Notes under the pieces: model-generated | What the model saw: the letters and a program-made list of their open reading frames with translations, nothing else | The model's database searches: none | Told to the model about the DNA's origin: nothing | Made by a program: the position numbers and the translations under genes | Shown here: one piece after another, positions 1 through 64,000 of the stretch | Layout: every line of letters starts with the position of its first letter | How positions within the stretch are numbered: position 1 is the stretch's first letter | From: Celeribacter baekdonensis | Lineage (GTDB): Bacteria; Pseudomonadota; Alphaproteobacteria; Rhodobacterales; Rhodobacteraceae | Direction: 5' to 3' | Length of the DNA: 64,000 nt | Assembly (NCBI RefSeq): GCF_003047105.1 | Contig: NZ_CP028475.1 | Location: 1,736,001-1,800,000 of the forward strand

Positions 1-114
1 TGACAGGCGCGTCAGGACACACCCCCGTGACTGGCCTGTGAGCTGCCCCATCGGCCATATCTTGCTCACCGCCACTCACGGCGGAAACGCATGATCTCTA
101 GGGAGACACACCCA

Positions 115-426
115 ATGACCACACAAACAAAAACCCTCGCCCTCATCGGCGCTCTTGCCACCGCATTGTCCGCAACCGCCACCATGGCCTCCGCCGAAGG
201 CGCGCAAGAAAAATGTTTCGGCGTTGCTCTTGCCGGTGAAAACGGCTGTCAGGCTGGCCCGGGCACGACCTGTGCAGGCACCTCGAAAGTCGATTTCCAA
301 GGCAACGCCTGGACTTTGGTGCCCGAAGGCACCTGTCTGACGATGGAACTGCCGGCAATGATGGACGGCCATGCCCGTATGGGGTCGCTCGAAGCGCTGG
401 AACGCGACCTGCCGATGGACAGCTAA
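115..426 (+). CDS. bufA: Bufferin-type precursor peptide (DUF2282 family)
   Basis: This is a 103-residue secreted peptide with an N-terminal signal segment of about 27 residues, ending near ATMASAEG. The mature part has four cysteines at C34, C45, C53 and C74, in the DUF2282 pattern ([18 protein letters not shown]). Proteins of this family have been described as copper-binding RiPP precursors whose cysteines are modified by a DUF692 enzyme; such an enzyme is encoded just downstream. The start at 115 is chosen over the in-frame ATG at 91 because AGGGAGA lies 5' of it and the signal peptide begins there. The modification and the copper role are inferred from the family and the neighbours. Confidence 0.85.
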
Positions 427-434
427 ACAGCTTT

Positions 435-469
435 GGGTCCGGTGCCGTCCAGTGCCGGACCCTCTTTTT
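435..469 (+). terminator. Terminator-like hairpin between bufA and bufB
   Basis: A perfect 8-bp stem (GGGTCCGG at 435-442, CCGGACCC at 455-462) is followed by TCTTTTT. It has the form of an intrinsic terminator but sits inside the operon, 9 nt after the precursor stop and 27 nt before the next start. It probably terminates partially, leaving more transcript for the precursor than for the enzymes. Confidence 0.7.
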
Positions 470-496
470 CAAACGCGAACCTTCGGGGGGGATAAG

Positions 497-1393
497 ATGT
501 TGGACCACCATGATAGCCAAAGTGGCGGCCACAGTGGCGGCCACCACGACATCCGGCGTGACGCCCTGCCAAACGGCGCGGGCATCGGCTACAAACCTCA
601 GCATTTTTCAAACCTGACATTGGGCAACACCCCGGTGGAATGGCTTGAAATCCATGCAGAAAATTACATGGGTGCAGGCGGGCGACCTCTTGCTCAACTG
701 CGCGCCCTCTCCGATCTGTTCCCGATTTCCGTGCACGGTGTTGGCCTCTCAATCGGTGGCGAAGGACGGCTAGATCCCGACCATCTGGCTCGGCTCAAGC
801 ACCTGATCGACTGGCTTCAACCGGCTCGGTTTTCCGAACATCTGGCTTGGTCCACCCATGGTGACGCCTTTTTCAACGACCTGCTGCCCCTGCCCTACAC
901 CGAGGCCACATTGACCCGCGTCTGCGCCCATATTAACGAGCTGCAAGATCGGATCGGGCGGCAAATGTTGCTTGAAAACCCGTCTGCCTATTTGGCCTTT
1001 TCTGAAAGCACCTACGACGAAGTCGATTTCCTCCGCGAAATCGCCAAACGCACCGGTTGCGGGCTTTTGCTGGACGTCAACAACGTCTTTGTCTCCGCCT
1101 CTAATCTGGCCTTTGACCCCATCGCCTATATCGACGCTTTCGCTCATGACGCCGTGGGGGAAATCCACCTTGGCGGCCATGATCAAGACGCGGATGAGAC
1201 CGGCGCCCCGTTATTGATTGACAGCCATGGGCGCGAAGTGGCCGACCCGGTTTGGGCGCTTTATGCCCATACGTTGTCCGTCGGCGGTGCCAAACCAACC
1301 TTGATCGAATGGGACACCGATGTGCCCGAATGGGACGTTTTGGCCGCAGAGGCCGACCGTGCCGCCGCCCTGTTGCAAACGGTGCCTGCATGA
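497..1393 (+). CDS. bufB: DUF692 multinuclear non-haem iron oxidative enzyme (MNIO), bufferin maturase
   Basis: This 298-residue TIM-barrel protein of the DUF692/MNIO family is expected to bind two or three irons and to modify precursor cysteines oxidatively. Family motifs are visible: HGVGLSIGG (H80), SEHLAW (E114), LLENPS (E160), LLDVNN (D193), EIHLGGH (H224), LIDSHG and LIEWD (E271). The first 17 residues are unusually rich in His, Gly and Ser, with five histidines before the conserved domain begins near residue 28. The start at 497 follows a G-rich Shine-Dalgarno stretch. Its stop overlaps the next start (ATGA), which indicates translational coupling with the partner protein. Confidence 0.88.
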   Translation: MLDHHDSQSGGHSGGHHDIRRDALPNGAGIGYKPQHFSNLTLGNTPVEWLEIHAENYMGAGGRPLAQLRALSDLFPISVHGVGLSIGGEGRLDPDHLARLKHLIDWLQPARFSEHLAWSTHGDAFFNDLLPLPYTEATLTRVCAHINELQDRIGRQMLLENPSAYLAFSESTYDEVDFLREIAKRTGCGLLLDVNNVFVSASNLAFDPIAYIDAFAHDAVGEIHLGGHDQDADETGAPLLIDSHGREVADPVWALYAHTLSVGGAKPTLIEWDTDVPEWDVLAAEADRAAALLQTVPA

Positions 1394-2121
1394 CCCAATC
1401 CGCCTTCATCCACGCCGTGCTTAACCCAGACGCCCCTGTCCCGACGGGCCTCACCGATGCGTCAGGTCGCCCCGCATCTGCACGCTTTAATGTCTATCGC
1501 AACAACGTCGCGGTCAGTTTGAAAGAGGCCCTCTCGTCAGGGTTTCCAGCGATAAAATCTTTGCTCGGCACGGCGTTTTTTGACGCGATGACAGGGGTTT
1601 ATCTGCGCGCACACCCGCCAAAATCGCCCCGACTGGCACTCTACGGCGAGACGTTCCCCGATTTTCTGGCCGGATTTGACCCCCTGCGCCACCTCCCCTA
1701 TCTGCCCGATGTCGCCCGGCTCGAATACGCCCTGCGCCAAAGCTATCACGCCGCCGATACCACGGCGCTCACACCCGACGCCCTGCAAACCCCCGACGCG
1801 TTGATACGCCCGCTGCGGCTCGCCCCTTCGGTGTTTTGGATCGAAAGCGCCTATCCTGTAACCCAGATTCACGCCGCCGCTTTTGGTGGACCAAACCCCA
1901 CCGGCGGGGCCGAAACCGCCCTGGTCACCCGCGCCATCTTTGATCCGGTGGCGACGGGTTTTCCTCCCGGCACCAGTGCCGTTCTGATGGCTTTGAACGC
2001 GGGGACGTCTCTGGATGAGGCGCTCACTGTCGCCCCCCCCCTCCTCGACCTTTCGGTCTTTCTTTCCGCACTGCTGACCGGCGGGGCGCTCACCTTACCG
2101 CAGGACACAGCCCATGTTTGA
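1390..2121 (+). CDS. bufC: DUF2063 putative DNA-binding domain protein, MNIO partner
   Basis: This 243-residue protein has the DUF2063 N-terminal pattern: a helical region with RFNVYRNNV, then GFPAIKSLLG and FFDAMTGVY around residues 30-75. DUF2063 proteins are usually encoded beside DUF692 enzymes and serve as partner or precursor-recognition subunits; the old label of DNA-binding domain is not informative. It starts in the ATGA overlap with the DUF692 gene and overlaps the following DoxX gene by 8 bases, so the genes are probably co-translated. Confidence 0.82.
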   Translation: MTQSAFIHAVLNPDAPVPTGLTDASGRPASARFNVYRNNVAVSLKEALSSGFPAIKSLLGTAFFDAMTGVYLRAHPPKSPRLALYGETFPDFLAGFDPLRHLPYLPDVARLEYALRQSYHAADTTALTPDALQTPDALIRPLRLAPSVFWIESAYPVTQIHAAAFGGPNPTGGAETALVTRAIFDPVATGFPPGTSAVLMALNAGTSLDEALTVAPPLLDLSVFLSALLTGGALTLPQDTAHV

Positions 2122-2653
2122 CCTTAAAACCACGTTCGATCGCATCAACAGTCTGGCGCTCTCCGCCCTGCCCCTGCTCGCACGCCTCACCTTTGCCGGG
2201 GTGTTGGCCCGCTACTTTTGGGCCTCGGCGGCAACCAAATTGTCCGGGCCATTTACACCAACGTTCAATGCCTACGCCCAAGTGTTCCCACGCAAAATGG
2301 AGGCGGCGGGCTATGACATTTCGGGCTTCGGCCTGTTTGAATGGGCCGTAGTGATGGCGGGCAGCTACGCCGAAATCATCTTGCCCGCGCTGCTGATTCT
2401 CGGCTTGTTCACCCGTCTGGCCGCTTTTGGCATGGTTGGCTTTGTCCTCGTGCAATCGCTCACGGATGTGATCGGCCATGGGGTCGATCCCGCCACCGTC
2501 GGGTCGTGGTTTGACCGGACCTCCGATGCGTTGATTTTGGACCAACGCGGCTTTTGGATGCTCGGATTTGCCGTGCTCATTGGCTTGGGCGGCGGCTGGA
2601 TCTCGCTGGACCGGCTGATCTGGAACCGGGTTCAGGCCAAAACAGCGGCCTGA
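2114..2653 (+). CDS. DoxX family membrane protein
   Basis: This is a 179-residue integral membrane protein with about four hydrophobic segments, near residues 20-40, 70-100, 105-125 and 145-165. It resembles DoxX/DUF417-type proteins, which often end DUF2282-DUF692-DUF2063 operons. Its task in metal handling is unknown; redox support or quinone interaction has been suggested for DoxX proteins in general. The last 22 bases overlap the convergent ArsC-like gene. Confidence 0.8.
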   Translation: MFDLKTTFDRINSLALSALPLLARLTFAGVLARYFWASAATKLSGPFTPTFNAYAQVFPRKMEAAGYDISGFGLFEWAVVMAGSYAEIILPALLILGLFTRLAAFGMVGFVLVQSLTDVIGHGVDPATVGSWFDRTSDALILDQRGFWMLGFAVLIGLGGGWISLDRLIWNRVQAKTAA

Positions 2654-2946
2654 ACATCCTTGCCCCAGCCAAGGTACAAAACACCGTCTTTTTCGATCAC
2701 CGGGCGTTTCATCAGCGTTGGATGATCGGCCAACAGAGCCAGAGGCGCACGCGCCCGCTCTTCCTCTGACAACCCCCGCCATGTGGTCGAGCGGGTGTTC
2801 AAAATCGCATCGCCAAAGGCCGCATGGAACCGCTCCACGTCCTGCGCAGACAGCGGTTCGGCACGGATGTCGCGCAATTCTGCCGAGAGCGCTTTGACAG
2901 CCTTGCGGCAGGTGTCACACGTCTTAATCCCATAAATAACCGTCAT
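2632..2946 (-). CDS. ArsC/Spx family thioredoxin-fold protein (YffB-like)
   Basis: This 104-residue protein has an N-terminal thioredoxin fold with YGIKTCDTCRKA and a C-terminal region with LMKRPVIEKDG and GW, typical of the ArsC/Spx superfamily and closest in layout to YffB-type proteins. The start at 2946 is supported by AAAAGGGATTAAA before the ATG. A true arsenate reductase would normally have ars genes nearby and none are seen, so a glutathione- or thiol-linked role is more likely. Confidence 0.8.
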   Translation of the reverse strand: MTVIYGIKTCDTCRKAVKALSAELRDIRAEPLSAQDVERFHAAFGDAILNTRSTTWRGLSEEERARAPLALLADHPTLMKRPVIEKDGVLYLGWGKDVQAAVLA

Positions 2947-3034
2947 TTTAATCCCTTTTCGGTTCACCAAGCGCCCAATCTACAGCCCCAACCGCTCAAA
3001 AAACCGCATCTGCGCAGTGTTATAAACTTGTTGC

Positions 3035-3059
3035 TTGCCTTATTTTCAACTTGAGGCAA
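3035..3059. promoter_or_regulatory. Inverted repeat upstream of the cold-shock gene
   Basis: TTGCCT at 3035-3040 and AGGCAA at 3054-3059 form a perfect 6-bp inverted repeat with a 13-base spacer. It lies about 130 bases before the cold-shock start and 90 bases before the divergent ArsC-like start. It may be an operator or a weak hairpin in the csp leader. Confidence 0.25.
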
Positions 3060-3187
3060 ACTTATCTCGTGACTGCTGACTTTCTAGAACGACCGCTCCT
3101 TCTTACGGGGCAGCTGGAAGACTTGGAAGACCTGGCTGCACCGGCCCGTCGCACGTTGTGGCGGATGACATGATAGGAGTGATGACA

Positions 3188-3394
3188 ATGCCCACCGGCA
3201 CTGTAAAATGGTTCAACACCACCAAAGGCTTCGGCTTTATCGCCCCCGATGATGGCGGCAAAGACGTATTTGTCCATATTTCTGCCGTCGAGCGCGCGGG
3301 CATGACTGGCCTCGCCGACAATATGAAAATCCGCTATGAGCTGCGCGATGGCCGCGATGGCCGCGCCTCTGCCTCCGAACTCGAAGCGATCTAA
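3188..3394 (+). CDS. Cold-shock protein (CspA family)
   Basis: This 68-residue protein consists of a single cold-shock domain with both RNA-binding motifs, GTVKWFNTTKGFGFI (RNP1) and VFVHISAVE (RNP2). It is expected to bind single-stranded RNA or DNA. The start at 3188 is chosen because GGAG lies about 9 bases upstream and the domain begins directly with MPTGTVKWF. The gene is monocistronic, with a terminator just downstream. Confidence 0.93.
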   Translation: MPTGTVKWFNTTKGFGFIAPDDGGKDVFVHISAVERAGMTGLADNMKIRYELRDGRDGRASASELEAI

Positions 3395-3417
3395 ACCACT
3401 TTTCGGTTGATCTTTGG

Positions 3418-3446
3418 CGGTCCCGGGGCCACTCCGGGGCCGTTTT
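3418..3446 (+). terminator. Intrinsic terminator of the cold-shock gene
   Basis: The arms at 3418-3426 and 3434-3442 form a 9-bp G+C-rich stem with one T-G pair, followed by TTTT at 3443-3446. It lies 24 bases after the cold-shock stop codon. Confidence 0.75.
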
Positions 3447-3469
3447 CTATGCTCAACTTGGAGGCCCCC

Positions 3470-4116
3470 GTGCCCACGATCCTCACCTTTGGCGACAGCA
3501 ATACCCACGGCACTCAACCGATGCTCACGCGTCCTTCCGATCTGCCACGCCATATGCGCCGCTGGCCTGTGGTGATGGCGGAACGTCTGGGATGGGATCT
3601 GATCGAAGAGGGCTTGCCGGGGCGGACCTTTGCCTTTCCCGACCCCGAAATGGGACCGCATATGGACGGGCGTTTGGGCCTTTTTATTGCGCTTGAAAGC
3701 CACGGGCCGATTGACGCACTGACCATCATGTTGGGCACCAATGATCTCAAGGCGCAGTTTGATGCCACACCAGAAGACATCGCCGAGGCCGCCGCGTTTC
3801 ACCTTGATGTCGCGCTCTCCGACGAAATGCAAACGCGCCATGGCGGGTTTGAACCCTTTCTGATCCTGCCCCCGCCCCACGCGCTTTGGGCGTTTTAACC
3901 GAGCATTATCAAGGCGCTGAGGCCAAATCCATGGCCACCTATGAGGCCGTCCGCGCCGTAGCCGAGGCCCGTGATGTGGCGGTGTTTGATGCCAATTCTG
4001 TGGTGGCTGTTTCTGAGGTTGATGGCGTCCATCTTGAGGCGCAATCGCACGAGACATTAGGCGCGGCTGTAGCCGATTTTATTCTCTCGGAACGGGTTGA
4101 AGACGCCGCCGAGTGA
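3470..4116 (+). pseudogene. SGNH/GDSL hydrolase (arylesterase-like), one-base frameshift
   Basis: The reading frame starts at GTG 3470 after TTGGAGG. The first part carries the SGNH blocks FGDSNTHG (nucleophile Ser), LPGRT and LGTNDLK. Near 3884-3890 the frame breaks: one frame stops at 3898, while homology continues in another frame with GVLTEHYQGAEAKS and ends with the catalytic block DGVHLEAQSH. The whole span of 647 bases is one short of a multiple of three, so a single missing base in TTTGGG (3885-3890) would restore a product of about 215 residues. A sequencing error is as likely as a real mutation. Confidence 0.8.
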
Positions 4117-4120
4117 CAAA

Positions 4121-4152
4121 AAATCCCGCCCTTTTAACGCCGGGCGGGATTT
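4121..4152. terminator. Bidirectional intrinsic terminator
   Basis: AAATCCCGCCC at 4121-4131 pairs perfectly with GGGCGGGATTT at 4142-4152. With A and T runs on both sides it can end both the SGNH gene from the left and the convergent small secreted gene from the right. Confidence 0.85.
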
Positions 4153-4177
4153 TAAATTCGACACCTGGTTCCCAGAC

Positions 4178-4489
4178 TTAGCTGCCAGAGCCCATCGAAA
4201 TCCGCTCCGGCACATAATTCGGAGATTTCGGATCGGTGGTGTTTGACGCCATCGCGGGCACATAGCGTCGCTGGCTCACGGGAGCGTCGCCATAACCCGT
4301 CGCATTTGGCACACCGCAACACACCACGCCGTTATAGCGGATCGGCTGCGTGCCCGCCGGACAGAAATTTTCGACATTTTTCTCATAGGCGAAATGTTTG
4401 ACAACGGGGTCATAGGGCTGGGTGTCCGCGGCAAACATCGGGCTCGCCCCAAGGGTCATCACAGCGGCAGTCAACGCGGCCTTCATCAT
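4178..4489 (-). CDS. Small secreted protein of unknown function
   Basis: This 103-residue protein has a signal peptide of about 21 residues (MMKAALTAAVM to SPMFAA). The mature part has three cysteines, in FCPAGTQ and VVCCGVP, and a C-terminus rich in Asn, Pro and Ser. I do not recognise a family. The start at 4489 follows GGAG eight bases upstream. It probably acts in the periplasm or outside the cell. Confidence 0.7.
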   Translation of the reverse strand: MMKAALTAAVMTLGASPMFAADTQPYDPVVKHFAYEKNVENFCPAGTQPIRYNGVVCCGVPNATGYGDAPVSQRRYVPAMASNTTDPKSPNYVPERISMGSGS

Positions 4490-4646
4490 TCTACACACTC
4501 CGGAACACAGGCCCATTTTGGGCGTAAATCTATATGGGCAAAGGATAACTCAGCTTTGGCCCTTGCGGCAAGGATTTGGTGATTTGGGGGTAAAATTGTT
4601 TCTAAATGCGCAACATTGGCGTCATTATCCCGCAGTTGACCCAAAT

Positions 4647-5119
4647 TTATCGCACCCACTCCACAACCTCACACTTCGGTCCCTCGGCGCGCAGCACCAT
4701 CCGCGAGACTTCGCGCCACTGCGTTGGATCGAAGGTTGGGAACCATGTATCGGCGCCCTCGACTTCGGTATCGACCTCGGTGATCACCAAACGGTCGGCC
4801 AGCGGCAGCATGGCGGAGTAGATGCCAAATCCCCCCATGGCGTAGATGCGGGCACGGTGTTCAGAGCGCGCGAATTCGATCGCGTCCTCAACGCTGGCAA
4901 AGACATGATCGTGATCGACACCTTGCGAGGACACTACAATATTCAATCTATTTTTCAGAGGTTTAAACGGCAGACTCTCCCAAGTGTTGCGGCCCATGAT
5001 GACCGCGCCCCCATAGTTTCACGCATGAAAAACCGCAAATCTTCGGGCGCGTCCCATGGGATAGTGTTGTCTTTGCCGATGGCACCGGTGCGGTCGCGGG
5101 CGGCAATGAGCGTGATCAT
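4647..5119 (-). pseudogene. folA: Dihydrofolate reductase, one-base frameshift
   Basis: The protein starts at 5119 after TAAGGAG and reads [18 protein letters not shown], then IPWDAPEDL, the normal DHFR start with the W and the acidic active-site residue. The frame breaks in a C5 run at 5008-5012. From [10 protein letters not shown] onward it continues in another frame through YAMGGFGIY (NADPH-binding GG) to 4647. The 473 bases lack one; adding one G on the coding strand restores [12 protein letters not shown] and a product of about 157 residues. The gene lies 11 bases after thyA, with which it makes and recycles thymidylate and folate. An essential gene in this context suggests a base-calling error. 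Confidence 0.88.
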
Positions 5120-5130
5120 GGCAAGGCTCC

Positions 5131-5925
5131 TTAGACTGCAACCGGGGCTTTGATGGCAGGATCGGGATCGTAATCCAGCACTTCGAAATCGTCATATGTA
5201 AAATCGAACAGGCTTTTGACCTCAGGGTTGATCCGAATGGTCGGCAGTGGTTTGGGCGTGCGCGTAAGTTGCAATGCGACCTGTTCCATATGATTGGAAT
5301 AGATATGTGCGTCACCGATGGAATGGATGAAGTCGCCCGGTTCATAGCCTGTCACCTGCGCCAGCATTTGCAACAAAAGCGCATAAGACGCAATGTTGAA
5401 CGGCACGCCAAGGAACATATCGGCGGAGCGTTGGTAGAGTTGAAGGTGCAATTTTCCGCCCAGAATTTTGACCTGCCACAGGGTGTGACAGGGCGGGAGC
5501 GCCATATTATCGACCTCAGAGGGGTTCCAAGCGGAGACAATCAGGCGGCGCGAATCGGGGCTTTTCTTGATCGCCTCAACGAGATTGGCGATCTGATCGA
5601 ATGTGCCGCGCTCGCCGCCCGGCCATTTGCGCCATTGCGCGCCGTAAACCGGACCCAAATCGCCGTTTTCATCGGCCCATTCGTCCCAAATCGTCACTTT
5701 GTTATCGCGCAGATACGTGATGTTGGTGTCGCCGGAGAGAAACCACAAAAGTTCATGAATGATGGCGCGCAGATAGAGCTTTTTGGTGGTGACCAAGGGA
5801 AACCCGTCACTGAGCGGGTAGCGCGCCTGAAGGCCGAAATAAGATCGCGTGCCGGTGCCGGTGCGATCAGTAGTGTCAACGCCATGGGCAAGGATGGTTT
5901 TCAACTGGTCATGGTATTGGTGCAC
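5131..5925 (-). CDS. thyA: Thymidylate synthase
   Basis: This 264-residue enzyme, the same length as E. coli ThyA, methylates dUMP to dTMP using methylene-tetrahydrofolate. The sequence shows [26 protein letters not shown], the catalytic Cys in LPPCHTLWQ at residue 146, and the DAHIYSNH block. The start is a GTG at 5925, giving VHQYHDQLK as expected; a weak GGGGAT lies upstream. The in-frame extension to 6084 has no homology and is ignored. It is the first gene of a thyA-folA pair. Confidence 0.96.
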
Positions 5926-6069
5926 GGCATTATCCCCAAGATATAGTAGGCGCGAGTTTGGTCCCAGTATTACTGACGCACAGGGGGCAAGCCAAGGCTG
6001 AACCGGCTCGGGGATGGAAAAACCCGCGCAAAAGGTTAGACTCACGCCAAACACGCAAGGAGGATGGAC

Positions 6070-6492
6070 ATGCGCTATTTGCACACGATGGTTCGAGTCA
6101 AAGATTTGGAAAAAACCATGGCGTTTTTCACGCTATTGGGGCTACGGCAGATTCGTCGTATGGACAGCGAATCCGGGCGGTTTTCGTTGATTTTCATGGC
6201 CCCCGAAGGACAAGAAGAGTGTCCGGTGGAACTGACCTACAATTGGGACGGCGATGACGGCCTGCCCTCAGACAGCCGCCATTTTGGCCACCTGGCCTAT
6301 GAGGTCGAAGACATTTATGATCTTTGTCAGACGCTTATGGACAATGGCGTGGTGATCAACCGCCCTCCGCGCGACGGGCACATGGCCTTTGTGCGCTCAC
6401 CGGACAATATTTCGATCGAGCTTTTGCAAAAAGGCGAAGCCCTTGCGCCCACAGAGCCTTGGGCGTCGATGGAAAGTGTTGGTCATTGGTAA
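6070..6492 (+). CDS. gloA: Lactoylglutathione lyase (glyoxalase I)
   Basis: This 140-residue VOC-fold enzyme converts the methylglyoxal-glutathione adduct to S-lactoylglutathione. The metal and substrate motifs are seen: H in [11 protein letters not shown] in [10 protein letters not shown] in [10 protein letters not shown] and E in ISIELLQ. The start at 6070 is six bases after AAGGAGG; the ATG at 6064 touches the Shine-Dalgarno sequence and is unlikely. Its stop overlaps the TTG start of the next gene. Confidence 0.92.
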
Positions 6493-7238
6493 AAGCCACC
6501 CTCCTCAGCGTGAGTTTGGTCGCGTTTATCGCGGCTGGGCCCGCGCAGGCCGAAACCTGTCGACAGGCATTGGCGCTGGGGTTGGATGTGTCCGGCTCGG
6601 TCGATGCCAGTGAGTGGCAGTTGCAAATCGAAGGCCTAGCCCGCGCCTTGGCCGCCCCGGAGGTGACACGGGCATTTTTGGCCGTCGAGGGCGCGCCGGT
6701 TTGGATCACGATCTATGAATGGGCCGGCGACGCCTCGCCGCGCGATTTGGTGCCTTGGGCCGCTATGCGCAGCCAAGACGACCTGCAAGAGGTGCAACGC
6801 AAATTACGTAGCTTAACACGGGTGGCGCATGGGCCGGGCACGGCCATGGGCGAAGGCATTCGGTTTGGCGGGGATCGGTTGAGCGAACGTCCCGGCTGTT
6901 GGCGCTATACATTGGATATTTCCGCCGATGGGCGCTCCAACATGGGGCCCCGGCCAGAGCGGGTGCGGTTTGAACCGAACCTGAGTGACGTAACGATCAA
7001 CGGATTAATCGTCTCGACCGGATCGGACACGGCGAATGCGGCGGCGATTGAACGCGAATTAGATGGGTTAGAGCGTTATTTCAGAGGTGCGGTGATCAAA
7101 GGCTATGGCGCCTTTGTCGAACGCGCCGGGTCCTATCAGGACTATGAACACGCCATGACACGCAAACTTTTGAAAGAATTACAAACACTTGCCATTGGGT
7201 GGCTGGACGATCAGCCCAAAGAAACCGCACAAAATTGA
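6486..7238 (+). CDS. DUF1194 secreted VWA-like protein
   Basis: This 250-residue protein has a signal peptide ([17 protein letters not shown] to AQA) and a von Willebrand A-like domain with LDVSGSVDASEW as the MIDAS-type DxSxS motif, matching DUF1194. The start is a TTG at 6486 overlapping the end of gloA by 7 bases; it is the only start that keeps the signal peptide compact. A periplasmic, metal-dependent binding role is likely, but no partner is evident. Confidence 0.78.
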   Translation: MVKATLLSVSLVAFIAAGPAQAETCRQALALGLDVSGSVDASEWQLQIEGLARALAAPEVTRAFLAVEGAPVWITIYEWAGDASPRDLVPWAAMRSQDDLQEVQRKLRSLTRVAHGPGTAMGEGIRFGGDRLSERPGCWRYTLDISADGRSNMGPRPERVRFEPNLSDVTINGLIVSTGSDTANAAAIERELDGLERYFRGAVIKGYGAFVERAGSYQDYEHAMTRKLLKELQTLAIGWLDDQPKETAQN

Positions 7239-7274
7239 CCCGCGTCGCGGTGCCGCCAATCCTGCGGCGCATGA

Positions 7275-7772
7275 TCAATAGATATACCGAATCTGATCGG
7301 CCCAATAGCGTTCGACCCGGCGCAAAGACGTGTTGATGTCTTCGATTCCCTCAGAGGAAATCACCCCTTTGCCCTGCAACCCCTCAGCGTGACGCGAAAA
7401 CAGATCCGCCACAGTGACGCGCACATGATCGCCCTTGGCGGTCAGTTTCACCCGCACTGAGCGGCGGTCAATTTCACAGCGCTGATGATGCATATAGCCC
7501 ATATCCACCAGCTTTTTGAGATTATAGGACACGTTTGAGCCCTGATAATACCCGCGGGTTTTCAATTCCCCAGCGGTCACCTCGTTTTCACCGACGTTGA
7601 ACAGCAAAAGCGCCTGAACCGCGTTGATTTCCAGAATGCCGACCCGTTCGAATTCATCCTTGATCACATCGAGAAGCAGCCGATGCAGCCGCTCCACGAG
7701 TGACAATGCCTCAAGGTACTGAGACATGAAGGGGGTTTCGATTGGTTTTACGATTGCTGAATGCATGCTCAT
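7275..7772 (-). CDS. ldtR: MarR family regulator, LdtR-like
   Basis: This 165-residue winged-helix protein has the DNA-binding region ELKTRGYYQGSNVSYNLKKL and the wing with DRRSVRVKLTAKG. It resembles alphaproteobacterial LdtR, linked elsewhere to L,D-transpeptidase and envelope control. The start at 7772 follows GGCGGAG. A palindrome at 7812-7831, about 40 bases upstream, may be its own operator. The LdtR assignment is from remembered family features, so the subfamily is less sure than the MarR fold. Confidence 0.78.
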   Translation of the reverse strand: MSMHSAIVKPIETPFMSQYLEALSLVERLHRLLLDVIKDEFERVGILEINAVQALLLFNVGENEVTAGELKTRGYYQGSNVSYNLKKLVDMGYMHHQRCEIDRRSVRVKLTAKGDHVRVTVADLFSRHAEGLQGKGVISSEGIEDINTSLRRVERYWADQIRYIY

Positions 7773-7811
7773 CTGTGACTCCGCCAAAGGCTATTTGAAG
7801 GACAGATTGAC

Positions 7812-7831
7812 CTGAATTTCCCAAAATTCAG
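7812..7831. promoter_or_regulatory. Palindrome upstream of the MarR regulator
   Basis: CTGAATTT (7812-7819) and AAATTCAG (7824-7831) form a perfect 8-bp inverted repeat with a 4-base centre. It is 40 bases from the MarR-family start, in A+T-rich DNA. Size and position fit a MarR dimer operator. Confidence 0.45.
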
Positions 7832-7919
7832 TTAAACATCACATATTTTTCCAATCTCGACAAATTGGCGGAAAAATAGCGTAGACAGGGCGTGGGTTAA
7901 GGAAAGGATTTGGTAACCT

Positions 7920-8234
7920 TTACCCCATGAGCCCCCAAGAGGGATGATCCGCATCCGCAATCACCCGCTCCAACATGGATTTGAGGTGCTCTGGCACGGG
8001 TTTAAGCCCGGTGGCATAGGACAGCAAATCCTGATCATGCTCATCCATCAGCGTCTCAAACTCGTCCAGAGCCGCCGCATCCATATCTGCCAAATGCGCA
8101 TCCGCATAGCCGCCGATCAAAAGATCCATCTCTTTGATCCCGCGCCGCCATGCCCGGATTTTCAGACGCTTGCGACGGATTTCAATGCTCTCACCCACCG
8201 GCTTGGCTGCGTTTTTGGGGCTGAACTGAGGCAT
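7920..8234 (-). CDS. sdhE: Succinate dehydrogenase assembly factor 2 (FAD assembly)
   Basis: This 104-residue protein promotes covalent FAD attachment to SdhA. It contains the SdhE signature in RAWRRGIKEMDLLIG, with the conserved RGxxE, then FETLMDEHDQDLLSY. The start at 8234 has GGAG six bases upstream; the longer frame to 8270 has no such support. The N-terminal 20 residues before the conserved domain are variable. It is divergent from the aminotransferase gene. Confidence 0.9.
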   Translation of the reverse strand: MPQFSPKNAAKPVGESIEIRRKRLKIRAWRRGIKEMDLLIGGYADAHLADMDAAALDEFETLMDEHDQDLLSYATGLKPVPEHLKSMLERVIADADHPSWGLMG

Positions 8235-8265
8235 GGCGATCTCCAACTCTGTGACGTTTTGTGCA

Positions 8266-8305
8266 CCCATATCAAGATTATCGCGCCCATACCAAGATTA
8301 TCGTC
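8266..8305. repeat. Tandem 20-bp direct repeat in the sdhE-aspC intergenic region
   Basis: Two adjacent 20-base units (8266-8285 and 8286-8305) share 18 of 20 positions. Each contains CAAGATTATCG. They lie between two divergent genes and could be regulator binding sites or a recent slippage duplication. Confidence 0.6.
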
Positions 8306-8360
8306 AAGCGACGCTTGGCGAGCGGTCCTTTTTGGCGCTATCACTAGGCCAAACCCTTAG

Positions 8361-9991
<1,631 letters not shown>

Positions 9992-9996
9992 GCCCG

Positions 9997-11355
9997 TTAG
10001 GCGCTGTGCGAAATCCGCGATTTTTGCACCCAGAAACGGTAGCTCATCAACAGGCAGGCCGAGGTCAGGCCAAACACAAAGCCCATCCAAACGCCCTCTG
10101 CGCCCCAGCCAATGACAAAGCCGAACAGGTAGGCCACGGGCAATCCGATGACCCAATAGCTGATCGTTGCCAACAACATCGGCACGGCGGTGTCGTGCAA
10201 GCCGCGCAAGAGCGAGAGCGCCACAACCTGCCCCCCATCCGAGAATTGCACCATCGCGGCGAAGATCATCAAAATGCCGCCAATGGCTAAGACTTCGGCA
10301 CGCGCTGGCTCATCGGGAGCAATGAACAAGCCGATGAGAAAATCCGGGAACAGGAGAAACAAAGATGACGACACTGCGGCCATCATCAGCGACATCACCA
10401 CAACCACCCGCGCCCCTTTGCGCAGATCGGCCTCATCGTCGCGCCCCATGGCATTGCCAGCGCGGATGGTGCCCGCCTGCGACAGACCGATTTGGGCCAT
10501 AAAAGCGATGGCGGTGAGTTGCAGCACAATCCCATGCGCCGCCAAAGTCGCGGTACCAATCCAGCCCATCATCAAGGCGGCGGCATTGAACAGCCCGACC
10601 TCCGCCAACGAGGTCACCCCGATGGGCACCCCCATGCGAAACACCGTGCCGAACATCGGCCAATCGGGTTTGAACGGATTGCGGAACAGGTCATTTTCGG
10701 GCGTTGCGATTTTGGCATAAACCGCCAGCGCCACCATCATCAACGTCGAGACGATGAGTGACGCGATGGCCGAGCCCAAGACACCCAGTTCCGGCATCCC
10801 AAATCCACCAAAAATCAGCATATAATTGAGCAGAGCGTTCAATCCGACCGCGCAAATCACCGCGATCAACACCACTCGGGTGCGCTCCAGCGCCGAGAAA
10901 TACGACCGAAACACCGCAACCACCAAGGCCGGGATCATTTCAAAGCCTGCGACCGCCAGATAGGGTTTGGCCATGGCGGCGATATGGGGCTGTTGCCCCA
11001 AAGCGATCAAGACCTCGTCAGAAAATCCAAACACCGGATAGATCACCACGGCGGCGATGATGGACAGCCAAATCGCCATCCGCGTGGCGCGACGCACCAT
11101 GGTGGCATCCCCCCGCCCGGCGGCCGTTGCGACCAAGGGCATCACGGCAAAGGCAAACCCCGCCAAGAGGATGAACAACACGAACCAAAACCCAGAGGCC
11201 AAGACCAAAGCAGCCAGCTCGTCGAGACCGTACCAGCCCATCATGATCACATCGGTCATATGAACCGCAAATTGCGCAAGCTGACTGCCCGCCAAAGGCA
11301 GACCCAGCACCAAAATCCGGCGCGCGTGCTCCATATATGTCCGCTCAATAATCAT
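9997..11355 (-). CDS. MATE family efflux transporter
   Basis: This protein of about 452 residues has some 12 hydrophobic segments in two similar halves, as expected for multidrug and toxin extrusion (MATE, NorM-like) antiporters in the inner membrane. Typical pieces are MTDVIMMGWYG in TM1-2 and GLPVAYLFGF in the C-terminal half. The start is uncertain: 11355 (MIIERTYMEH) and 11334 (MEHARR) are both possible and neither has a strong Shine-Dalgarno. The substrate cannot be predicted. Confidence 0.88.
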   Translation of the reverse strand: MIIERTYMEHARRILVLGLPLAGSQLAQFAVHMTDVIMMGWYGLDELAALVLASGFWFVLFILLAGFAFAVMPLVATAAGRGDATMVRRATRMAIWLSIIAAVVIYPVFGFSDEVLIALGQQPHIAAMAKPYLAVAGFEMIPALVVAVFRSYFSALERTRVVLIAVICAVGLNALLNYMLIFGGFGMPELGVLGSAIASLIVSTLMMVALAVYAKIATPENDLFRNPFKPDWPMFGTVFRMGVPIGVTSLAEVGLFNAAALMMGWIGTATLAAHGIVLQLTAIAFMAQIGLSQAGTIRAGNAMGRDDEADLRKGARVVVVMSLMMAAVSSSLFLLFPDFLIGLFIAPDEPARAEVLAIGGILMIFAAMVQFSDGGQVVALSLLRGLHDTAVPMLLATISYWVIGLPVAYLFGFVIGWGAEGVWMGFVFGLTSACLLMSYRFWVQKSRISHSA

Positions 11356-11430
11356 GCAGGGGCTATAAGCGGGATTTTTCAAACCGCCTAGTCAAAAATC
11401 CTGCGGACCCCCATCAGCAAATGCGAAGGG

Positions 11431-12321
11431 TCAGGGTTTCAAGACTTGTCGCCAGCCGTGTTTGGGCGCAAATCCCAACAGCCGCTTGGCCTTCTCGTTG
11501 GAATAAAAGCTCTCATCATCGCCCATCTCACGCAGAAACGGCACATTCGGATAAAATCGTTCGGCAATCTCACGCGTGCCCAGTGTCACCGAATGATCGT
11601 CATTGGCGGCGTTGAAGATCTCAAATCCCAATCCGTCTTTCGCCAACATCAGATCGACCATCTGTCCCAAATCGCGCGCGTCGATATAACCAAAAATGTT
11701 ACGCTCCCGCATGGCCGGGTGTTCAAAATAGGTTGGAAAATTGCGCTCATACTCATCCGGTTCAATCACATTGTTGATGCGGATGCCGTAGATGTCGATA
11801 CCGGAACGGCGCTGAAACGACCGCGCAGTCACCTCATTGGCGACCTTGGACATGGCGTAGCTGTCTTCGGGCACAACCGGGTGATCCTCATCCACCGGAA
11901 GATACTCAGGCATCCGCGCCCCATCTGCAAAACAGATGCCATATGTGGTCTCGGAGGAGGCAAAAATCACCTTTTTGATGCCAAGCTTCACCGCCGCCTC
12001 AAGCACATTATAGGTGCTCATCACATTGACCCGGTAGGTTTCATTGTCAGGTTTCAAAAGGATGCGCGGCACGGCGGCAAAATGCACCACTGCATCAAAG
12101 CTTGGCACGCCTGTTCCCGGCTCCAATTCATCGAAATTTGCGTAAGATGTCAGGGCGTTAAATACTTGGCCACTGTCCGTCACATCGACCGTCAGATTGT
12201 CCACCCCCGGCGCATCCAGAGGCACCAGATCGGCGTTCAACACCCGATGCCCGCGCGCCACCAGATAGGGCACGACATGTCGCCCGGCCTTGCCTGAGCC
12301 GCCCGTAAACAAAATCCGCAT
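11431..12321 (-). CDS. NAD-dependent epimerase/dehydratase (extended SDR)
   Basis: This 296-residue protein has an N-terminal Rossmann motif FTGGSGKAGRHV, the NAG-like HFAAVPRI, and the catalytic pair in YAMSK with the preceding Ser in SSETTYG. The SDR family acts on sugar nucleotides or related polyols. The start at 12321 follows AAAGGAGGGAC. Substrate and pathway are not indicated by the neighbours. Confidence 0.87.
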   Translation of the reverse strand: MRILFTGGSGKAGRHVVPYLVARGHRVLNADLVPLDAPGVDNLTVDVTDSGQVFNALTSYANFDELEPGTGVPSFDAVVHFAAVPRILLKPDNETYRVNVMSTYNVLEAAVKLGIKKVIFASSETTYGICFADGARMPEYLPVDEDHPVVPEDSYAMSKVANEVTARSFQRRSGIDIYGIRINNVIEPDEYERNFPTYFEHPAMRERNIFGYIDARDLGQMVDLMLAKDGLGFEIFNAANDDHSVTLGTREIAERFYPNVPFLREMGDDESFYSNEKAKRLLGFAPKHGWRQVLKP

Positions 12322-12341
12322 CTTTGTCCCTCCTTTGAGGT

Positions 12342-12901
12342 CTATTTGCGCCGCGCCGGGCGCAGCCGGGTCACGTCATAACCGTTCCACGCCAAAATCT
12401 CATGCACCGCGCGCTGCCGATCCGGCGGCAGGCTCATCTCTCGCGACAACACATGCGCCGCCCCCGAAGGCGACCCAATGACCGCCACATGATATTCGGC
12501 GTCAACCCAAAACACCCAAATCTCGTCCCCTCAAAAGCAAAGCGTCCCGGTCCGATCCGTTTGGCCAGCCCTTGACGCGGCGTGCCATCGGCACAGGGGC
12601 CTTCGGTCACCATCAGATCGCCAGATTTTTGTTGAGTAAAGGTCACAGCGCCGATGACGCAGGATGCGCCCTCAGGCACAAACGCCTCGACCTCATACCA
12701 ACGGCCAGAAAATTTCAGCGTATCCAACGTGGCCAGAGAGGCCATCGCCACCTCCGGGTTGCGCGTGCCTGTCGGTTTGGAGGCAGAGCCGGGTGTCACA
12801 CATCCTGCAAGAAGGGCCAAAGAAACAACAGAAAAGAGCAGGCTTCGCGCATTAAAGTTGTACAAATCGCGTAATTTTCGATTTTGGATCAATCCACGCA
12901 T
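12342..12901 (-). pseudogene. Lipocalin-type lipoprotein (Blc-like), one-base frameshift
   Basis: The N-terminus has a lipoprotein signal with lipobox LLAGC, then the lipocalin start FSGRWYEVEAF and VTFTQQ. After GRFAFEG the frame breaks in a C4 run at 12527-12530. Adding one base gives FEGDEIWVFWVDAEYH and a normal lipocalin end, with GSPSGAAHVLSRE, to the stop at 12342. The span of 560 bases is one short of a multiple of three. The restored product would be about 186 residues, an outer membrane lipid-binding lipoprotein. Its start overlaps the preceding lipoprotein gene. Confidence 0.8.
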
Positions 12902-13239
12902 AATGTCACCCGCCGCCCTTCTGTATCCAACAACTCATTGCAGCCAAATAGAGGTTCGATCGGGCTACAGGTTTGCGAACGTGCCAAACAATTCCCAGTG
13001 CTGCACTCCGTCGATTTGGAACAGGACTTCCCCGCATCTTTCGGTGTCACAAAACAGGCCAAAGCCCCGGATGCACCGCCCGGTTTAAACGCCCCACCGC
13101 GCGTCTCACAGGCCGTCTTTTGCGCACGTCCCCCCGGATCATAGCCTGCAAGCCCATAGCCCCCACCCGTCTCCGGCGCCTCCGCTTGGCAGGCGGAAAG
13201 GGCGAATATGGCAAGCGCAATCCAAAGAGCAGCCCGCAT
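12889..13239 (-). CDS. Small cysteine-rich lipoprotein
   Basis: This 116-residue protein has a signal with lipobox ALSAC at about residues 13-17, so it should be lipid-anchored. The mature part contains about eight cysteines, including CSKSTECSTGNC, suggesting disulfides in the periplasm. The start at 13239 follows AGGAG. It overlaps the lipocalin gene by 13 bases, so the two are probably co-transcribed. No characterised family is recognised. Confidence 0.78.
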   Translation of the reverse strand: MRAALWIALAIFALSACQAEAPETGGGYGLAGYDPGGRAQKTACETRGGAFKPGGASGALACFVTPKDAGKSCSKSTECSTGNCLARSQTCSPIEPLFGCNELLDTEGRRVTLCVD

Positions 13240-13264
13240 GATATGTTCTCCTAATATGCCCCGT

Positions 13265-14305
13265 TTAGTAGGGCAATGGATGGGCTTTATAGGCGGTTTC
13301 GATGTCTTTGAGCAGCTCTTTTGACAGCGTCACATCGCGTGCGTCCAGAGATTTATCCAACTGCTCGACAGAAGTCGCGCCGATGATCGGCATCGTGTCG
13401 AACGGGCGGGTCAGCGTCCAGGCCACGGCCATGGTCGTCGGGTCGATCCCGTGTTTTTTCGCGATCTCGACATAGGCGTCCACCGCAGGCCACGCGCGCG
13501 GGCTCACCCGTCCGCCCAAATCGCCATTCAAATCAAGGCGCGAGCCTTTCGGCACCACAGAACCGCCTTTGTATTTATCGGTCAAAAGCCCGGCGGCCAG
13601 CGGCGAATAGGCCAGAAGAGTGACCTCTTCATGCACCGCCAATTCGCCCAGATCGAGGTCATAATGGCGGCACATCAGAGAATATTCATTCTGGATCGAC
13701 TGCATCCGCGGCGCGCCCATTTCCTCGGCCAAGCGCAGCCATTGCGCCATGCCCCATGCGCTTTCATTCGAGGTGCCAAATTCGCGCACCTTGCCAGCCT
13801 TCTGCAGCTCCGTCATCTTTGCAAGAACGGCCCGCATATTGTCCAAAACCTGCTCTTTGGGCGGCTGCGACGAGGGGTCAAATTTCCAATTTTGACGGAA
13901 ATGATACGAGCCGCGATTGGGCCAATGGAATTGGTAGAGATCGACGTAATCGGTTTTGAGACGTTTGAGCGAGTCATCAAGGCGCGCCTCAAGATTTTCG
14001 GCGGTGATCCCCTCTTTATTGACGCTGCCGGTGCCGGCAATTTTGCTCGCGATGATCCAATCTTCGCGCCCACCGCGCGCGGCCAAATAGTCACCGATGA
14101 TCACTTCGGTGTCGCCCGCCGTTTCCACCCGCACCGGGTTGACCGGATACATTTCCGCCGTGTCTATGAAATTGATGCCGACCCCTTTGGCGCGGTCAAT
14201 CTGGGCATGCCCCTCGTCCATCGTGTTCTGCGTGCCCCAAGTCATCGACCCAAGACAAATCTCGGACACCATCAGATCGCTTTTGCCAATTTTGCGCCGT
14301 TTCAT
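13265..14305 (-). CDS. Aldo/keto reductase, Tas-like
   Basis: This 346-residue TIM-barrel NADPH-dependent oxidoreductase has the same length as E. coli Tas. It shows the catalytic Asp and Tyr in INFIDTAEMYP, the Lys in IIASKIAG, and the QFHWPNR block. The start at 14305 follows GGAAG. Longer in-frame starts lack homology. The substrate is unknown. Confidence 0.88.
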   Translation of the reverse strand: MKRRKIGKSDLMVSEICLGSMTWGTQNTMDEGHAQIDRAKGVGINFIDTAEMYPVNPVRVETAGDTEVIIGDYLAARGGREDWIIASKIAGTGSVNKEGITAENLEARLDDSLKRLKTDYVDLYQFHWPNRGSYHFRQNWKFDPSSQPPKEQVLDNMRAVLAKMTELQKAGKVREFGTSNESAWGMAQWLRLAEEMGAPRMQSIQNEYSLMCRHYDLDLGELAVHEEVTLLAYSPLAAGLLTDKYKGGSVVPKGSRLDLNGDLGGRVSPRAWPAVDAYVEIAKKHGIDPTTMAVAWTLTRPFDTMPIIGATSVEQLDKSLDARDVTLSKELLKDIETAYKAHPLPY

Positions 14306-14586
14306 TGCATCGCTTCCTTTATCTCTGTCCGGCCTGCACCCCTGCAGACCGCCAATCCTGTTTGCGCACAACCTAACGCGCTCGCGCCTGAGGGCAATCA
14401 ATCATCGCGCCCTTGGCCTGAGAGATTTCGCCAAGGCGCTTTGCATCCCTTTGATCACGTCGATTTTGCGACATATCCATGCGCAATGGTGCGAAAACTC
14501 ACGAACAGGCGCTGCCCTCTGGCCCTTTCGCCGCAGCCGCGCTAGAGAGGCTAAAGACTTTGCAACGGACAGACCGGACGACGCAC

Positions 14587-16305
14587 ATGGCACGCACGCT
14601 CATCACCTCAGCTTTGCCCTATATCAATGGGATCAAACACCTCGGCAACCTTGTTGGCTCGCAATTGCCCGCCGACCTTTACGCCCGCTATCGGCGCGCG
14701 CGGGGCGACGAGGTTTTGTTCCTCTGCGCCACCGACGAACACGGCACCCCGGCCGAGATCGCCGCCCAAAAGGCGGGCAAACCCGTGGCCGAGTATTGCG
14801 CCGAGATGCATGATATTCAGGCCGAGATCGCCAAGGGCTATCGTCTGTCTTTTGACCATTTTGGCCGCTCGTCGAGCGAGCAGAACAAGGTCCTGACCCA
14901 ACATCTGGCCACCAAACTGGCCGAAAGCGGATTGATCGAGGTGATTGAAGAAACTCAGGTCTATTCCGTCACCGACGGACGGTTTTTGCCGGATCGCTAC
15001 ATTGAAGGCACCTGCCCCAACTGTGGCTACGAGTCGGCGCGCGGCGACCAATGTGACAACTGCACCAAACAGTTGGACCCGACGGATTTGATCAATCCGC
15101 ATTCGACCATTTCAGGCGCGACCGACCTTGAAACCCGCGCAACCAAGCACCTCTATCTCAAGCAATCGAACATGCGCGGTGCCTTGAGCGAGTGGATTGA
15201 GAGCAAAACCGACTGGCCCGTGCTCACCACCTCGATTGCCAAGAAATGGCTCAACGATGGTGACGGCCTGCAAGACCGCGGCATCACCCGCGACCTGAGC
15301 TGGGGCGTTCCCGTGCAATATGAGGGCGCACCTTGGACCGGAATGGACGGAAAAGTGTTCTACGTCTGGTTTGATGCGCCGATCGAATACATCGCCTGTG
15401 GTGCCGAATGGGCGGCGAAACAAGGGCTTGATGACGCGGCTTGGGAGCGCTGGTGGCGCACCGACAAAGGCGCGGATGATGTGCGATATGTGCAATTCAT
15501 GGGCAAGGACAATGTGCCGTTTCATACCCTGTCCTTCCCCGTCACCATGCTGGGGTCGGATGAGCCGTGGAAGATGGTCGATTACATCAAATCGTTCAAC
15601 TATCTGAACTATGATGGCGGCCAATTCTCCACCTCGCGCGGACGCGGTGTGTTCATGGATCAAGCGCTGTCGATCCTGCCGCCGGACTACTGGCGCTGGT
15701 GGCTGTTGTCGCATGCGCCCGAAAGCTCAGACTCTGAGTTCACCTGGGAAAACTTCCAATCTAGTGTGAACAAGGACCTGGCCGATGTGTTGGGCAATTT
15801 CGTATCGCGCATCACCAAATTCTGTCGCTCCAAATTTGGCGAAGAGGTGCCTGCGGGCGGAGACTACGGCGACCAAGAGCGCGCATTGATTGCCGAGTTG
15901 ACCGAAAAAGTTACAGAATATCAAACCCATATGGACGCCATTGACGTGCGCAAAGGCGCGAATGCGCTGCGCGCGATTTGGGTGGCGGGTAATGAATATC
16001 TGCAATCCGCAGCCCCTTGGTCCACTTTCAAAGAAGATCCAGAATTGGCGGCGATGCAAGTGCGCATGGGCCTGAACCTGATCGGGCTATACGCACGCCT
16101 CTCTGCGCCTTTCATTCCGGACACCTCGGGCAAACTGCACACGGCCTTGGCGCTCGACACGCTTGACTGGCCCGAAGATGTCGCGGGCTGCCTGTCCTCC
16201 CTGACACCCGGCCAAACTTTCGTTGTCCCCGACAATTTATTTGCCAAGATCTCCGATGAAGACCGCGAAAACTGGCAAGAAAAATTCGCCGGAATCCGGG
16301 CCTAA
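14587..16305 (+). CDS. metG: Methionyl-tRNA synthetase
   Basis: This 572-residue class I synthetase charges tRNA-Met. The HIGH motif appears as HLGN near residue 18. A four-cysteine zinc knuckle is present (CPNCGY and CDNC, about residues 143-160), and the KMSKS-like loop is FSTSRGRG. The anticodon-binding helical domain follows; there is no C-terminal EMAP-like dimerisation domain, so this is the short form. The start at 14587 gives [16 protein letters not shown]; the in-frame 36 codons upstream are not conserved in character. Confidence 0.95.
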
Positions 16306-16346
16306 AACACCGTTCCCCCGTAGCGGTAAAATGGTCGATTTATACA

Positions 16347-16376
16347 TGAAAGCGCGCCTGAAAAGGGGCGCTTTCA
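16347..16376 (+). terminator. Hairpin after metG
   Basis: TGAAAGCGC (16347-16355) and GCGCTTTCA (16368-16376) form a perfect 9-bp stem 40 bases after metG. There is no U-run, so it may be a processing or Rho-assisted end rather than an intrinsic terminator. Confidence 0.4.
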
Positions 16377-16455
16377 TACTTACGGCACGTTGCCCCGCCT
16401 TGCGCCACCAAGTGCTTTGCGAGCATAATAGCCCATCGAAAAAAGGCAGGTAGAT

Positions 16456-17382
16456 ATGGCGGCCACAGATTTGAACGGCGATGTAGAGGTCGCGATTTTT
16501 TCCTACAATCGCCCCGCTTATCTGAAAAACTGTGTCGCATCGGTGCAACGCCACCTACCGCAGGCGCGCCTGCGCATTTTTGACGACAACTCCGATGATC
16601 CAGAGCTGATCGCCTATCTCGCGACCCTGCCAGACGGCACTGTCGTACAACCCGACAAACAGAGCGGACATGCCCGGCATGGCGGGCTGTATCCGAATAT
16701 GCAACGTGCCTTTGACAGTGCCACAGCGCGCTATCTGTTGATGCTACAAGACGACACTCAAGTGGTGCGGGAGCTTGATCAGAGCGATTTTGATGCCATA
16801 GATACGGTGTTCTCGGATGACCCAAACTGTGCCTTTTTAGCCGTCACCTTTTTGCGCGGCGCACGGGCGACACGCTATCACCGGTTGCTGACCCCTGACA
16901 CGACGCGCGGCGTCTATGACACGCCAGCCCTGCCAGATCAGCCCGACTATGCCAAACGGATCGCCTATTTCGACATCTCGCTGTGGCATGTAGAGCGCCT
17001 GCGCAAGGCGCAATGGCAGGTGCAAAATTCAGAGCATGACAATGTTCTACAAGCTCGCGCGATGTTTTCCGCCATGCCACATCTGGCTGCGCCTTTTGTG
17101 TTTCATGTCCCAGAAGTGCCGGTCTACCGCCATCGCACCCAAACCCTCGCCGCCCGTCTTGCGCGCCGCATTGTCGGCACAGATCCCAAACGGTTCGTCC
17201 CAATGACCAGCCCGGAGGTGGCGGCAATGAAAGCCCGCGACCTCTCGCACTGGCCCATCGCAGAGGATTTTCTAATCTGCGTAGACCCGAAAGTGCGCCG
17301 CCCCTTTGTCTACAAAGACGTGAAACGACACTGGTGGTTGGCGTTGCTCAGCAAACTCGAATTCAAACTGCGCAGGCGTTAA
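16456..17382 (+). CDS. Glycosyltransferase-like protein (GT-A fold)
   Basis: This 308-residue protein begins with a GT-A-type strand, VAIFSYNRPAYLKNCVASV, and RIFDDNSDD. The metal-binding DXD equivalent is probably LMLQDDTQ near residue 98. No membrane segments are seen. It is convergent with the following glycosyltransferase gene, overlapping by 4 bases. Sugar and acceptor are unknown; surface polysaccharide synthesis is a guess. Confidence 0.72.
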   Translation: MAATDLNGDVEVAIFSYNRPAYLKNCVASVQRHLPQARLRIFDDNSDDPELIAYLATLPDGTVVQPDKQSGHARHGGLYPNMQRAFDSATARYLLMLQDDTQVVRELDQSDFDAIDTVFSDDPNCAFLAVTFLRGARATRYHRLLTPDTTRGVYDTPALPDQPDYAKRIAYFDISLWHVERLRKAQWQVQNSEHDNVLQARAMFSAMPHLAAPFVFHVPEVPVYRHRTQTLAARLARRIVGTDPKRFVPMTSPEVAAMKARDLSHWPIAEDFLICVDPKVRRPFVYKDVKRHWWLALLSKLEFKLRRR

Positions 17383-18191
17383 AGCCAAACACCATAGGTG
17401 TCGCGGAAATACTGCACACAGGCGCGATTGGCCTCCATACGACCGGCCCCATCTTCGACATGTTTCGCCAGAGGGTTGGAACGATGTGATGGCTTGTACG
17501 ACACGGGGCGCATGGCGCCATCCGTGCTGTGAATATGAATCCCACGGCGCAAAAGACAGCCCGAAAGCCAAACATCATCCACGGTCCAAAGGATTGGCGG
17601 AATGTTGAAATCTTCGTCCTTGAACCAGTCAGGGCGCACCATCACACCCGCAAAACCTTCGGCAATATCAACATAGCCTGCCGTTGAATACCGAGAGCGG
17701 GCGGGACGGTGCAGACCCAAAGTGGCGCGACGCTTCCAGCGATACATGCGGTTTTCGGCCCGTGATGTCGGGATGGCTTCGGGACCGGGCAGCGGCACCT
17801 CACGATCCAAGCCAATTTGTTCAAGCGTCAGCCCGGATTCCGTCAACGCCATCCCCGGAAATTTCGATTTACTGTCGACAAAGCGAGTAAGCCAGTTTCG
17901 ATCATACAGCCGATCATCATCGCAATAGACAATATCGACATCCTGATCGCGCCATTTTTGCGCCGCCGGAAGCACCTTTGTTGCCGGACCAAGATCATCC
18001 TCGACCCAATTGACATCGACCCAATCAGGCAGTTCGGGCAACTGCGGAATCTCGCCGGGAAAGCGCCGATAATTGCGTGCAACCCAAAGCTCGACCTTAT
18101 CCGGCCGCGTCGCCTGTTTGGCCAGATTGGCATAGTATTTCGGCAAGTATTTGAACCGAGGCGGGATAGAGCTTGAAGTAACAATCAACAT
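17379..18191 (-). CDS. Glycosyltransferase-like protein
   Basis: This 270-residue protein starts IVTSSSIPPRFKYLPKYYANL and has IVYCDDDRLYD (DDD metal site, about residues 87-92) and TVDDVWLSG near the C-terminus, as in GT-A family 2-like transferases. It has no signal or membrane segment. It is encoded on the opposite strand to the preceding glycosyltransferase, so the two are neighbours but not an operon. Confidence 0.72.
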   Translation of the reverse strand: MLIVTSSSIPPRFKYLPKYYANLAKQATRPDKVELWVARNYRRFPGEIPQLPELPDWVDVNWVEDDLGPATKVLPAAQKWRDQDVDIVYCDDDRLYDRNWLTRFVDSKSKFPGMALTESGLTLEQIGLDREVPLPGPEAIPTSRAENRMYRWKRRATLGLHRPARSRYSTAGYVDIAEGFAGVMVRPDWFKDEDFNIPPILWTVDDVWLSGCLLRRGIHIHSTDGAMRPVSYKPSHRSNPLAKHVEDGAGRMEANRACVQYFRDTYGVWL

Positions 18192-18260
18192 TTTTTCTTC
18201 TTATTCGCATGTACACAGGAAGTATCAGGCCAACCCTCTTGTGAAGGACATGGCAAGATA

Positions 18261-18346
18261 TGGTGCCCGCGGCCGGACTCGAACCGGCACGGCCATTCAG
18301 CCGGGAGATTTTAAGTCTCATGTGTCTACCATTCCACCACGCGGGC
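18261..18346 (-). tRNA. tRNA-Leu (UAA anticodon)
   Basis: This 86-base gene with encoded CCA (TGG at 18261-18263 on the plus strand) has the acceptor stem GCCCGCG, a long variable arm as in class II tRNAs, a GGTTCGAGTCC T-arm, and the anticodon loop CTTAAAA giving UAA. Confidence 0.97.
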
Positions 18347-18555
18347 ACGCGAGGCTGTGGTGGCAGACCATACTGTTGACGCGGGCGGTGTAAAGAGGGA
18401 AGCGGCCCCATGGGGCCCAACGACAGCAATTTGCGAAAAGCCGCCTATTCCGATTGTCGTAAAACACTGCGCAACAGTGCGATGTTGGCGATCAACACCT
18501 TCTCCAAGCCGCAAATGGATTGCAAAAGGCTTTCATTCTTGGTCAGAGTGGCGGC

Positions 18556-19299
18556 ATGTTTCCTATTCGCGACCACAACCCGTCCCGTAGACCTGCGCTG
18601 GTCACCTATGCGTTGATCGCGCTGAATGTGGCGGTGTTTTTGGCCATGCTGCCCTCTTACGGCGACGACCGGGCCTTACTTGGTCTCTATTCCAACTGGG
18701 CCATGGTGCCCGCGCGGATTTCCTTGGGGAATGGGTATTATACTCTGTTCACCTCCATGTTCATGCATGGTGGCATCCTGCACATCGCTGGTAACATGCT
18801 GTTTTTGTGGATTTTCGGAGACAACCTTGAAGATGAGATGGGGCATTTACGCTATCTCATCTTTTACCTTTTGTGTGGCGTTGCCGCTGGAATGGCGCAA
18901 TATTTGGCCGCCCCGGACGCGCGGATTCCGATGGTTGGGGCCTCCGGCGCGATTGCCGGGGTTTTGGGCGGCTATATGCTTATGTTCCCCAAAGCACGCG
19001 TCGATGTCTTCTTCTTTTTCATCGTCTTTTTCAAAGTCGTCCCCCTGCCCGCTTGGCTGATGTTGGGATTTTGGTTTGGCCTGCAACTCTTGGGCGAACT
19101 CGGGTCAAGCGGTGATGGTGGCGTGGCCTATTTGGCCCATATCGGTGGGTTCATTGCTGGCGCCCTTGCCACCTACCCGCTTTGGCTGCGGCGCGGCGGG
19201 AGAGTGTTTTGGGACCGTACCAACGGCGCGCCGCCCCATGCCGCAGCACGCTACCGGATCCAAACCACATCAGTTCCCATCGTCAGGAGACGCAAGTGA
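18556..19299 (+). CDS. Rhomboid family intramembrane serine protease
   Basis: This 247-residue protein has six or seven hydrophobic segments. The catalytic Ser is S130 in GASGAIAG and the His is H195 in AHIGGF; the HGGILHIAGN block (residues 71-80) matches the rhomboid HxxxN motif. The active site is therefore complete. The start at 18556 (MFPIRDHNP) is typical of the family. A GTGA overlap couples it to the next gene. Confidence 0.92.
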   Translation: MFPIRDHNPSRRPALVTYALIALNVAVFLAMLPSYGDDRALLGLYSNWAMVPARISLGNGYYTLFTSMFMHGGILHIAGNMLFLWIFGDNLEDEMGHLRYLIFYLLCGVAAGMAQYLAAPDARIPMVGASGAIAGVLGGYMLMFPKARVDVFFFFIVFFKVVPLPAWLMLGFWFGLQLLGELGSSGDGGVAYLAHIGGFIAGALATYPLWLRRGGRVFWDRTNGAPPHAAARYRIQTTSVPIVRRRK

Positions 19300-19673
19300 C
19301 CAAAGATTTCAGCACGCCCGTCACAGTGACCTGCCATTGCGGCGGGGTCGCACTCAACGTTCAGCTTTTGGATGGGTTAAACACCGCGCGACGGTGCGAT
19401 TGTTCGCTCTGTCGGCGACGCGGTGCGATCATGGTAACCGCAGCTATGGGCGGGATTGAGGTGGTCAAGGCGGACAGCCTCAGCCTCTATCAATTCGGAA
19501 CACGGACGGCGAAACACTATTTTTGCGGCACATGCGGGATTTACACCCACCATCAACGCCGCTCAAACCCACAGCAATACGGGGTCAATGCCGGGGCAAT
19601 TGTGGGGGTAAACCCGTCTGACATACCAGACGTGCCGTGGATGGATGGCGTGCATCACCCTTCGGATCAGTAA
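19296..19673 (+). CDS. GFA domain protein (glutathione-dependent formaldehyde-activating enzyme-like)
   Basis: This 125-residue protein has the zinc-binding cysteines of the GFA/CENP-V fold: CHCGG, CDCSLC and FCGTCG, followed by the conserved end VPWMDGVHHPSD. The start is a GTG at 19296, with AGGAGA upstream, overlapping the rhomboid stop. The formaldehyde role is only a family name; a zinc thiol-binding function is all the sequence supports. Confidence 0.88.
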   Translation: MTKDFSTPVTVTCHCGGVALNVQLLDGLNTARRCDCSLCRRRGAIMVTAAMGGIEVVKADSLSLYQFGTRTAKHYFCGTCGIYTHHQRRSNPQQYGVNAGAIVGVNPSDIPDVPWMDGVHHPSDQ

Positions 19674-19701
19674 TCCGATATCGCAGGAGGATGTAGCCGG
19701 A

Positions 19702-19899
19702 TCAGTTGGTCACGATAGAAATGGTCGCCAAGGTTGAATCGATGTTCGCAGCCGTCAAGCCCATGCCTTTGTAGATCAAAGCAATAATCGGGATTGCCAA
19801 GCCGATGATGGCAGATACCAACACGACCCAATCCACAGTCACAGCCCCGTCTTCGTCAGCAACATGTCGTTTGAAAAAATGAAGAATACGATGTGTCAC
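19702..19899 (-). CDS. Flp/Fap-type small pilin-like protein
   Basis: This 65-residue protein has the pilin pattern: a short basic leader, DEDGAVTVDW, then a hydrophobic helix VVLVSAIIGLAIPIIALIY. The start is a GTG at 19899 with GGAGG eight bases upstream; longer frames lack homology. No tad/cpa genes are nearby, so it would depend on an assembly system encoded elsewhere. Confidence 0.75.
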   Translation of the reverse strand: MTHRILHFFKRHVADEDGAVTVDWVVLVSAIIGLAIPIIALIYKGMGLTAANIDSTLATISIVTN

Positions 19900-20091
19900 A
19901 GTTTTGTCCCTCCGATGATTTCCCCGGTTTTCCATAGAAAAGCGACAAAAATTGGGCGGATGCAGGACAATTGAGAGCAGATCAGAAGAAAACCACTGCC
20001 CTTGCTCGCATTGTTCACGCCGTGACGGCAAAGAACCAAATTTATGCAAATTGGAGCAAACAAGCTGGAAAGAGCGAGGGGTTAACTTGGC

Positions 20092-20880
20092 TTAGGCGGC
20101 GCGGATCACGTCGGCAAAACGGTTAAACAACGCCTCATTGGAGCAAATCACTTCACCATCCTCAAGCGCATTGCCTTCGGGGTGCAGCGGCTCAACGATG
20201 CCACCGGCTTCTTTCACCAACAAAAGCCCTGCGGCCATGTCCCAAGAATTCAAACGGCGTTCCCAGAACCCATCATAGCGCCCTGCCGCCACATAGGCGA
20301 GATCAAGCGCAGCCGCACCCCAGCGGCGCACACCGGCGCAGGCCGGCAACACACGCGCCAGATCACGCAGGGTTTCAGGCAAATCGGCACGGCCGCCAAA
20401 GGGCAGACCCGTGGCAAAAATCGCTTCGATCATTTTGGAACGGCCAGAGACGCGCAGACGCATGTCATTCATCCAGGCGCCATTGCCCTTTTCGGCCCAA
20501 AACAATTCGCCTTTGGCCGGATCAAAGATCACAGCGGCAGTGATTTCGCCTTTGTGCTCAAGCGCAATAGACACCGCCCAATGCGGCAGCCCGTGCAGGA
20601 AATTGGTGGTGCCATCAAGCGGATCGACAATCCAACGACGGGTCGGATCCTTGCCCTCGACGGGTTTGCTTTCTTCGCCCACCCAACCATAGGTCGGGCG
20701 CGCCTCCATCAACATTTCCCGAATGATCTGCTCGGCACTGATATCGGCCTTGGACACAAAATCGCCTGCCCCCTTGGACGAGACCTGAAGGTTTTCGACT
20801 TCACGGAAATCTTTTACAAGAGAGCGCCCCGCGCTACGGGCGGCTTTGATCATAACGTTAAGATTGGCACTGCCTTGCAT
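20092..20880 (-). CDS. suhB: Inositol-1-monophosphatase family protein
   Basis: This 262-residue Mg-dependent phosphatase has the metal ligands in GWVGEES (E69/E70), WIVDPLDGTTN (D86, D89) and the C-terminal SWDMAAG. These are the three IMPase signatures. Alphaproteobacterial members dephosphorylate inositol phosphate and may act in transcript antitermination as SuhB does. The start at 20880 gives MQGSANLNVMIKAAR, the normal family beginning. Confidence 0.92.
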   Translation of the reverse strand: MQGSANLNVMIKAARSAGRSLVKDFREVENLQVSSKGAGDFVSKADISAEQIIREMLMEARPTYGWVGEESKPVEGKDPTRRWIVDPLDGTTNFLHGLPHWAVSIALEHKGEITAAVIFDPAKGELFWAEKGNGAWMNDMRLRVSGRSKMIEAIFATGLPFGGRADLPETLRDLARVLPACAGVRRWGAAALDLAYVAAGRYDGFWERRLNSWDMAAGLLLVKEAGGIVEPLHPEGNALEDGEVICSNEALFNRFADVIRAA

Positions 20881-21043
20881 GGTCCGGGCTCCGGGTCAGA
20901 GATGTCGAGAGATGTTCAAACCGGGCGTATACGCCGCGAAACCCGCGCTGCCAAGGGTGTGCGGGCAAAGAAATGGTCTCCTTTCAGCTTTTACATGGTA
21001 ACATACCCGCATTTTCTCCCATTCCGCATAAATGAGGTTTTGA

Positions 21044-21394
21044 ATGTCCTACTTCCAGATCGCGATCATTCCCGTACCAACAGCACAGAAAGAGGCCTAT
21101 CTGCGTGTTTCCACCGGCATGGCACCTTTTTTCAAAGAATTCGGCGCATTGCAGGTGTTTGAGGGATGGGGCGCATTTGTCCCGTCGGGTGAGGTTACAT
21201 CCCTGCCCATGGCGGTTCAACTTGGCCCGGATGAGACAGTCGTGACATCCTTTATCGAATGGCCTGACATGGCATCGGCTGAGGCCTGTATGACGGCGAT
21301 GGAAACAGATGAACGGATCGCCGCCTTGGGTGACATGCCCTTTGACGGCAAACGCATGATCTTCGGTACGTTTGAGACCCTGCTCAAAGCCTGA
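21044..21394 (+). CDS. DUF1428 family protein (YbaA-like)
   Basis: This 116-residue dimeric alpha/beta-barrel type protein matches DUF1428: the start SYFQIAIIPVP, then FVEW-like FIEWPDMA and PFDGKRMIFGTFE at the end. GAGG precedes the ATG at 21044. The function is not known. It is convergent with metR. Confidence 0.88.
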   Translation: MSYFQIAIIPVPTAQKEAYLRVSTGMAPFFKEFGALQVFEGWGAFVPSGEVTSLPMAVQLGPDETVVTSFIEWPDMASAEACMTAMETDERIAALGDMPFDGKRMIFGTFETLLKA

Positions 21395-22300
21395 TCAGCC
21401 CCGCTGCAATTTCACCGCTTCGGTTTTGGCAATCCGCAAAACATGGGCCATATAGGGTTTGGTCGCGTCATCGGTGCGCACCCCGGCGTACATCCGGCGC
21501 GTCACGCCAGTGGCGGTCAGTGGGCGTACGGCATAGTCCGGGTGGCTTCGAATGTCGCGCATCACCCAATCGGGCAGCACCGAAATCCCCCGCCCCGCCG
21601 CGACCAGCATCAGGATCACATCAGTCAATTCGACCTGACGCACCGTGGCGGGATCAACCCCCGCAGGCGTCAAAAGCTCTTTAAACACATCCAACCGCGC
21701 CCGGTCCATCGGGTAAGTGATGAGCGTTTGGTCGAGAAAATCCTCCGCCTCGACATAGGGCTTGGCCGCCAGCGGATGTTTGGCCGCCATCACGCACATC
21801 GGCGCGTAGTCAAACAGCGGGACAAAGGTGATGCCCGCAATCGTGTCTGGATCAGAGGAAATCACCAAATCGACCTCTTCGCGCTCCAAAGCGGGCAGCG
21901 CACCAAAGGCCAGACGTTGCCGAATATCGACGTCAATTTCGGGCCAGGCCTTGCGGAACTGATTAAGCACCGGAAACAGCCAATCGAAACAGGCGTGGCA
22001 TTCCATCGCAATGTGCAGCCGCCCGGACGTGCCGTCCTCAATGCCGCGAAATTCGGCCTCAAGCGCCTCAACGCGGGGCAAGACCTCATCGGCCAGCGCC
22101 AAGAGACGCATCCCCGCCGCCGACAGTTTCAACGGCTTTGAGCGGCGCACAAACAACTCGACTCCAGCTTGATCCTCAAGCCCTTTGACCTGATGCGACA
22201 GGGCCGATTGGGTGATGTGAAGCCGGTCAGCCGCGCGCGCCAAACCGCCCTCTTCATAGATCGCTTTGATGGTACGCAGGTGGCGGAATTCGAGATGCAT
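21395..22300 (-). CDS. metR: LysR family regulator, MetR-like
   Basis: This 301-residue LysR-type protein has an N-terminal helix-turn-helix (AADRLHITQSALSHQVKGLE, residues about 20-40) and a periplasmic-binding-like effector domain. It is divergent from metF, the arrangement of metR in many proteobacteria, where homocysteine is the co-effector. ATG 22300 begins MHLEFRHLRTI; the GTG at 22312 is an alternative. Confidence 0.85.
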   Translation of the reverse strand: MHLEFRHLRTIKAIYEEGGLARAADRLHITQSALSHQVKGLEDQAGVELFVRRSKPLKLSAAGMRLLALADEVLPRVEALEAEFRGIEDGTSGRLHIAMECHACFDWLFPVLNQFRKAWPEIDVDIRQRLAFGALPALEREEVDLVISSDPDTIAGITFVPLFDYAPMCVMAAKHPLAAKPYVEAEDFLDQTLITYPMDRARLDVFKELLTPAGVDPATVRQVELTDVILMLVAAGRGISVLPDWVMRDIRSHPDYAVRPLTATGVTRRMYAGVRTDDATKPYMAHVLRIAKTEAVKLQRG

Positions 22301-22340
22301 TGTGAATGACACTCATGTTGATCTTGAGAATTATGAATTT

Positions 22341-22364
22341 GTCTCACATCAACCGCTGTGAGAC
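22341..22364. promoter_or_regulatory. Perfect inverted repeat in the metR-metF intergenic region
   Basis: GTCTCACA (22341-22348) and TGTGAGAC (22357-22364) form a perfect 8-bp inverted repeat with an 8-base loop, 28 bases before metF. It may be an operator for MetR or another methionine regulator, or a hairpin in the metF leader. Upstream TTGAGA and the left arm also give a weaker repeat. Confidence 0.5.
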
Positions 22365-22392
22365 AAGGGCCCCGATTGATAAGGACACAACA

Positions 22393-23229
22393 ATGACCCA
22401 AGCGCCCAACATCTCTTTTGAATTCTTCCCCCCGAAGAACATCGAGGCCTGTTTTAGCCTGTTTGAAACTGTGCAGGCGCTGGAACACATGCAGCCGGGC
22501 TTTGTCTCCGTGACCTATGGTGCGGGCGGCACCACGCGCGAATTGACCCATGACGCCGTGGCGTTGTTGAACCGCAAATACGGCTGGAATGTTGCCGCAC
22601 ATTTGACCTGCGTGAACGCGACCCGCGAAGAAACTCTTGAAATTGCAAACAGTTACAAATCCGTGGGCGTCAATGAAATCGTCGCACTGCGGGGCGATCC
22701 GCCCAAAGGCGCAGGCCAATTCACCCCCGCTCCGGGTGGTTTTGCCAACTCTGTCGAGCTGATCGAAGCCTTGGCCGCAACTGGCAATTTCAAAATTCGC
22801 GTTGGCGCCTACCCCGATCCGCACCCCGATGCCACAGATGACAGCGCCGACATCGTTTGGCTCAAAGAAAAGTTCAAAGCCGGGGCAGATTCGGCCATCA
22901 CTCAGTTCTTTTTTGACGCCGATACGTTTTTCCGCTTTCGCGACCGCTGCGCCAAAGAGGGCATCACCGGCAAAATCATTCCTGGCATCTTGCCGATCAC
23001 AAGCTGGACTGGCGTGCAAAAATTCGCGGCGGCCTGCGGCACGCCTCTGCCTGCGCATTACGCAAAGGCGTTTGAAACGGCGGAGGATCAACAGGCGGCC
23101 TCGGTCGATTTGTGCACCAAGCTGTGCGAAACGCTGATCCAAGACGGGGTCGAGGATTTACATTTCTACACGCTCAATCGCCCAACCCTGACCAAGGCCG
23201 TTTGCGCCAATTTGGGCGTGACGGGTTAA
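22393..23229 (+). CDS. metF: Methylenetetrahydrofolate reductase
   Basis: This 278-residue flavoprotein reduces methylene-THF to methyl-THF for methionine synthesis. It shows SFEFFPPKN at the start, VTYGAGGTTR, HLTCVNATREE, ALRGDPPKG and ITQFFFD. AAGGAC lies upstream of ATG 22393. It is divergent from metR, which is likely to control it. Confidence 0.95.
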   Translation: MTQAPNISFEFFPPKNIEACFSLFETVQALEHMQPGFVSVTYGAGGTTRELTHDAVALLNRKYGWNVAAHLTCVNATREETLEIANSYKSVGVNEIVALRGDPPKGAGQFTPAPGGFANSVELIEALAATGNFKIRVGAYPDPHPDATDDSADIVWLKEKFKAGADSAITQFFFDADTFFRFRDRCAKEGITGKIIPGILPITSWTGVQKFAAACGTPLPAHYAKAFETAEDQQAASVDLCTKLCETLIQDGVEDLHFYTLNRPTLTKAVCANLGVTG

Positions 23230-23240
23230 GCGCGGACCAC

Positions 23241-24275
23241 CTATGATCGAATCGATGGATGCAGGACCTCTGAGGGGTCCTGTTTCGCCGCACGTTTCTG
23301 CCTGAGCCAAAAGAATTTACCCCAGCCCCGGTTCATGCCCACAGACGGCCCATGCGGGTCCGCGAGATAGCGCATCCGCCACCCTTTCGGCAACTCCAAA
23401 CCCGCCGCTTCGGCCTTGTCCAGCATCCAAACCAAGGTGGTGTTTGATAATCTACGCTCCGGGTTATTGCCGGAAAGCTGCCCGCCAATATCGCCATGTG
23501 AACCGCGAAACCACATTTGCCGCAGCACCTGCCCTTTGGCCTCAGGATTGGTTTCAAACAGCACCGGCGCATAGGCGCGGCGGCGTTCGTGATAGGCCAG
23601 CGCATGATAAACATTTTTGACGCAGCGTGCGGGCATATGGGTGTGAAACTCGTGAAAGACCGAGGAATAGCGCCAGACAATTGGCATGTGCAGCCCCACC
23701 GCCGCCACCGTATCCCACACTCCAAGAAAGGCGATCTCGATAGGCTCGTGGCAATGCGCCTTGGTAAACTCCTGCGCCGCGCGCGTGTGCGGCGCGGTTT
23801 GATAATGGCGATAGGCGGTGCGGATGTTGCGCTCTGTGGCCTGATCGGCACGCAGCAATCCGAGCATATCAATCAAGCCGGACAGCGAGCGCACCGCATA
23901 GGCTCCGCGCGAATAGCCAAACAGAAAAATCCGATCTCCGGGGCGATAGCGCGACGCCAAAGCGCCGTAAACGCGCCGGATCTGTTGGTTGATGCCGCGT
24001 CCTTCGATCACGCCCATCGTGTCGCGCCAATTGCGCCATTGGATGCCCGCCTCGTAGCGCACCAACATATTCGCGCCCTGCGCCGCCTCCGAACACAACC
24101 GATAGGTCAGCCCGGCATTGGTCTCAAATCCCGGCTCCAAGGACGACAGCGTCCCGTCCATGATGATCACATGGGTGATCGGACCACGGCCATGCACACC
24201 GCCTGAGGTTCGCACCTTTTGGCGGAACTTGAACAATAGGCCTAAATTGCCAAAAATCCCTTTGCGCTCTGACAC
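23241..24275 (-). CDS. DUF2235 alpha/beta-hydrolase domain protein
   Basis: This 344-residue protein matches DUF2235, with FLFGYSRGAYAVRSL (nucleophile elbow GYSRGA), AFLGVWDTVAAVG and WFRGSHGDIGG. Related domains occur in phospholipase effectors of type VI secretion, but no secretion genes are seen here and there is no signal peptide. The start is a GTG at 24275 with GAGG upstream. A terminator for the preceding gene lies only 10 bases before it. Confidence 0.85.
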   Translation of the reverse strand: MSERKGIFGNLGLLFKFRQKVRTSGGVHGRGPITHVIIMDGTLSSLEPGFETNAGLTYRLCSEAAQGANMLVRYEAGIQWRNWRDTMGVIEGRGINQQIRRVYGALASRYRPGDRIFLFGYSRGAYAVRSLSGLIDMLGLLRADQATERNIRTAYRHYQTAPHTRAAQEFTKAHCHEPIEIAFLGVWDTVAAVGLHMPIVWRYSSVFHEFHTHMPARCVKNVYHALAYHERRRAYAPVLFETNPEAKGQVLRQMWFRGSHGDIGGQLSGNNPERRLSNTTLVWMLDKAEAAGLELPKGWRMRYLADPHGPSVGMNRGWGKFFWLRQKRAAKQDPSEVLHPSIRS

Positions 24276-24284
24276 TTGGTCCTC

Positions 24285-24324
24285 AAAAAATCACCCCGCC
24301 CCTTATAGATAGCGGCGGGGCGGG
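24285..24324 (-). terminator. Intrinsic terminator of the ornithine decarboxylase gene
   Basis: Arms CCCGCCCC (24295-24302) and GGGGCGGG (24317-24324), read on the minus strand, are followed by GTGA and TTTTTT at 24290-24285. It sits between the decarboxylase and the DUF2235 gene on the same strand. Confidence 0.7.
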
Positions 24325-24361
24325 ATGTGTAAAGACCCGTTTGAAAAGCGAGACTGCCGGT

Positions 24362-25504
24362 TCAGCGGTGGGTTTGGACGGTTTCCAACGTGATCTGACC
24401 AAAACCATTGAATTTGGTCGCGGTCGCAACGGAATAGGCGCCCATGCCGTAAAACATCACATGATCCTCCTCTTCCATATCCGCAGGAAAGCTCAAATCA
24501 GACGGCAATTTGTCGAGGCTGTCGCAGGTCGGACCAAACACCGTGCGCATGACTGATGGGCCCGTGCGCGGCGTGGCAAAGGGGCCAAACACGCCGATGC
24601 GGTCGATCACGCCGACCAAATGCAACTCGGACAGCGCACCGTAGACGCCATCGTTGAGAAACACATGCGCGTCATCACGAATCGCTTTCACCCGTGTCGC
24701 CAAGCTGTAGCTTTCGGCCACAAGCCCCCGGCCCGGCTCGCAGACAAGTTTGGGGGCGTCCGCGCCAAACACCTCTTGGGTCACGCGCGCGATGAGATCA
24801 AATGTGGCTTCCAACTGTGGCGTCACCTCGGTCAAGCGATGCGACGGAAAACCGCCACCAACGTTCAAACGGGCGATTTTCACCCCTGCGGCTTTGGCAA
24901 TATCCGCCGCCGCGCGGATGTAGCTGTCCCAGGCGCGCGGGTCGGTGCATTGCGTGCCCGGATGGAAGGTCAACGACGGGGTAAAGCCAAGCTGTTCCGC
25001 CAAGGTGAGCAAATCGACCGCCTTCTCAACACTGGCACCGAATTTTGCGCCAAAATTATAGGCTGCCCCTTTGACCGGCAAGGTGAAGCGGACCGAAATC
25101 TCAACCCCATCAGCGGGCACAAGCTCGCCCAATTTGACCAGTTCAGAATGGCTGTCGACCGAGTAAGAGGCCACGCCCATCGCAACCGCATGACGGATTT
25201 CAGAGCGCGAGCGCACCGGATTGTTATAGTGCAAATGCGCCCCCGGCGCGATGCGTGCGATGGTGTCCATCTCGACGGGCGAGGCCACGTCAAAGCCTTT
25301 GACGCCCGCGGCGACCAAATTGGCCAGCACGGTTTCATCCGGGTTGGATTTGACAGCATAGGTCACAAAGCCCTGAAATCCCTTAATAAAGCGACGTGCG
25401 GTGGATTGCAGGATAGCTGGGGAGAAAAACAAAACCGGATGATCCGGGCTGTGATGCCGCAGGTATTCTGTGGGCGTGGCCCAGATGGTTTTTGAGAGCC
25501 CCAT
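24362..25504 (-). CDS. Ornithine/basic amino acid decarboxylase, fold-type III PLP
   Basis: This 380-residue alanine-racemase-fold decarboxylase should make putrescine from ornithine or act on a related amino acid. K52 in TYAVKSNPDE binds PLP. HPGTQC carries the ring-stacking His, NVGGGFP and CEPGRGLV bind phosphate, and FGPTCDSLD carries the partner-subunit Cys. The start at 25504 (MGLSKTIWATP) has AAAGGAC upstream. It is divergent from an Lrp/AsnC regulator, which may control it. Confidence 0.9.
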   Translation of the reverse strand: MGLSKTIWATPTEYLRHHSPDHPVLFFSPAILQSTARRFIKGFQGFVTYAVKSNPDETVLANLVAAGVKGFDVASPVEMDTIARIAPGAHLHYNNPVRSRSEIRHAVAMGVASYSVDSHSELVKLGELVPADGVEISVRFTLPVKGAAYNFGAKFGASVEKAVDLLTLAEQLGFTPSLTFHPGTQCTDPRAWDSYIRAAADIAKAAGVKIARLNVGGGFPSHRLTEVTPQLEATFDLIARVTQEVFGADAPKLVCEPGRGLVAESYSLATRVKAIRDDAHVFLNDGVYGALSELHLVGVIDRIGVFGPFATPRTGPSVMRTVFGPTCDSLDKLPSDLSFPADMEEEDHVMFYGMGAYSVATATKFNGFGQITLETVQTHR

Positions 25505-25806
25505 TGGTCTGTCCTTTACCAATAGAGCGCAGCCACTCTCTTGCCCGGGATGTCCGGTTGGGATCGCACTTACGCGGTTTCCAAACCAGGCTAGGTGCAG
25601 CGCCGGAGGGCGCTTAACCGCCCGTCTCTGCCCTTATTCCTGAAACTCAGTGGCCGTTATATGCATGTTGATTTGTTCGATATAAAGGATAAAAACGTGC
25701 ATAATGCCGGTCATTTTAACGATATGATCGGTTAAATTGACATCGCACATTGTGTGAAATGCCCAGCATGGCGCAGAGGGCGCATGCCATCGCAAAGGAG
25801 GTCGCT
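25505..25806. promoter_or_regulatory. Divergent intergenic region between decarboxylase and Lrp/AsnC regulator
   Basis: This stretch of 302 bases has no supported gene. It holds an A+T-rich part near 25660-25745 with an imperfect palindrome (ATTTTAACG at 25713-25721, CGGTTAAAT at 25729-25737; 7 of 9 pairs), a possible Lrp-type operator. I see no other clear element. Confidence 0.4.
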
Positions 25807-26238
25807 GTGGACGATCTGGACCAAAAGATTCTGATGGCGCTGGCCGCCGATTCCTCGACCTCGGTGTCGCGATTAGCTCGGCGGTTCAAAGTCGCCCGCT
25901 CGACCGTGCAGGCGCGGCTCGAACGCATGGAAACCAACGGCACGATCGCGGGCTACACGATCAAGCTGGGTGACGTGGCGCTTTCACGGCGGATCACAGC
26001 CACGGTCCTGATCCAGGTCGAGCCGCGCACATCGGCCGGAATTGTGGTCAAATTAAAAACGATTCCAGAGGTGGAAATGGTCGCGACCTCCACCGGGCGT
26101 ATTGATTTGATTGCCCAAATCGCCTGTGACAGCACCGAAGAGATCGACGCTACCCTCGATCAGATCAACGCCATCACAGGGGTGCAAGACATTGAGAGCC
26201 TGATCCACCTCTCGACCAAATTCGACCGATCTATTTGA
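25807..26238 (+). CDS. Lrp/AsnC family transcriptional regulator
   Basis: This 143-residue protein has an N-terminal helix-turn-helix (SVSRLARRFKVARSTVQARL) and a C-terminal RAM domain with VATSTGRIDLI, the effector-binding ACT-like fold. The start is a GTG at 25807 preceded by AAAGGAGG five bases away, a clear choice over the ATG at 25750. Divergence from a basic amino acid decarboxylase suggests an amino acid-responsive role. Confidence 0.9.
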   Translation: MDDLDQKILMALAADSSTSVSRLARRFKVARSTVQARLERMETNGTIAGYTIKLGDVALSRRITATVLIQVEPRTSAGIVVKLKTIPEVEMVATSTGRIDLIAQIACDSTEEIDATLDQINAITGVQDIESLIHLSTKFDRSI

Positions 26239-26251
26239 GGATGGGGGCACG

Positions 26252-27397
26252 TTATTGCGCCGGAGGAGGACCCGCAAGACTCGCGCCGCCGCGTCGCAGC
26301 TCCTCATCGCATTTACCGTAGGCGACCTCTTCAATCATCTTGATCGACGTGACCACCGCACGCGCCGGATCCAAAAGTTGATTGACCGTGCCCGAAATAT
26401 AGACCCCCGCCTCCGGTGCATACAGACAGATGGAACCACCCAGCCCCATATGGCCCAAGGTGCGCGGGGCCGATTTGAACAGTCGCGATGGCGGGGCATT
26501 TAACCGATGTGGCAAGGACATCCACCACGGCACTTTAATCTGCATCAAACCGATGCCGTACTCCGTTGGAAAATACATCGGCCGCCATTGGTAGAGATGC
26601 GGCAAAATACGCTTGTCAAATAAATACCCTTCGAAAAAGCCACGGATAAAGATCAACGCCTCGCGCGAGGTGGTGACAATGCCGCCATCGGCCTGAAACG
26701 ATGTCATCGTCCGCGGCACACGCACTTCGCGGTCCTTGGACATGAAATTGATCGGGCGCGCATCCGAGGGATCGCAATATAGATAAGTTGAACTCAGCCC
26801 CAAACGATCAATGATCCGGCGCTGTAGCACCTCGCCAAAATTTTCGCCCTCAATGGTCTCAATAACCCGTCCGAGAATGTGAAAATTCGTATCGGTATAA
26901 AGGGCTTTGGGGCTTTGCCCAGGCACAGCGACAGCACCGTGAGACCGGCTGCGTTGCAGCACCTCATCGAAAGTCCACGCCGTATCCACGCCATCACCAA
27001 TGGCGTGTTTCAACGTGCGCGCCTGATATTTATAAAGGAAGAAATCGCCAAACCCCGACGTATGCGACATCAGATGGCGGATGGTGACTTGATCGGTATA
27101 ATCAATGCCCTCTCTGACCAGAAATTCCTCATATTTTTTATCGCGGCCCAGATAGGTCAAGAACGGATCCTCAAACCCAACTTTCCCCTCTTCGATCAAC
27201 TGTAACAGGATGGCAGTGGTATAAAGTTTGCTGGTGCCAGTCGCAAAATAGGGTGTGCGGCTGTCGAGCGCGCCCGACCCCACATGATACTCGCGCCCGG
27301 TCGCCCGATCATAGAGAGACATCGCGACACCACTGTGCCACGACGTCCGCGTTAACCGATCTGCAATGTTTTGAAGACGCTTCGGGGCTCGCCCCAT
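26252..27397 (-). CDS. Beta-lactamase-fold (class C/esterase VIII) protein lacking the catalytic serine
   Basis: This 381-residue protein of the serine hydrolase/beta-lactamase superfamily has the usual start, LYDRATG, and the helix KLYTTAILLQLIEEG. The SxxK motif reads GTSK: Lys57 is present but position 54 is Gly, not Ser. The Tyr motif appears as LYTDTN and the third motif as HMGLGGS. No signal peptide is seen. It may be a non-catalytic family member or use another nucleophile such as T55 or S56. It is divergent from valS. Confidence 0.82.
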   Translation of the reverse strand: MGRAPKRLQNIADRLTRTSWHSGVAMSLYDRATGREYHVGSGALDSRTPYFATGTSKLYTTAILLQLIEEGKVGFEDPFLTYLGRDKKYEEFLVREGIDYTDQVTIRHLMSHTSGFGDFFLYKYQARTLKHAIGDGVDTAWTFDEVLQRSRSHGAVAVPGQSPKALYTDTNFHILGRVIETIEGENFGEVLQRRIIDRLGLSSTYLYCDPSDARPINFMSKDREVRVPRTMTSFQADGGIVTTSREALIFIRGFFEGYLFDKRILPHLYQWRPMYFPTEYGIGLMQIKVPWWMSLPHRLNAPPSRLFKSAPRTLGHMGLGGSICLYAPEAGVYISGTVNQLLDPARAVVTSIKMIEEVAYGKCDEELRRGGASLAGPPPAQ

Positions 27398-27576
27398 GGT
27401 CCTTCTCCTTTCGGGTTCGTCCTACTGAATGCACAAGAAGCCTTAACAGCAGGTCAATGCGCCCGCTTTCGAGTGAAAATGAACGGGGTTTCGCCCTTTT
27501 CCTCGCGCCCCCCGCGCGGTAAACAACGCCAAAGCGAAGTCAGGGACTGCGCGAAAAGGGACTGGGCGAAGAGAGC

Positions 27577-30500
27577 ATGGCAATGGAAAAGACATTTGAC
27601 GCGCGTGACGCAGAAGCGCGGATTTACGAGGCTTGGGACAAGGCAGGGGCGTTCAAAGCCGGGGCCAATAAGTCCCGTGACGAGACCTTTACCATCATGA
27701 TCCCGCCGCCCAACGTGACGGGCGCGTTGCATGTGGGCCATGCCTTTAACAATACCATTCAGGACATCTTGATCCGTTGGCACCGGATGCGTGGCTTTGA
27801 CACGCTGTGGCAGCCCGGCCAAGACCACGCAGGCATCGCGACCCAGTTGATGGTGGAAAAAGAGCTGGCGAAATCTGGCAAAAAGCGCACGGATTTCACC
27901 CGCCCCGAGTTTTTGGAAAAGGTCTGGGAGTGGAAGGGCCAATATGGCGCAACCATCATCAATCAGCTCAAACGCCTGGGCTCGAGCTGTGACTGGTCGC
28001 GCAACGCCTTCACCATGTCGGGTGCCCCCGGCGCGCCCGCAGGCGAAGAGGGCAATTTCCACGACGCCGTGATCAAAGTCTTTGTTGAGATGTACAACAA
28101 GGGTCTGATCTATCGCGGCAAACGTTTGGTCAACTGGGACCCGCATTTTGAGACCGCGATTTCCGACCTCGAAGTTGAGAACGTCGAAACGCCGGGCCAT
28201 ATGTGGCATTTCAAATACCCGCTCGCAGGCGGCGAAACCTACACCTATGTCGAGAAAGACGAGGACGGGAACGTCACCTTCACCGAGGAACGCGATTACA
28301 TTTCCATCGCCACCACGCGGCCTGAAACCATGCTGGGCGATGGCGCGGTTGCCGTTCACCCCGATGACGCGCGTTACGCACCGATTGTGGGCAAGCTCTG
28401 CGAAATTCCGGTCGGTCCAAAAGAACACCGCCGCCTGATCCCGATCATCACCGATGACTACCCGGATATGACGTTCGGTTCCGGGGCGGTGAAAATCACC
28501 GGCGCGCATGATTTCAACGACTACCAAGTCGCCAAACGTGGCGGATTGCCGATGTACCGGTTGATGGACACCCGTGGCGCAATGCGTGACGATGGCATGT
28601 CCTATGCCGACAGCGCGCTTTTGGCAGCAGAAATCTTGGCCGGCAAACCGTTCACCGAGATCGAAGTCGACGCGGTCAACCTTGTGCCCGATCACCTGCG
28701 CGGCTTGGACCGGTTCGAGGCGCGCAAAGCCGTGGTCGACGAGATCAACGCCGAAGGTCTCGCCGTGATGACCACCATCACCCGCAAAGTCAAAGACGAC
28801 GAAGGTGTGGAGTCCGAAATCACCGAGACCGTGCCCTACGTCGAAGACAAACCGATCATGCAGCCCTTTGGCGACCGCTCCAAAGTCGTGATCGAACCGA
28901 TGCTGACCGATCAATGGTATGTGGACGCCGAAAAAATCGTTGGCCCGGCGTTGGATGCGGTGCGCAAGGGTCGGACAAAAATCATGCCCGAGTCGGGTGA
29001 GAAAGTGTATTTCCACTGGCTTGAAAACATCGAACCGTGGTGCATTTCGCGTCAACTTTGGTGGGGGCATCAGATCCCGGTGTGGTACGGGCTGGACCTC
29101 TCCGCGCCGAACTTCAAAGACGACGAAGGCGATGGTGCCCTGGACGAGGTGGAATTGTTCCGCCTGTTGACCGAGGGCGGCATGTTGCACCTTGGCGATG
29201 TGCATCATTGCGCCGCCGAATTTGACGGGGTGATCGCTGCGTTTGAGGGCGAATTGGCCGATGTGCCGACCCCGATCAACCATGCGCGTATCGTCGAAGT
29301 CGACAGCCGCCAAGCCGCGATCGAAGCCTTCGCCGAAAGCCTCGCCGCCTATAACGTCAGCCAAGACCCGACCAAACTGGTCTACCCGGTCTGGCGCGAC
29401 CCCGATGTGTTGGACACATGGTTCTCGTCGGGCCTCTGGCCAATCGGCACGCTGGGCTGGCCGGAATGGGATGAGAGCACGTCGAAATATTTCCCGACCG
29501 ATGTGTTGGTCACCGGCCAAGACATCCTGTTCTTCTGGGTTGCCCGGATGATGATGATGCAGCTTGCCGTCGTAGACGAAATTCCATTCCACACCATCTA
29601 CCTGCACCAACTCGTCCGCGACGAGAAGGGCAAGAAGATGTCAAAAACCACCGGAAACGTCATCGACCCGCTTGAGATCATTGATGAATTTGGTGCCGAT
29701 GCGCTGCGATTCACCAATGCCTCGATGGCCTCCATCGGCGGCGTGTTGAAACTCTCTGTCGATCGGATCAAAGGCTATCGCAACTTCGGCACCAAAATCT
29801 GGAACGCCGCGCGCTTTGCCGAGATGAACGGCGTCTTCGACGCATATGACCCCAGTGTCCTCCCAACGCCGAATGCGACGGTCAACAAATGGATCATCGG
29901 TGAAACCGCGAAAGTGCTGGCCGAGGTCGACACCGCCTTTGCCGAATATCGGTTCAACGATGGGGCCAATGCGCTCTACGCCTTTGTCTGGGGCAAGTTC
30001 TGTGACTGGTATGTCGAGCTCTCAAAACCGCTGTTCTACGATGGCGATGACGCGGCCAAGGCCGAAACCCGCCAAACCATGGGCTGGGTGCTGGATCAGG
30101 CGCTGACCATGCTGCACCCGATCATGCCGTTCATCACCGAAGAGCTGTGGGGCACGATTAAATCGGATCGCACACTGTTGGCGATCTCGGATTGGCCGGA
30201 GCTGTCGCTTGATCTGGTCGATCCTGAGGCGGACCGTGAAATGAACTGGGTGATTGATCTGATCGAGAGCATCCGTTCGTCGCGCGCCGAAGTGCACGTA
30301 CCTGCGGGGCTGAAAATCCCGATGGTTCAGGTCGAGTTGGACGAGGCGGGCAAAACCGCCTGGGCCAACAACGAAGCGTTGATCATGAAGCTTGCGCGTC
30401 TTGACAGCCTGACCCCCGGCCCGATGCCAAAAGGCGCGATCACCATCACCGTTGGCGGCGGCACATTCGCCCTGCCACTCGAAGGGGTGATCGACATTGC

Positions 30501-30702
30501 CGAGGAAAAAGCCCGGCTTGAAAAGGTCTTGGGCAAACTGTCCAAAGAGCTTGGCGGTCTGCGCGGACGGTTGAAAAACCCGAACTTCGTTGCCTCCGCC
30601 CCTGAAGAGGTTGTGGCCGAGGCACAAGAAAATCTGGCTGCACGCGAAGAGGAAGAGGGCAAAATCAAAACCGCTCTCGCCCGCCTCGCCGAAATCGGCT
30701 AA
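27577..30702 (+). CDS. valS: Valyl-tRNA synthetase
   Basis: This 1041-residue class I synthetase has the HIGH motif HVGH at residues 52-55 after PPPNVTGAL, an editing domain ([10 protein letters not shown]), the KMSKS loop KMSKT at 687-691, and a C-terminal coiled-coil arm ([18 protein letters not shown]). Length is normal for the family with a small acidic insertion near residues 510-530. ATG 27577 and ATG 27583 are both possible starts. A strong terminator follows. Confidence 0.97.
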
Positions 30703-30718
30703 CCCTCTGACATCCTTA

Positions 30719-30746
30719 AAAAGGCCCGTCATTTGGCGGGCCTTTT
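30719..30746 (+). terminator. Intrinsic terminator of valS
   Basis: AAAAGGCCCG (30719-30728) and CGGGCCTTTT (30737-30746) form a perfect 10-bp stem with an 8-base loop, ending in a T-run, 16 bases after the valS stop. Confidence 0.9.
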
Positions 30747-30776
30747 GTTTTGAGTATTTGGACTGCAATGAAGGGC

Positions 30777-30891
30777 TAAAGCGTCACGCCTTTAACCTGA
30801 GACAGGGGAAAGGCGTGACGCTGCCAGACATATCCATGGTGTGGGCGTTGCGCCATAAACCCGTAAAACAGGTTTATGGCGCAACGCTTTA
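30777..30891. repeat. 115-bp two-hairpin repeat, copy 1
   Basis: The element begins TAAAGCGT and ends ACGCTTTA, an 8-bp terminal inverted repeat. Inside are two perfect hairpins: AGCGTCACGCCTTT with AAAGGCGTGACGCT, and a 17-bp stem formed by GCGTTGCGCCATAAACC and its complement. A second copy of identical length lies at 42961-43075, about 93% identical. Both lie between convergent genes. The right end supplies the stop codon of the minus-strand gene. It carries no ORF of note. Confidence 0.85.
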
Positions 30892-31685
30892 TTCGTATTT
30901 GGCCGCGCGCTTTTGCATCTGCGCCATGACGCTTTCCATCTGATCCTTGGTGCCAATCAAGGCGCGCTGTTCGCGGCTTTCTTCCATCAGAATATGCGCC
31001 CGCTCACTCACACTCTCAGCAACATCAATCAACCGCTTGGCGGCCTGAATGGCAGAGGGGCTTTTGCTTGCGATCACCAAGGCGATCTCATGCGCACGGG
31101 CGTGGGCGTCCTCGGCAATCTCGGTGACAAGGCCGTAGGCCAAAGCACGATCCGCAGGGACCACCTCATGGCTGTAGGTCAAAAGCCGCAACACATCCGA
31201 GCGCAGCACCCGCGGAAACAGAACCATCCCACCCATATCGGGCACAAGGCCCCATTTCATCTCCATGATCGACAGCTGCGCGTCAGGCGCGGCGATGCGA
31301 ATATCGGCGGCGATGGCCAATTGCATCCCCGCGCCAAAACATGGGCCATGAAGGGCGGCAATCACCGGGATCGGCAGGTCATAAAGCGACAGAGAGAAGG
31401 CCTGAAACGCATTGCCATCCCCATGGGTGCGCCGCATCACCAGATCGTCCAAATCCTCTGACATAAACCGTTGGAAATTAGAGGTATCAAGCCCGGCACA
31501 AAATGCCTGACCCGCCCCGAAAGCACCACAACGCGTGCGTCAGAGGTGGCAATCTCGGCCACGGCGGACAAAAGATCACTGACCAAAGCCTCGGACACGG
31601 CATTCATTTTATCCGGGCGATTGAGCGTCACATGCGCGATGTGGTCTTTGATCTCAAGCGTGACAGTCTTGGGTGTTTCGGTCAT
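30889..31685 (-). pseudogene. Enoyl-CoA hydratase/isomerase, one-base frameshift
   Basis: The start at 31685 (MTETPKTVTLEIKDHIAHV) follows AGGAGGAG and leads into LNRPDKMNAV. After VVVLSG the frame breaks in a C4 run at 31515-31518. One added G on the coding strand restores SGAGQAFCAGLDTSNF, joining MSEDLDDLV, the oxyanion-hole block HGPCFGAGMQLA and the rest to 30889. The span of 797 bases lacks one. The restored crotonase would be about 265 residues and act on an unknown CoA ester, probably in fatty acid breakdown. Confidence 0.85.
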
Positions 31686-31789
31686 GGCGGCTCCTCCTGC
31701 TGCCGAAACGCTATCAGGGACGCGCGCCAAGGTCAGGGCTGACGTTGCGACGCTTGCGCAGGCCGACAAGTTAAGGCAGGAAAAGCGCT

Positions 31790-32914
31790 ATGACAGATAT
31801 GACAGATTCACGCCAAACGGCACTCGCCCAAACCCTGCCCGCCACCGTGCCCTTTGTGGCCCCGGAACGGATGGAGGCGTTGCGCGGTGCGCCGTTCGAC
31901 GCAAGGTTGGGCGCGAATGAATTGTCCTTTGGCCCCTCACCGAAAGCATTAGAGACCATGGCGGCCAGTCTGAGCGGCCTGTGGAAATATGGCGAGCCGG
32001 AGAACCGCGATCTGCGTCTGGCGATTGCCGCGCGTCACGGCATTGCACCGGAGAGTGTCACCGTGGGCGAAGGCATCGACGGGCTCTTAGGCAATTTGGT
32101 CCGACTTTATGTCGGACCCGGCGACACGGTTGTGACCTCAGCGGGTTCTTATCCGACGTTCAATTACCATGTCGCGGGCTTTGGAGGCACGTTACATACT
32201 GTGCCCTACAAGGGCGATCACGAGGACCCCGAGGCGTTGATTTCCAAGGTGCGCGTGGTGGGGGCAAAGCTCGTGTACTTGTCCAATCCAAACAATCCGA
32301 TGGGATCGGTGCATTCGGCGCAAACCGTGCAAGACATGATCGAGGCCGTGCCTGCGGGATGTTTGATGATCCTGGACGAAGCCTATAGCGAATTTGCCCC
32401 CGTGAGCACCCGACCCGCGATTGATGTCACTGACCGCCGCGTCATTCGGTTCCGTACCTTTTCAAAGGCCTATGGCATAGCGGGTGCGCGCATTGGCTAC
32501 GGCATAGCCCATCCGATTGTGGCCACCGCTTTTGACAAAATTCGCAACCATTTTGGTGTCAATCGCGTGGCCCAGGCTGGGGCTTTGGCGGCATTTGAGG
32601 ATCGGGACCACCTGTCTGAAACCCTAAAACGGGTCTCTGAGGGCCGCGCTAAAATTGTACAAATCGCGCAAGACAACGGTCTGACGCCCCTGCCCTCCGC
32701 CACCAATTTTGTCGCCGTCGATTGCGGTAAAGACGGCACCTTTGCCCGCGCGGTTTTGACCGCTTTGGCCACGCGCGGGGTGTTCGTTCGGATGCCGGGG
32801 ATCGCGCCACTCGACCGCTGCATCCGTATTTCGGTGGGCCGCCCGGAGGAGCTTGAGGTGTTGGCCGAGCGGTTGCCACTGGCTTTGGCGGACGCGCGCG
32901 CAGCTGTGGCCTAA
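31790..32914 (+). CDS. Class I/II aminotransferase, histidinol-phosphate aminotransferase-like
   Basis: This 374-residue fold-type I PLP enzyme has ANELSFGPSP at the N-terminus, YLSNPNNPMG, ILDEAYSEF, and the PLP Lys in FRTFSKAYGIAGARIGYG. It looks like the HisC family, but without other his genes its substrate is uncertain. AGGAAAAG precedes the ATG at 31790. It is convergent with the next aminotransferase. Confidence 0.88.
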   Translation: MTDMTDSRQTALAQTLPATVPFVAPERMEALRGAPFDARLGANELSFGPSPKALETMAASLSGLWKYGEPENRDLRLAIAARHGIAPESVTVGEGIDGLLGNLVRLYVGPGDTVVTSAGSYPTFNYHVAGFGGTLHTVPYKGDHEDPEALISKVRVVGAKLVYLSNPNNPMGSVHSAQTVQDMIEAVPAGCLMILDEAYSEFAPVSTRPAIDVTDRRVIRFRTFSKAYGIAGARIGYGIAHPIVATAFDKIRNHFGVNRVAQAGALAAFEDRDHLSETLKRVSEGRAKIVQIAQDNGLTPLPSATNFVAVDCGKDGTFARAVLTALATRGVFVRMPGIAPLDRCIRISVGRPEELEVLAERLPLALADARAAVA

Positions 32915-32920
32915 GCGCGG

Positions 32921-34114
32921 TTATACCCGCGAGGACAACAGTTTGGCCGCCGCAACCGACCCGCCGCTTTGGTGCGAAATATCGAGCGCGACAAAGGCGG
33001 TTTCAATCGCACCGATGATGCCAAGCACCATATGGGCGTTGATATGGCCCATATGGCCTATGCGGAAATAGCCATCGGATTCAGCCGAACCAATGTCCCC
33101 AAAGCCCAAAGAAATCCCAAGCGTAATGCCAAGATGTTCGGTCAACCATGTGCGCAGTTGCGTGGCCGCCGGAGCCGCAAGCCCCAAGGTCGTGACCGCA
33201 TGGGAGCGCGCAGCCGGGTCCGCAATGTTGAAATGCAACGGAGCGCCCCAGTGATCCACAGCCGCCCAATACGCCCGCGCCAAGGTTTCGTGCCGGGCAA
33301 AAACGTTGTCCAAACCCTCTTCCAAAATCATATCAACGGCTTGGCGCAGACCATAGAGATGATGGGTCGGCGGTGTGCCGTCGAAATATTCATAGAGATG
33401 CACAGGCTTGGCCCGCGTTTCCCACGCCCAATAGGGGGTGCGCAGATCAGCATTGCGCCCCGCCTCAAGTGCCTTGTCTGAGAACCAGACAAAGCCCAGA
33501 CCGGGAGGGGTCATCAGGCCTTTTTGCGACGCCGCGATCATCACATCGACGCCCCACGCGTCCATCTCAAACCGTTCACAGCCTAATGAGGCAATCGCGT
33601 CCACCGCATAGATCGCCGGGTGAGCAGCGGCATCAATCGCCTGACGCGCCAGAGCAATATCATTGCGCACCGAAGTGGCGGTGTCGACATGGGTGACCAA
33701 AACCGCTTTGATCTCATGTGCGGTGTCTGCCCGCAAAGCCGCCTCCAAACGGGCGGGATCAATCGGGGCCTGTTTGCCAAACTCGATGACCTCAACTCTG
33801 GCCCCCAAACGGGCGGCCACATCGGCCCAGCCATGGCCGAAATTTCCTGTCGCACAGACCAAAACCTTATCTCCACGCGAGATCATATTGGTGAGCGACG
33901 CTTCCCAAAGGCCGTGACCGTTCGAGATAAAAAATGCCATGTGATGCGCCGTGCCCGCGATCTTTTTGAGATCGGGCACAAGACTTTGAGTCAGATCGAC
34001 CAACTCGCCGGTATAGATATTCGGCGCCGGGCGATGCATGGCCTGAAGCACCGGATCGGGGATCACGGAAGGGCCGGGAATGGCAAGGTAATGGCGACCG
34101 TTGGCAAGTGTCAT
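32921..34114 (-). CDS. Alanine/serine-glyoxylate aminotransferase family protein
   Basis: This 397-residue class V PLP enzyme has the family start YLAIPGPSVIPD, TGNFGHGWAD, YAVDAIASLG and the PLP Lys in AASQKGLMTPPGL. It likely transfers an amino group to glyoxylate or acts in serine-pathway or purine-derived glyoxylate metabolism. Only 6 bases separate its stop from that of the convergent aminotransferase. Confidence 0.88.
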   Translation of the reverse strand: MTLANGRHYLAIPGPSVIPDPVLQAMHRPAPNIYTGELVDLTQSLVPDLKKIAGTAHHMAFFISNGHGLWEASLTNMISRGDKVLVCATGNFGHGWADVAARLGARVEVIEFGKQAPIDPARLEAALRADTAHEIKAVLVTHVDTATSVRNDIALARQAIDAAAHPAIYAVDAIASLGCERFEMDAWGVDVMIAASQKGLMTPPGLGFVWFSDKALEAGRNADLRTPYWAWETRAKPVHLYEYFDGTPPTHHLYGLRQAVDMILEEGLDNVFARHETLARAYWAAVDHWGAPLHFNIADPAARSHAVTTLGLAAPAATQLRTWLTEHLGITLGISLGFGDIGSAESDGYFRIGHMGHINAHMVLGIIGAIETAFVALDISHQSGGSVAAAKLLSSRV

Positions 34115-34305
34115 GGGCTGTCCTCAAACTCACATCAGGCCCAAGCGGTATCGCCCCAAAGCGGCCCCGTCAATTGTCGCTCATGTCACAGAGGGGTGCG
34201 CGTGTTTGGAGCAACCCCACCCTTGACGCCCCATGCGCCCGCCTTGCTTGCCCCGGCGGGCAAAGGACGATAAAGAGGCGCGATAATTTTTCAATCGGAG
34301 CCCTG

Positions 34306-34995
34306 ATGTTCAAGACGCTAAAAAGAGGGTTCAAAAGGTTTGAGCGCGGTGAGGTCGGCCAGTTTGGCAACGACGTGTCCACGCCACGTACCCGCAGGCT
34401 GGCGATGTGGCATTTCCACCTGTTTGACCATGCGTTTTTGCGTGGCATTTGGACCAACCTGTATGAAATCGCGCCCGGCGTGTGGCGGTCCAATCAGCCT
34501 TCGCCTGCGCGGATCAAACGCTATGCTCAAATGGGGATCAAAACCATCCTGAGCCTACGCGGCGACAAAGACCTGTCGTTTATGTTGCTGGAAAAACAAG
34601 CCTGTGCTGAACATGGGATCACGTTGATCAGCACCGACAAAGCCGCCGCCCGCGGAGCCCTGTCGGGCAAAGACTATGTCGCGTTAATTGACCTTTTGGC
34701 CTCAATCCCGAAACCGTTTTTGATCCATTGCAAATCCGGCGCAGACCGGGCCGGGCTGGCCTCCGCACTGTATCTGTTGCACTGTGAAGGGGCCTCGATT
34801 GGAGAGGCGAAAAAGATGTTGAGCTTTCGGTTCATGCATCTCAAAAGTACGAAAACCGGCATTTTGGATCACATCCTTGATCTCTACGAGGCCGATCTAA
34901 AAGCCCATGGTCCGATCCCGATCCGGGACTGGTTTGAGACCCGCTATGACATTGAAAAGGCCCGCATGTTTAAAACCATGCGCTCCTTCCCCTAA
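34306..34995 (+). CDS. Dual-specificity/tyrosine phosphatase family protein
   Basis: This 229-residue protein has a Cx5R phosphatase loop, HCKSGADRAG, with C142 and R148. Before it are VWRSNQPSP and GIKTILSLRGD, as in bacterial DSP-like enzymes acting on proteins or phospholipids. The start at 34306 (MFKTLKRGFKRF, a basic amphipathic start) has CGGAG upstream. It is 12 bases before an MsbA-like exporter gene, so a role in envelope lipid or lipid A metabolism is plausible. Confidence 0.82.
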   Translation: MFKTLKRGFKRFERGEVGQFGNDVSTPRTRRLAMWHFHLFDHAFLRGIWTNLYEIAPGVWRSNQPSPARIKRYAQMGIKTILSLRGDKDLSFMLLEKQACAEHGITLISTDKAAARGALSGKDYVALIDLLASIPKPFLIHCKSGADRAGLASALYLLHCEGASIGEAKKMLSFRFMHLKSTKTGILDHILDLYEADLKAHGPIPIRDWFETRYDIEKARMFKTMRSFP

Positions 34996-35007
34996 GAAAG
35001 CGCCCCG

Positions 35008-36921
35008 ATGAGCACGCCCGCCCCCTTCATCCCGGACACCGGTTCACGCACATTGATCGCATGGCTTTGGCGCGATTATTTGCACCGCTATGTGGTGCTG
35101 GTGGCTGTGGCTTTGGTGTTTATGGCGCTCGAAGGCGCGATGTTGGGTGCGCTCTCCTATCTGATCAAACCGATGTTCGACCGGGTGTTGGTGGCCAAAA
35201 ATAGCGATGCGATCATCTGGGTCGCGCTTGCCGTCTTTGGCGTTTTCACCGCCCGTGCGGTTGCTTCGTTCAGTCACCGCGTCCTCATGGCCGTGGTGGG
35301 GCAACGGGTTGCGGCCACGCTCCAAGCCCGGCTTGTCGCCCATATGCTGACCCTTGATGGTCGGTTTTTCCAAGACCACCCCCCCGGCACCCTGATCGAA
35401 CGGACACGCGGTGATAGTGCTGTCGTTTCAAGCGTGTGGGGCACCGTGCTTGCCGCCTTTGGGCGCGATCTCATTTCACTTTTGTCGCTGCTGACTGTGG
35501 CGATTTTGGTCGATTGGCGTTGGACGTTGATCGCTGTGGCTGGCGCACCCCTGTTGGCCGTGCCTGTGACGCTTTTGCAAAACCTCGTGCGCCGCACCAC
35601 GCGCAGTGCACGTCAGGCCTCGGCCCGCGTCTCAACCCGGTTGGACGAGATTTTTCACGGCGCGACCACAATCAAACTTTCGGGCACAGAAGCCCGAGAA
35701 GCCGACCGATTTCACGGCGAAATCAAGCACTTCGTCACCTTGCAGATCAAATCCGAAGCCGGGCAAGCGGGCATTCCGGCGCTGATGGACATCGTCGCAG
35801 GGCTCGGGTTTTTCGGCGTATTGCTATATGGCGGCCATCAGATCATCGACGGCACCAAAACGGTCGGTGAGTTCATGTCGTTTTTCACCGCAATGGCTTT
35901 GGTGTTTGAACCGTTGCGGCGTTTGGGCAATGTTTCCGGCGTGTGGCAGGCAGCGCGGGCCTCGTTGGAGCGCATCTATGCGATCTTTGCCGAACGGCCA
36001 GAAATCACCTCGCCCGCGACCCCCAAAGCCCTACCCATTGCCGCCAAAGACGCCGACATCCGGTTTGAAAATGTGCGGTTCGCCTATGCCGATGCGCCGG
36101 TGTTAAACGGCACCACGTTCACCGCTGAGGCTGGGAAAACCACCGCTTTGGTCGGGGCTTCCGGGGCCGGAAAATCCACCGTATTCAACCTGATGACGCG
36201 TCTGGCGGACCCGAAAGAGGGCTCCATTTCCATCGGCGGCGTCGTCACAACGGAACTGTCCCTGCCCGATCTACGCGGCCTTTATTCGGTGGTGTCGCAA
36301 GACGCGCTGTTGTTTGACGAAAGCCTGCGCGACAATGTGTTGATGGGGGCCGAGGCGGATGAGGCAAAACTCAACGCCGCCCTCAAAGCCGCGCATGTTG
36401 ACGACTTTTTGCCGAAACTTGACCAAGGTCTCGACACCCAAGTCGGGCCGCGTGGATCGGGTCTTTCAGGCGGGCAACGGCAACGGGTGGCGATTGCCCG
36501 CGCTGTGCTGCGCGACCGTCCGGTGTTGTTGCTCGACGAGGCCACCTCGGCCCTTGATGCACAGTCGGAAAAGGTGGTTCAGACCGCGCTTGAGACCCTC
36601 TCCAAGGATCGCACCACTTTGGTCATCGCTCACCGGCTTTCAACCATTCGCAACGCGCATAAGATTGTGGTGATGGACAAGGGTCGGGTCGTAGACGAGG
36701 GCACCCATGATGAACTCTTGGCGCGGGGTGGGCTTTATGCCGATCTCTATCGCCTACAATATGCCGATGGCCGCACGATCACCGACGGTAAGACCGGGCG
36801 AGTGCTGAAGGGTCAGCGCCAAGCAGGTAGCGCAGAAGACGGACAAGGTTCCGGCCTCCTTGCCGCAACCAGCCGTGTGTTTGGTAGCGTGTTGGGTCTG
36901 TTTGGACGCACAAAGGACTAA
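35008..36921 (+). CDS. ABC exporter, MsbA-like (fused membrane and ATPase domains)
   Basis: This 637-residue half-transporter has six membrane helices in residues 1-320 and an ATPase domain with Walker A GASGAGKST (about 383-391), signature LSGGQRQR and Walker B VLLLDEATSALD, then the H-loop IAHRLST. It probably flips lipid A or another lipid. After RLQYADG it continues for about 55 Gly/Arg-rich residues not usual in MsbA; the coding bases of this tail overlap the opposite-strand glycosyltransferase by 143 bases. Confidence 0.9.
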   Translation: MSTPAPFIPDTGSRTLIAWLWRDYLHRYVVLVAVALVFMALEGAMLGALSYLIKPMFDRVLVAKNSDAIIWVALAVFGVFTARAVASFSHRVLMAVVGQRVAATLQARLVAHMLTLDGRFFQDHPPGTLIERTRGDSAVVSSVWGTVLAAFGRDLISLLSLLTVAILVDWRWTLIAVAGAPLLAVPVTLLQNLVRRTTRSARQASARVSTRLDEIFHGATTIKLSGTEAREADRFHGEIKHFVTLQIKSEAGQAGIPALMDIVAGLGFFGVLLYGGHQIIDGTKTVGEFMSFFTAMALVFEPLRRLGNVSGVWQAARASLERIYAIFAERPEITSPATPKALPIAAKDADIRFENVRFAYADAPVLNGTTFTAEAGKTTALVGASGAGKSTVFNLMTRLADPKEGSISIGGVVTTELSLPDLRGLYSVVSQDALLFDESLRDNVLMGAEADEAKLNAALKAAHVDDFLPKLDQGLDTQVGPRGSGLSGGQRQRVAIARAVLRDRPVLLLDEATSALDAQSEKVVQTALETLSKDRTTLVIAHRLSTIRNAHKIVVMDKGRVVDEGTHDELLARGGLYADLYRLQYADGRTITDGKTGRVLKGQRQAGSAEDGQGSGLLAATSRVFGSVLGLFGRTKD

Positions 36922-37465
36922 GCACGATCCGGCCCTTGAGTTTGCGCACCAGAGCGACGTCTTCCATCAGCGGGATGTCGTCAAAGCCGCCGACCTCATC
37001 ATACATGTCGCGCGAGATCAAAAGCGCCTGATCCCCGTAAGGCAGATCAAACCAGTTGCTGCGCAGATTGGCCCAACCTGCGGTCCATTTGGCGCGCATC
37101 CCCTTGGTGTCGCGGAACCCAAGCGAATACACCATCGCCTTGTCATAGCCATGTGCCAGATGGATCACAGTCGCCTCAGCCCAGCCTTCGGGCAACCATG
37201 TGTCGGCATGAAGAAACAACAACCAATCGCCCTGAGCCGCCTCTGCCCCGCGTTTGAGTTGCCCGCCGCGCGATGGCGCGCCAATGATCAACTCGGCACC
37301 GACAAAATCGGCCATCTTCTCGACCCCATCGGTCGAACCGCCATCGCTCAGGATCAACTCCCGCACCAGTCCCGCGTCCAAGCCCTCCATCAAAGACAGC
37401 ATGGTATCGCGCAGCTTTGGCGTGGCATTCAGGGTCGGGATGATGACAGAGATCGGCGCGCGCAT
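36779..37465 (-). CDS. Family 2 glycosyltransferase (TIGR04283-like)
   Basis: This 228-residue GT-A transferase starts RAPISVIIPTLNATPKL, with ELILSDGGSTDG and LLFLHADTWLPEGW (the DXD-like HADT site). The C-terminal block RYQTHGWLRQGGRNLV is also typical of the family, so the 3' end that lies antisense to the ABC gene is real. ATG 37465 is chosen where homology begins. It is divergent from ygfZ with 63 bases between. Confidence 0.85.
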   Translation of the reverse strand: MRAPISVIIPTLNATPKLRDTMLSLMEGLDAGLVRELILSDGGSTDGVEKMADFVGAELIIGAPSRGGQLKRGAEAAQGDWLLFLHADTWLPEGWAEATVIHLAHGYDKAMVYSLGFRDTKGMRAKWTAGWANLRSNWFDLPYGDQALLISRDMYDEVGGFDDIPLMEDVALVRKLKGRIVLSPLCVQTDPTRYQTHGWLRQGGRNLVRLLRYLLGADPSALARSYRR

Positions 37466-37528
37466 GTGTTTCCCGCTTTTCGTGGCTCTTTTCCTTCCTA
37501 TATGAAGAGTGGAAAAAGGGGAATGAGC

Positions 37529-38284
37529 ATGACAGACACATCCGCACGCAGCGTCATTGAGATCACAGGCGAGGATCGCCTCCATTTCCTGCAAGGGCTG
37601 GTGACCAACGATGCGCGCCACCTGGAGCACGGGCCGGTCTATGCCGCGCTTTTGTCGCCACAGGGCAAATTCATCGTCGATTTCTTTTTGGTGCCCCAGG
37701 GCGAGACCGTGCTTTTGGATGTGGCAAGTTCAGAGGCAGAGGCGCTTTTGAAACGCCTGACCATGTATAAGCTGCGTTCCAAGGTGACCTTAAGCCTGAG
37801 TGAGCGCACCGTGTCGCGAGGACTTGGCGACGCACCCGAGGGGGCCATCCAAGACCCCCGCACCGCGGACATGGGATGGCGCGCCTATGATGGTCGACCC
37901 TCGCAAGAGGTCGATTGGGACGCGATCCGCGTGGCCCATTGCGTGCCAGAGACCGGAGTTGAGCTGACCCCGGACACCTTTATCTTAGAGGCCGGGTTTG
38001 AGCGCCTGAACGGGGTCGATTTCAAAAAGGGCTGTTATGTTGGCCAAGAGGTCACCGCCCGGATGAAACACAAAACCGATCTGCGCAAGGGCCTTGCGCG
38101 TGTGACCCTCACCGGCTCCGCCCCTGTCGGCACCGAAATCACCACTGCGGACGGCAAATCCGCAGGCGTTTTGTTCACCCAATCCGGGGGGCACGCCATC
38201 GCCTATCTGCGCTTTGATCGTGCCACCGGTCCCCTGCGCGCCGGGGAGGCCGAAATTTTCGCTCAAGCAACAGCAAAGTCTTAA
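37529..38284 (+). CDS. ygfZ: Folate-binding protein YgfZ (Fe-S cluster assembly/repair)
   Basis: This 251-residue GcvT-like protein has the YgfZ signature KGCYVGQEVTARMKHK with its essential Cys, and the N-terminal HFLQGLVTND. It supports iron-sulfur cluster enzymes with tetrahydrofolate. ATG 37529 is preferred over 37523 because the latter is only two bases from the GGGG Shine-Dalgarno. Confidence 0.92.
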   Translation: MTDTSARSVIEITGEDRLHFLQGLVTNDARHLEHGPVYAALLSPQGKFIVDFFLVPQGETVLLDVASSEAEALLKRLTMYKLRSKVTLSLSERTVSRGLGDAPEGAIQDPRTADMGWRAYDGRPSQEVDWDAIRVAHCVPETGVELTPDTFILEAGFERLNGVDFKKGCYVGQEVTARMKHKTDLRKGLARVTLTGSAPVGTEITTADGKSAGVLFTQSGGHAIAYLRFDRATGPLRAGEAEIFAQATAKS

Positions 38285-38378
38285 CTTTTCAAACCTACCC
38301 TTCTCGGGCATGATCATCATATCTGATGCCAGGGAGGACAAACGTGCGGGCCAATTCTTTCAAACGGTGGGGCAAACG

Positions 38379-39212
38379 ATGACCACGCCCTGTATCATTT
38401 GCGTTGCGATCACCGGCTCTTTGCCAACCAAAGCCGACAATCCGGCGGTGCCAATCACCGTGGCGGAGCAAATCGAATCCACCCATGAGGCCTATGAGGC
38501 CGGGGCCAGCATCGCCCATTGTCATGTCCGCGATGACGAAGGCAAACCCAGCTCTGATCCCGACCGGTTCGCCCGGCTGAAAGAGGGTATTCAAACCCAT
38601 TGTCCCGGCATGATTGTGCAACTGTCAACCGGGGGACGATCTGGGGCGGGCAAAACCCGTGGCGGCATGTTATCCCTGCGTCCGCCGATGGCCTCTTTGT
38701 CTGTCGGCTCTAACAATTTCCCGACCCGCGTCTATGAAAATCCGCCCGATCTTGTCGATTGGCTGGCCTCTGAGATGATCACCTACGGCGTCAAACCCGA
38801 AATTGAAGCCTTTGATCTTTCGCATATTTATCAAGCCAAGCTGATGGCGGATCGCGGCCAGATCAAAGGCACGCCTTATGTGCAATTCGTCATGGGGGTC
38901 AAAAACGCCATGCCCGCCGACAAGCGCGTGTTTGATTTCTACGTCGAAACCGTGAAACACCTGTTTGGCGAAAACACCCCGTGGTGTGCCGCTGGTGTGG
39001 GCCGTCATCAACTTGAACTCAACGAATGGTCTGCCGCCGCGGGCGGTCATTTGCGCACCGGACTTGAGGATAACATCCGTATTGATCGCGACACATTGGC
39101 TCCGTCCAATGCCGCTTTGGTCGAACTGGCCGTGCTTGCCGCCCAGCGTCACAAACGCCCCATCGCCACGCCTGCGCAAGCGCGGGCCATCCTTGGATTG
39201 CGAAAGGGCTAA
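38379..39212 (+). CDS. BKACE family protein (DUF849, beta-keto acid cleavage)
   Basis: This 277-residue TIM-barrel enzyme has the start CIICVAITG, then AHCHVRDDEG (zinc His pair) and GRHQLELNEWSAAAGG, and ends HLRTGLEDN with TPAQARAILGL. It joins a beta-keto acid with acetyl-CoA to give acetoacetate and a CoA ester. The exact substrate is unknown. GGTGGGG is upstream of ATG 38379. Confidence 0.88.
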   Translation: MTTPCIICVAITGSLPTKADNPAVPITVAEQIESTHEAYEAGASIAHCHVRDDEGKPSSDPDRFARLKEGIQTHCPGMIVQLSTGGRSGAGKTRGGMLSLRPPMASLSVGSNNFPTRVYENPPDLVDWLASEMITYGVKPEIEAFDLSHIYQAKLMADRGQIKGTPYVQFVMGVKNAMPADKRVFDFYVETVKHLFGENTPWCAAGVGRHQLELNEWSAAAGGHLRTGLEDNIRIDRDTLAPSNAALVELAVLAAQRHKRPIATPAQARAILGLRKG

Positions 39213-39249
39213 TCCTTTACGCCGTCAGCGCATTAAAACATCGTGGCGA

Positions 39250-39552
39250 TCAAATGATGATCGTCGCGCATTCCAAAGCACATCCCGCGACACACAACAT
39301 ATCGCCATTGCAGCCGCGCGAACATTCTTTGAGGCAGTTGGCCGCATGTTCGGGCGTGCGCAGTTTTGGATCCAAAATCATCAAATCAGGTACGCCCTCC
39401 GGCCCCATCGTGACCCGTGCGACCTCCTCGTCATCATCGGCAAGCAGGATCGTGATCTCGGTTGGGCTATCAATCCGCGCGCGCAGCCCCTGCCCCGTGT
39501 CCGGATTGATGGCGGTCAGAGTATAGGCAAGACGGCTTTTTGAGTCTGTCAT
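39250..39552 (-). CDS. Hypothetical protein with cysteine-rich C-terminus
   Basis: This 100-residue protein has an acidic middle (LLADDDEEVARV) and a C-terminus with five cysteines in a short span (ECSRGCNGDMLCVAGC, then ECA), which could bind metal or form disulfides. There is no signal peptide. AAAGGAGGG precedes the start at 39552. No family is recognised. Confidence 0.68.
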   Translation of the reverse strand: MTDSKSRLAYTLTAINPDTGQGLRARIDSPTEITILLADDDEEVARVTMGPEGVPDLMILDPKLRTPEHAANCLKECSRGCNGDMLCVAGCALECATIII

Positions 39553-39633
39553 GGCACCCTCCTTTGGCAACGCCCAAAGTCTCAACTCTTTGGCTCGATT
39601 TTGCATTGATCTGAGCCCGTGCAAAAAGCGCAT

Positions 39634-39664
39634 AAAAAAAAGCGGCCCATACAGAGCCGCTTTT
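39634..39664 (-). terminator. Intrinsic terminator of efp
   Basis: AAAAGCGGC (39638-39646) and GCCGCTTTT (39656-39664) form a 9-bp stem. On the minus strand it ends in a T-run from 39641 down to 39634. It lies 23 bases after the efp stop. Confidence 0.85.
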
Positions 39665-39686
39665 ATGTTCTTCACTTCGAAGCCGC

Positions 39687-40250
39687 TTAAGCGCGTTCAG
39701 AATATTCCATGGTCTCGGTGTTCACCACGATGTCCTCGTCTTGACCCACGAACGGCGGCACCATGACGCGCACACCATTGTCCAAAATCGCGGGTTTGAA
39801 CGAGTTCGCAGCCGTCTGACCTTTGACCACCGGCTCCGTTTCCACAATCTTGCAGATCACTTTTTGCGGCAACCGCGCATTGAGCGCCTCGGCTTCGTGA
39901 AACTCAACCACAATGGTCATGCCATCTTGCAGGAACGGACGGCGATCCCCCAGAATATCGGCAGGCATTTCAACCTGATCGAAGGTCTCCATGTCCATAA
40001 TCGTCAACAAGCCGTCGCTCTCATAGAGAAACTGCATGTCCTTTTGCTCCAAACGCACGCGCTCGACCTTATCGGCAGAGCGAAACCGTTCGTTGAGCTT
40101 GCGCCCGTCCCGCAGGTTCTTCAGCTCGACCTGAGCAAAGGCACCACCCTTGCCGGGCTTGACGTGATCGACTTTTACAGCGGCCCACAGGCCCCCGTCA
40201 TGTTCCAGCACGTTGCCGGGGCGGATTTCGTTACCGTTGATTTTGGGCAT
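39687..40250 (-). CDS. efp: Translation elongation factor P
   Basis: This 187-residue protein has three beta-barrel domains and helps ribosomes through polyproline stretches. It starts [14 protein letters not shown] and has the KPGKGGAF loop, with K34 as the residue usually modified by EpmA. No modification genes are seen in the window. The gene is monocistronic with its own terminator. Confidence 0.96.
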
Positions 40251-40382
40251 ATGTCTAACCGTGGCCGTTGGTTGAAGAATGAGTTTGGCACCCTATATCC
40301 GTCCAAGGGCAGGCTGACAAGGCAGTCCTCTGGCGGCACACGTGTGAGATTTGACACAGTTGGGAAAATGTTAGCGACCAAC

Positions 40383-40403
40383 CCTATGCGCAAACCGCAT
40401 AGG
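40383..40403. promoter_or_regulatory. Hairpin in the efp-DUF6280 intergenic region
   Basis: CCTATGCG (40383-40390) and CGCATAGG (40396-40403) form a perfect 8-bp stem with a 5-base loop, 93 bases before the DUF6280-like start. It could be an operator or a leader hairpin. The rest of the 245-base region shows nothing else clear. Confidence 0.35.
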
Positions 40404-40495
40404 TGGCATGCAAATGCATCGTATCCGAATCGACACAAACCTGTCATAAGGGCCCGCACGCCAGAAAGACAAGAGCAATAAAACAAGGAAAACCC

Positions 40496-40810
40496 ATGGC
40501 TGAGTTCGTTGATGGCACCGCATTCAACTATGAGCAAGGACAACGCGCCCGCAAGCTTTTTGCGGCTGTTGTGTTGGCTGCACTCGATGATGCGATCGCC
40601 GATGATAAGAAATACGGCAACGGCCCGGAACAAATCGCCCGTTGGGCACGCTCCCGTGATGGGCGCGAAGTTTTGTCCTGTGCTGGGATCGACCCGTGCG
40701 AACGCGTGGTCTCCGGCCTGATGGAATTTGTGTCGAAAGGCATTCGGACCTCTGTCGCGCTGTCACGCGAAGAAAGCGAACGTCGCAACGCACAGGCGGA
40801 AGCTGCCTAA
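40496..40810 (+). CDS. DUF6280-like conserved small protein
   Basis: This 104-residue soluble protein reads AEFVDGTAFNYEQGQRARKLF and DDKKYGNGPEQIARW, matching from memory a small protein highly conserved in Rhodobacterales. The function is unknown. AAGGAAAA precedes the start at 40496. It has its own terminator, so it is a single-gene unit. Confidence 0.8.
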   Translation: MAEFVDGTAFNYEQGQRARKLFAAVVLAALDDAIADDKKYGNGPEQIARWARSRDGREVLSCAGIDPCERVVSGLMEFVSKGIRTSVALSREESERRNAQAEAA

Positions 40811-40839
40811 GCTCTCCGATCACGCTGCTATTTCTGAAG

Positions 40840-40871
40840 AAGACGCGCCATGCTGCTCGCTGGCGCGTCTT
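40840..40871 (+). terminator. Intrinsic terminator of the DUF6280-like gene
   Basis: AAGACGCGCCA (40840-40850) and TGGCGCGTCTT (40861-40871) form an 11-bp stem followed by TTCTTTT, 30 bases after the stop codon. Confidence 0.88.
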
Positions 40872-40924
40872 TTCTTTTGCCGCCATACTGCGCGTATCCT
40901 TGGTGAAACTGATGGAACCCGCAC

Positions 40925-41419
40925 ATGTCCCAAAAGAAAATCGACATCCCCTCAATTCCCGCCAAAATTGGCACGCTTTATCCGCCGCCCCACCACAAAA
41001 ACACCCGCGCCCGTGTCAAACGCGCGCTCGGTGACACGGCGGGCCTGACGCAATTTGGCGTCAACATGACCACGCTTCCACCCGGCACATGGTCCGCCCT
41101 GCCCCATTGGCATGAAAAGGAAGATGAGTTCATCTATATCGTTTCGGGCCACCCGACCTTGGTCTATGGCGACAGCGAAGAACAGCTCGCCCCCGGCGAT
41201 TGCGCAGGCTTCAAAGCGGGGGAAGAAATCGGCCATTGCCTACAAAACCGCACCGACAGCGATGTGATCGTGTTAGAGGTCGGATCGCGCATTGCGGGTG
41301 AACGCGCCTTTTATCCGGGGCTTGATCTGATGGCGGACACCGCGTCAGACGCTTTTTACCACCACCTCGATGGCACCCCTTACCCTGATCTCAAACGCCG
41401 TGGCCCCGATGATGACTGA
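40925..41419 (+). CDS. Cupin domain protein
   Basis: This 164-residue protein has a double-stranded beta-helix fold with the cupin motif 1 PHWHEKEDEFIYIVSG (two His, Glu) and motif 2 PGDCAGFKAGEEIGHCL. The metal site is therefore complete. Family members of this type are often annotated as transcriptional or sugar-related, but no substrate can be assigned. Confidence 0.85.
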   Translation: MSQKKIDIPSIPAKIGTLYPPPHHKNTRARVKRALGDTAGLTQFGVNMTTLPPGTWSALPHWHEKEDEFIYIVSGHPTLVYGDSEEQLAPGDCAGFKAGEEIGHCLQNRTDSDVIVLEVGSRIAGERAFYPGLDLMADTASDAFYHHLDGTPYPDLKRRGPDDD

Positions 41420-41495
41420 GGCCTTGCGCATTTGGCTTTCGTCTTCAACGCAGTTCAAATACTCCTCTTAAAACCAAAAGGAGAAGGACAGCGGC

Positions 41496-42959
41496 GTGAC
41501 CAAAGCGATCATGATCCAAGGCGCGGGTTCGAACGTGGGCAAATCCATGTTGGTCGCGGGCATCGCGCGCGCCATGAGCCGCAGAGGCCTCAAAGTCGCG
41601 CCATTCAAACCACAAAACATGTCCAACAACGCCGCAGTCACCGAAGATGGCGGCGAAATCGGCCGCGCGCAGGCGCTTCAGGCCCGTGCCTGTGGCCTGC
41701 GCCCTCACTCCGACATGAACCCCGTTTTGCTCAAGCCCGAAACCGACGTCGGCGCGCAGATTGTGGTGCAGGGGCAACGGATCGACACGCTCAAAGCCCG
41801 TGCGTATGGCTCGATGAAAGCCACCTTGATGCCCGCCGTCATGGAGAGCTTTTACCGCCTTGCCAAAGGCGTCGATCTTGTCGTGATCGAAGGCGCCGGC
41901 AGCCCGGCAGAGATCAACCTACGCGAGGGCGACATTGCCAATATGGGCTTTGCCGAGGCGGCAAATGTGCCCGTGGTGCTGATTGGCGATATTGATCGTG
42001 GTGGCGTCATTGCGCAGCTCGTCGGCACCTATACGGTTCTGCCCAAGGCCGACCGCGAGCGGATCAAAGCCTTTGCCATCAACAAGTTTCGCGGCGACGT
42101 CAGCCTGTTCGCGGGTGGGACACGCGCCATCATCGAGGCCACCGGCTGGGCCGATTTGGGCACTTTGCCGTGGTTCGATCAGGCCCATCGCTTGCCTGCC
42201 GAGGATGTGATGGACATCACCTCACGCGGCAGTGGCGCGATCAAAATCGCCGTGCCAAAACTGTCCCGCATCGCCAATTTCGACGACCTCGACCCGCTGG
42301 CCGCCGAACCGAATGTGACCGTGCAGATTGTTGAACCCGGCCATGCCCTACCGGGGGACGTCGACCTCGTTTTGATCCCGGGCTCAAAATCGACCATCGG
42401 CGATCTGGCGTTTTTTCGCAGCCAAGGCTGGGACATCGACCTTTTGGCCCATGTTCGGCGTGGTGGCCATGTCATGGGAATTTGCGGCGGCTATCAGATG
42501 CTTGGCCAGTGGATCGACGACCCGGACGGGATCGAAGGTCACGCCGGACGGCATCCCGGCCTTGGGCTTTTGCAGGTGGAGACGGTGATGTCCGGCGACA
42601 AACGGTTGGCCGAAGTCACCGCGACCGAGCGCGCCACCGGCGCGCGTGTCACCGCCTACGAAATCCATATCGGCCGCACGGAAGGGGCCGATTGTGCCCG
42701 GGCGTGGTTGTCTCTGAACGACCAAGGCGGCACACGCCCAGAGGGCGCGATGTCGGCGGATGGTCGGGTCATGGGCTGTTATTTGCACGGGCTGTTTGCC
42801 AGCGACACGTTTCGCAACGGCTATCTGGCGCGGTTTGGCCTATGCGATGGAATCGCTGATTTTGACGGTGGGGTCGAAGCAACCCTAGAGGCGCTCGCAG
42901 ATCACATCGAGGCCCATTTGGATCTCGATGCGCTTTACGCACTCAGCGCCGAGATCTGA
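41496..42959 (+). CDS. cobQ: Cobyric acid synthase
   Basis: This 487-residue glutamine-dependent amidotransferase amidates four carboxylates of adenosyl-cobyrinic diamide in B12 synthesis. It has the P-loop-like QGAGSNVGKS, PFKPQNMSNN, EGAGSPAEINL, and the class I glutaminase Cys in MGICGGYQMLG. The start is a GTG at 41496 with AAGGAC upstream. No other cob genes and no cobalamin riboswitch are seen in the window. Confidence 0.95.
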   Translation: MTKAIMIQGAGSNVGKSMLVAGIARAMSRRGLKVAPFKPQNMSNNAAVTEDGGEIGRAQALQARACGLRPHSDMNPVLLKPETDVGAQIVVQGQRIDTLKARAYGSMKATLMPAVMESFYRLAKGVDLVVIEGAGSPAEINLREGDIANMGFAEAANVPVVLIGDIDRGGVIAQLVGTYTVLPKADRERIKAFAINKFRGDVSLFAGGTRAIIEATGWADLGTLPWFDQAHRLPAEDVMDITSRGSGAIKIAVPKLSRIANFDDLDPLAAEPNVTVQIVEPGHALPGDVDLVLIPGSKSTIGDLAFFRSQGWDIDLLAHVRRGGHVMGICGGYQMLGQWIDDPDGIEGHAGRHPGLGLLQVETVMSGDKRLAEVTATERATGARVTAYEIHIGRTEGADCARAWLSLNDQGGTRPEGAMSADGRVMGCYLHGLFASDTFRNGYLARFGLCDGIADFDGGVEATLEALADHIEAHLDLDALYALSAEI

Positions 42960-42960
42960 T

Positions 42961-43075
42961 TAAAGCGTCACGCCTTTCACCTGAGGCATGGGAAAGGCGT
43001 GACGCTGGCAGACATATCCATGGTGTGGGCGTTCCGCCATAAGCCCGTGAAACAGGTTTATGGCGGAACGCTTTA
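42961..43075. repeat. 115-bp two-hairpin repeat, copy 2
   Basis: Same length and layout as the element at 30777-30891, about 93% identical, with TAAAGCGT and ACGCTTTA at the ends. In the second hairpin the stem reads GCGTTCCGCC with GGCGGAACGC, against GCGTTGCGCC with GGCGCAACGC in copy 1: both sides of one base pair changed together. It starts one base after the cobQ stop and its right end forms the stop codon of the convergent PopZ-like gene. Confidence 0.85.
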
Positions 43076-44143
43076 TTCGAATTCGCGCAGGGTCAGCGCG
43101 CGCTGCACTTCGCGGCGCACCAGACGGCGGACGTTGCGCGTGATGCGTTCGCCCATTGCGCCCTGCAATTCCTCACGGATCACCTGCGCCACCAATTCAC
43201 GCAGCGCCTCCTCGTCCATCATCTCCTCATCGGCGTACCCGGCCAAAGCCAGCTCTTCCTCAAGACTTGGATCAGGATCGGCAGCCACCTCTTCAGGCGC
43301 GGCCATATCTTCGACCTCGGGCTCATCAACCGGCGGAAGATCATCAGACGCACGGGAGGTCTCATGCGCGGCGGGGGTTTCCTCGATCACTTCGGCATCG
43401 TCAATGTGATCGTGGCCTTGCTCAGACGGGCTCATCGCGGGGTCTTCCTCCTGCGGGACACGGAAATGAAGCACGCGGGCTCCGGGTTCAGCAAAGGCGC
43501 GCGGGATAGAGCAGGGGATTTCTGCCTCAAGATCCTCAGATCCATCCGGCTCCCACTCATAGGACTGAGCGCCCACGGCGGTTTCAAGTTCGGCAATCCG
43601 CTGTTCCAAACTCAGCCGCGACACATGAGCTGCGGCCTCAACATCCGGGGTGTCATCGAACCCAGCAGCCCAATCGGTTTCCTGGGCCTGATCGGTGTCT
43701 TCGCTTTGCGCCGCGGCACCAACCTCTTGCGCCACCAAGGTTTCAAGCTCGACGTTCGGCGCCTGCGCGTCGTTCAAATCGTCCTCAGGCGCGTGTTGTG
43801 TGTCTTCGGGAAGTGAAACCACCTGATCCATCGAAAGAATCAACGGCTGAGTGTCTGTGTCTTTGTCTGTGTCTGCCTTTGCCGCAACCACGCCATCGAC
43901 CTCAGCATCCCCCTCATCGCCAGAGGTCTCCACGTCCTGCGGCTCGACAGGATCTTGGGCAACGCGAAAATCAGGCGTCAGGATCAAAGCGGCAGGTCCC
44001 TGAGCGCGAACGGGGGACTCAGCCCGCAACGCAGGTTGAGAGCCTCCAGAGGGGCCATCATGATGATTATGGGTCTCAGCCACCAAACGCCGGATCGACG
44101 CAAGCACGTCTTCAGCATCCATATTCGTCATCGGATCAGACAT
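43073..44143 (-). CDS. PopZ-like DUF2497 polar organising protein
   Basis: This 356-residue protein has the PopZ layout: a short N-terminal helix MDAEDVLASIRRLVAE, a long acidic, disordered middle rich in Glu, Asp and Ala (about residues 45-300), and a C-terminal helical part LRELVAQVIREELQ and RRLVRREVQRAL that would drive assembly. In relatives it forms pole-associated condensates that anchor the chromosome. The start at 44143 has GGGAG upstream; the TAA stop is within the adjacent repeat. Confidence 0.72.
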   Translation of the reverse strand: MSDPMTNMDAEDVLASIRRLVAETHNHHDGPSGGSQPALRAESPVRAQGPAALILTPDFRVAQDPVEPQDVETSGDEGDAEVDGVVAAKADTDKDTDTQPLILSMDQVVSLPEDTQHAPEDDLNDAQAPNVELETLVAQEVGAAAQSEDTDQAQETDWAAGFDDTPDVEAAAHVSRLSLEQRIAELETAVGAQSYEWEPDGSEDLEAEIPCSIPRAFAEPGARVLHFRVPQEEDPAMSPSEQGHDHIDDAEVIEETPAAHETSRASDDLPPVDEPEVEDMAAPEEVAADPDPSLEEELALAGYADEEMMDEEALRELVAQVIREELQGAMGERITRNVRRLVRREVQRALTLREFE

Positions 44144-44217
44144 CCCGACTCCCTCACTCACTACAGCTTATGGTAGCCAGCTTCGCCCCTACACACAAGA
44201 GATCGCAGAAAGCAGAA

Positions 44218-44273
44218 AGCCCCCGCCAAACGGCGATCCCGGCATGATGCCAAGAAACCGTCAGACGGGGGCT
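44218..44273 (-). terminator. Terminator-like hairpin after tolC
   Basis: Arms AGCCCCCG (44218-44225) and CGGGGGCT (44266-44273) enclose a smaller hairpin. On the minus strand the stem is followed by TTCTGCTTTCT, a weak U-rich tract. It lies 17 bases after the tolC stop. Confidence 0.6.
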
Positions 44274-44289
44274 GTCAAAAAAGCTGCGT

Positions 44290-45684
44290 TTATTTACGCA
44301 TCAAACCTTCGAGGACACGATCCAATTTGTCGCCTTGCGGGCTGACATAGCGGGTCGGTGCGTTTTTCACGGCATTGTAATAGGCGGAAGGGTCATAGAC
44401 CGGCACGTTGAGTTTCAACTGATCGACCGTAAGCATGCCAAGCGATTGCAACACGGCATAGGATTGCGATTCGCGGGCAATGCGCGCCTGAATGGCCGAC
44501 ACCTGCGCGTCGAGCAAATCTTGTTCTGCGCTCAACACATCCAAAGTGGTCGAAGCGCCCAGATCGGCCTCTTCTTTGACTCCATCATAGGCCACGCGTT
44601 GGGCGCGGACATAGGCGTTTGAGGCTTCCTCAGAGGCGGCATAGACCGACAACATCGCCCAGTTGGTGCGCACACCTTGTTCGACTTCGCGCGCCGTTTG
44701 CAACAACTCAGCACGGGCCGCATCACGGTTGGCAATACCACCACGGATCGCCGAAGACACAGCACCGCCGGAATAGATCGGGCCAGACACACCAAGGCTC
44801 AAAGTGGTCACACCGTCATTGGCATCCAAGCTGTCTGTGTAGGACTGTGCAACCTGCCCCTCGACTGTGGGAAACAAATTGCGTTCCGCGATGTCCACCG
44901 CAATATCCTTGGCCGCCGCTTGGTGTTGCAGCGCAATGATCCCTGGGTGGGTTTGCTTGGCAACAGTCACAGCCGCCTCAAGCGTTTTCGCCGGAAGCGG
45001 AATGTTGGGCGGGTTTGACAGGTTGCTCGGATAATGGCCGATTGCGACCTTATAGGTCTCGCGCGCGGCAGACAGGCTGCCTTGGGAGGCGGCAAGGCTT
45101 GCACGGGCAGAGGCCAATTGCGCCTCATATTGCGACACCTGTGTGCGGGTGATTTCACCCACGTCGAACCGGTCTTGCGCGGCTTTGAGGTTTTGCTGAT
45201 TCAACCGCACCGCACTTTGGCGCAGGTTCACCAAGGCCTGAGCTTCGCGCACGCCCTGGTAGGCGGAGACCGCATTGGCCAAAACCTGTTGCTCTACATT
45301 CACAAGGCCCGCACGCGTGGCCAAAACCACCTCTTTTTGCAGATCAACGGACAGTTTGTTACGGCCAAACGTGTAGATTTCCATCGACGCGATAAAGCTA
45401 AGCGTCTCGGACCAATCCTTTAGGACATTGCCATCGGAGCCAAAAGATTTGGACCCGGAATAGTTGTATGCGATGGTCGGGCGCAGATCGGACAGCGCCG
45501 TTGCCACCCCCTCGTCAGCGGCGCGCAATGTGGCGCGGTTTTGCTCCAAAAGGCCTGAGTTTTTATAGGCAGACGCCAAGGCGTCGCCAAGCGTTTCAGC
45601 GGTCGCCGCAAAAGGCACCGCCATCAAACTCAGCACCGCCGCGCCAGAAAAAAGTACCTTTTTAAATCCTGTGGTCTTGCTCAT
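44290..45684 (-). CDS. tolC: TolC family outer membrane efflux channel
   Basis: This 464-residue protein has a signal peptide (LFSGAAVLSLMAVPFAATA) and the repeated helical-barrel pattern of TolC, with ASAYKNSGLLEQNRA in the first half and ITRTQVSQYEAQLA / STTLDVLSAEQDLLDAQV at matching places. It is the outer membrane duct for drug efflux and type I secretion. It lies 64 bases after the pcm-type gene, an arrangement seen in many Rhodobacterales. The start at 45684 follows AAAGGGGCTGAGG. Confidence 0.9.
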   Translation of the reverse strand: MSKTTGFKKVLFSGAAVLSLMAVPFAATAETLGDALASAYKNSGLLEQNRATLRAADEGVATALSDLRPTIAYNYSGSKSFGSDGNVLKDWSETLSFIASMEIYTFGRNKLSVDLQKEVVLATRAGLVNVEQQVLANAVSAYQGVREAQALVNLRQSAVRLNQQNLKAAQDRFDVGEITRTQVSQYEAQLASARASLAASQGSLSAARETYKVAIGHYPSNLSNPPNIPLPAKTLEAAVTVAKQTHPGIIALQHQAAAKDIAVDIAERNLFPTVEGQVAQSYTDSLDANDGVTTLSLGVSGPIYSGGAVSSAIRGGIANRDAARAELLQTAREVEQGVRTNWAMLSVYAASEEASNAYVRAQRVAYDGVKEEADLGASTTLDVLSAEQDLLDAQVSAIQARIARESQSYAVLQSLGMLTVDQLKLNVPVYDPSAYYNAVKNAPTRYVSPQGDKLDRVLEGLMRK

Positions 45685-45748
45685 TGGCCTCAGCCCCTTT
45701 GTTATCTTACGAACGCCGGGGCCGACCCGGCCTATCGAACGTTCTGCG

Positions 45749-46402
45749 TCAAAGCGCGAACTCTGCGTGTTTTTCAAATCCGGACAGTACAGGTGCCGTG
45801 GCGTTGAACACCATGCGCCATGTCACCTCACCCTCTAATTTGTATCCGATACGGACGATACCAAGAGCTCCGTCGAGAAAAATCGCGCAGATACGCCCTT
45901 TTTCCTTCAACTGGGCCAAAATGCCACTCGGCAATTCTTCAACACCGCCTTGCAAGATTATCACATCATAGGGCCCATGCTGCGGCGCACCGGCGCTGAT
46001 CGTGCCCGTTTCGACAATCACATTATCCGATCCATTGTCAGACAGAGCACTGGCCGCCTCTTTGGCCATGTCTTCATCTTCTTCCACGGCCACGACCGCC
46101 TGCGCCATCCGCGCCATCACCGCCGAGGAATAGCCCAAGCCACAGCCCAGATCGAGCACCAGCTCATCGTTTTGAATGTTGAGCGCGTCCAGCATCTTGG
46201 CCAAAACCCGCGGATCCAACACCACGCGCCCGTGACCAAGATCGACATGCTCGCCGACATAGGCAGCATCACGTTTGGCCGCAGGCACGAAATTTTCGCG
46301 CGCCGTGGTGAGCATCGCTTCGATGATCGGAAATTTGGTTACATCAGACGGGCGCACCTGTGTGTCGACCATCGTTGTACGGAGTTGGGCAAAGTCTGGC
46401 AT
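45749..46402 (-). CDS. Protein-L-isoaspartate O-methyltransferase-like protein
   Basis: This 217-residue SAM-dependent methyltransferase of the PCMT family has VDTQVRPSDVTKFP at its start, the SAM motif LDLGCGLGYSSA, VAVEEDED, and the end VFNATAPVL. A repair role for isoaspartyl residues is the family function but not proven for this tolC-linked clade. ATG 46402 is chosen with GAAAGAG upstream; 46423 is an alternative. Confidence 0.83.
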   Translation of the reverse strand: MPDFAQLRTTMVDTQVRPSDVTKFPIIEAMLTTARENFVPAAKRDAAYVGEHVDLGHGRVVLDPRVLAKMLDALNIQNDELVLDLGCGLGYSSAVMARMAQAVVAVEEDEDMAKEAASALSDNGSDNVIVETGTISAGAPQHGPYDVIILQGGVEELPSGILAQLKEKGRICAIFLDGALGIVRIGYKLEGEVTWRMVFNATAPVLSGFEKHAEFAL

Positions 46403-46577
46403 AAGCTGAACTCTTTCGTTCATTGTCTTCGACGGTGTTTTGCCACAAGCCGCCCGCCTGAGCAACACGTCAATGCACCTGCAAACTTACGTAAGCGCAC
46501 GCAAGCCTGTGCAAAAACCTGTCAAATCGCGTCTTGCACAGAAATTATCCTTGCTGTAGACACCGCCTCACCATTTC

Positions 46578-46651
46578 GGCGAGTTGGCGGAGTGGTTACG
46601 CAGCGGATTGCAAATCCGTGTACAGGAGTTCGATTCTCCTACTCGCCTCCA
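46578..46651 (+). tRNA. tRNA-Cys (GCA anticodon)
   Basis: This 74-base gene with encoded CCA has the acceptor stem GGCGAGT with ACTCGCC, the anticodon stem-loop GGATTGCAAATCC (GCA), and the T-arm GGAGTTCGATTCTCC. It is followed by an integrase remnant pointing at its 3' end, so it is a probable attachment site. Confidence 0.97.
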
Positions 46652-46722
46652 TTTATTTTCAAGCACTTGCATCACTCCTTTCAATGTAACGGCACTGCCG
46701 TTTACATGTCCGTTTACGGCTT

Positions 46723-47010
46723 TCACGTCTCACAACGCTTTTTCGCCGCTTCCAGTCGAGCAAGAACAGCATCACTTTCATCAGGACTCACCCGTGCGTA
46801 CAGCTCTATGACTTGCGCAGCATAGCGCACAGACCATCCCATAAGTGTCGCAATCTGACGTAGCGAGAGGTCCGAATTAAGCAAACGCGTAACTGCAGTC
46901 CCTAGAGCATCCGCCAGTATTTTTTTCCGACCATCTTCCCATGGCTGCACATTCGCCTCATGTCGCCATTTCGTGATCTGGTTCGATACCCAACGAGGTG
47001 TCAGCGGCCT
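46723..47010 (-). pseudogene. C-terminal remnant of a tyrosine integrase
   Basis: The readable frame runs from the IS edge (RPLTPRWVSNQITKWR) through DGRKKILADALGTAVTRLL and LSLRQIATLMGWS to AAQVIELYARVSPDE. This is the C-terminal catalytic half of a phage-type integrase, with the nucleophile Tyr in ELYARV kept. Where relatives have an RG pair with the catalytic Arg before TAATRL, this reads LG. The upstream half is missing, cut by the IS. It is inactive and marks an old insertion at the tRNA-Cys. Confidence 0.78.
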
Positions 47011-47016
47011 TCCTAG

Positions 47017-47844
47017 GGTGTGAACCCAATTCCTTGTCTTGCTGAAATGGGCTCTTCATGATTCATCTGCGGAAAACAGGTGCATGATGGCGAGATTTGA
47101 TCTGAGCGACGAAGAATGGGCTGCAATCCGGCCTCATTTACCCAAACAAGGGCGCGGTCCGCAGCGCAAGGATGACAGAACAGTCTTGAATGGCATTTTC
47201 TATGTTCTGCGCACGGGGGCGCCGTGGCGCGATCTGCCGGACCGGTATGGCCCGCGCACGACTGTTTACAACCGCTATGTCCGCTGGGGTGAGCGCGGGA
47301 TTTGGCAAGGGATATTTGATGTGCTGGCGACGGAATGTGAGGACGCGCTGATCTTCATTGATAGTTCAATCGTCAAGGCACACCGGGCGGCAGCAGGCTC
47401 AAAAGGGGGGAGTTGGCGCAAGGTATTGGACGCTCACGCGGCGGTCGCGGCAGCAAGGTTCACGTCGCCGTAGACCATCGCGGCCTGCCTCTACGGTTCG
47501 CGATTACAGGCGCACAAAGGCATGATAGCAAGGTATTTGGTTCATTTGTCGGCTGGCAAAAACAGCCGACAGCTATCGTCGCAGACAAAGCCTATGGCTC
47601 AAAAGCCATCCGCCAAACCATCGCTGACGAAGGCGCATTGGCAGTGATCCCATCCAAGTCAAACGCCCGCATCCACATCCCACATGACCCCGACATCTAC
47701 GCCCAGCGAAACCTTGTAGAGCGGTTCTTCTGCCGCATGAAAGACATGCGAAGGCTAACAACGAGATACGAAAAGTTGAAACGCAACTTCCTGTCGATGG
47801 TCCATATCTTTGCAATCAGATGTTGGCTGAATTGAGTCCACACC
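47017..47844 (+). mobile_element. IS5-family insertion sequence (IS427-like), 828 bp
   Basis: Terminal inverted repeats GGTGTGAACCCAATTC (47017-47032) and the complement of 47829-47844 match at 14 of 16 positions. CTAG flanks both ends (47013-47016 and 47845-47848), fitting the YTAR target duplication of the IS427 group. One transposase in two frames lies inside. The left flank is integrase, the right flank an unrelated gene fragment. Confidence 0.88.
47084..47835 (+). CDS. IS5-family DDE transposase in two frames
   Basis: The first frame starts at 47084 (MMARFDLSDEEWAAIRPHLP) and contains the first catalytic Asp in IFIDSSIVKAH. The second frame, from about 47413, holds HVAVDHRGLP, the second Asp in IVADKAYGS and the Glu in LVERFFCRMKD. 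The switch lies at AAAAGGGGGG (47401-47410). A -1 slip, or one missing G, would join them as SKGGELAQGIGRSRGG. IS427-type elements often use programmed -1 frameshifting, but four other genes in this window also lack one base in a homopolymer. Confidence 0.82.
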
Positions 47845-48072
47845 CTAGTCATTGGTGTTTAGGTCCAATCTAAAAAATTTGATAATGAACGCGCGCTGGC
47901 CGATGTTCGCATTCTGTGATTTTGCCCAGTCCAGCAACGCGCGCACAAGTTTCAGCGCCACCTTGCCACCAAGAAAACTCCCGCGCACGGGCTTTGCGAC
48001 ATTGATCATATTGACACTCGCTACGCGTCCGCCTTCGCCCATGAAGTATCCGCCCATGGGTTCGCGTTCCAT
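47845..48072 (-). pseudogene. Truncated gene, possibly GNAT-type acetyltransferase
   Basis: This is a 75-residue fragment starting at 48072 after AGGGAGG. It contains SFLGGKVALKLVRALLDWAKSQ, which resembles the acetyl-CoA-binding helix region of phage-type GNAT proteins. The stop TAG is formed by the CTAG target site of the IS, so the 3' part was lost at the IS junction. The family call is tentative. Confidence 0.5.
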
Positions 48073-48225
48073 CTGAACACCTCCCTAGTGTTCGGTAAAT
48101 GATAGAGGGGAATGATCACGGAAACCAATGTCCGCAAAGCGGGATGCGGGCGCAGCATCTTTAGCGATCAATGAGGGGGCCGCAATCGGCCGTATTCTCT
48201 TCGAAGGCTGTCCTCAACTTGTACT

Positions 48226-48254
48226 TGACGGACCATAAAATCACCAATTAAAAT
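48226..48254 (+). promoter_or_regulatory. Predicted sigma-70 promoter
   Basis: TTGACG (48226-48231) and TAAAAT (48249-48254) are spaced by 17 bases, close to consensus. It lies upstream of a short leader ORF and the ABC exporter. Confidence 0.6.
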
Positions 48255-48286
48255 AGTCTCAATGACACCTTGCTAGGAGGACGCAC

Positions 48287-48346
48287 ATGATCATCGCTTA
48301 TCACGTCCTTCCGGGGATCTCCGGTTTCGGAGCCGCCCTTATCTGA
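48287..48346 (+). CDS. Possible 19-residue leader peptide
   Basis: This short frame encodes MIIAYHVLPGISGFGAALI and has a strong AGGAGG seven bases before the ATG, downstream of a near-consensus promoter. A small hairpin (CTCCG 48319-48323, CGGAG 48328-48332) lies within it and a second (TGGCG/CGCCA, 48355-48368) just before the Shine-Dalgarno of the ABC gene. It may be a translated leader that controls the exporter, or a small membrane peptide. No homolog is known to me. Confidence 0.4.
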   Translation: MIIAYHVLPGISGFGAALI

Positions 48347-48378
48347 CGCTTCTGTGGCGCTTTCGCCAAAAGGTACAG

Positions 48379-50211
48379 ATGTATTGGTCCACGCTGGACC
48401 CACTTTTCAAGCAATTCGCAAGGCGCAGCCAATCCGGTTGTGACACTGTCATTATGATCCATTTTTCTGCTCACGGCGCATTTGCCCGTGTTTTCTCGTT
48501 CACTTTCCGTCTGTGGATGCGTCAAAAGGGCAAGGTCGTCTCGATTTTGGCCTTGGTCTTGGTCTCTGCGGCTGCCGACCTGTCCGTGCCTGTTTTTACG
48601 GGTCGTCTCGTCGATGCAGTTGCCGCGTCTAAGACGCCTTGGCCTGCCTTCGGGGCGCTTTTGGGGGGTGGAGTCCTCTCCGTCGCTGCAAAGATTCTAA
48701 GCTATTTTGCCATCATCGACCTGACCATCCCTTCCATGCGCGCCGCCGAATCCGAAGCATTCGCCCATGTTCAACGGCTCCCCGCCGACTGGCACGCAAA
48801 CGCCTTTGCCGGCTCCACCGTGCGTAAAATCACACGTGGGGCTTGGGCCTTGGATGAAATGGCAGACCTGCTGTTATTGGCACTGTTGCCCTCGGCGCTG
48901 ATCCTGTTGGGCACCATCGGAACACTGACAGCGTTTCGCTGGGAAGTCGGGCTTATCGCTGGGATCGGTGCGCTTGTGTTCCTGACACTCTCCCTGTCGT
49001 TGACGCTGTTCTGGGTGGCGCCTGCGGCCCGTTTGGCCAATGCGCAAGACAGCCGCGTGTCTGGCGCTCTGGCCGATGCGATCACCTCCAACGGGGTCGT
49101 GCGCGCCCATGCGGGCGAGCTGCGCGAAGACACCCGGCTGGGCCTTGTCTTGGACAAATGGGCGCATCGCAGTCGGCGCACATGGCGGCGCGGCACAGTG
49201 TCCGGCCTGTCACAGGACATGACGATCTGGGCCTTGCGAGCGACGGTTCTGGGCGGGGCTCTTGTCGCCTATACCCGTGGTCTGGCCGATGCTGGCGAAA
49301 TTGCCTTTGTGGTCTCTGCCCTTGGCATGCTCGACGGCTATTTACGCCAGATGGGCAACCATGTGCGCGGGCTGCAAAAGGCCGTCAACGATGCCGAGGA
49401 ACTGGTGGCGCTGATGGGGGCCACCCCCGAAACCTCTGTCGCCAAAAAGCCCGAAACCGCCCTGCCATCCCGCGCTGCTGCACTGGCGTTCAATCATGTG
49501 GATTATGGCTACGACGGGGCTGCAACACCGCTTTTTGCCAATCTGGACGTTGCCATTCCAAAGGGCCAGAAAGTCGGACTGGTTGGACGGTCTGGTTCGG
49601 GCAAGACCACTTTCGTGAAACTGATTCAGCGGATTCACGAAATCAACGACGGCACCATCACTTTGGGCGGTGTCGATATCGCGCGCGTCCCCTTGGAGGT
49701 GTTGCGCCAACACATCGCTCTTGTCCCGCAAGAGCCCGTGTTGTTTCACCGCTCCTTGGCCGAGAACATCGCCTACGCCCGTCCTAGCGCGTCAATGCAA
49801 GATGTCCGGGAGGCCGCCGAACGCGCGGGGGCACTCGGTTTCATCCAGCGGCTGCCCAAAGGCTTTGGCACGGAGGTGGGTGAGCGCGGTGTCAAACTGT
49901 CGGGAGGGGAGCGACAGCGGGTCGCCATCGCGCGCGCCTTTTTGTCGAACGCGCCGGTGCTGATCATGGATGAGGCGACATCTTCGCTCGATTCAGAGGC
50001 CGAGGCCAAGGTGGCGCAGGCCGCAGAGCGTCTGATGGAGGGGCGCACCACTTTGGTGATTGCCCACCGTTTGGCCACTGTCGAACGGATGGATCGCATC
50101 CTCGTCTTTGATCGGGGACGGATCGTCGAAGATGGCACGCCTTTGGAACTCATGGCCCGCAAAGACGGTCTCTACCGCGCCCTGCGCGCCCGGCAGACTT
50201 TGGTGGGGTAA
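48379..50211 (+). CDS. ABC exporter, fused membrane and ATPase domains
   Basis: This 610-residue half-transporter has an N-terminal six-helix domain (about residues 45-320) and an ATPase domain with Walker A GRSGSGKTT, signature LSGGERQR, Walker B VLIMDEATSSLD and IAHRLAT. The start at 48379 (MYWSTLDP) has AAAGG upstream; ATG 48454 (MIHFSAHG) is a plausible alternative without Shine-Dalgarno. The substrate is unknown. It lies beside mobile-element remnants. Confidence 0.88.
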   Translation: MYWSTLDPLFKQFARRSQSGCDTVIMIHFSAHGAFARVFSFTFRLWMRQKGKVVSILALVLVSAAADLSVPVFTGRLVDAVAASKTPWPAFGALLGGGVLSVAAKILSYFAIIDLTIPSMRAAESEAFAHVQRLPADWHANAFAGSTVRKITRGAWALDEMADLLLLALLPSALILLGTIGTLTAFRWEVGLIAGIGALVFLTLSLSLTLFWVAPAARLANAQDSRVSGALADAITSNGVVRAHAGELREDTRLGLVLDKWAHRSRRTWRRGTVSGLSQDMTIWALRATVLGGALVAYTRGLADAGEIAFVVSALGMLDGYLRQMGNHVRGLQKAVNDAEELVALMGATPETSVAKKPETALPSRAAALAFNHVDYGYDGAATPLFANLDVAIPKGQKVGLVGRSGSGKTTFVKLIQRIHEINDGTITLGGVDIARVPLEVLRQHIALVPQEPVLFHRSLAENIAYARPSASMQDVREAAERAGALGFIQRLPKGFGTEVGERGVKLSGGERQRVAIARAFLSNAPVLIMDEATSSLDSEAEAKVAQAAERLMEGRTTLVIAHRLATVERMDRILVFDRGRIVEDGTPLELMARKDGLYRALRARQTLVG

Positions 50212-50967
50212 GGCAGAAGCGCGCCCGAAGGATCACATCGGGCGCGCCGGAGCGGTGCGGCGTTGGGTCAATAGAGCGGCAATTCTACAACGGCAACTCA
50301 TGCCCGGCATGATGCAAGCAGCCGGCAATTGAAGCCGTTGGAATGGTGCCCAACCAGAGCAGACAGGGGCGGCGGCGCTACAAAAGGCATCCCCGGCACC
50401 ACAGCCTTTCACAAGCTGTGCCGAGGATCTGCTGCGGGGAAGCCGTACCGCAGCCTAGCTTCGCTCACGACCGACGGCAATGGACCGTTTTCCCACATGA
50501 CAGCAAATGGCCCAAACCGGATGAGATGGATGGCTCTGCTCCGGCCCATCAGCTTACCAATCTGCCCCGGCTCTCTCCCCAGCAGTGCAGAGACACGCAC
50601 ATCGACCAAACGCTCATACTCCGTCGTGCTCATAAGCACAAAACTCAATAAGCCCGCAGCACCGGCTGATCCCCGCGTGGGCGGGGAACGCTACGGTACA
50701 GGAGGCTCAGGAAGTGGCTACTGATCCGCCTTTTGGTGACGTTCATGGCGGCAACGCCTTGAACCTCAGATGCAATCAAGCGGTTGCTTTCTCTAGTATA
50801 TAATCGCCTTCCGAAACGCCCTTCGATCACTCGGCGTTCGTGAAAGTATCAACAAACCGCCGCCTGCTCAAAATTGCTTTGAATGTGTCTTCCCAGAGAC
50901 GAGACGCGCGCCGGACTTCACGTCCTTTGCAATCACTTTGTTCAACTCTTTGAGCCGAGCCGGTGCA
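50212..50967. other. Gene-poor stretch with decayed sequence
   Basis: About 750 bases hold no convincing gene. A minus-strand frame at 50409-50648 (79 residues, MSTTEYERLVDVRV and IGKLMGRSRAI) looks protein-like but is not recognised and has no clear Shine-Dalgarno. An isolated CRISPR-like repeat lies at 50663-50691 and a LuxR-like fragment near 50868-50981. It is probably a graveyard of accessory genes. Confidence 0.5.
50663..50691 (-). repeat. Isolated type I-E-like CRISPR repeat
   Basis: On the minus strand the 29 bases begin GCGTTCCCCGCCCACG and end GGGGATCAGCCG, very close to the 28-29 base type I-E consensus with its CCCCGC-GCGGGG hairpin. No second repeat is found about 61 bases to either side and no cas genes are in the window. 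It may be the last relic of an array. Confidence 0.5.
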
Positions 50968-50981
50968 TTAGAAAGATGCAT
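50868..50981 (-). pseudogene. Possible fragment of a second LuxR-type HTH C-terminus
   Basis: This short frame, MHLSNAPARLKELNKVIAKDVKSGARLV, resembles the end of LuxR helix-turn-helix domains. Its MHLSNA repeats the same six residues at the recognition helix of the adjacent intact luxR gene, with different codons. It may be the rest of a deleted tandem paralog, or chance. Confidence 0.3.
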
Positions 50982-51705
50982 GTGGGTCCGCATGGCCGCC
51001 TTTGGCCTTTTCCGCCGTTTCCCAGTATTTTCGCAGAAGGTTTTTCGTCGTTGGCGCATTCATTTTTTTGCGGGCATTTGAGAGGTGCATGTCGACTGTC
51101 ACGGGTTTGATCCCAAGCTCCACTGCAATCGCCTTGATCCGCAATCCGCGACTGAGAAGGTCAAGGCACTGGGTCTCGCGTCGGCTCAAAACGACCGTCG
51201 GCCCCGCTGCCCCAAGCCGACCACTCAGCCCAAACAGCAATGGCTTGATCTGTTCAAGATGCGCGGCCTTGATCGCCTCGACCTCGCGCGCCGATTGGCT
51301 GGAGCCAAGGTTCCAGCCCTCGGGACCATGCGTCGAAGGATAACGTACCGCCACCGAAAACCCGGCGTTGAACCCCTCATCGCCCGCAGTGGCGATCAGG
51401 TCTTTTTGTCGTCCTGTCAGATATGCGTATTGATCCATATGCGCTTTCCCAGTGTCGATAGGAACCGGCGAGGAGAGGCAATACTGCAAAAAAGGATCGT
51501 CCTGCGTGTAGCCATTGTCCATATAGAAGCTCTGAAACCCATCAGGCATTGTCGTGCGCACGCTGGGCCGGTCGGAAATGTCGCTCGTCGCGAGGTAAAT
51601 GACGCGATCAAATCCCAAATGGTCAAGATAGCGCCAAGTGGCGCCCCAACACGCCTCGGGACACGCACCTGTCGCAAGCAGATGGTAAATATCGTCGGCA
51701 TGCAT
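50968..51705 (-). CDS. LuxR family regulator (autoinducer-binding-like plus HTH)
   Basis: This 245-residue protein has an N-terminal domain of the autoinducer-binding type (YLDHLGFDRVIYL, residues about 25-165) and a C-terminal helix-turn-helix, LSRRETQCLDLLSRGLRIKAIA with VTVDMHLSNARKK. No luxI-type synthase is seen, so it is a solo. The last 30 residues (after MNAPTTKNLL) are longer and more polar than usual. It is divergent from the VWA operon by about 100 bases and may control it. Confidence 0.85.
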   Translation of the reverse strand: MHADDIYHLLATGACPEACWGATWRYLDHLGFDRVIYLATSDISDRPSVRTTMPDGFQSFYMDNGYTQDDPFLQYCLSSPVPIDTGKAHMDQYAYLTGRQKDLIATAGDEGFNAGFSVAVRYPSTHGPEGWNLGSSQSAREVEAIKAAHLEQIKPLLFGLSGRLGAAGPTVVLSRRETQCLDLLSRGLRIKAIAVELGIKPVTVDMHLSNARKKMNAPTTKNLLRKYWETAEKAKGGHADPHASF

Positions 51706-51809
51706 CGCGGAACCTATGGAAAACCGTACATTGAAATAAAGCGGGGGAGCGGGTCTGTTTCAAGGAAATTTTACCGTCACGAGTCACGAATCGTTCAAAG
51801 GACTTTGAA

Positions 51810-54686
51810 ATGCGCACAGCGTTGAAGGGGCTGATAGCCTCCCTCTTCTTGTTTCTCCCGATCATGGCATCGGCCCAAGACCGGGCTTCGGTGCTGATTT
51901 TGGATGCCTCAGGGTCGATGTGGTCACAATTGGACGATGGCACATCGCGGATCGAAGTGGCCCGCGATGTGTTGAGCGATTTTTTGGCGGCGCGTGACCC
52001 GGCACAGCCTTTGGGCGTCATCGCCTATGGCCACAACCGCAAAGGCGATTGTTCGGACATCGAGGTGCTGGCCCCGGTCGGACGGCAAGACCCGAACAGT
52101 TTGGGCGCACGGCTGCGCACGCTGAACCCGCGCGGCAAGACGCCCCTGGCCGACGCTTTGCAACTGGCGGCGTCACAAATCCCCGCATCCAGCGAAGAGG
52201 CGGATATCGTTTTGGTCACGGACGGGTTGGAAACCTGCGGTGGCCATGTCTGCGCGGTCGCGTCCGGTTTGGCAGCGATGGGCATCCCTGTGCGCGCGCA
52301 TGTGGTTGGCTTTGGCCTCACTGAAAGCGAAATGGCCCAAATCTCTTGCGTGGCTGACACCACGGGCGGGCTAGTCCTGTCGACCCAATCGGGGGCGGAG
52401 CTGGCCGACGCCTTGATCCGCACCACCGCCCCGGTTGTCGGCGAAGACCTGCCCGCAGATCAGGCGACGCTCAATCTCACCATTCGCGCCGACATCGCCG
52501 GCCGCCCGGACCGGGTGCAGTTCAGCGCCGAAAATCTGGCAACCGGGGCCGTGAGCCCCCTTGGCACATTGGACTTCACCCAAGCGGCGGCTCTGCCTGT
52601 GGATCTGATCGCCAGTGACTACCGGATCATCGCCGATGCGGGCGAGATGGGGCATGGCGAAATCGTGGTGCCCGTGGTCGCCGGGGACAACCGCACCATC
52701 TATGTGCCGTTTCAGGGCCTGCTGCCCACGCTCGATATGCCCGCCCCAACCGGCGCGTTTCGGGCCGGGGTCAACGCGCTGCTGCCCTACCGTGTGCGGG
52801 AGGAAGGCTTGGCCACCGGCGGTGGTGATTTCATCCTCTCCCTGTTGCCCTTAGATGCCAGCACCACAACGGATCGGCGCTATGATTATGCGAGCCAAGA
52901 CAGCACGCTTGGCGGTCATGTCGGAGCGTTTCGTGCGCCGCCGGAGCCGGGCGATTATCTTTTGACTTTCAGCCGCAACGCCGAACTGCCGATCGACGCC
53001 GCGATGAAAACCTTTGTCGTGAGCTTTGTGGAGCGCCCTGATGTGACGCTGACCGCCCCGCCCGCCGTGGAACCGGGGGCCGACATCCCGGTGACCATCG
53101 CGGGTGGCATGGGCAGTGACGACTGGCTTGAAATCCGGCTGAACGACCAACGCGTCTCTTGGGACAACACGGTCACACTGGCCGAGTTTTTCGACAATCG
53201 CTATGGGCCTGCCAAGCCGCTTTTGGCCCCAACTCAGCCGGGGGAATATGAACTGGTCTATATTTTCGGCGGCCTTGATGATGCGCATCAGGTTGCGACC
53301 CGCCTGCCGTTGACGGTCGGCCCTGTGGTGGATTTTGACGAGGAAGCCCGCGCCACAGATGCCGATACAAACACCCCCGCACCAACGACCCAACTGGCCC
53401 AAGCCGCGCGCTGTGATGACGACAGCGGCTGCGGCATGGGCGAGGACGTGCCGCAGGCCGGATCGGATGTGGTGCAAGTTGTGATTGCCGCCGACGGGGC
53501 GGAGGGTCAGCCCGTTGACTGGACGCTCATTCCCATCGGTCGGGAAAATGAAAGCCCGATCGCCTCGGGGACTGCCATTGCCGGGCCATGGACCACGGTG
53601 CTGGATGTGGGCATTTGGGGGGTCAACGGTTTGGCCGATGGGGCGACATATTTTGGCCACATCACCGTCAGCGCCAACGGGTCCACCTCGTTCATGATCC
53701 CGCGTGACATGCCCATAGATCTGGCCACCGACATCGAACCGCCGCTTTCAGATGACATCGGATTTGCCTGTCACGACGCAGTCCAATGTAGTTTCGAGGA
53801 CGATGCGGCGCAGATCATCGGCGTCCTCCCCGCAGGCTGGGTCACCGATGTTCCGACCCGCGAAGCCTATGTAGCCGGTGGGGACCGCGGCCTGGTCCGA
53901 ATGCGCTTTTTCAACCCTGATGCGCCCGAGAACACCGTCATCCTGAACCCGCGTCAGTGGCTCAAGATGAACGGACCCTGCCTTGAGGTCCAGCCCGGCT
54001 TGCTCTGTCGGTTTGAGCCCGCAAGTGCAGAGACCTTGGCGGCGTTTGACATGCTCAAACTGCTGTTGCGCGACACCGCACCCCGCAACTTGCCCAGCCC
54101 GGCCGAAGCCATGGCGACTATCCTCTCAGATCTGACCAAAGAAGACCCCGATGCCGCAAAGGCAATGGAGGCCCTGATGGGGGCTGCGGCGAGTGGCAAC
54201 GCGATACCGGATGTGGCGGGCGTGTTGAGCACTCTGGCCACTGGCGGCACTGCGACCCCCACGACCACACCTTATGTGCCGGGTGAGGTCCTGCGGCGCT
54301 GCCCACTCAAGGCCGCCTGTCCCTTTGAACAGCCCAATATGCAGATCGCCGGTGTCCTGCCACCAAGCTGGTCCGTCGAGGTGATGACCCGTCAGGCGGA
54401 CGGCACCGTCTCCACTTGGTTCACCGACAAAGACCCCGCCGGCAATGCCAAGCGGATCGGGTTGAACCAAAGCGGGGGAGACGGCTGTGTTGAGACCCGC
54501 GTCGGAACGCTGTGCGCATTCACACCCTACATCGCAACCGACGAGATCGGTTTGATCGCTTCCAACTTGGTGCAGGGCGGCACGGCGGATGTCCGCAACG
54601 CCATTGCCGACAAAGTCGATGCGCCAAAACCAATCACCAACCCCGCCGCCCTTGACGCTTTGCTGTCGCATTTGGAAGGAAACTGA
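51810..54686 (+). CDS. Secreted VWA domain protein with duplicated four-cysteine module
   Basis: This 958-residue protein has a signal peptide (residues 1-22) and a VWA domain with LDASGSMWSQ (D32, S34, S36) and VTDGLETCGG. A beta-rich middle follows. Two similar modules of about 80 residues lie at about 651-732 and 828-901: each has two Cys near its start, then GVLPxxW, and ends with a GxxCxExxxGxLCxF-like block. It is likely a periplasmic or surface protein. A small secreted protein follows after 3 bases. Confidence 0.8.
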   Translation: MRTALKGLIASLFLFLPIMASAQDRASVLILDASGSMWSQLDDGTSRIEVARDVLSDFLAARDPAQPLGVIAYGHNRKGDCSDIEVLAPVGRQDPNSLGARLRTLNPRGKTPLADALQLAASQIPASSEEADIVLVTDGLETCGGHVCAVASGLAAMGIPVRAHVVGFGLTESEMAQISCVADTTGGLVLSTQSGAELADALIRTTAPVVGEDLPADQATLNLTIRADIAGRPDRVQFSAENLATGAVSPLGTLDFTQAAALPVDLIASDYRIIADAGEMGHGEIVVPVVAGDNRTIYVPFQGLLPTLDMPAPTGAFRAGVNALLPYRVREEGLATGGGDFILSLLPLDASTTTDRRYDYASQDSTLGGHVGAFRAPPEPGDYLLTFSRNAELPIDAAMKTFVVSFVERPDVTLTAPPAVEPGADIPVTIAGGMGSDDWLEIRLNDQRVSWDNTVTLAEFFDNRYGPAKPLLAPTQPGEYELVYIFGGLDDAHQVATRLPLTVGPVVDFDEEARATDADTNTPAPTTQLAQAARCDDDSGCGMGEDVPQAGSDVVQVVIAADGAEGQPVDWTLIPIGRENESPIASGTAIAGPWTTVLDVGIWGVNGLADGATYFGHITVSANGSTSFMIPRDMPIDLATDIEPPLSDDIGFACHDAVQCSFEDDAAQIIGVLPAGWVTDVPTREAYVAGGDRGLVRMRFFNPDAPENTVILNPRQWLKMNGPCLEVQPGLLCRFEPASAETLAAFDMLKLLLRDTAPRNLPSPAEAMATILSDLTKEDPDAAKAMEALMGAAASGNAIPDVAGVLSTLATGGTATPTTTPYVPGEVLRRCPLKAACPFEQPNMQIAGVLPPSWSVEVMTRQADGTVSTWFTDKDPAGNAKRIGLNQSGGDGCVETRVGTLCAFTPYIATDEIGLIASNLVQGGTADVRNAIADKVDAPKPITNPAALDALLSHLEGN

Positions 54687-54689
54687 CCC

Positions 54690-55529
54690 ATGCGTGCCAT
54701 CTTAACGAGTCTTGCCCTGTTGGCCGCGGCACCGGCCACGGCGCAAAGTTGCAATCCGCCGATCCTGACATTTCGCGGCGACACCCTGACATATGAAACG
54801 CCTGCCACCGACGTTTATGCCAACGGCGGCGTGGCGGCCATTGTCGACGACTACGTCGAAGGCCAAACGATTTTGATCGACGCAGGCGCCCGCACGACAC
54901 GCAATGTCAATCTGGCTGAGGTGACACTCGCCGAATTGCAGGTCTTGGTTGGGGCGGATCATGTCGCCTTTATCGGCCCAGTCCGTTGTCGTCCAAAGAT
55001 GCCAAGTCTGCCCGAAGACCTGTTCCCCGAAGGCGACCCCGCTGCGCCGAACACGCCGGTGGTTCTGTTCCCGGATGACCCTGTGGAGGGGGGGCCGCGC
55101 GATGGCCTTTGGCAGGCCAACATCGGCCCGATCCGCACGCAAGGCTGTCCGCCGATGGTGGCGCAAGCGGTTCCCAACACGCTTGGCGCGCTGCCGGGGA
55201 TACCGGGGGACACGCGCCGGATGACGTTTTCGAGCCCCTTTGATCCCAACACATTGGAGATGTCACACACGATGAAGGCCCGGTGGAGCCAAACCGGGAA
55301 AAACCGTTGGGAGACTGACGTGTCGCCCGAGGTCTTTGACCAAATCCCACAGGGGGCGGGTGGCGGATCGCGCCTGTCTTTGCTGCTAGAGGTGGTCCGT
55401 CCTGACCTGATCCGGTTTGACCATACCATTGAAATCGTCTTGCCCGATGTCGCCGTTGCGATGTTGGGGGTAAGCTCCGATGGCTGTCGCGTCAGTGGCA
55501 GCGATACGTGGCAACGGATCGGGGACTGA
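54690..55529 (+). CDS. Secreted protein of unknown function, partner of the VWA protein
   Basis: This 279-residue protein has a signal peptide (ILTSLALLAAAPATAQS) and starts 3 bases after the VWA stop, so the two form an operon. It has four cysteines in the mature part and a C-terminal half (FDPNTLEMSHTMKARW, RFDHTIEIVLPD) that looks like a beta-sandwich. No family is recognised. Confidence 0.75.
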   Translation: MRAILTSLALLAAAPATAQSCNPPILTFRGDTLTYETPATDVYANGGVAAIVDDYVEGQTILIDAGARTTRNVNLAEVTLAELQVLVGADHVAFIGPVRCRPKMPSLPEDLFPEGDPAAPNTPVVLFPDDPVEGGPRDGLWQANIGPIRTQGCPPMVAQAVPNTLGALPGIPGDTRRMTFSSPFDPNTLEMSHTMKARWSQTGKNRWETDVSPEVFDQIPQGAGGGSRLSLLLEVVRPDLIRFDHTIEIVLPDVAVAMLGVSSDGCRVSGSDTWQRIGD

Positions 55530-55657
55530 CGAAGGCCTACCGAGGACTGTGGGGGGCACCGGGCAGGATGCGCGCCCCGAGTGCACGGCGCCATCCCTGC
55601 CCCGCCTTTGATTTCAAAACGCCCCTCAAGGGCTTGGGACATGACCGGCTTGATCAC

Positions 55658-55690
55658 ATGAGGCGCGCGGTTTTCAATCGTGCGCCTCAT
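55658..55690 (+). terminator. Hairpin after the VWA operon
   Basis: ATGAGGCGC (55658-55666) and GCGCCTCAT (55682-55690) form a perfect 9-bp stem, extendable by CG pairs, 128 bases after the operon and 181 before the decarboxylase. The following CTCTTGCC is only weakly U-rich. The rest of this 342-base intergenic region has no gene I can support. Confidence 0.5.
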
Positions 55691-55871
55691 CTCTTGCCTC
55701 CCGAAAGCCGCTGTAAAACACCGCTTTAAAACAAAGCGCTCCGGTCGTGACGGCGTCTGGACATAGCCGTGCAAATCACACCATAGTCCAACGCAACAGC
55801 GCACAGAAATCTGGGGCAATCCCCTATTCGTTTGATCAAAACATCACCGAATGCCCCGATAGGAGAATGTC

Positions 55872-58163
55872 ATGAAATTTAGATTCCCCATCGTTATCAT
55901 TGATGAGGACTTTCGATCCGAAAACACCTCTGGCCTTGGCATTCGCGCCTTGGCGACCGCGATTGAAAGCGAGGGATTTGAGGTCTTAGGCGTCACCAGC
56001 TATGGCGATCTGTCACAATTTGCCCAACAACAATCGCGCGCCAGTGCGTTTCTTTTGTCGATTGACGACGAAGAGTTCAGCCCCGGCCCCGACCTTGATC
56101 CGGCGGTGTTGAACCTGCGCAATTTCATTGAGGAAGTGCGGTGGAAAAACGCCGATGTGCCGATTTACGTCTACGGCGAGACCAAAACCTCGCGCCACTT
56201 GCCCAACGACATTCTGCGCGAATTGCACGGGTTCATTCACGCCTTTGAAGACACGCCGGAATTTGTTGCCCGCCACATCATCCGTGAGGCGAAACAATAT
56301 CTCGAAGGCATCCAGCCGCCGTTTTTCAAAGCCCTGTTGGACTATGCCGAGGATGGCTCTTACTCATGGCATTGCCCCGGCCATTCCGGCGGCGTGGCGT
56401 TTTTGAAATCCCCGATCGGCCAGATGTATCACCAGTTTTACGGCGAAAACATGCTGCGCGCCGATGTGTGCAACGCGGTTGAGGAGTTGGGACAGCTTTT
56501 AGATCACAACGGGGCGATTGGTGCCTCTGAACGCAACGCCGCGCGGATTTTCAACGCCGATCATTGCTTTTTCGTCACCAACGGCACCTCGACCTCGAAT
56601 AAAATGGTCTGGCATCACACCGTGGCCCCCGGCGATGTGGTGGTGGTGGATCGCAACTGCCACAAATCCATCCTGCATTCGATCATCATGACCGGTGCCA
56701 TTCCGGTGTTTTTGAAACCCACGCGCAACCACTACGGCATCATCGGCCCGATCCCGCAATCCGAATTCGAACCCGAGGCGATCAAGGCCAAAATCCGCGC
56801 CAACCCGTTGCTTGCGGGCGTCGATGCCGATGCGGTCAAACCGCGGATCATGACGCTGACCCAGTCGACCTATGATGGCGTGTTGTACAATACCGAGACC
56901 ATAAAAGACCTGCTCGATGGCTATGTCGAGAACCTGCATTTCGATGAGGCCTGGCTGCCGCACGCCGCCTTTCACCCGTTCTACAGCACCTATCACGCGA
57001 TGGGCCGCAAACGCGACCGCAACCAGCATTCCGTGACCTATGCCACGCAATCCATTCACAAATTGCTGGCGGGTATTTCGCAGGCCAGTCAGGTTTTGGT
57101 GCAGGACTCGCGTGATACCAAACTGGATCGGCACCTGTTTAACGAAGCCTATTTGATGCACACTTCGACCAGCCCGCAATATTCGATCATCGCGTCCTGC
57201 GATGTGGCGGCGGCAATGATGGAACCTCCGGGCGGCACCGCTTTGGTAGAAGAAAGCATCATGGAAGCGCTCGATTTCCGCCGTGCCATGCGCAAGGTGG
57301 ATGATGAATTCGGCGAAGGCGAATGGTGGTTTGAGGTCTGGGGCCCGGAAAAGCTTGAGGACGAAGGCATGGCCGCGACGAAAGACTGGGTGCTCAAGAA
57401 AACCGATGCGGATGGCGTCCAGCCCTCTGACGGCGAAGATGCATGGCACGGCTTTGGCGACATGGCGCCGGGGTTCAACATGCTCGACCCGATCAAAGCC
57501 ACATTGATCACCCCCGGCCTGAATTTGGACGGACGGTTTGAGGACACCGGGATTCCGGCCTCTATCGTGTCCAAATACTTGGCCGAACATGGGGTGGTTG
57601 TTGAGAAAACCGGGCTTTACAGCTTTTTCATCCTGTTCACCATCGGCATCACCAAAGGCCGCTGGAACACCCTGCTTGCAGCGTTGCAACAGTTCAAAGA
57701 CGACTACGACCGCAACCAACCGCTGTGGCGAACCATGCCGGAATTTTGTGCCAAACATCCGCGCTATGAACAAATGGGGCTGCGCGATCTGTGTCAGCAC
57801 GTTCATGCGCTGTACGCCAAATATGACGTAGCGATCCTGTCAACCGACATCTATCTGAGCGACCACACCCCGGCGATGACGCCTTCGGATGCCTTCGCCC
57901 ATATCGCCCAACGCACCACGCAGCGGGTGCCGATTGACGATCTCGAAGGCCGCATCACCACCAGTTTGGTCACGCCCTACCCGCCGGGTATTCCGCTTTT
58001 GGTTCCGGGCGAAGTGTTCAACAAAAAGATCGTCGATTACCTGAAATTTAACCGCGAATTCGCGCGCGAATGTCCGGGGTTTGAAACCGACATTCATGGC
58101 TTGGTGCATGAGATCGGCCCCGATGGCGTGTCGCATTACTTTGCCGATTGCGTGGCGCAGTAG
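55872..58163 (+). CDS. Arginine/lysine/ornithine decarboxylase, fold-type I PLP
   Basis: This 763-residue enzyme has an N-terminal receiver-like wing domain (residues 1-130), the core with SWHCPGHSGGVAFLKS, and the PLP Lys at K397 in TQSIHKLLAG. The C-terminal domain is typical of the AdiA/LdcI/SpeC group. It should release CO2 from a basic amino acid, giving a polyamine and helping acid tolerance. TAGGAGAA precedes the start. A CadC-like membrane regulator is convergent with it. Which amino acid is used cannot be told. Confidence 0.92.
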   Translation: MKFRFPIVIIDEDFRSENTSGLGIRALATAIESEGFEVLGVTSYGDLSQFAQQQSRASAFLLSIDDEEFSPGPDLDPAVLNLRNFIEEVRWKNADVPIYVYGETKTSRHLPNDILRELHGFIHAFEDTPEFVARHIIREAKQYLEGIQPPFFKALLDYAEDGSYSWHCPGHSGGVAFLKSPIGQMYHQFYGENMLRADVCNAVEELGQLLDHNGAIGASERNAARIFNADHCFFVTNGTSTSNKMVWHHTVAPGDVVVVDRNCHKSILHSIIMTGAIPVFLKPTRNHYGIIGPIPQSEFEPEAIKAKIRANPLLAGVDADAVKPRIMTLTQSTYDGVLYNTETIKDLLDGYVENLHFDEAWLPHAAFHPFYSTYHAMGRKRDRNQHSVTYATQSIHKLLAGISQASQVLVQDSRDTKLDRHLFNEAYLMHTSTSPQYSIIASCDVAAAMMEPPGGTALVEESIMEALDFRRAMRKVDDEFGEGEWWFEVWGPEKLEDEGMAATKDWVLKKTDADGVQPSDGEDAWHGFGDMAPGFNMLDPIKATLITPGLNLDGRFEDTGIPASIVSKYLAEHGVVVEKTGLYSFFILFTIGITKGRWNTLLAALQQFKDDYDRNQPLWRTMPEFCAKHPRYEQMGLRDLCQHVHALYAKYDVAILSTDIYLSDHTPAMTPSDAFAHIAQRTTQRVPIDDLEGRITTSLVTPYPPGIPLLVPGEVFNKKIVDYLKFNREFARECPGFETDIHGLVHEIGPDGVSHYFADCVAQ

Positions 58164-58209
58164 ACGGGCCAAATGACAGGGCGCGCCTCAGAGTTTGCGG
58201 CGCGCCCCG

Positions 58210-60063
58210 TTACCGCGGACACCCCTCAAGCCCGCGTGAGACATTGCCCGAGACGGAGTCAAGACAAGGCGCGTCGGGCACATTCACTCCGACGCTCTCC
58301 AAATACCGCTCCAAAACGCCCAGCCCAATCTGGCCTTGCACAAAGGGGCGCACCAACGCCAAAGGGTCATCAGAGGGCTCTGTCTGTGCCAAAAGCGCGT
58401 CCACTGTCGCCTGATCTCCGATCATCGCTGCGGCCGCCAAAAGCAAAAAATCATAGGTCCGACCGTCTTTACCCGCCATATTTTGGCGCGCCTCATCCAC
58501 CAAACGGGCGTTTTCTTGAACCAACCCGGCCACCAAAAGCGGCAGGTACATGTAGGGCGCTGGTTCAAAGCTCATGTGAATGGCGGTCTGCGCTGCGGCA
58601 CGTGCTTCTTGATACAAATCCGCAGCCATATAACTATAGGCCAAAACCGCGTAGGATGTCGGATTGGCCGGATTGAGCGCCACCGCGTGCTGCGCGTTCT
58701 GAATGGCCAAATCGACATTGCCTTTGGCGTTGTTCACCGCAGAAAAAAGGATAAAGGCCATGTCAGAATTAGGAAATAGATCTGCCACATCGTTGGCATA
58801 GGCTGTGACGTCCTCTGACGTGGACCGCATTCGCTCAGGCAACTGATCCGTGTCCATATACGCAAATTCAGGCACAGCATGTAAAAGCAATGTCCCCCAA
58901 GATGCCGCCCCCGCAGGGTCCGTTTCGAGCTCCACGGTTAACTCTTCGAAACACTGATAGGCCTTTTCAAACTGTTCAATAGAATAGGAGATTAAAAACC
59001 GATCTGTCAGGGTCACACACCGGTAGATATCAAGTTGATCGTCATTGTCTGAATTCAGGTTTTGATCCATGTGCTCAAGGCTCACACGGCTGATCACCCC
59101 GCCTTGCGCCCCCAAGCCTCCGCTGATTTGCAACGAAATTTCATGTAGCGCATCTGATACGCTCCGACCTTCAAGATAGCGCGTGATGCGTGTGTCGACA
59201 TAGCTGCGTCGCGTCTTCGAATCCGACAATTCAACCGCAACATCCACCGACCCTTTCAGATCAAGAATATTGCCTCGCAGCACGAAATCCGACCCCTCCA
59301 TTTCACTATATTCATCCGCCGATAAAACCCAAATCCTGGCCCGCCCAAAGCGTTGAAAATCTCCAGCGATCTGGCGTTGGAACGCTTTGGCCACGGCTGT
59401 ATTGGCCGGATTGCCCGTCAGGTTAGAGAACGGTGCGATGGCTATGACGGGGTAGCTTTCAAAAGCGATCCGCGCTGTGTCAACAGGCTCCGGGCGCAGA
59501 TAAACCCTCTGCCATGCCCAGAACGCCCCAAACCCAACGGCAACAAGGAGGACCAATACCGAAACAGCGCGCATAGCCCCCCAGCGCGCCGATCTTGGCG
59601 CAGCAGGCGCGGGTGGGACAGGCGCTTGTGCTTGAGGATCATCACCATCTGGCGCATCTTCCGCGGTATGATCCAAAGGCCGCTCAGGCTCCGTCGCACT
59701 CAAAGCAGCGGCCTGTGGTGTCTCGCCATCAGATTTGAGCGCCAAAACATAGCTGCCACGCGGTAGGCTGATTTGGGTCAAGCGGCGGGGATTGTCATCG
59801 TAAAAGGTTGTGATCGCCTCGCGCAGCCGTCGCATTCGGACCCGCACAATCGGATCAATGGCAGGATCAAAATCATCGCCCCGCCCCAGTAAGTCATGCG
59901 CAACGACATATTCGTTGATCTGCTCTGCGCGTCCTTCGACCATTCTTTCGGCCAGAAAACTCAGCAACGCACGGTTGACTTTTGAACGCGCGAACTGTGC
60001 GCTCTCAAGTAACGCACCCACTTCACGTTTCAAAAGGTCGTGTGTGTGCCCAGTCTCGGACAT
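58210..60063 (-). CDS. Membrane-anchored winged-helix regulator with TPR-like domain (CadC-like layout)
   Basis: This protein of about 617 residues has a cytoplasmic N-terminal DNA-binding-like domain (LLESAQFARSKVNRALLSFL, then VRVRMRRLREAIT, DNPRRLTQISLPRGSY), a Pro/Ala-rich linker, and one membrane helix (VSVLVLLVAVGFGAFWAWQ, about residues 170-190). A periplasmic part follows with a TolB-like region and TPR-like repeats (AQHAVALNPANPTSYAVLAYS). The layout recalls CadC. The start is uncertain: 60063 (MSETGHTHD) or 60093. Its neighbour is a basic amino acid decarboxylase. Confidence 0.78.
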   Translation of the reverse strand: MSETGHTHDLLKREVGALLESAQFARSKVNRALLSFLAERMVEGRAEQINEYVVAHDLLGRGDDFDPAIDPIVRVRMRRLREAITTFYDDNPRRLTQISLPRGSYVLALKSDGETPQAAALSATEPERPLDHTAEDAPDGDDPQAQAPVPPAPAAPRSARWGAMRAVSVLVLLVAVGFGAFWAWQRVYLRPEPVDTARIAFESYPVIAIAPFSNLTGNPANTAVAKAFQRQIAGDFQRFGRARIWVLSADEYSEMEGSDFVLRGNILDLKGSVDVAVELSDSKTRRSYVDTRITRYLEGRSVSDALHEISLQISGGLGAQGGVISRVSLEHMDQNLNSDNDDQLDIYRCVTLTDRFLISYSIEQFEKAYQCFEELTVELETDPAGAASWGTLLLHAVPEFAYMDTDQLPERMRSTSEDVTAYANDVADLFPNSDMAFILFSAVNNAKGNVDLAIQNAQHAVALNPANPTSYAVLAYSYMAADLYQEARAAAQTAIHMSFEPAPYMYLPLLVAGLVQENARLVDEARQNMAGKDGRTYDFLLLAAAAMIGDQATVDALLAQTEPSDDPLALVRPFVQGQIGLGVLERYLESVGVNVPDAPCLDSVSGNVSRGLEGCPR

Positions 60064-60188
60064 CGCGATGGCCCCGGTGATCCCAATTTTCATTTCGCAA
60101 CAATGTAACATGTTTCATATGTGTAGAAAGCGGAATATCTCTGAAAAACTGGCGCAAAGCTGATGGATTTGCATTCTGGGAGACAAAA

Positions 60189-60220
60189 CTGACGTCGCGT
60201 CAGTTACGCGATGTTACGCA
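60189..60220. promoter_or_regulatory. Palindrome and direct repeats upstream of the membrane regulator
   Basis: CTGACG (60189-60194) and CGTCAG (60198-60203) flank a 3-base centre. They are followed directly by GTTACGC-GAT-GTTACGC (60204-60220), a 7-base direct repeat with 10-base period. The cluster lies about 125 bases from the CadC-like start and may bind one or two regulators. Confidence 0.4.
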
Positions 60221-60334
60221 AGCGCTTTGGAAAGCCCGTGGCCACGCCCCACCGGCATGATCGGATGAAACCAGTTGTTTCTAACTCTCGCGATTGTCGC
60301 GCGTCATAAGCGCGTCGACCAAGGAGTTCCCATA

Positions 60335-60463
60335 GTGCCCACCATTGCTTTGCCCCACACCCTTTCTCGCGTCAAAGACAGACTGCTTCGGGTGCTCGGC
60401 GGCTTGACTGGCCCAAAGCTGGCCCTGCCCAACACAGTGCCCCCCCGACCCCGCGGCCTTTAG
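60335..60463 (+). CDS. Possible 42-residue peptide
   Basis: This short frame starts at GTG 60335 with AAGGAG eight bases upstream. It encodes a basic peptide with VKDRLLRVLGGLTGPKLALP and a Pro/Arg-rich end. It has no known homolog. It could be real or chance. Confidence 0.3.
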   Translation: MPTIALPHTLSRVKDRLLRVLGGLTGPKLALPNTVPPRPRGL

Positions 60464-60519
60464 ATCCGCGGATGTATCATGCTGTGCTGAACAGTGCAGC
60501 GCCGGGCGGATGTCAAAAT

Positions 60520-60936
60520 ATGCCACACCACAGCGACGCAACGGATCGCAGGTCTGAGGACTACGGCGTACAACGCGCCGGACTTCTGATCGTCACCTTG
60601 ACAGATCCCTCCGCAAGCCTCGCCGCTGAGACCCTCGCGGACATGCGCGCCACAACTGTGGCCAGCTTTGATGCCGCAGAACAGGCTCTTCAGGCGAAAC
60701 ACTATAAGCTGATTGTCGTCGAGTGCTCCCAAACCCAAGACGCGATTGTGCGCGGCGCAATGCGCATCCGAAGAATGTTACCAGAGGGCAGCGCCTCTGC
60801 ATTACTGGTTTACCAAGCGTCAGAGGATGGCACGATAGATCTCTTGCGCTACACCCCCCAAGCCTCAGCCTTTGCGTTTCTTGCCGCGCGTGACCATCAA
60901 TTGCGCGCACATGTGCTTGCCTTCCTTAAAAACTGA
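60520..60936 (+). CDS. Hypothetical protein, receiver-like fold
   Basis: This 138-residue protein has an alternating strand-helix pattern (GLLIVTLTD, ATTVASFDAAEQALQ, YKLIVVECSQ, SALLVYQAS) like a response regulator receiver. The phospho-acceptor Asp position is Glu (VVECS) and the acidic pocket is missing, so it may be a pseudo-receiver. Start 60520 is a guess; 60472 is also in frame. Confidence 0.5.
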   Translation: MPHHSDATDRRSEDYGVQRAGLLIVTLTDPSASLAAETLADMRATTVASFDAAEQALQAKHYKLIVVECSQTQDAIVRGAMRIRRMLPEGSASALLVYQASEDGTIDLLRYTPQASAFAFLAARDHQLRAHVLAFLKN

Positions 60937-61012
60937 CCCACCTCTTTATAAAGTCCATTGTATCGACGCCGCCCCATTCAGGTGGCGCATCTGTTTGAGT
61001 ACGAGATCTGCT

Positions 61013-61396
61013 ATGAAACCGCCCCGACCCCCTCTAAAACGCCGCACGGTGATTCAATCGACCTCCTGCGCGTTGCGACTTAGCTTCACAGGCATTGACC
61101 ACAATCGCGCGGCGTCAAATGCAGCGGGGGCACCCTATTATTGCGCAGAAGGCAAGCCTGCGCTCCTGAGCGAAAGCGAAGCGAATACGATTTCACGCCT
61201 GCTTGATGTCTGCGCGCAATATGAGCAACAAGGTGACACACATCTGTCCGAGATTGTTGACCGGATCGGCCTGTCGTTGATGCAGGTTTTCTTGATGCGC
61301 GCCCACGTCCGCCCCCAATCACATTTCGGTGCCAACGGCCCTGAGACCCCGTCTCAAAACCTTCCCTCATGCCCCCACACCCCCAAAACCTCGTAA
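61013..61396 (+). CDS. Hypothetical protein of 127 residues
   Basis: The frame from ATG 61013 has a basic N-terminus and a helical middle (LLSESEANTISRLLDVCAQYEQQGDTH in part, then IVDRIGLSLMQVFLMR) that looks protein-like. Its ends are low in complexity and rich in Pro. There is no clear Shine-Dalgarno and no family. It may be a real small gene or a decayed one. Confidence 0.35.
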   Translation: MKPPRPPLKRRTVIQSTSCALRLSFTGIDHNRAASNAAGAPYYCAEGKPALLSESEANTISRLLDVCAQYEQQGDTHLSEIVDRIGLSLMQVFLMRAHVRPQSHFGANGPETPSQNLPSCPHTPKTS

Positions 61397-61485
61397 AACG
61401 CCCCCCGCGCCGTGGTGGGGCGCTGCTGTAACGGGCACCTTGCGCCAACGCGCTTGCCAACTCTGCGCCCCCCGCGTAAGCCGAG

Positions 61486-62829
61486 ATGACCCAAACGGAT
61501 CGACCCATTCCCAACGCAAACGGGGGCTTTTTGCTAATCTATCGCCTTCTTCTGAGTGTGCTCAGCCCGATTTTCGCACTTTTGATGCTGCGCCAAGTGC
61601 TGCGTGGCCGCGAACGCCTGTCGGATTTGGCGGAGCGCTTTGGGGCCGGACTGACCGCGCATCCTGTTTCTTGTGCACCAAAACTATGGGTCCACGGGGC
61701 TTCGAATGGCGAACTCACCGGCGCGCGCGCCCTGATCGAAGAGGCCCTGCGCCGCAGCCCCGACCTTGAGATTTTGGTCACGACCAACACGGTCACAGCA
61801 CGTAAAATGGTCCGGGGCTGGGCTTTGCCGCGCGTCAGCGTGCGGCTCGCCCCTTTCGATCTGCGCCCGGTGTTGCGCCGCTTTATCACCGCCACGACGC
61901 CCGCAGCCCTTGTGTCGATCGAAAACGAAATTTGGCCCAATCGCTTTGCCCTTTTGGCGCAAAACGCCATCCCGGTGATTGTTGCGGGCGCGCGGATGTC
62001 GGACCGCTCGGCCCAGCGCTGGGAAAAAATGGCACCTATTTTTGGCGGCATCATCCGCCCTACCATCGCCGCCATCACCCGCCTTGCCGCCCAAGACACC
62101 GCCTCAGAACAGCGGCTGTTGCAACTGGGCCTGCCGCCCGCCGCCCTTTTGCCGAAAATGAACCTCAAAAGCACCGTCGACATTGACATCGCGCCGCTGA
62201 AAAACGCCGACCCCATCGCGGCGCAGTTTGACCGCGCCACCACGATTTTGGCTGCCTCGACCCATCCGGGCGAAGAGCGCACCGTGCTTGAGGCCTTTCA
62301 TCACCTGCGCCAAACCCACCCGCAGGCGCGGCTGATTTTAGCGCCGCGTCATCCGGCCCGCGCTGACAGTATCGCAACCGAATTGAGCCGCACCGGGTTT
62401 ACCTATGTCCGCCGGTCCAAAGGCGATGCCCTTGGCGATGCATCGGTCTATCTGGCGGATAGTTTGGGCGAAATGCCGCTGTGGTACGGGCTCTCTGGCA
62501 TCAGTTTCATCGGCGGATCTTTGGTCAATCTCGGCGGTCACACCCCGTTTGAACCGGCACAATGCGGCACTGCCATCCTGCATGGCCCCTCTGTCTCAAA
62601 CCACCTGACCGCCTACCGCGCATTGGATGCGGCGGGGGCTGCAATTGAAATCACCGATGCGGCCTCTTTGGCCGAGGCCATGCGGAGCTTGATGAATGAG
62701 CCGGCCCGCGCCACAGCCATGGCAGAGGCCGCCCATGCCGCGCTTGCACCGTTGCGTGGGGCCGCAGCACAACAAGAGGCATTTTGGGCCACTTTGGCCG
62801 ATGTGCCCAAATTAAAAGCATTGTCATAA
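61486..62829 (+). CDS. waaA: 3-deoxy-D-manno-octulosonic acid (Kdo) transferase
   Basis: This 447-residue GT-B transferase of family 30 adds Kdo to lipid A. It has an N-terminal membrane anchor (LLSVLSPIFALLML), KLWVHGASNGE (catalytic Glu), VSIENEIWPN, PRHPAR, and the C-terminal FIGGSLVNLGGHTPFEPA. The ATG at 61486 has no strong Shine-Dalgarno. It shows that the cell makes LPS. Confidence 0.93.
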   Translation: MTQTDRPIPNANGGFLLIYRLLLSVLSPIFALLMLRQVLRGRERLSDLAERFGAGLTAHPVSCAPKLWVHGASNGELTGARALIEEALRRSPDLEILVTTNTVTARKMVRGWALPRVSVRLAPFDLRPVLRRFITATTPAALVSIENEIWPNRFALLAQNAIPVIVAGARMSDRSAQRWEKMAPIFGGIIRPTIAAITRLAAQDTASEQRLLQLGLPPAALLPKMNLKSTVDIDIAPLKNADPIAAQFDRATTILAASTHPGEERTVLEAFHHLRQTHPQARLILAPRHPARADSIATELSRTGFTYVRRSKGDALGDASVYLADSLGEMPLWYGLSGISFIGGSLVNLGGHTPFEPAQCGTAILHGPSVSNHLTAYRALDAAGAAIEITDAASLAEAMRSLMNEPARATAMAEAAHAALAPLRGAAAQQEAFWATLADVPKLKALS

Positions 62830-62972
62830 GCGATTTTTGCAGCTCATATTCTTGAGAGACGATTTTTCTTTCCGAGTGTCATGTGCCTTTAGTACTGCTC
62901 GTCTATGCTGGGGCGTGATTGGGCTTGGGAGGGTCTGTTGCACTCAGCAAGGGGCAGGAGAACCACGGACCT

Positions 62973-63452
62973 ATGTCAATGATCAGAGCCAGACAGCATC
63001 CGGTCAAACTCGGGCGCAGTACCAAAGACAGCGTGCGCACCCAGTTTGGGGCGTTGGTGTGGCGCTATCGCAAAGACAAACTTCAGGTTCTGTTGATCAA
63101 ATCGCGCCGTCGCAAGCGCTGGATCATCCCCAAAGGCTGGCCGATGGATGGCCAAACCCCCGTGCAAGCCGCCGCCACCGAAGCTTGGGAAGAGGCGGGC
63201 ATCAAAGGTCGCCCTGCGCCGATCTGCATTGGCCTCTATTCCTACCTGAAATACCCGCGCGATGGTCAACCGCCGATGCCCTGTGTCGTTGCCGTCTTTC
63301 CGCTCAAAGCGCGCTGGGTGTTTGACAAATATCCCGAAGCCGATCAGCGCAAGCGCAAATGGGTGACCCTCAAAAAGGCTGTGGGGATGGTTGATGACCC
63401 GGAACTGGCCCAAATCATTCGCCATTTCGATCCGCGTCACTATCGCCTCTGA
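62973..63452 (+). CDS. Nudix hydrolase (diphosphoinositol phosphate-hydrolase type)
   Basis: This 159-residue protein has a Nudix box GWPMDGQTPVQAAATEAWEE followed by AGI. Two usual residues differ: Gln replaces the Glu before TP, and Thr replaces the Arg of RE, though the EE pair is kept. PKGWPMDG is typical of alphaproteobacterial DIPP-like members acting on nucleoside or inositol polyphosphates. ATG 62973 or 62979 is the start. Confidence 0.85.
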   Translation: MSMIRARQHPVKLGRSTKDSVRTQFGALVWRYRKDKLQVLLIKSRRRKRWIIPKGWPMDGQTPVQAAATEAWEEAGIKGRPAPICIGLYSYLKYPRDGQPPMPCVVAVFPLKARWVFDKYPEADQRKRKWVTLKKAVGMVDDPELAQIIRHFDPRHYRL

Positions 63453-63562
63453 TGTCTGAGCCATCCGTGCCTTGAGTTTTCGGCGCAATGCCCCACATGA
63501 TTGCCAAGCCCTGTGCTGGGCGATATGTTTGAATCCTGCCCTTCCCCTATGATCGCCCCGCC

Positions 63563-64000
63563 ATGATCCGATACATGCTTAAATGCGACCAAGACCATCA
63601 GTTCGAAAGTTGGTTTCGTTCGGCTGACGCCTTTGACACGCTCTGCACGCAGGCGCAGGTGAGCTGTCCGCTTTGTGGCTCGCAGAAGGTCACAAAGGCA
63701 ATGATGGCCCCAACGGTGAGCACGACGCGTGCCACAGGAACCGCCCCCTCTGAACCGCCCGCAACCGCCCCGGTCCAACCGACACCACAGGCCGCCCCCC
63801 TCGCGCCGGATCAACCAACACCTGAGCAAATCGAACGTGCCATGGCGAAACTGCGCGCTGAAGTGGAGCAAAACTCCGATTACGTTGGTGTCGAATTTGC
63901 CGATGAGGCCCGTAAAATTCATACCGGCGACGCCCCGGCCCGCGCGATTTACGGCGAGGCAAACTTTGAAGAGGCCAAAGCGTTGCTCGAAGATGGCGTC
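63563..64000 (+). CDS. DUF1178 family protein, partial (runs off the window)
   Basis: The readable 146 residues begin MIRYMLKCDQDHQFESWF, with the zinc-ribbon-like CPLCGS, a Pro/Ala-rich linker, and NSDYVGVEFADEARKIHTGD, all DUF1178 features. The function is unknown. The gene continues past base 64000, and probably only a few residues are missing. Confidence 0.87.
   Translation, partial: MIRYMLKCDQDHQFESWFRSADAFDTLCTQAQVSCPLCGSQKVTKAMMAPTVSTTRATGTAPSEPPATAPVQPTPQAAPLAPDQPTPEQIERAMAKLRAEVEQNSDYVGVEFADEARKIHTGDAPARAIYGEANFEEAKALLEDGV

Follow-up and report, generated by a model that had tools for sequence, protein, structure and literature searches.

A two-hairpin intergenic repeat of Celeribacter baekdonensis is a miniature transposable element, very probably of IS630 type

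What is the short, strongly folding repeat that occurs twice in a 64,000-nucleotide stretch of the Celeribacter baekdonensis genome (the window), and what keeps its fold whilst its sequence drifts? An earlier note, made from the sequence of the window, had described two 115 bp copies that are 93% identical, and this was borne out (E = 8.5e-44): copy 1 lies at 30777–30891 (111 bp between its terminal TAs) and copy 2, likewise measured from TA to TA, at 42961–43075, both on the plus strand. Each has two hairpins, visible in the sequence and in the predicted fold. In copy 1, the outer arm of the left hairpin (30781–30793, GCGTCACGCCTTT), which matches the IS630 ends discussed below and from which it appears to derive, pairs with its complement, the inner arm (30809–30821), and the inner arm of the right hairpin (30845–30861) pairs with the outer arm (30871–30887). 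The corresponding arms of copy 2 are 42965–42977 with 42993–43005 and 43029–43045 with 43055–43071. The two-hairpin fold claimed for the repeat is indeed a strong one, with –70.3 kcal/mol for copy 1 against a shuffle mean of –32.3 (z = –10.9) and –69.4 kcal/mol for copy 2 against –34.7 (z = –10.7), and copy 1 folds strongly on both strands. The copies differ at eight positions in total. Two of these, element positions 74 and 106, make up the compensatory pair that had been noticed, G–C in copy 1 and C–G in copy 2. The remaining differences had all been placed in loops or G–T pairs, which is correct for positions 18, 26, 29 and 89 (loops) and 83 (A–T to G–T) but not for position 48, which is in the linker.

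The repeat is not confined to these two copies. In the same genome it is directly seen at about 20 places (19 in one search, one more in another), in full-length, partial and single-hairpin forms. The 88 full-length copies collected are 114–116 bp long, with inverted ends and no transposase gene; shorter forms also exist. Together, these copies make up a Rhodobacteraceae-wide family of miniature transposable elements, or MITEs. Its distribution is patchy, with 34 of 248 Rhodobacteraceae genomes positive at E ≤ 0.001, 17 of them below 1e-6. Outside the Rhodobacteraceae, a class-wide search with a hairpin model gave just weak matches (best 1.3e-4), and no element with the two-hairpin layout passed the filter used in a scan of a 200 kb part of pSymB from Sinorhizobium meliloti.

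Comparison of genomes indicates that the MITE has moved. Both window sites are empty in two sister species (G012 and G013): at the copy 1 site the empty site is exact in G012, with the right flank slightly rearranged in G013, whilst at the copy 2 site it is exact in both and in G008, a further member of the genus. Joined-flank queries were made for 15 further sites, and all of these but L032, L039 and L054 (12 in total) were aligned along with copy 1. The junction was gapless at 11 of the 13 aligned sites, L007 and L045 being rearranged. The dinucleotide at the junction in relatives is mostly TA, the exceptions being TG (L002 and one relative of L049), GA or CA (L003) and TT (one relative of L012). 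At both window copies and at other sites, the target TA is duplicated upon insertion, the two TAs around copy 1 lying at 30777–30778 and 30890–30891.

Both copies are located between convergent genes. Copy 1 has valS (27577–30702, plus strand) on one side and a gene of the enoyl-CoA hydratase/isomerase family (30889–31464, minus strand) on the other; the neighbours of copy 2 are cobQ, encoding cobyric acid synthase (41496–42959, plus strand), and a gene without a Pfam or NCBIfam match (43073–44161, minus strand). Each copy sits at a duplicated TA within a stop codon, and the element's own TAA restores the stop: the right-hand TA of copy 1 together with element base 30889 is the stop of the minus-strand gene, and in copy 2 the TAA (43073–43075) is inside the end of the element. 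Stop codons of frames of at least 150 codons were found at six of 11 empty sites, where the rate at neighbouring TAs predicts 2.24 (P = 0.008), and include that at L002, where relatives have TGA. The stop is rebuilt as TAA because the AA of the element adjoins the duplicated TA in either orientation. A copy that enters a stop codon at its TA would therefore leave the protein unchanged and would survive, showing how a mobile repeat can enter stop codons harmlessly.

Clues to the enzyme that moves the MITE come from its ends. IS630 elements of the same genus, in G008 and G004, have the ends TAAAGCGTTTCGGCTTTAACCTGAGACA and TAAAGCGTTTCGGCTTGAACTTGAATCG, or close to these. Leaving the free NNN aside, the left end of the MITE, TAAAGCGTNNNGCCTTTAACCTGAGACA, differs from the IS630 end at position 13 only, and its right end is often TAAAGCGT...CCTGAATC. 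G008 carries seven near-identical transposase copies, two with visible ends (L237 and L255), and G004 has L236, a frame with a stop; the transposases match NF033545 and PF13358 (DDE_3). The MITE also keeps the asymmetry of the IS: GAGAC is present at positions 23–27 of the left end in 46 of 88 copies (10 of 29 IS downstream ends) and GANTC in the right end of 41 of 88 (27 of 29 IS upstream ends). Because these same-genus elements have ends nearly identical to those of the MITE, the mechanism that fits best is transposition in trans of the IS630 type. Judged from sequence, the repeat is very probably an IS630-family (Tc1/mariner-type) MITE, made up of both IS ends with no gene between them, and an IS630-family transposase acting in trans is its likely mover. 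Such a transposase would insert the MITE at TA and duplicate the TA; each IS end would now serve as a hairpin's outer arm, with the inner arm as its complement, the hairpin probably being important for transposition. Amongst the readings raised in the earlier note, that of a non-autonomous mobile element is thus strongly supported by the many copies, the empty sites, the TA duplication and the ends in common with IS630-family elements.

The following findings count against the IS630 explanation. No IS630-family transposase scored above the cut-off in the genome of the window or in G012 and G013, all of which hold young copies, and a separate search of G000 found none either. Within the genus, just G004 and G008 of 20 genomes encode one, most others giving weak matches; the mover is absent from, or has been lost by, the genomes with young copies. 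MITE and transposase show no clear co-occurrence across the 248 family genomes, 34 having the MITE, 38 a close transposase (E ≤ 1e-20) and six both, against 5.2 expected. For the stronger set of 17 MITE genomes, the overlap is five against 2.6 expected.

What, then, maintains the fold? The pair-preserving change in the window belongs to real covariation across the family: in a set that mixes left arms fixed by the search pattern with free arms, 94.4% of cells are paired against 74.7% when shuffled, with two-sided changes in 10 of 13 pairs. Left-arm conservation in 64 rows (of 69 found) of one alignment, A3, is imposed by the search pattern itself and does not enter the evidence. RNAalifold missed the right hairpin on the mixed alignment and the right-hairpin columns of A3 were out of register, so the hairpins were analysed singly. 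Of the stem deviations in 29 young copies, 45 affect one side only (28 mismatches and 17 G–U pairs), whilst the two-sided ones comprise two mismatches, one G–U and three Watson–Crick pairs. Since these deviations are mostly one-sided, the copies are not protected in place, and the fold is a property of the mobile lineage rather than of an RNA conserved in place. G–U pairs outnumber A–C in the family tally, an excess that is confounded by shared ancestry; the young copies have about 11 distinct G–U against about nine distinct A–C events, and nothing was concluded from it.

Palindromic arms in bacteria are known to be corrected by template switching, in which one hairpin arm is copied onto the other, and pair-preserving changes could arise in this way without selection for the fold. 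One-sided intermediates at pair 74/106 (C–C in L270 and L273, T–G in L278) fit such a process, as does G–T in L003 alongside G–C in L001 at the same pair. It would, however, be expected to act on all copies, yet mismatches persist in most young ones, and we regard template switching as a possible but rather doubtful source of the pair-preserving changes. A structured RNA or two-way terminator, kept by selection where convergent genes meet at their 3′ ends, is very unlikely. The convergent neighbours of both window copies, the strong folds (in copy 1 on both strands) and the family-wide covariation are what such a role would lead one to expect, but two sister species do without the element at both sites, young copies show 45 one-sided stem changes against three two-sided Watson–Crick ones, and Rfam at its gathering threshold matched just two tRNAs; the earlier suggestion of selection for RNA or 3′-end function at each site is not supported. 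A REPIN mobilised by a RAYT (Y1 transposase) would share the two inverted hairpins and the single-hairpin forms, but is rejected outright given the symmetric ends with TA duplication, the match of these ends to an IS630 element and the search for PF01797, which drew a blank in the own genome but was positive in five of 14 control genomes.

The MITE of probable IS630 origin can be set beside several known repeats. RIME (Rhizobium intergenic mosaic elements) are long alphaproteobacterial repeats with two palindromes. They are cited in PMC1273637. CIR, the Caulobacter CcrM-associated intergenic repeats (Chen and Shapiro 2003, via Delihas 2007, PMC2229807), are ~110 bp long, with two long hairpin arms, a linker and TA at both ends, and one arm carries GANTC in its terminal loop; the 2007 review left their mobility open. 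In layout, as described there, the MITE is similar, being ~110 bp, intergenic and alphaproteobacterial with two arms, a linker and TA ends. For the MITE, TA duplication, empty sites and a probable IS630 source are in evidence, and both window copies lack the GANTC. The MITE gives a candidate mechanism of movement for a layout with two arms, TA ends and a GANTC loop whose mobility that review did not settle. RUP of pneumococcus, a MITE of IS630-Spn1, resembles ours in size (~107 bp), TA target and IS630-like ends but belongs to other bacteria; in the same review's account no functional DNA motif is reported for RUP, and repeats other than CIR are without the two-arm layout (PMC2229807). MITEPye1 of Paracoccus yeei, a related alphaproteobacterium, is also a folding MITE but is ascribed to IS1182, not IS630 (PMC11578231). 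Alphaproteobacterial IS630-family ISs (ISRm2011-2, ISRm10-1 and others), the likely source of the MITE ends, share similar ends and TA borders but are about 1.05 kb long with a transposase gene, and in the G008 element the end is not followed inward by its complement. Literature searches, judged by titles and abstract openings, turned up nothing about this repeat or about CcrM sites within the ends of IS630 elements.

Unexpectedly, 28 of 31 IS630 elements of Alphaproteobacteria have the CcrM methylation site, GANTC, at positions 23–27 of their transposase-upstream end; it is there in none of their 31 other ends and in none of six upstream ends of IS630 elements from other bacteria. Read inward from the right end, the corresponding place in the right loop is GTTTT in copy 1 (30865–30869) and GTTTC in copy 2 (43049–43053). 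The site is missing from all six full-length young copies of this genome, these two included; in L007, an older copy there, the loop contains GATTC. Dam methylation is known to gate IS10 and IS50. By analogy, we put forward as a plausible if tentative idea that IS630-family transposition in Alphaproteobacteria may be gated by CcrM via this GANTC in the transposase-upstream end, CIR and the MITE being folded non-autonomous offspring that carry the site or have shed it; its loss may have released some of the young subfamily in the window's genus. The puzzling methylation site of such repeats becomes a testable idea, that of a fixed part of a transposon end, and if CcrM does control it, transposition in a large bacterial class would be tied to the cell cycle.

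The two copies of the 115-bp two-hairpin element in the window both lie between convergent genes: copy 1 (30777–30891) separates valS from a gene of the enoyl-CoA hydratase family, and copy 2 (42961–43075) separates cobQ from a gene that matches no Pfam or NCBIfam family. In both cases, the stop codon of the minus-strand neighbour is a TAA that belongs to the element end. Comparison of the copies bore out the earlier note's description of equal lengths, two stems and one base pair swapped on both arms. We conclude that the element is a MITE of the IS630 type whose ends are folded, and that it represents a new family. Rfam, at the gathering threshold, gives no match in the 64-kb window apart from two tRNA genes (18264–18346 and 46578–46648). 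A terminator-like stretch 3' of valS (30719–30775, about GGCCCGTCATTTGGCGGGCCTTTTGTTTTGAGTATTTGG; query 318–383) has matches elsewhere in the same genome and in G001, G004, G007, G012, G015 and G019, and appears to be a second, separate 3'-end repeat, distinct from the 115-bp element.

A DNA search of the Celeribacter baekdonensis genome with the element gave 38 matches. This exceeds the number of places, as the two halves are similar to one another in inverted orientation and many places are found twice. The 19 places counted comprise eight copies of full length or nearly so (among them the very divergent L029), four partial copies and seven single hairpins (~46–51 bp); a hairpin model, for which 23 candidates were scored per genome so that its counts are lower bounds, added one more. 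The DNA search matched nine of 41 genomes, this one and eight relatives, all of the same genus, whilst the hairpin model matched at least 34 of 248 genomes of the family at E values up to 0.001, 17 of these (by our own count) below 1e-6. A pattern scan of named genomes found at least 120 stretches; hosts among the 80 listed include Celeribacter, Roseovarius, Sulfitobacter, Yoonia, Pelagivirga, Loktanella and others, with nearly the whole element matched in 65 of the 80. Copies with both ends recognised are mostly 115 or 116 bp long, with 49, 114, 286, 341 and 526 bp also seen. Two copies lie on a metagenome-bin contig labelled Verrucomicrobia (L126), through either a binning error or transfer. 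On an Aliiroseovarius crassostreae plasmid (L347, 1613–1615) the annotated putA ends within the element end, at the place of the terminal TAA.

A non-autonomous mobile element was among the possibilities raised by the earlier note, and empty sites are indeed found: both window copies are missing from the sister species G012 and G013, and copy 2 also from G008. At the copy 1 site, G012 reads GAAGGCT-TA-TTCG and the window GAAGGGC-TA-element-TA-TTCG, and G013 has ~15 extra bases immediately right of the site; the copy 2 site reads through without a gap in all three relatives. For 15 further copies, the flanks were joined with one TA and searched for in three genomes. Alignment of 12 of these junctions (L032, L039 and L054 were left out) together with copy 1 showed a gap-free junction at 11 of the 13 sites, L007 and L045 being rearranged. 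The junction dinucleotide in relatives is mostly TA. It is TG in both L002 relatives and in one relative of L049; at L003 the relatives have GA or CA, and at L012 one has TT. At six of these 11 clean junctions, the insertion point is part of the stop codon that closes a frame of 150 codons or more, whereas nearby TAs would predict 2.24 (P 0.008). One of the six is L002, where relatives carry TGA. The gene adjoining copy 2 stops with TAG in G012 and TAA in G013, and with the TAA supplied by the element where this is present. In G007, a divergent copy of another subfamily lies a few bases from the copy 2 site in the same gene gap, which has therefore been hit more than once or has kept an old copy.

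The MITE ends match those of IS630-family elements in G008 (1057 bp; the transposase is present in seven near-identical copies, for two of which the ends were seen) and G004 (a single element of 1100 bp with a stop within the frame). The transposases are assigned to IS630 by NCBIfam and carry a DDE_3 domain, and many of their relatives in named records are annotated as IS630 family transposase. The left end of the MITE is the counterpart of the insertion sequence's downstream end, from which its first 28 bases differ solely at position 13 (free positions 9–11 aside), and the MITE right end is the counterpart of the upstream end. The main weakness of IS630 as the mover is that no IS630-type transposase gene over the cut-off is found in the C. 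baekdonensis genome, G012 or G013, and that MITE and transposase do not clearly co-occur across the family, being found together in six genomes against 5.2 expected, or five against 2.6 with the 17 stronger MITE genomes. MITEs commonly lose their mover after a burst.

Pairing holds in 94.4% of the stem cells of 67 distinct hairpins, compared with 74.7% when shuffled and at most 53.2% when slid, and two-sided changes occur at 10 of 13 stem pairs; the stems covary across the family, and the swapped pair is part of this covariation. At free positions 9–11 of 88 elements, the two arms of one element agree at 2.75 of the three positions in the left hairpin and 2.84 in the right, falling to 1.57 and 2.10 when arms are swapped between elements. 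This matching and the pairing excess indicate that the fold is old and has been kept while the sequence drifts. In a set of 29 young 115-bp copies drawn from three genomes, which excludes partial copies as well as L007, L029, L054 and L272, one-sided stem deviations comprise 28 mismatches and 17 G-U pairs, and two-sided deviations two mismatches, one G-U and three Watson–Crick pairs. Differences from consensus per site per copy are 0.033 in stems and 0.073 in loops and linker, a gap due in part to a few sites variable in many copies. In our reading, it is the transposing lineage that keeps the fold, not each resident copy; template switching between the arms could also give this pattern.

Three copies in the aligned empty-site set are single hairpins (L012, L014 and L016; ~49 bp, TA to TA, relatives empty), and the single form is therefore either a mobile unit or a shrunken 115-bp insertion. 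In G007, a 115-bp copy whose stems are quite different (TTTTTCG type) adjoins transposase-like frames at two distant places (L239, 1371–1485, and L256, 1828–1942; frames listed for L239 only), as if it had inserted into an insertion sequence and then been copied along with it.

The layout of the family is CIR-like. As described by Delihas (PMC2229807), the Caulobacter CcrM-associated intergenic repeats (CIR) are ~110 bp long and consist of two arms joined by a linker, with TA at both ends and GANTC in one terminal loop, and their mobility is unclear. The MITE family resembles them in length, arms and linker, and TA ends, and some of its copies have a loop GANTC as well; this is a likeness of layout and carries no claim of CIR membership. 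GANTC occupies the right loop of 41 of 88 MITE copies (read inward, 34 GAATC, four GACTC and three GATTC) and is present in 11 of 30 copies of the young subfamily; none of six young C. baekdonensis copies has it at this place, and the older L007 does.

The motif recurs in IS630 ends. From 57 loci (49, then 13 of which eight were new), a matching end pair was obtained for 38, namely 32 alphaproteobacterial and six others; L373 repeats L300, leaving 31 distinct alphaproteobacterial elements. ISRm10-1, with 14 matching bases out of 28 in its ends, missed the first-round bar of 16 and was admitted in the second round, and 19 loci without an end pair were dropped (17 alphaproteobacterial or from the family, two others). 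In 28 of the 31, which are related elements and not 31 independent events, the transposase-upstream end carries GANTC from position 23 onwards; L287, Paracoccus L366 and ISMno11 are the exceptions. It is found at the same place of the other end in none of the 31, and in the upstream end of none of the six elements from other groups (Azotobacter, Pseudomonas, Nostoc, Calothrix, Pseudanabaena and Planctomyces), but the Azotobacter element has GATTC at position 23 of its other end, which counts against a clean split. Upstream-end information is 1.79–2.00 bits at columns 23, 24, 26 and 27, 0.92 at column 25 and at most 0.69 at columns 9–22. The 29 first-round elements include 20 GAATC, four GATTC, two GAGTC and one GACTC, and ISRm10-1 has GAATC. 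In the C. baekdonensis genome, one frame of 376 codons carries a RAMA domain, the kind of domain that forms the C-terminal part of CcrM; among 14 control genomes, this domain family occurs in Caulobacter only. Because all four middle bases occur with the frame kept, the ends point to a constraint that would act on GANTC itself, and we infer that CcrM, for which GANTC is the methylation site, may gate the transposition of IS630-family elements.
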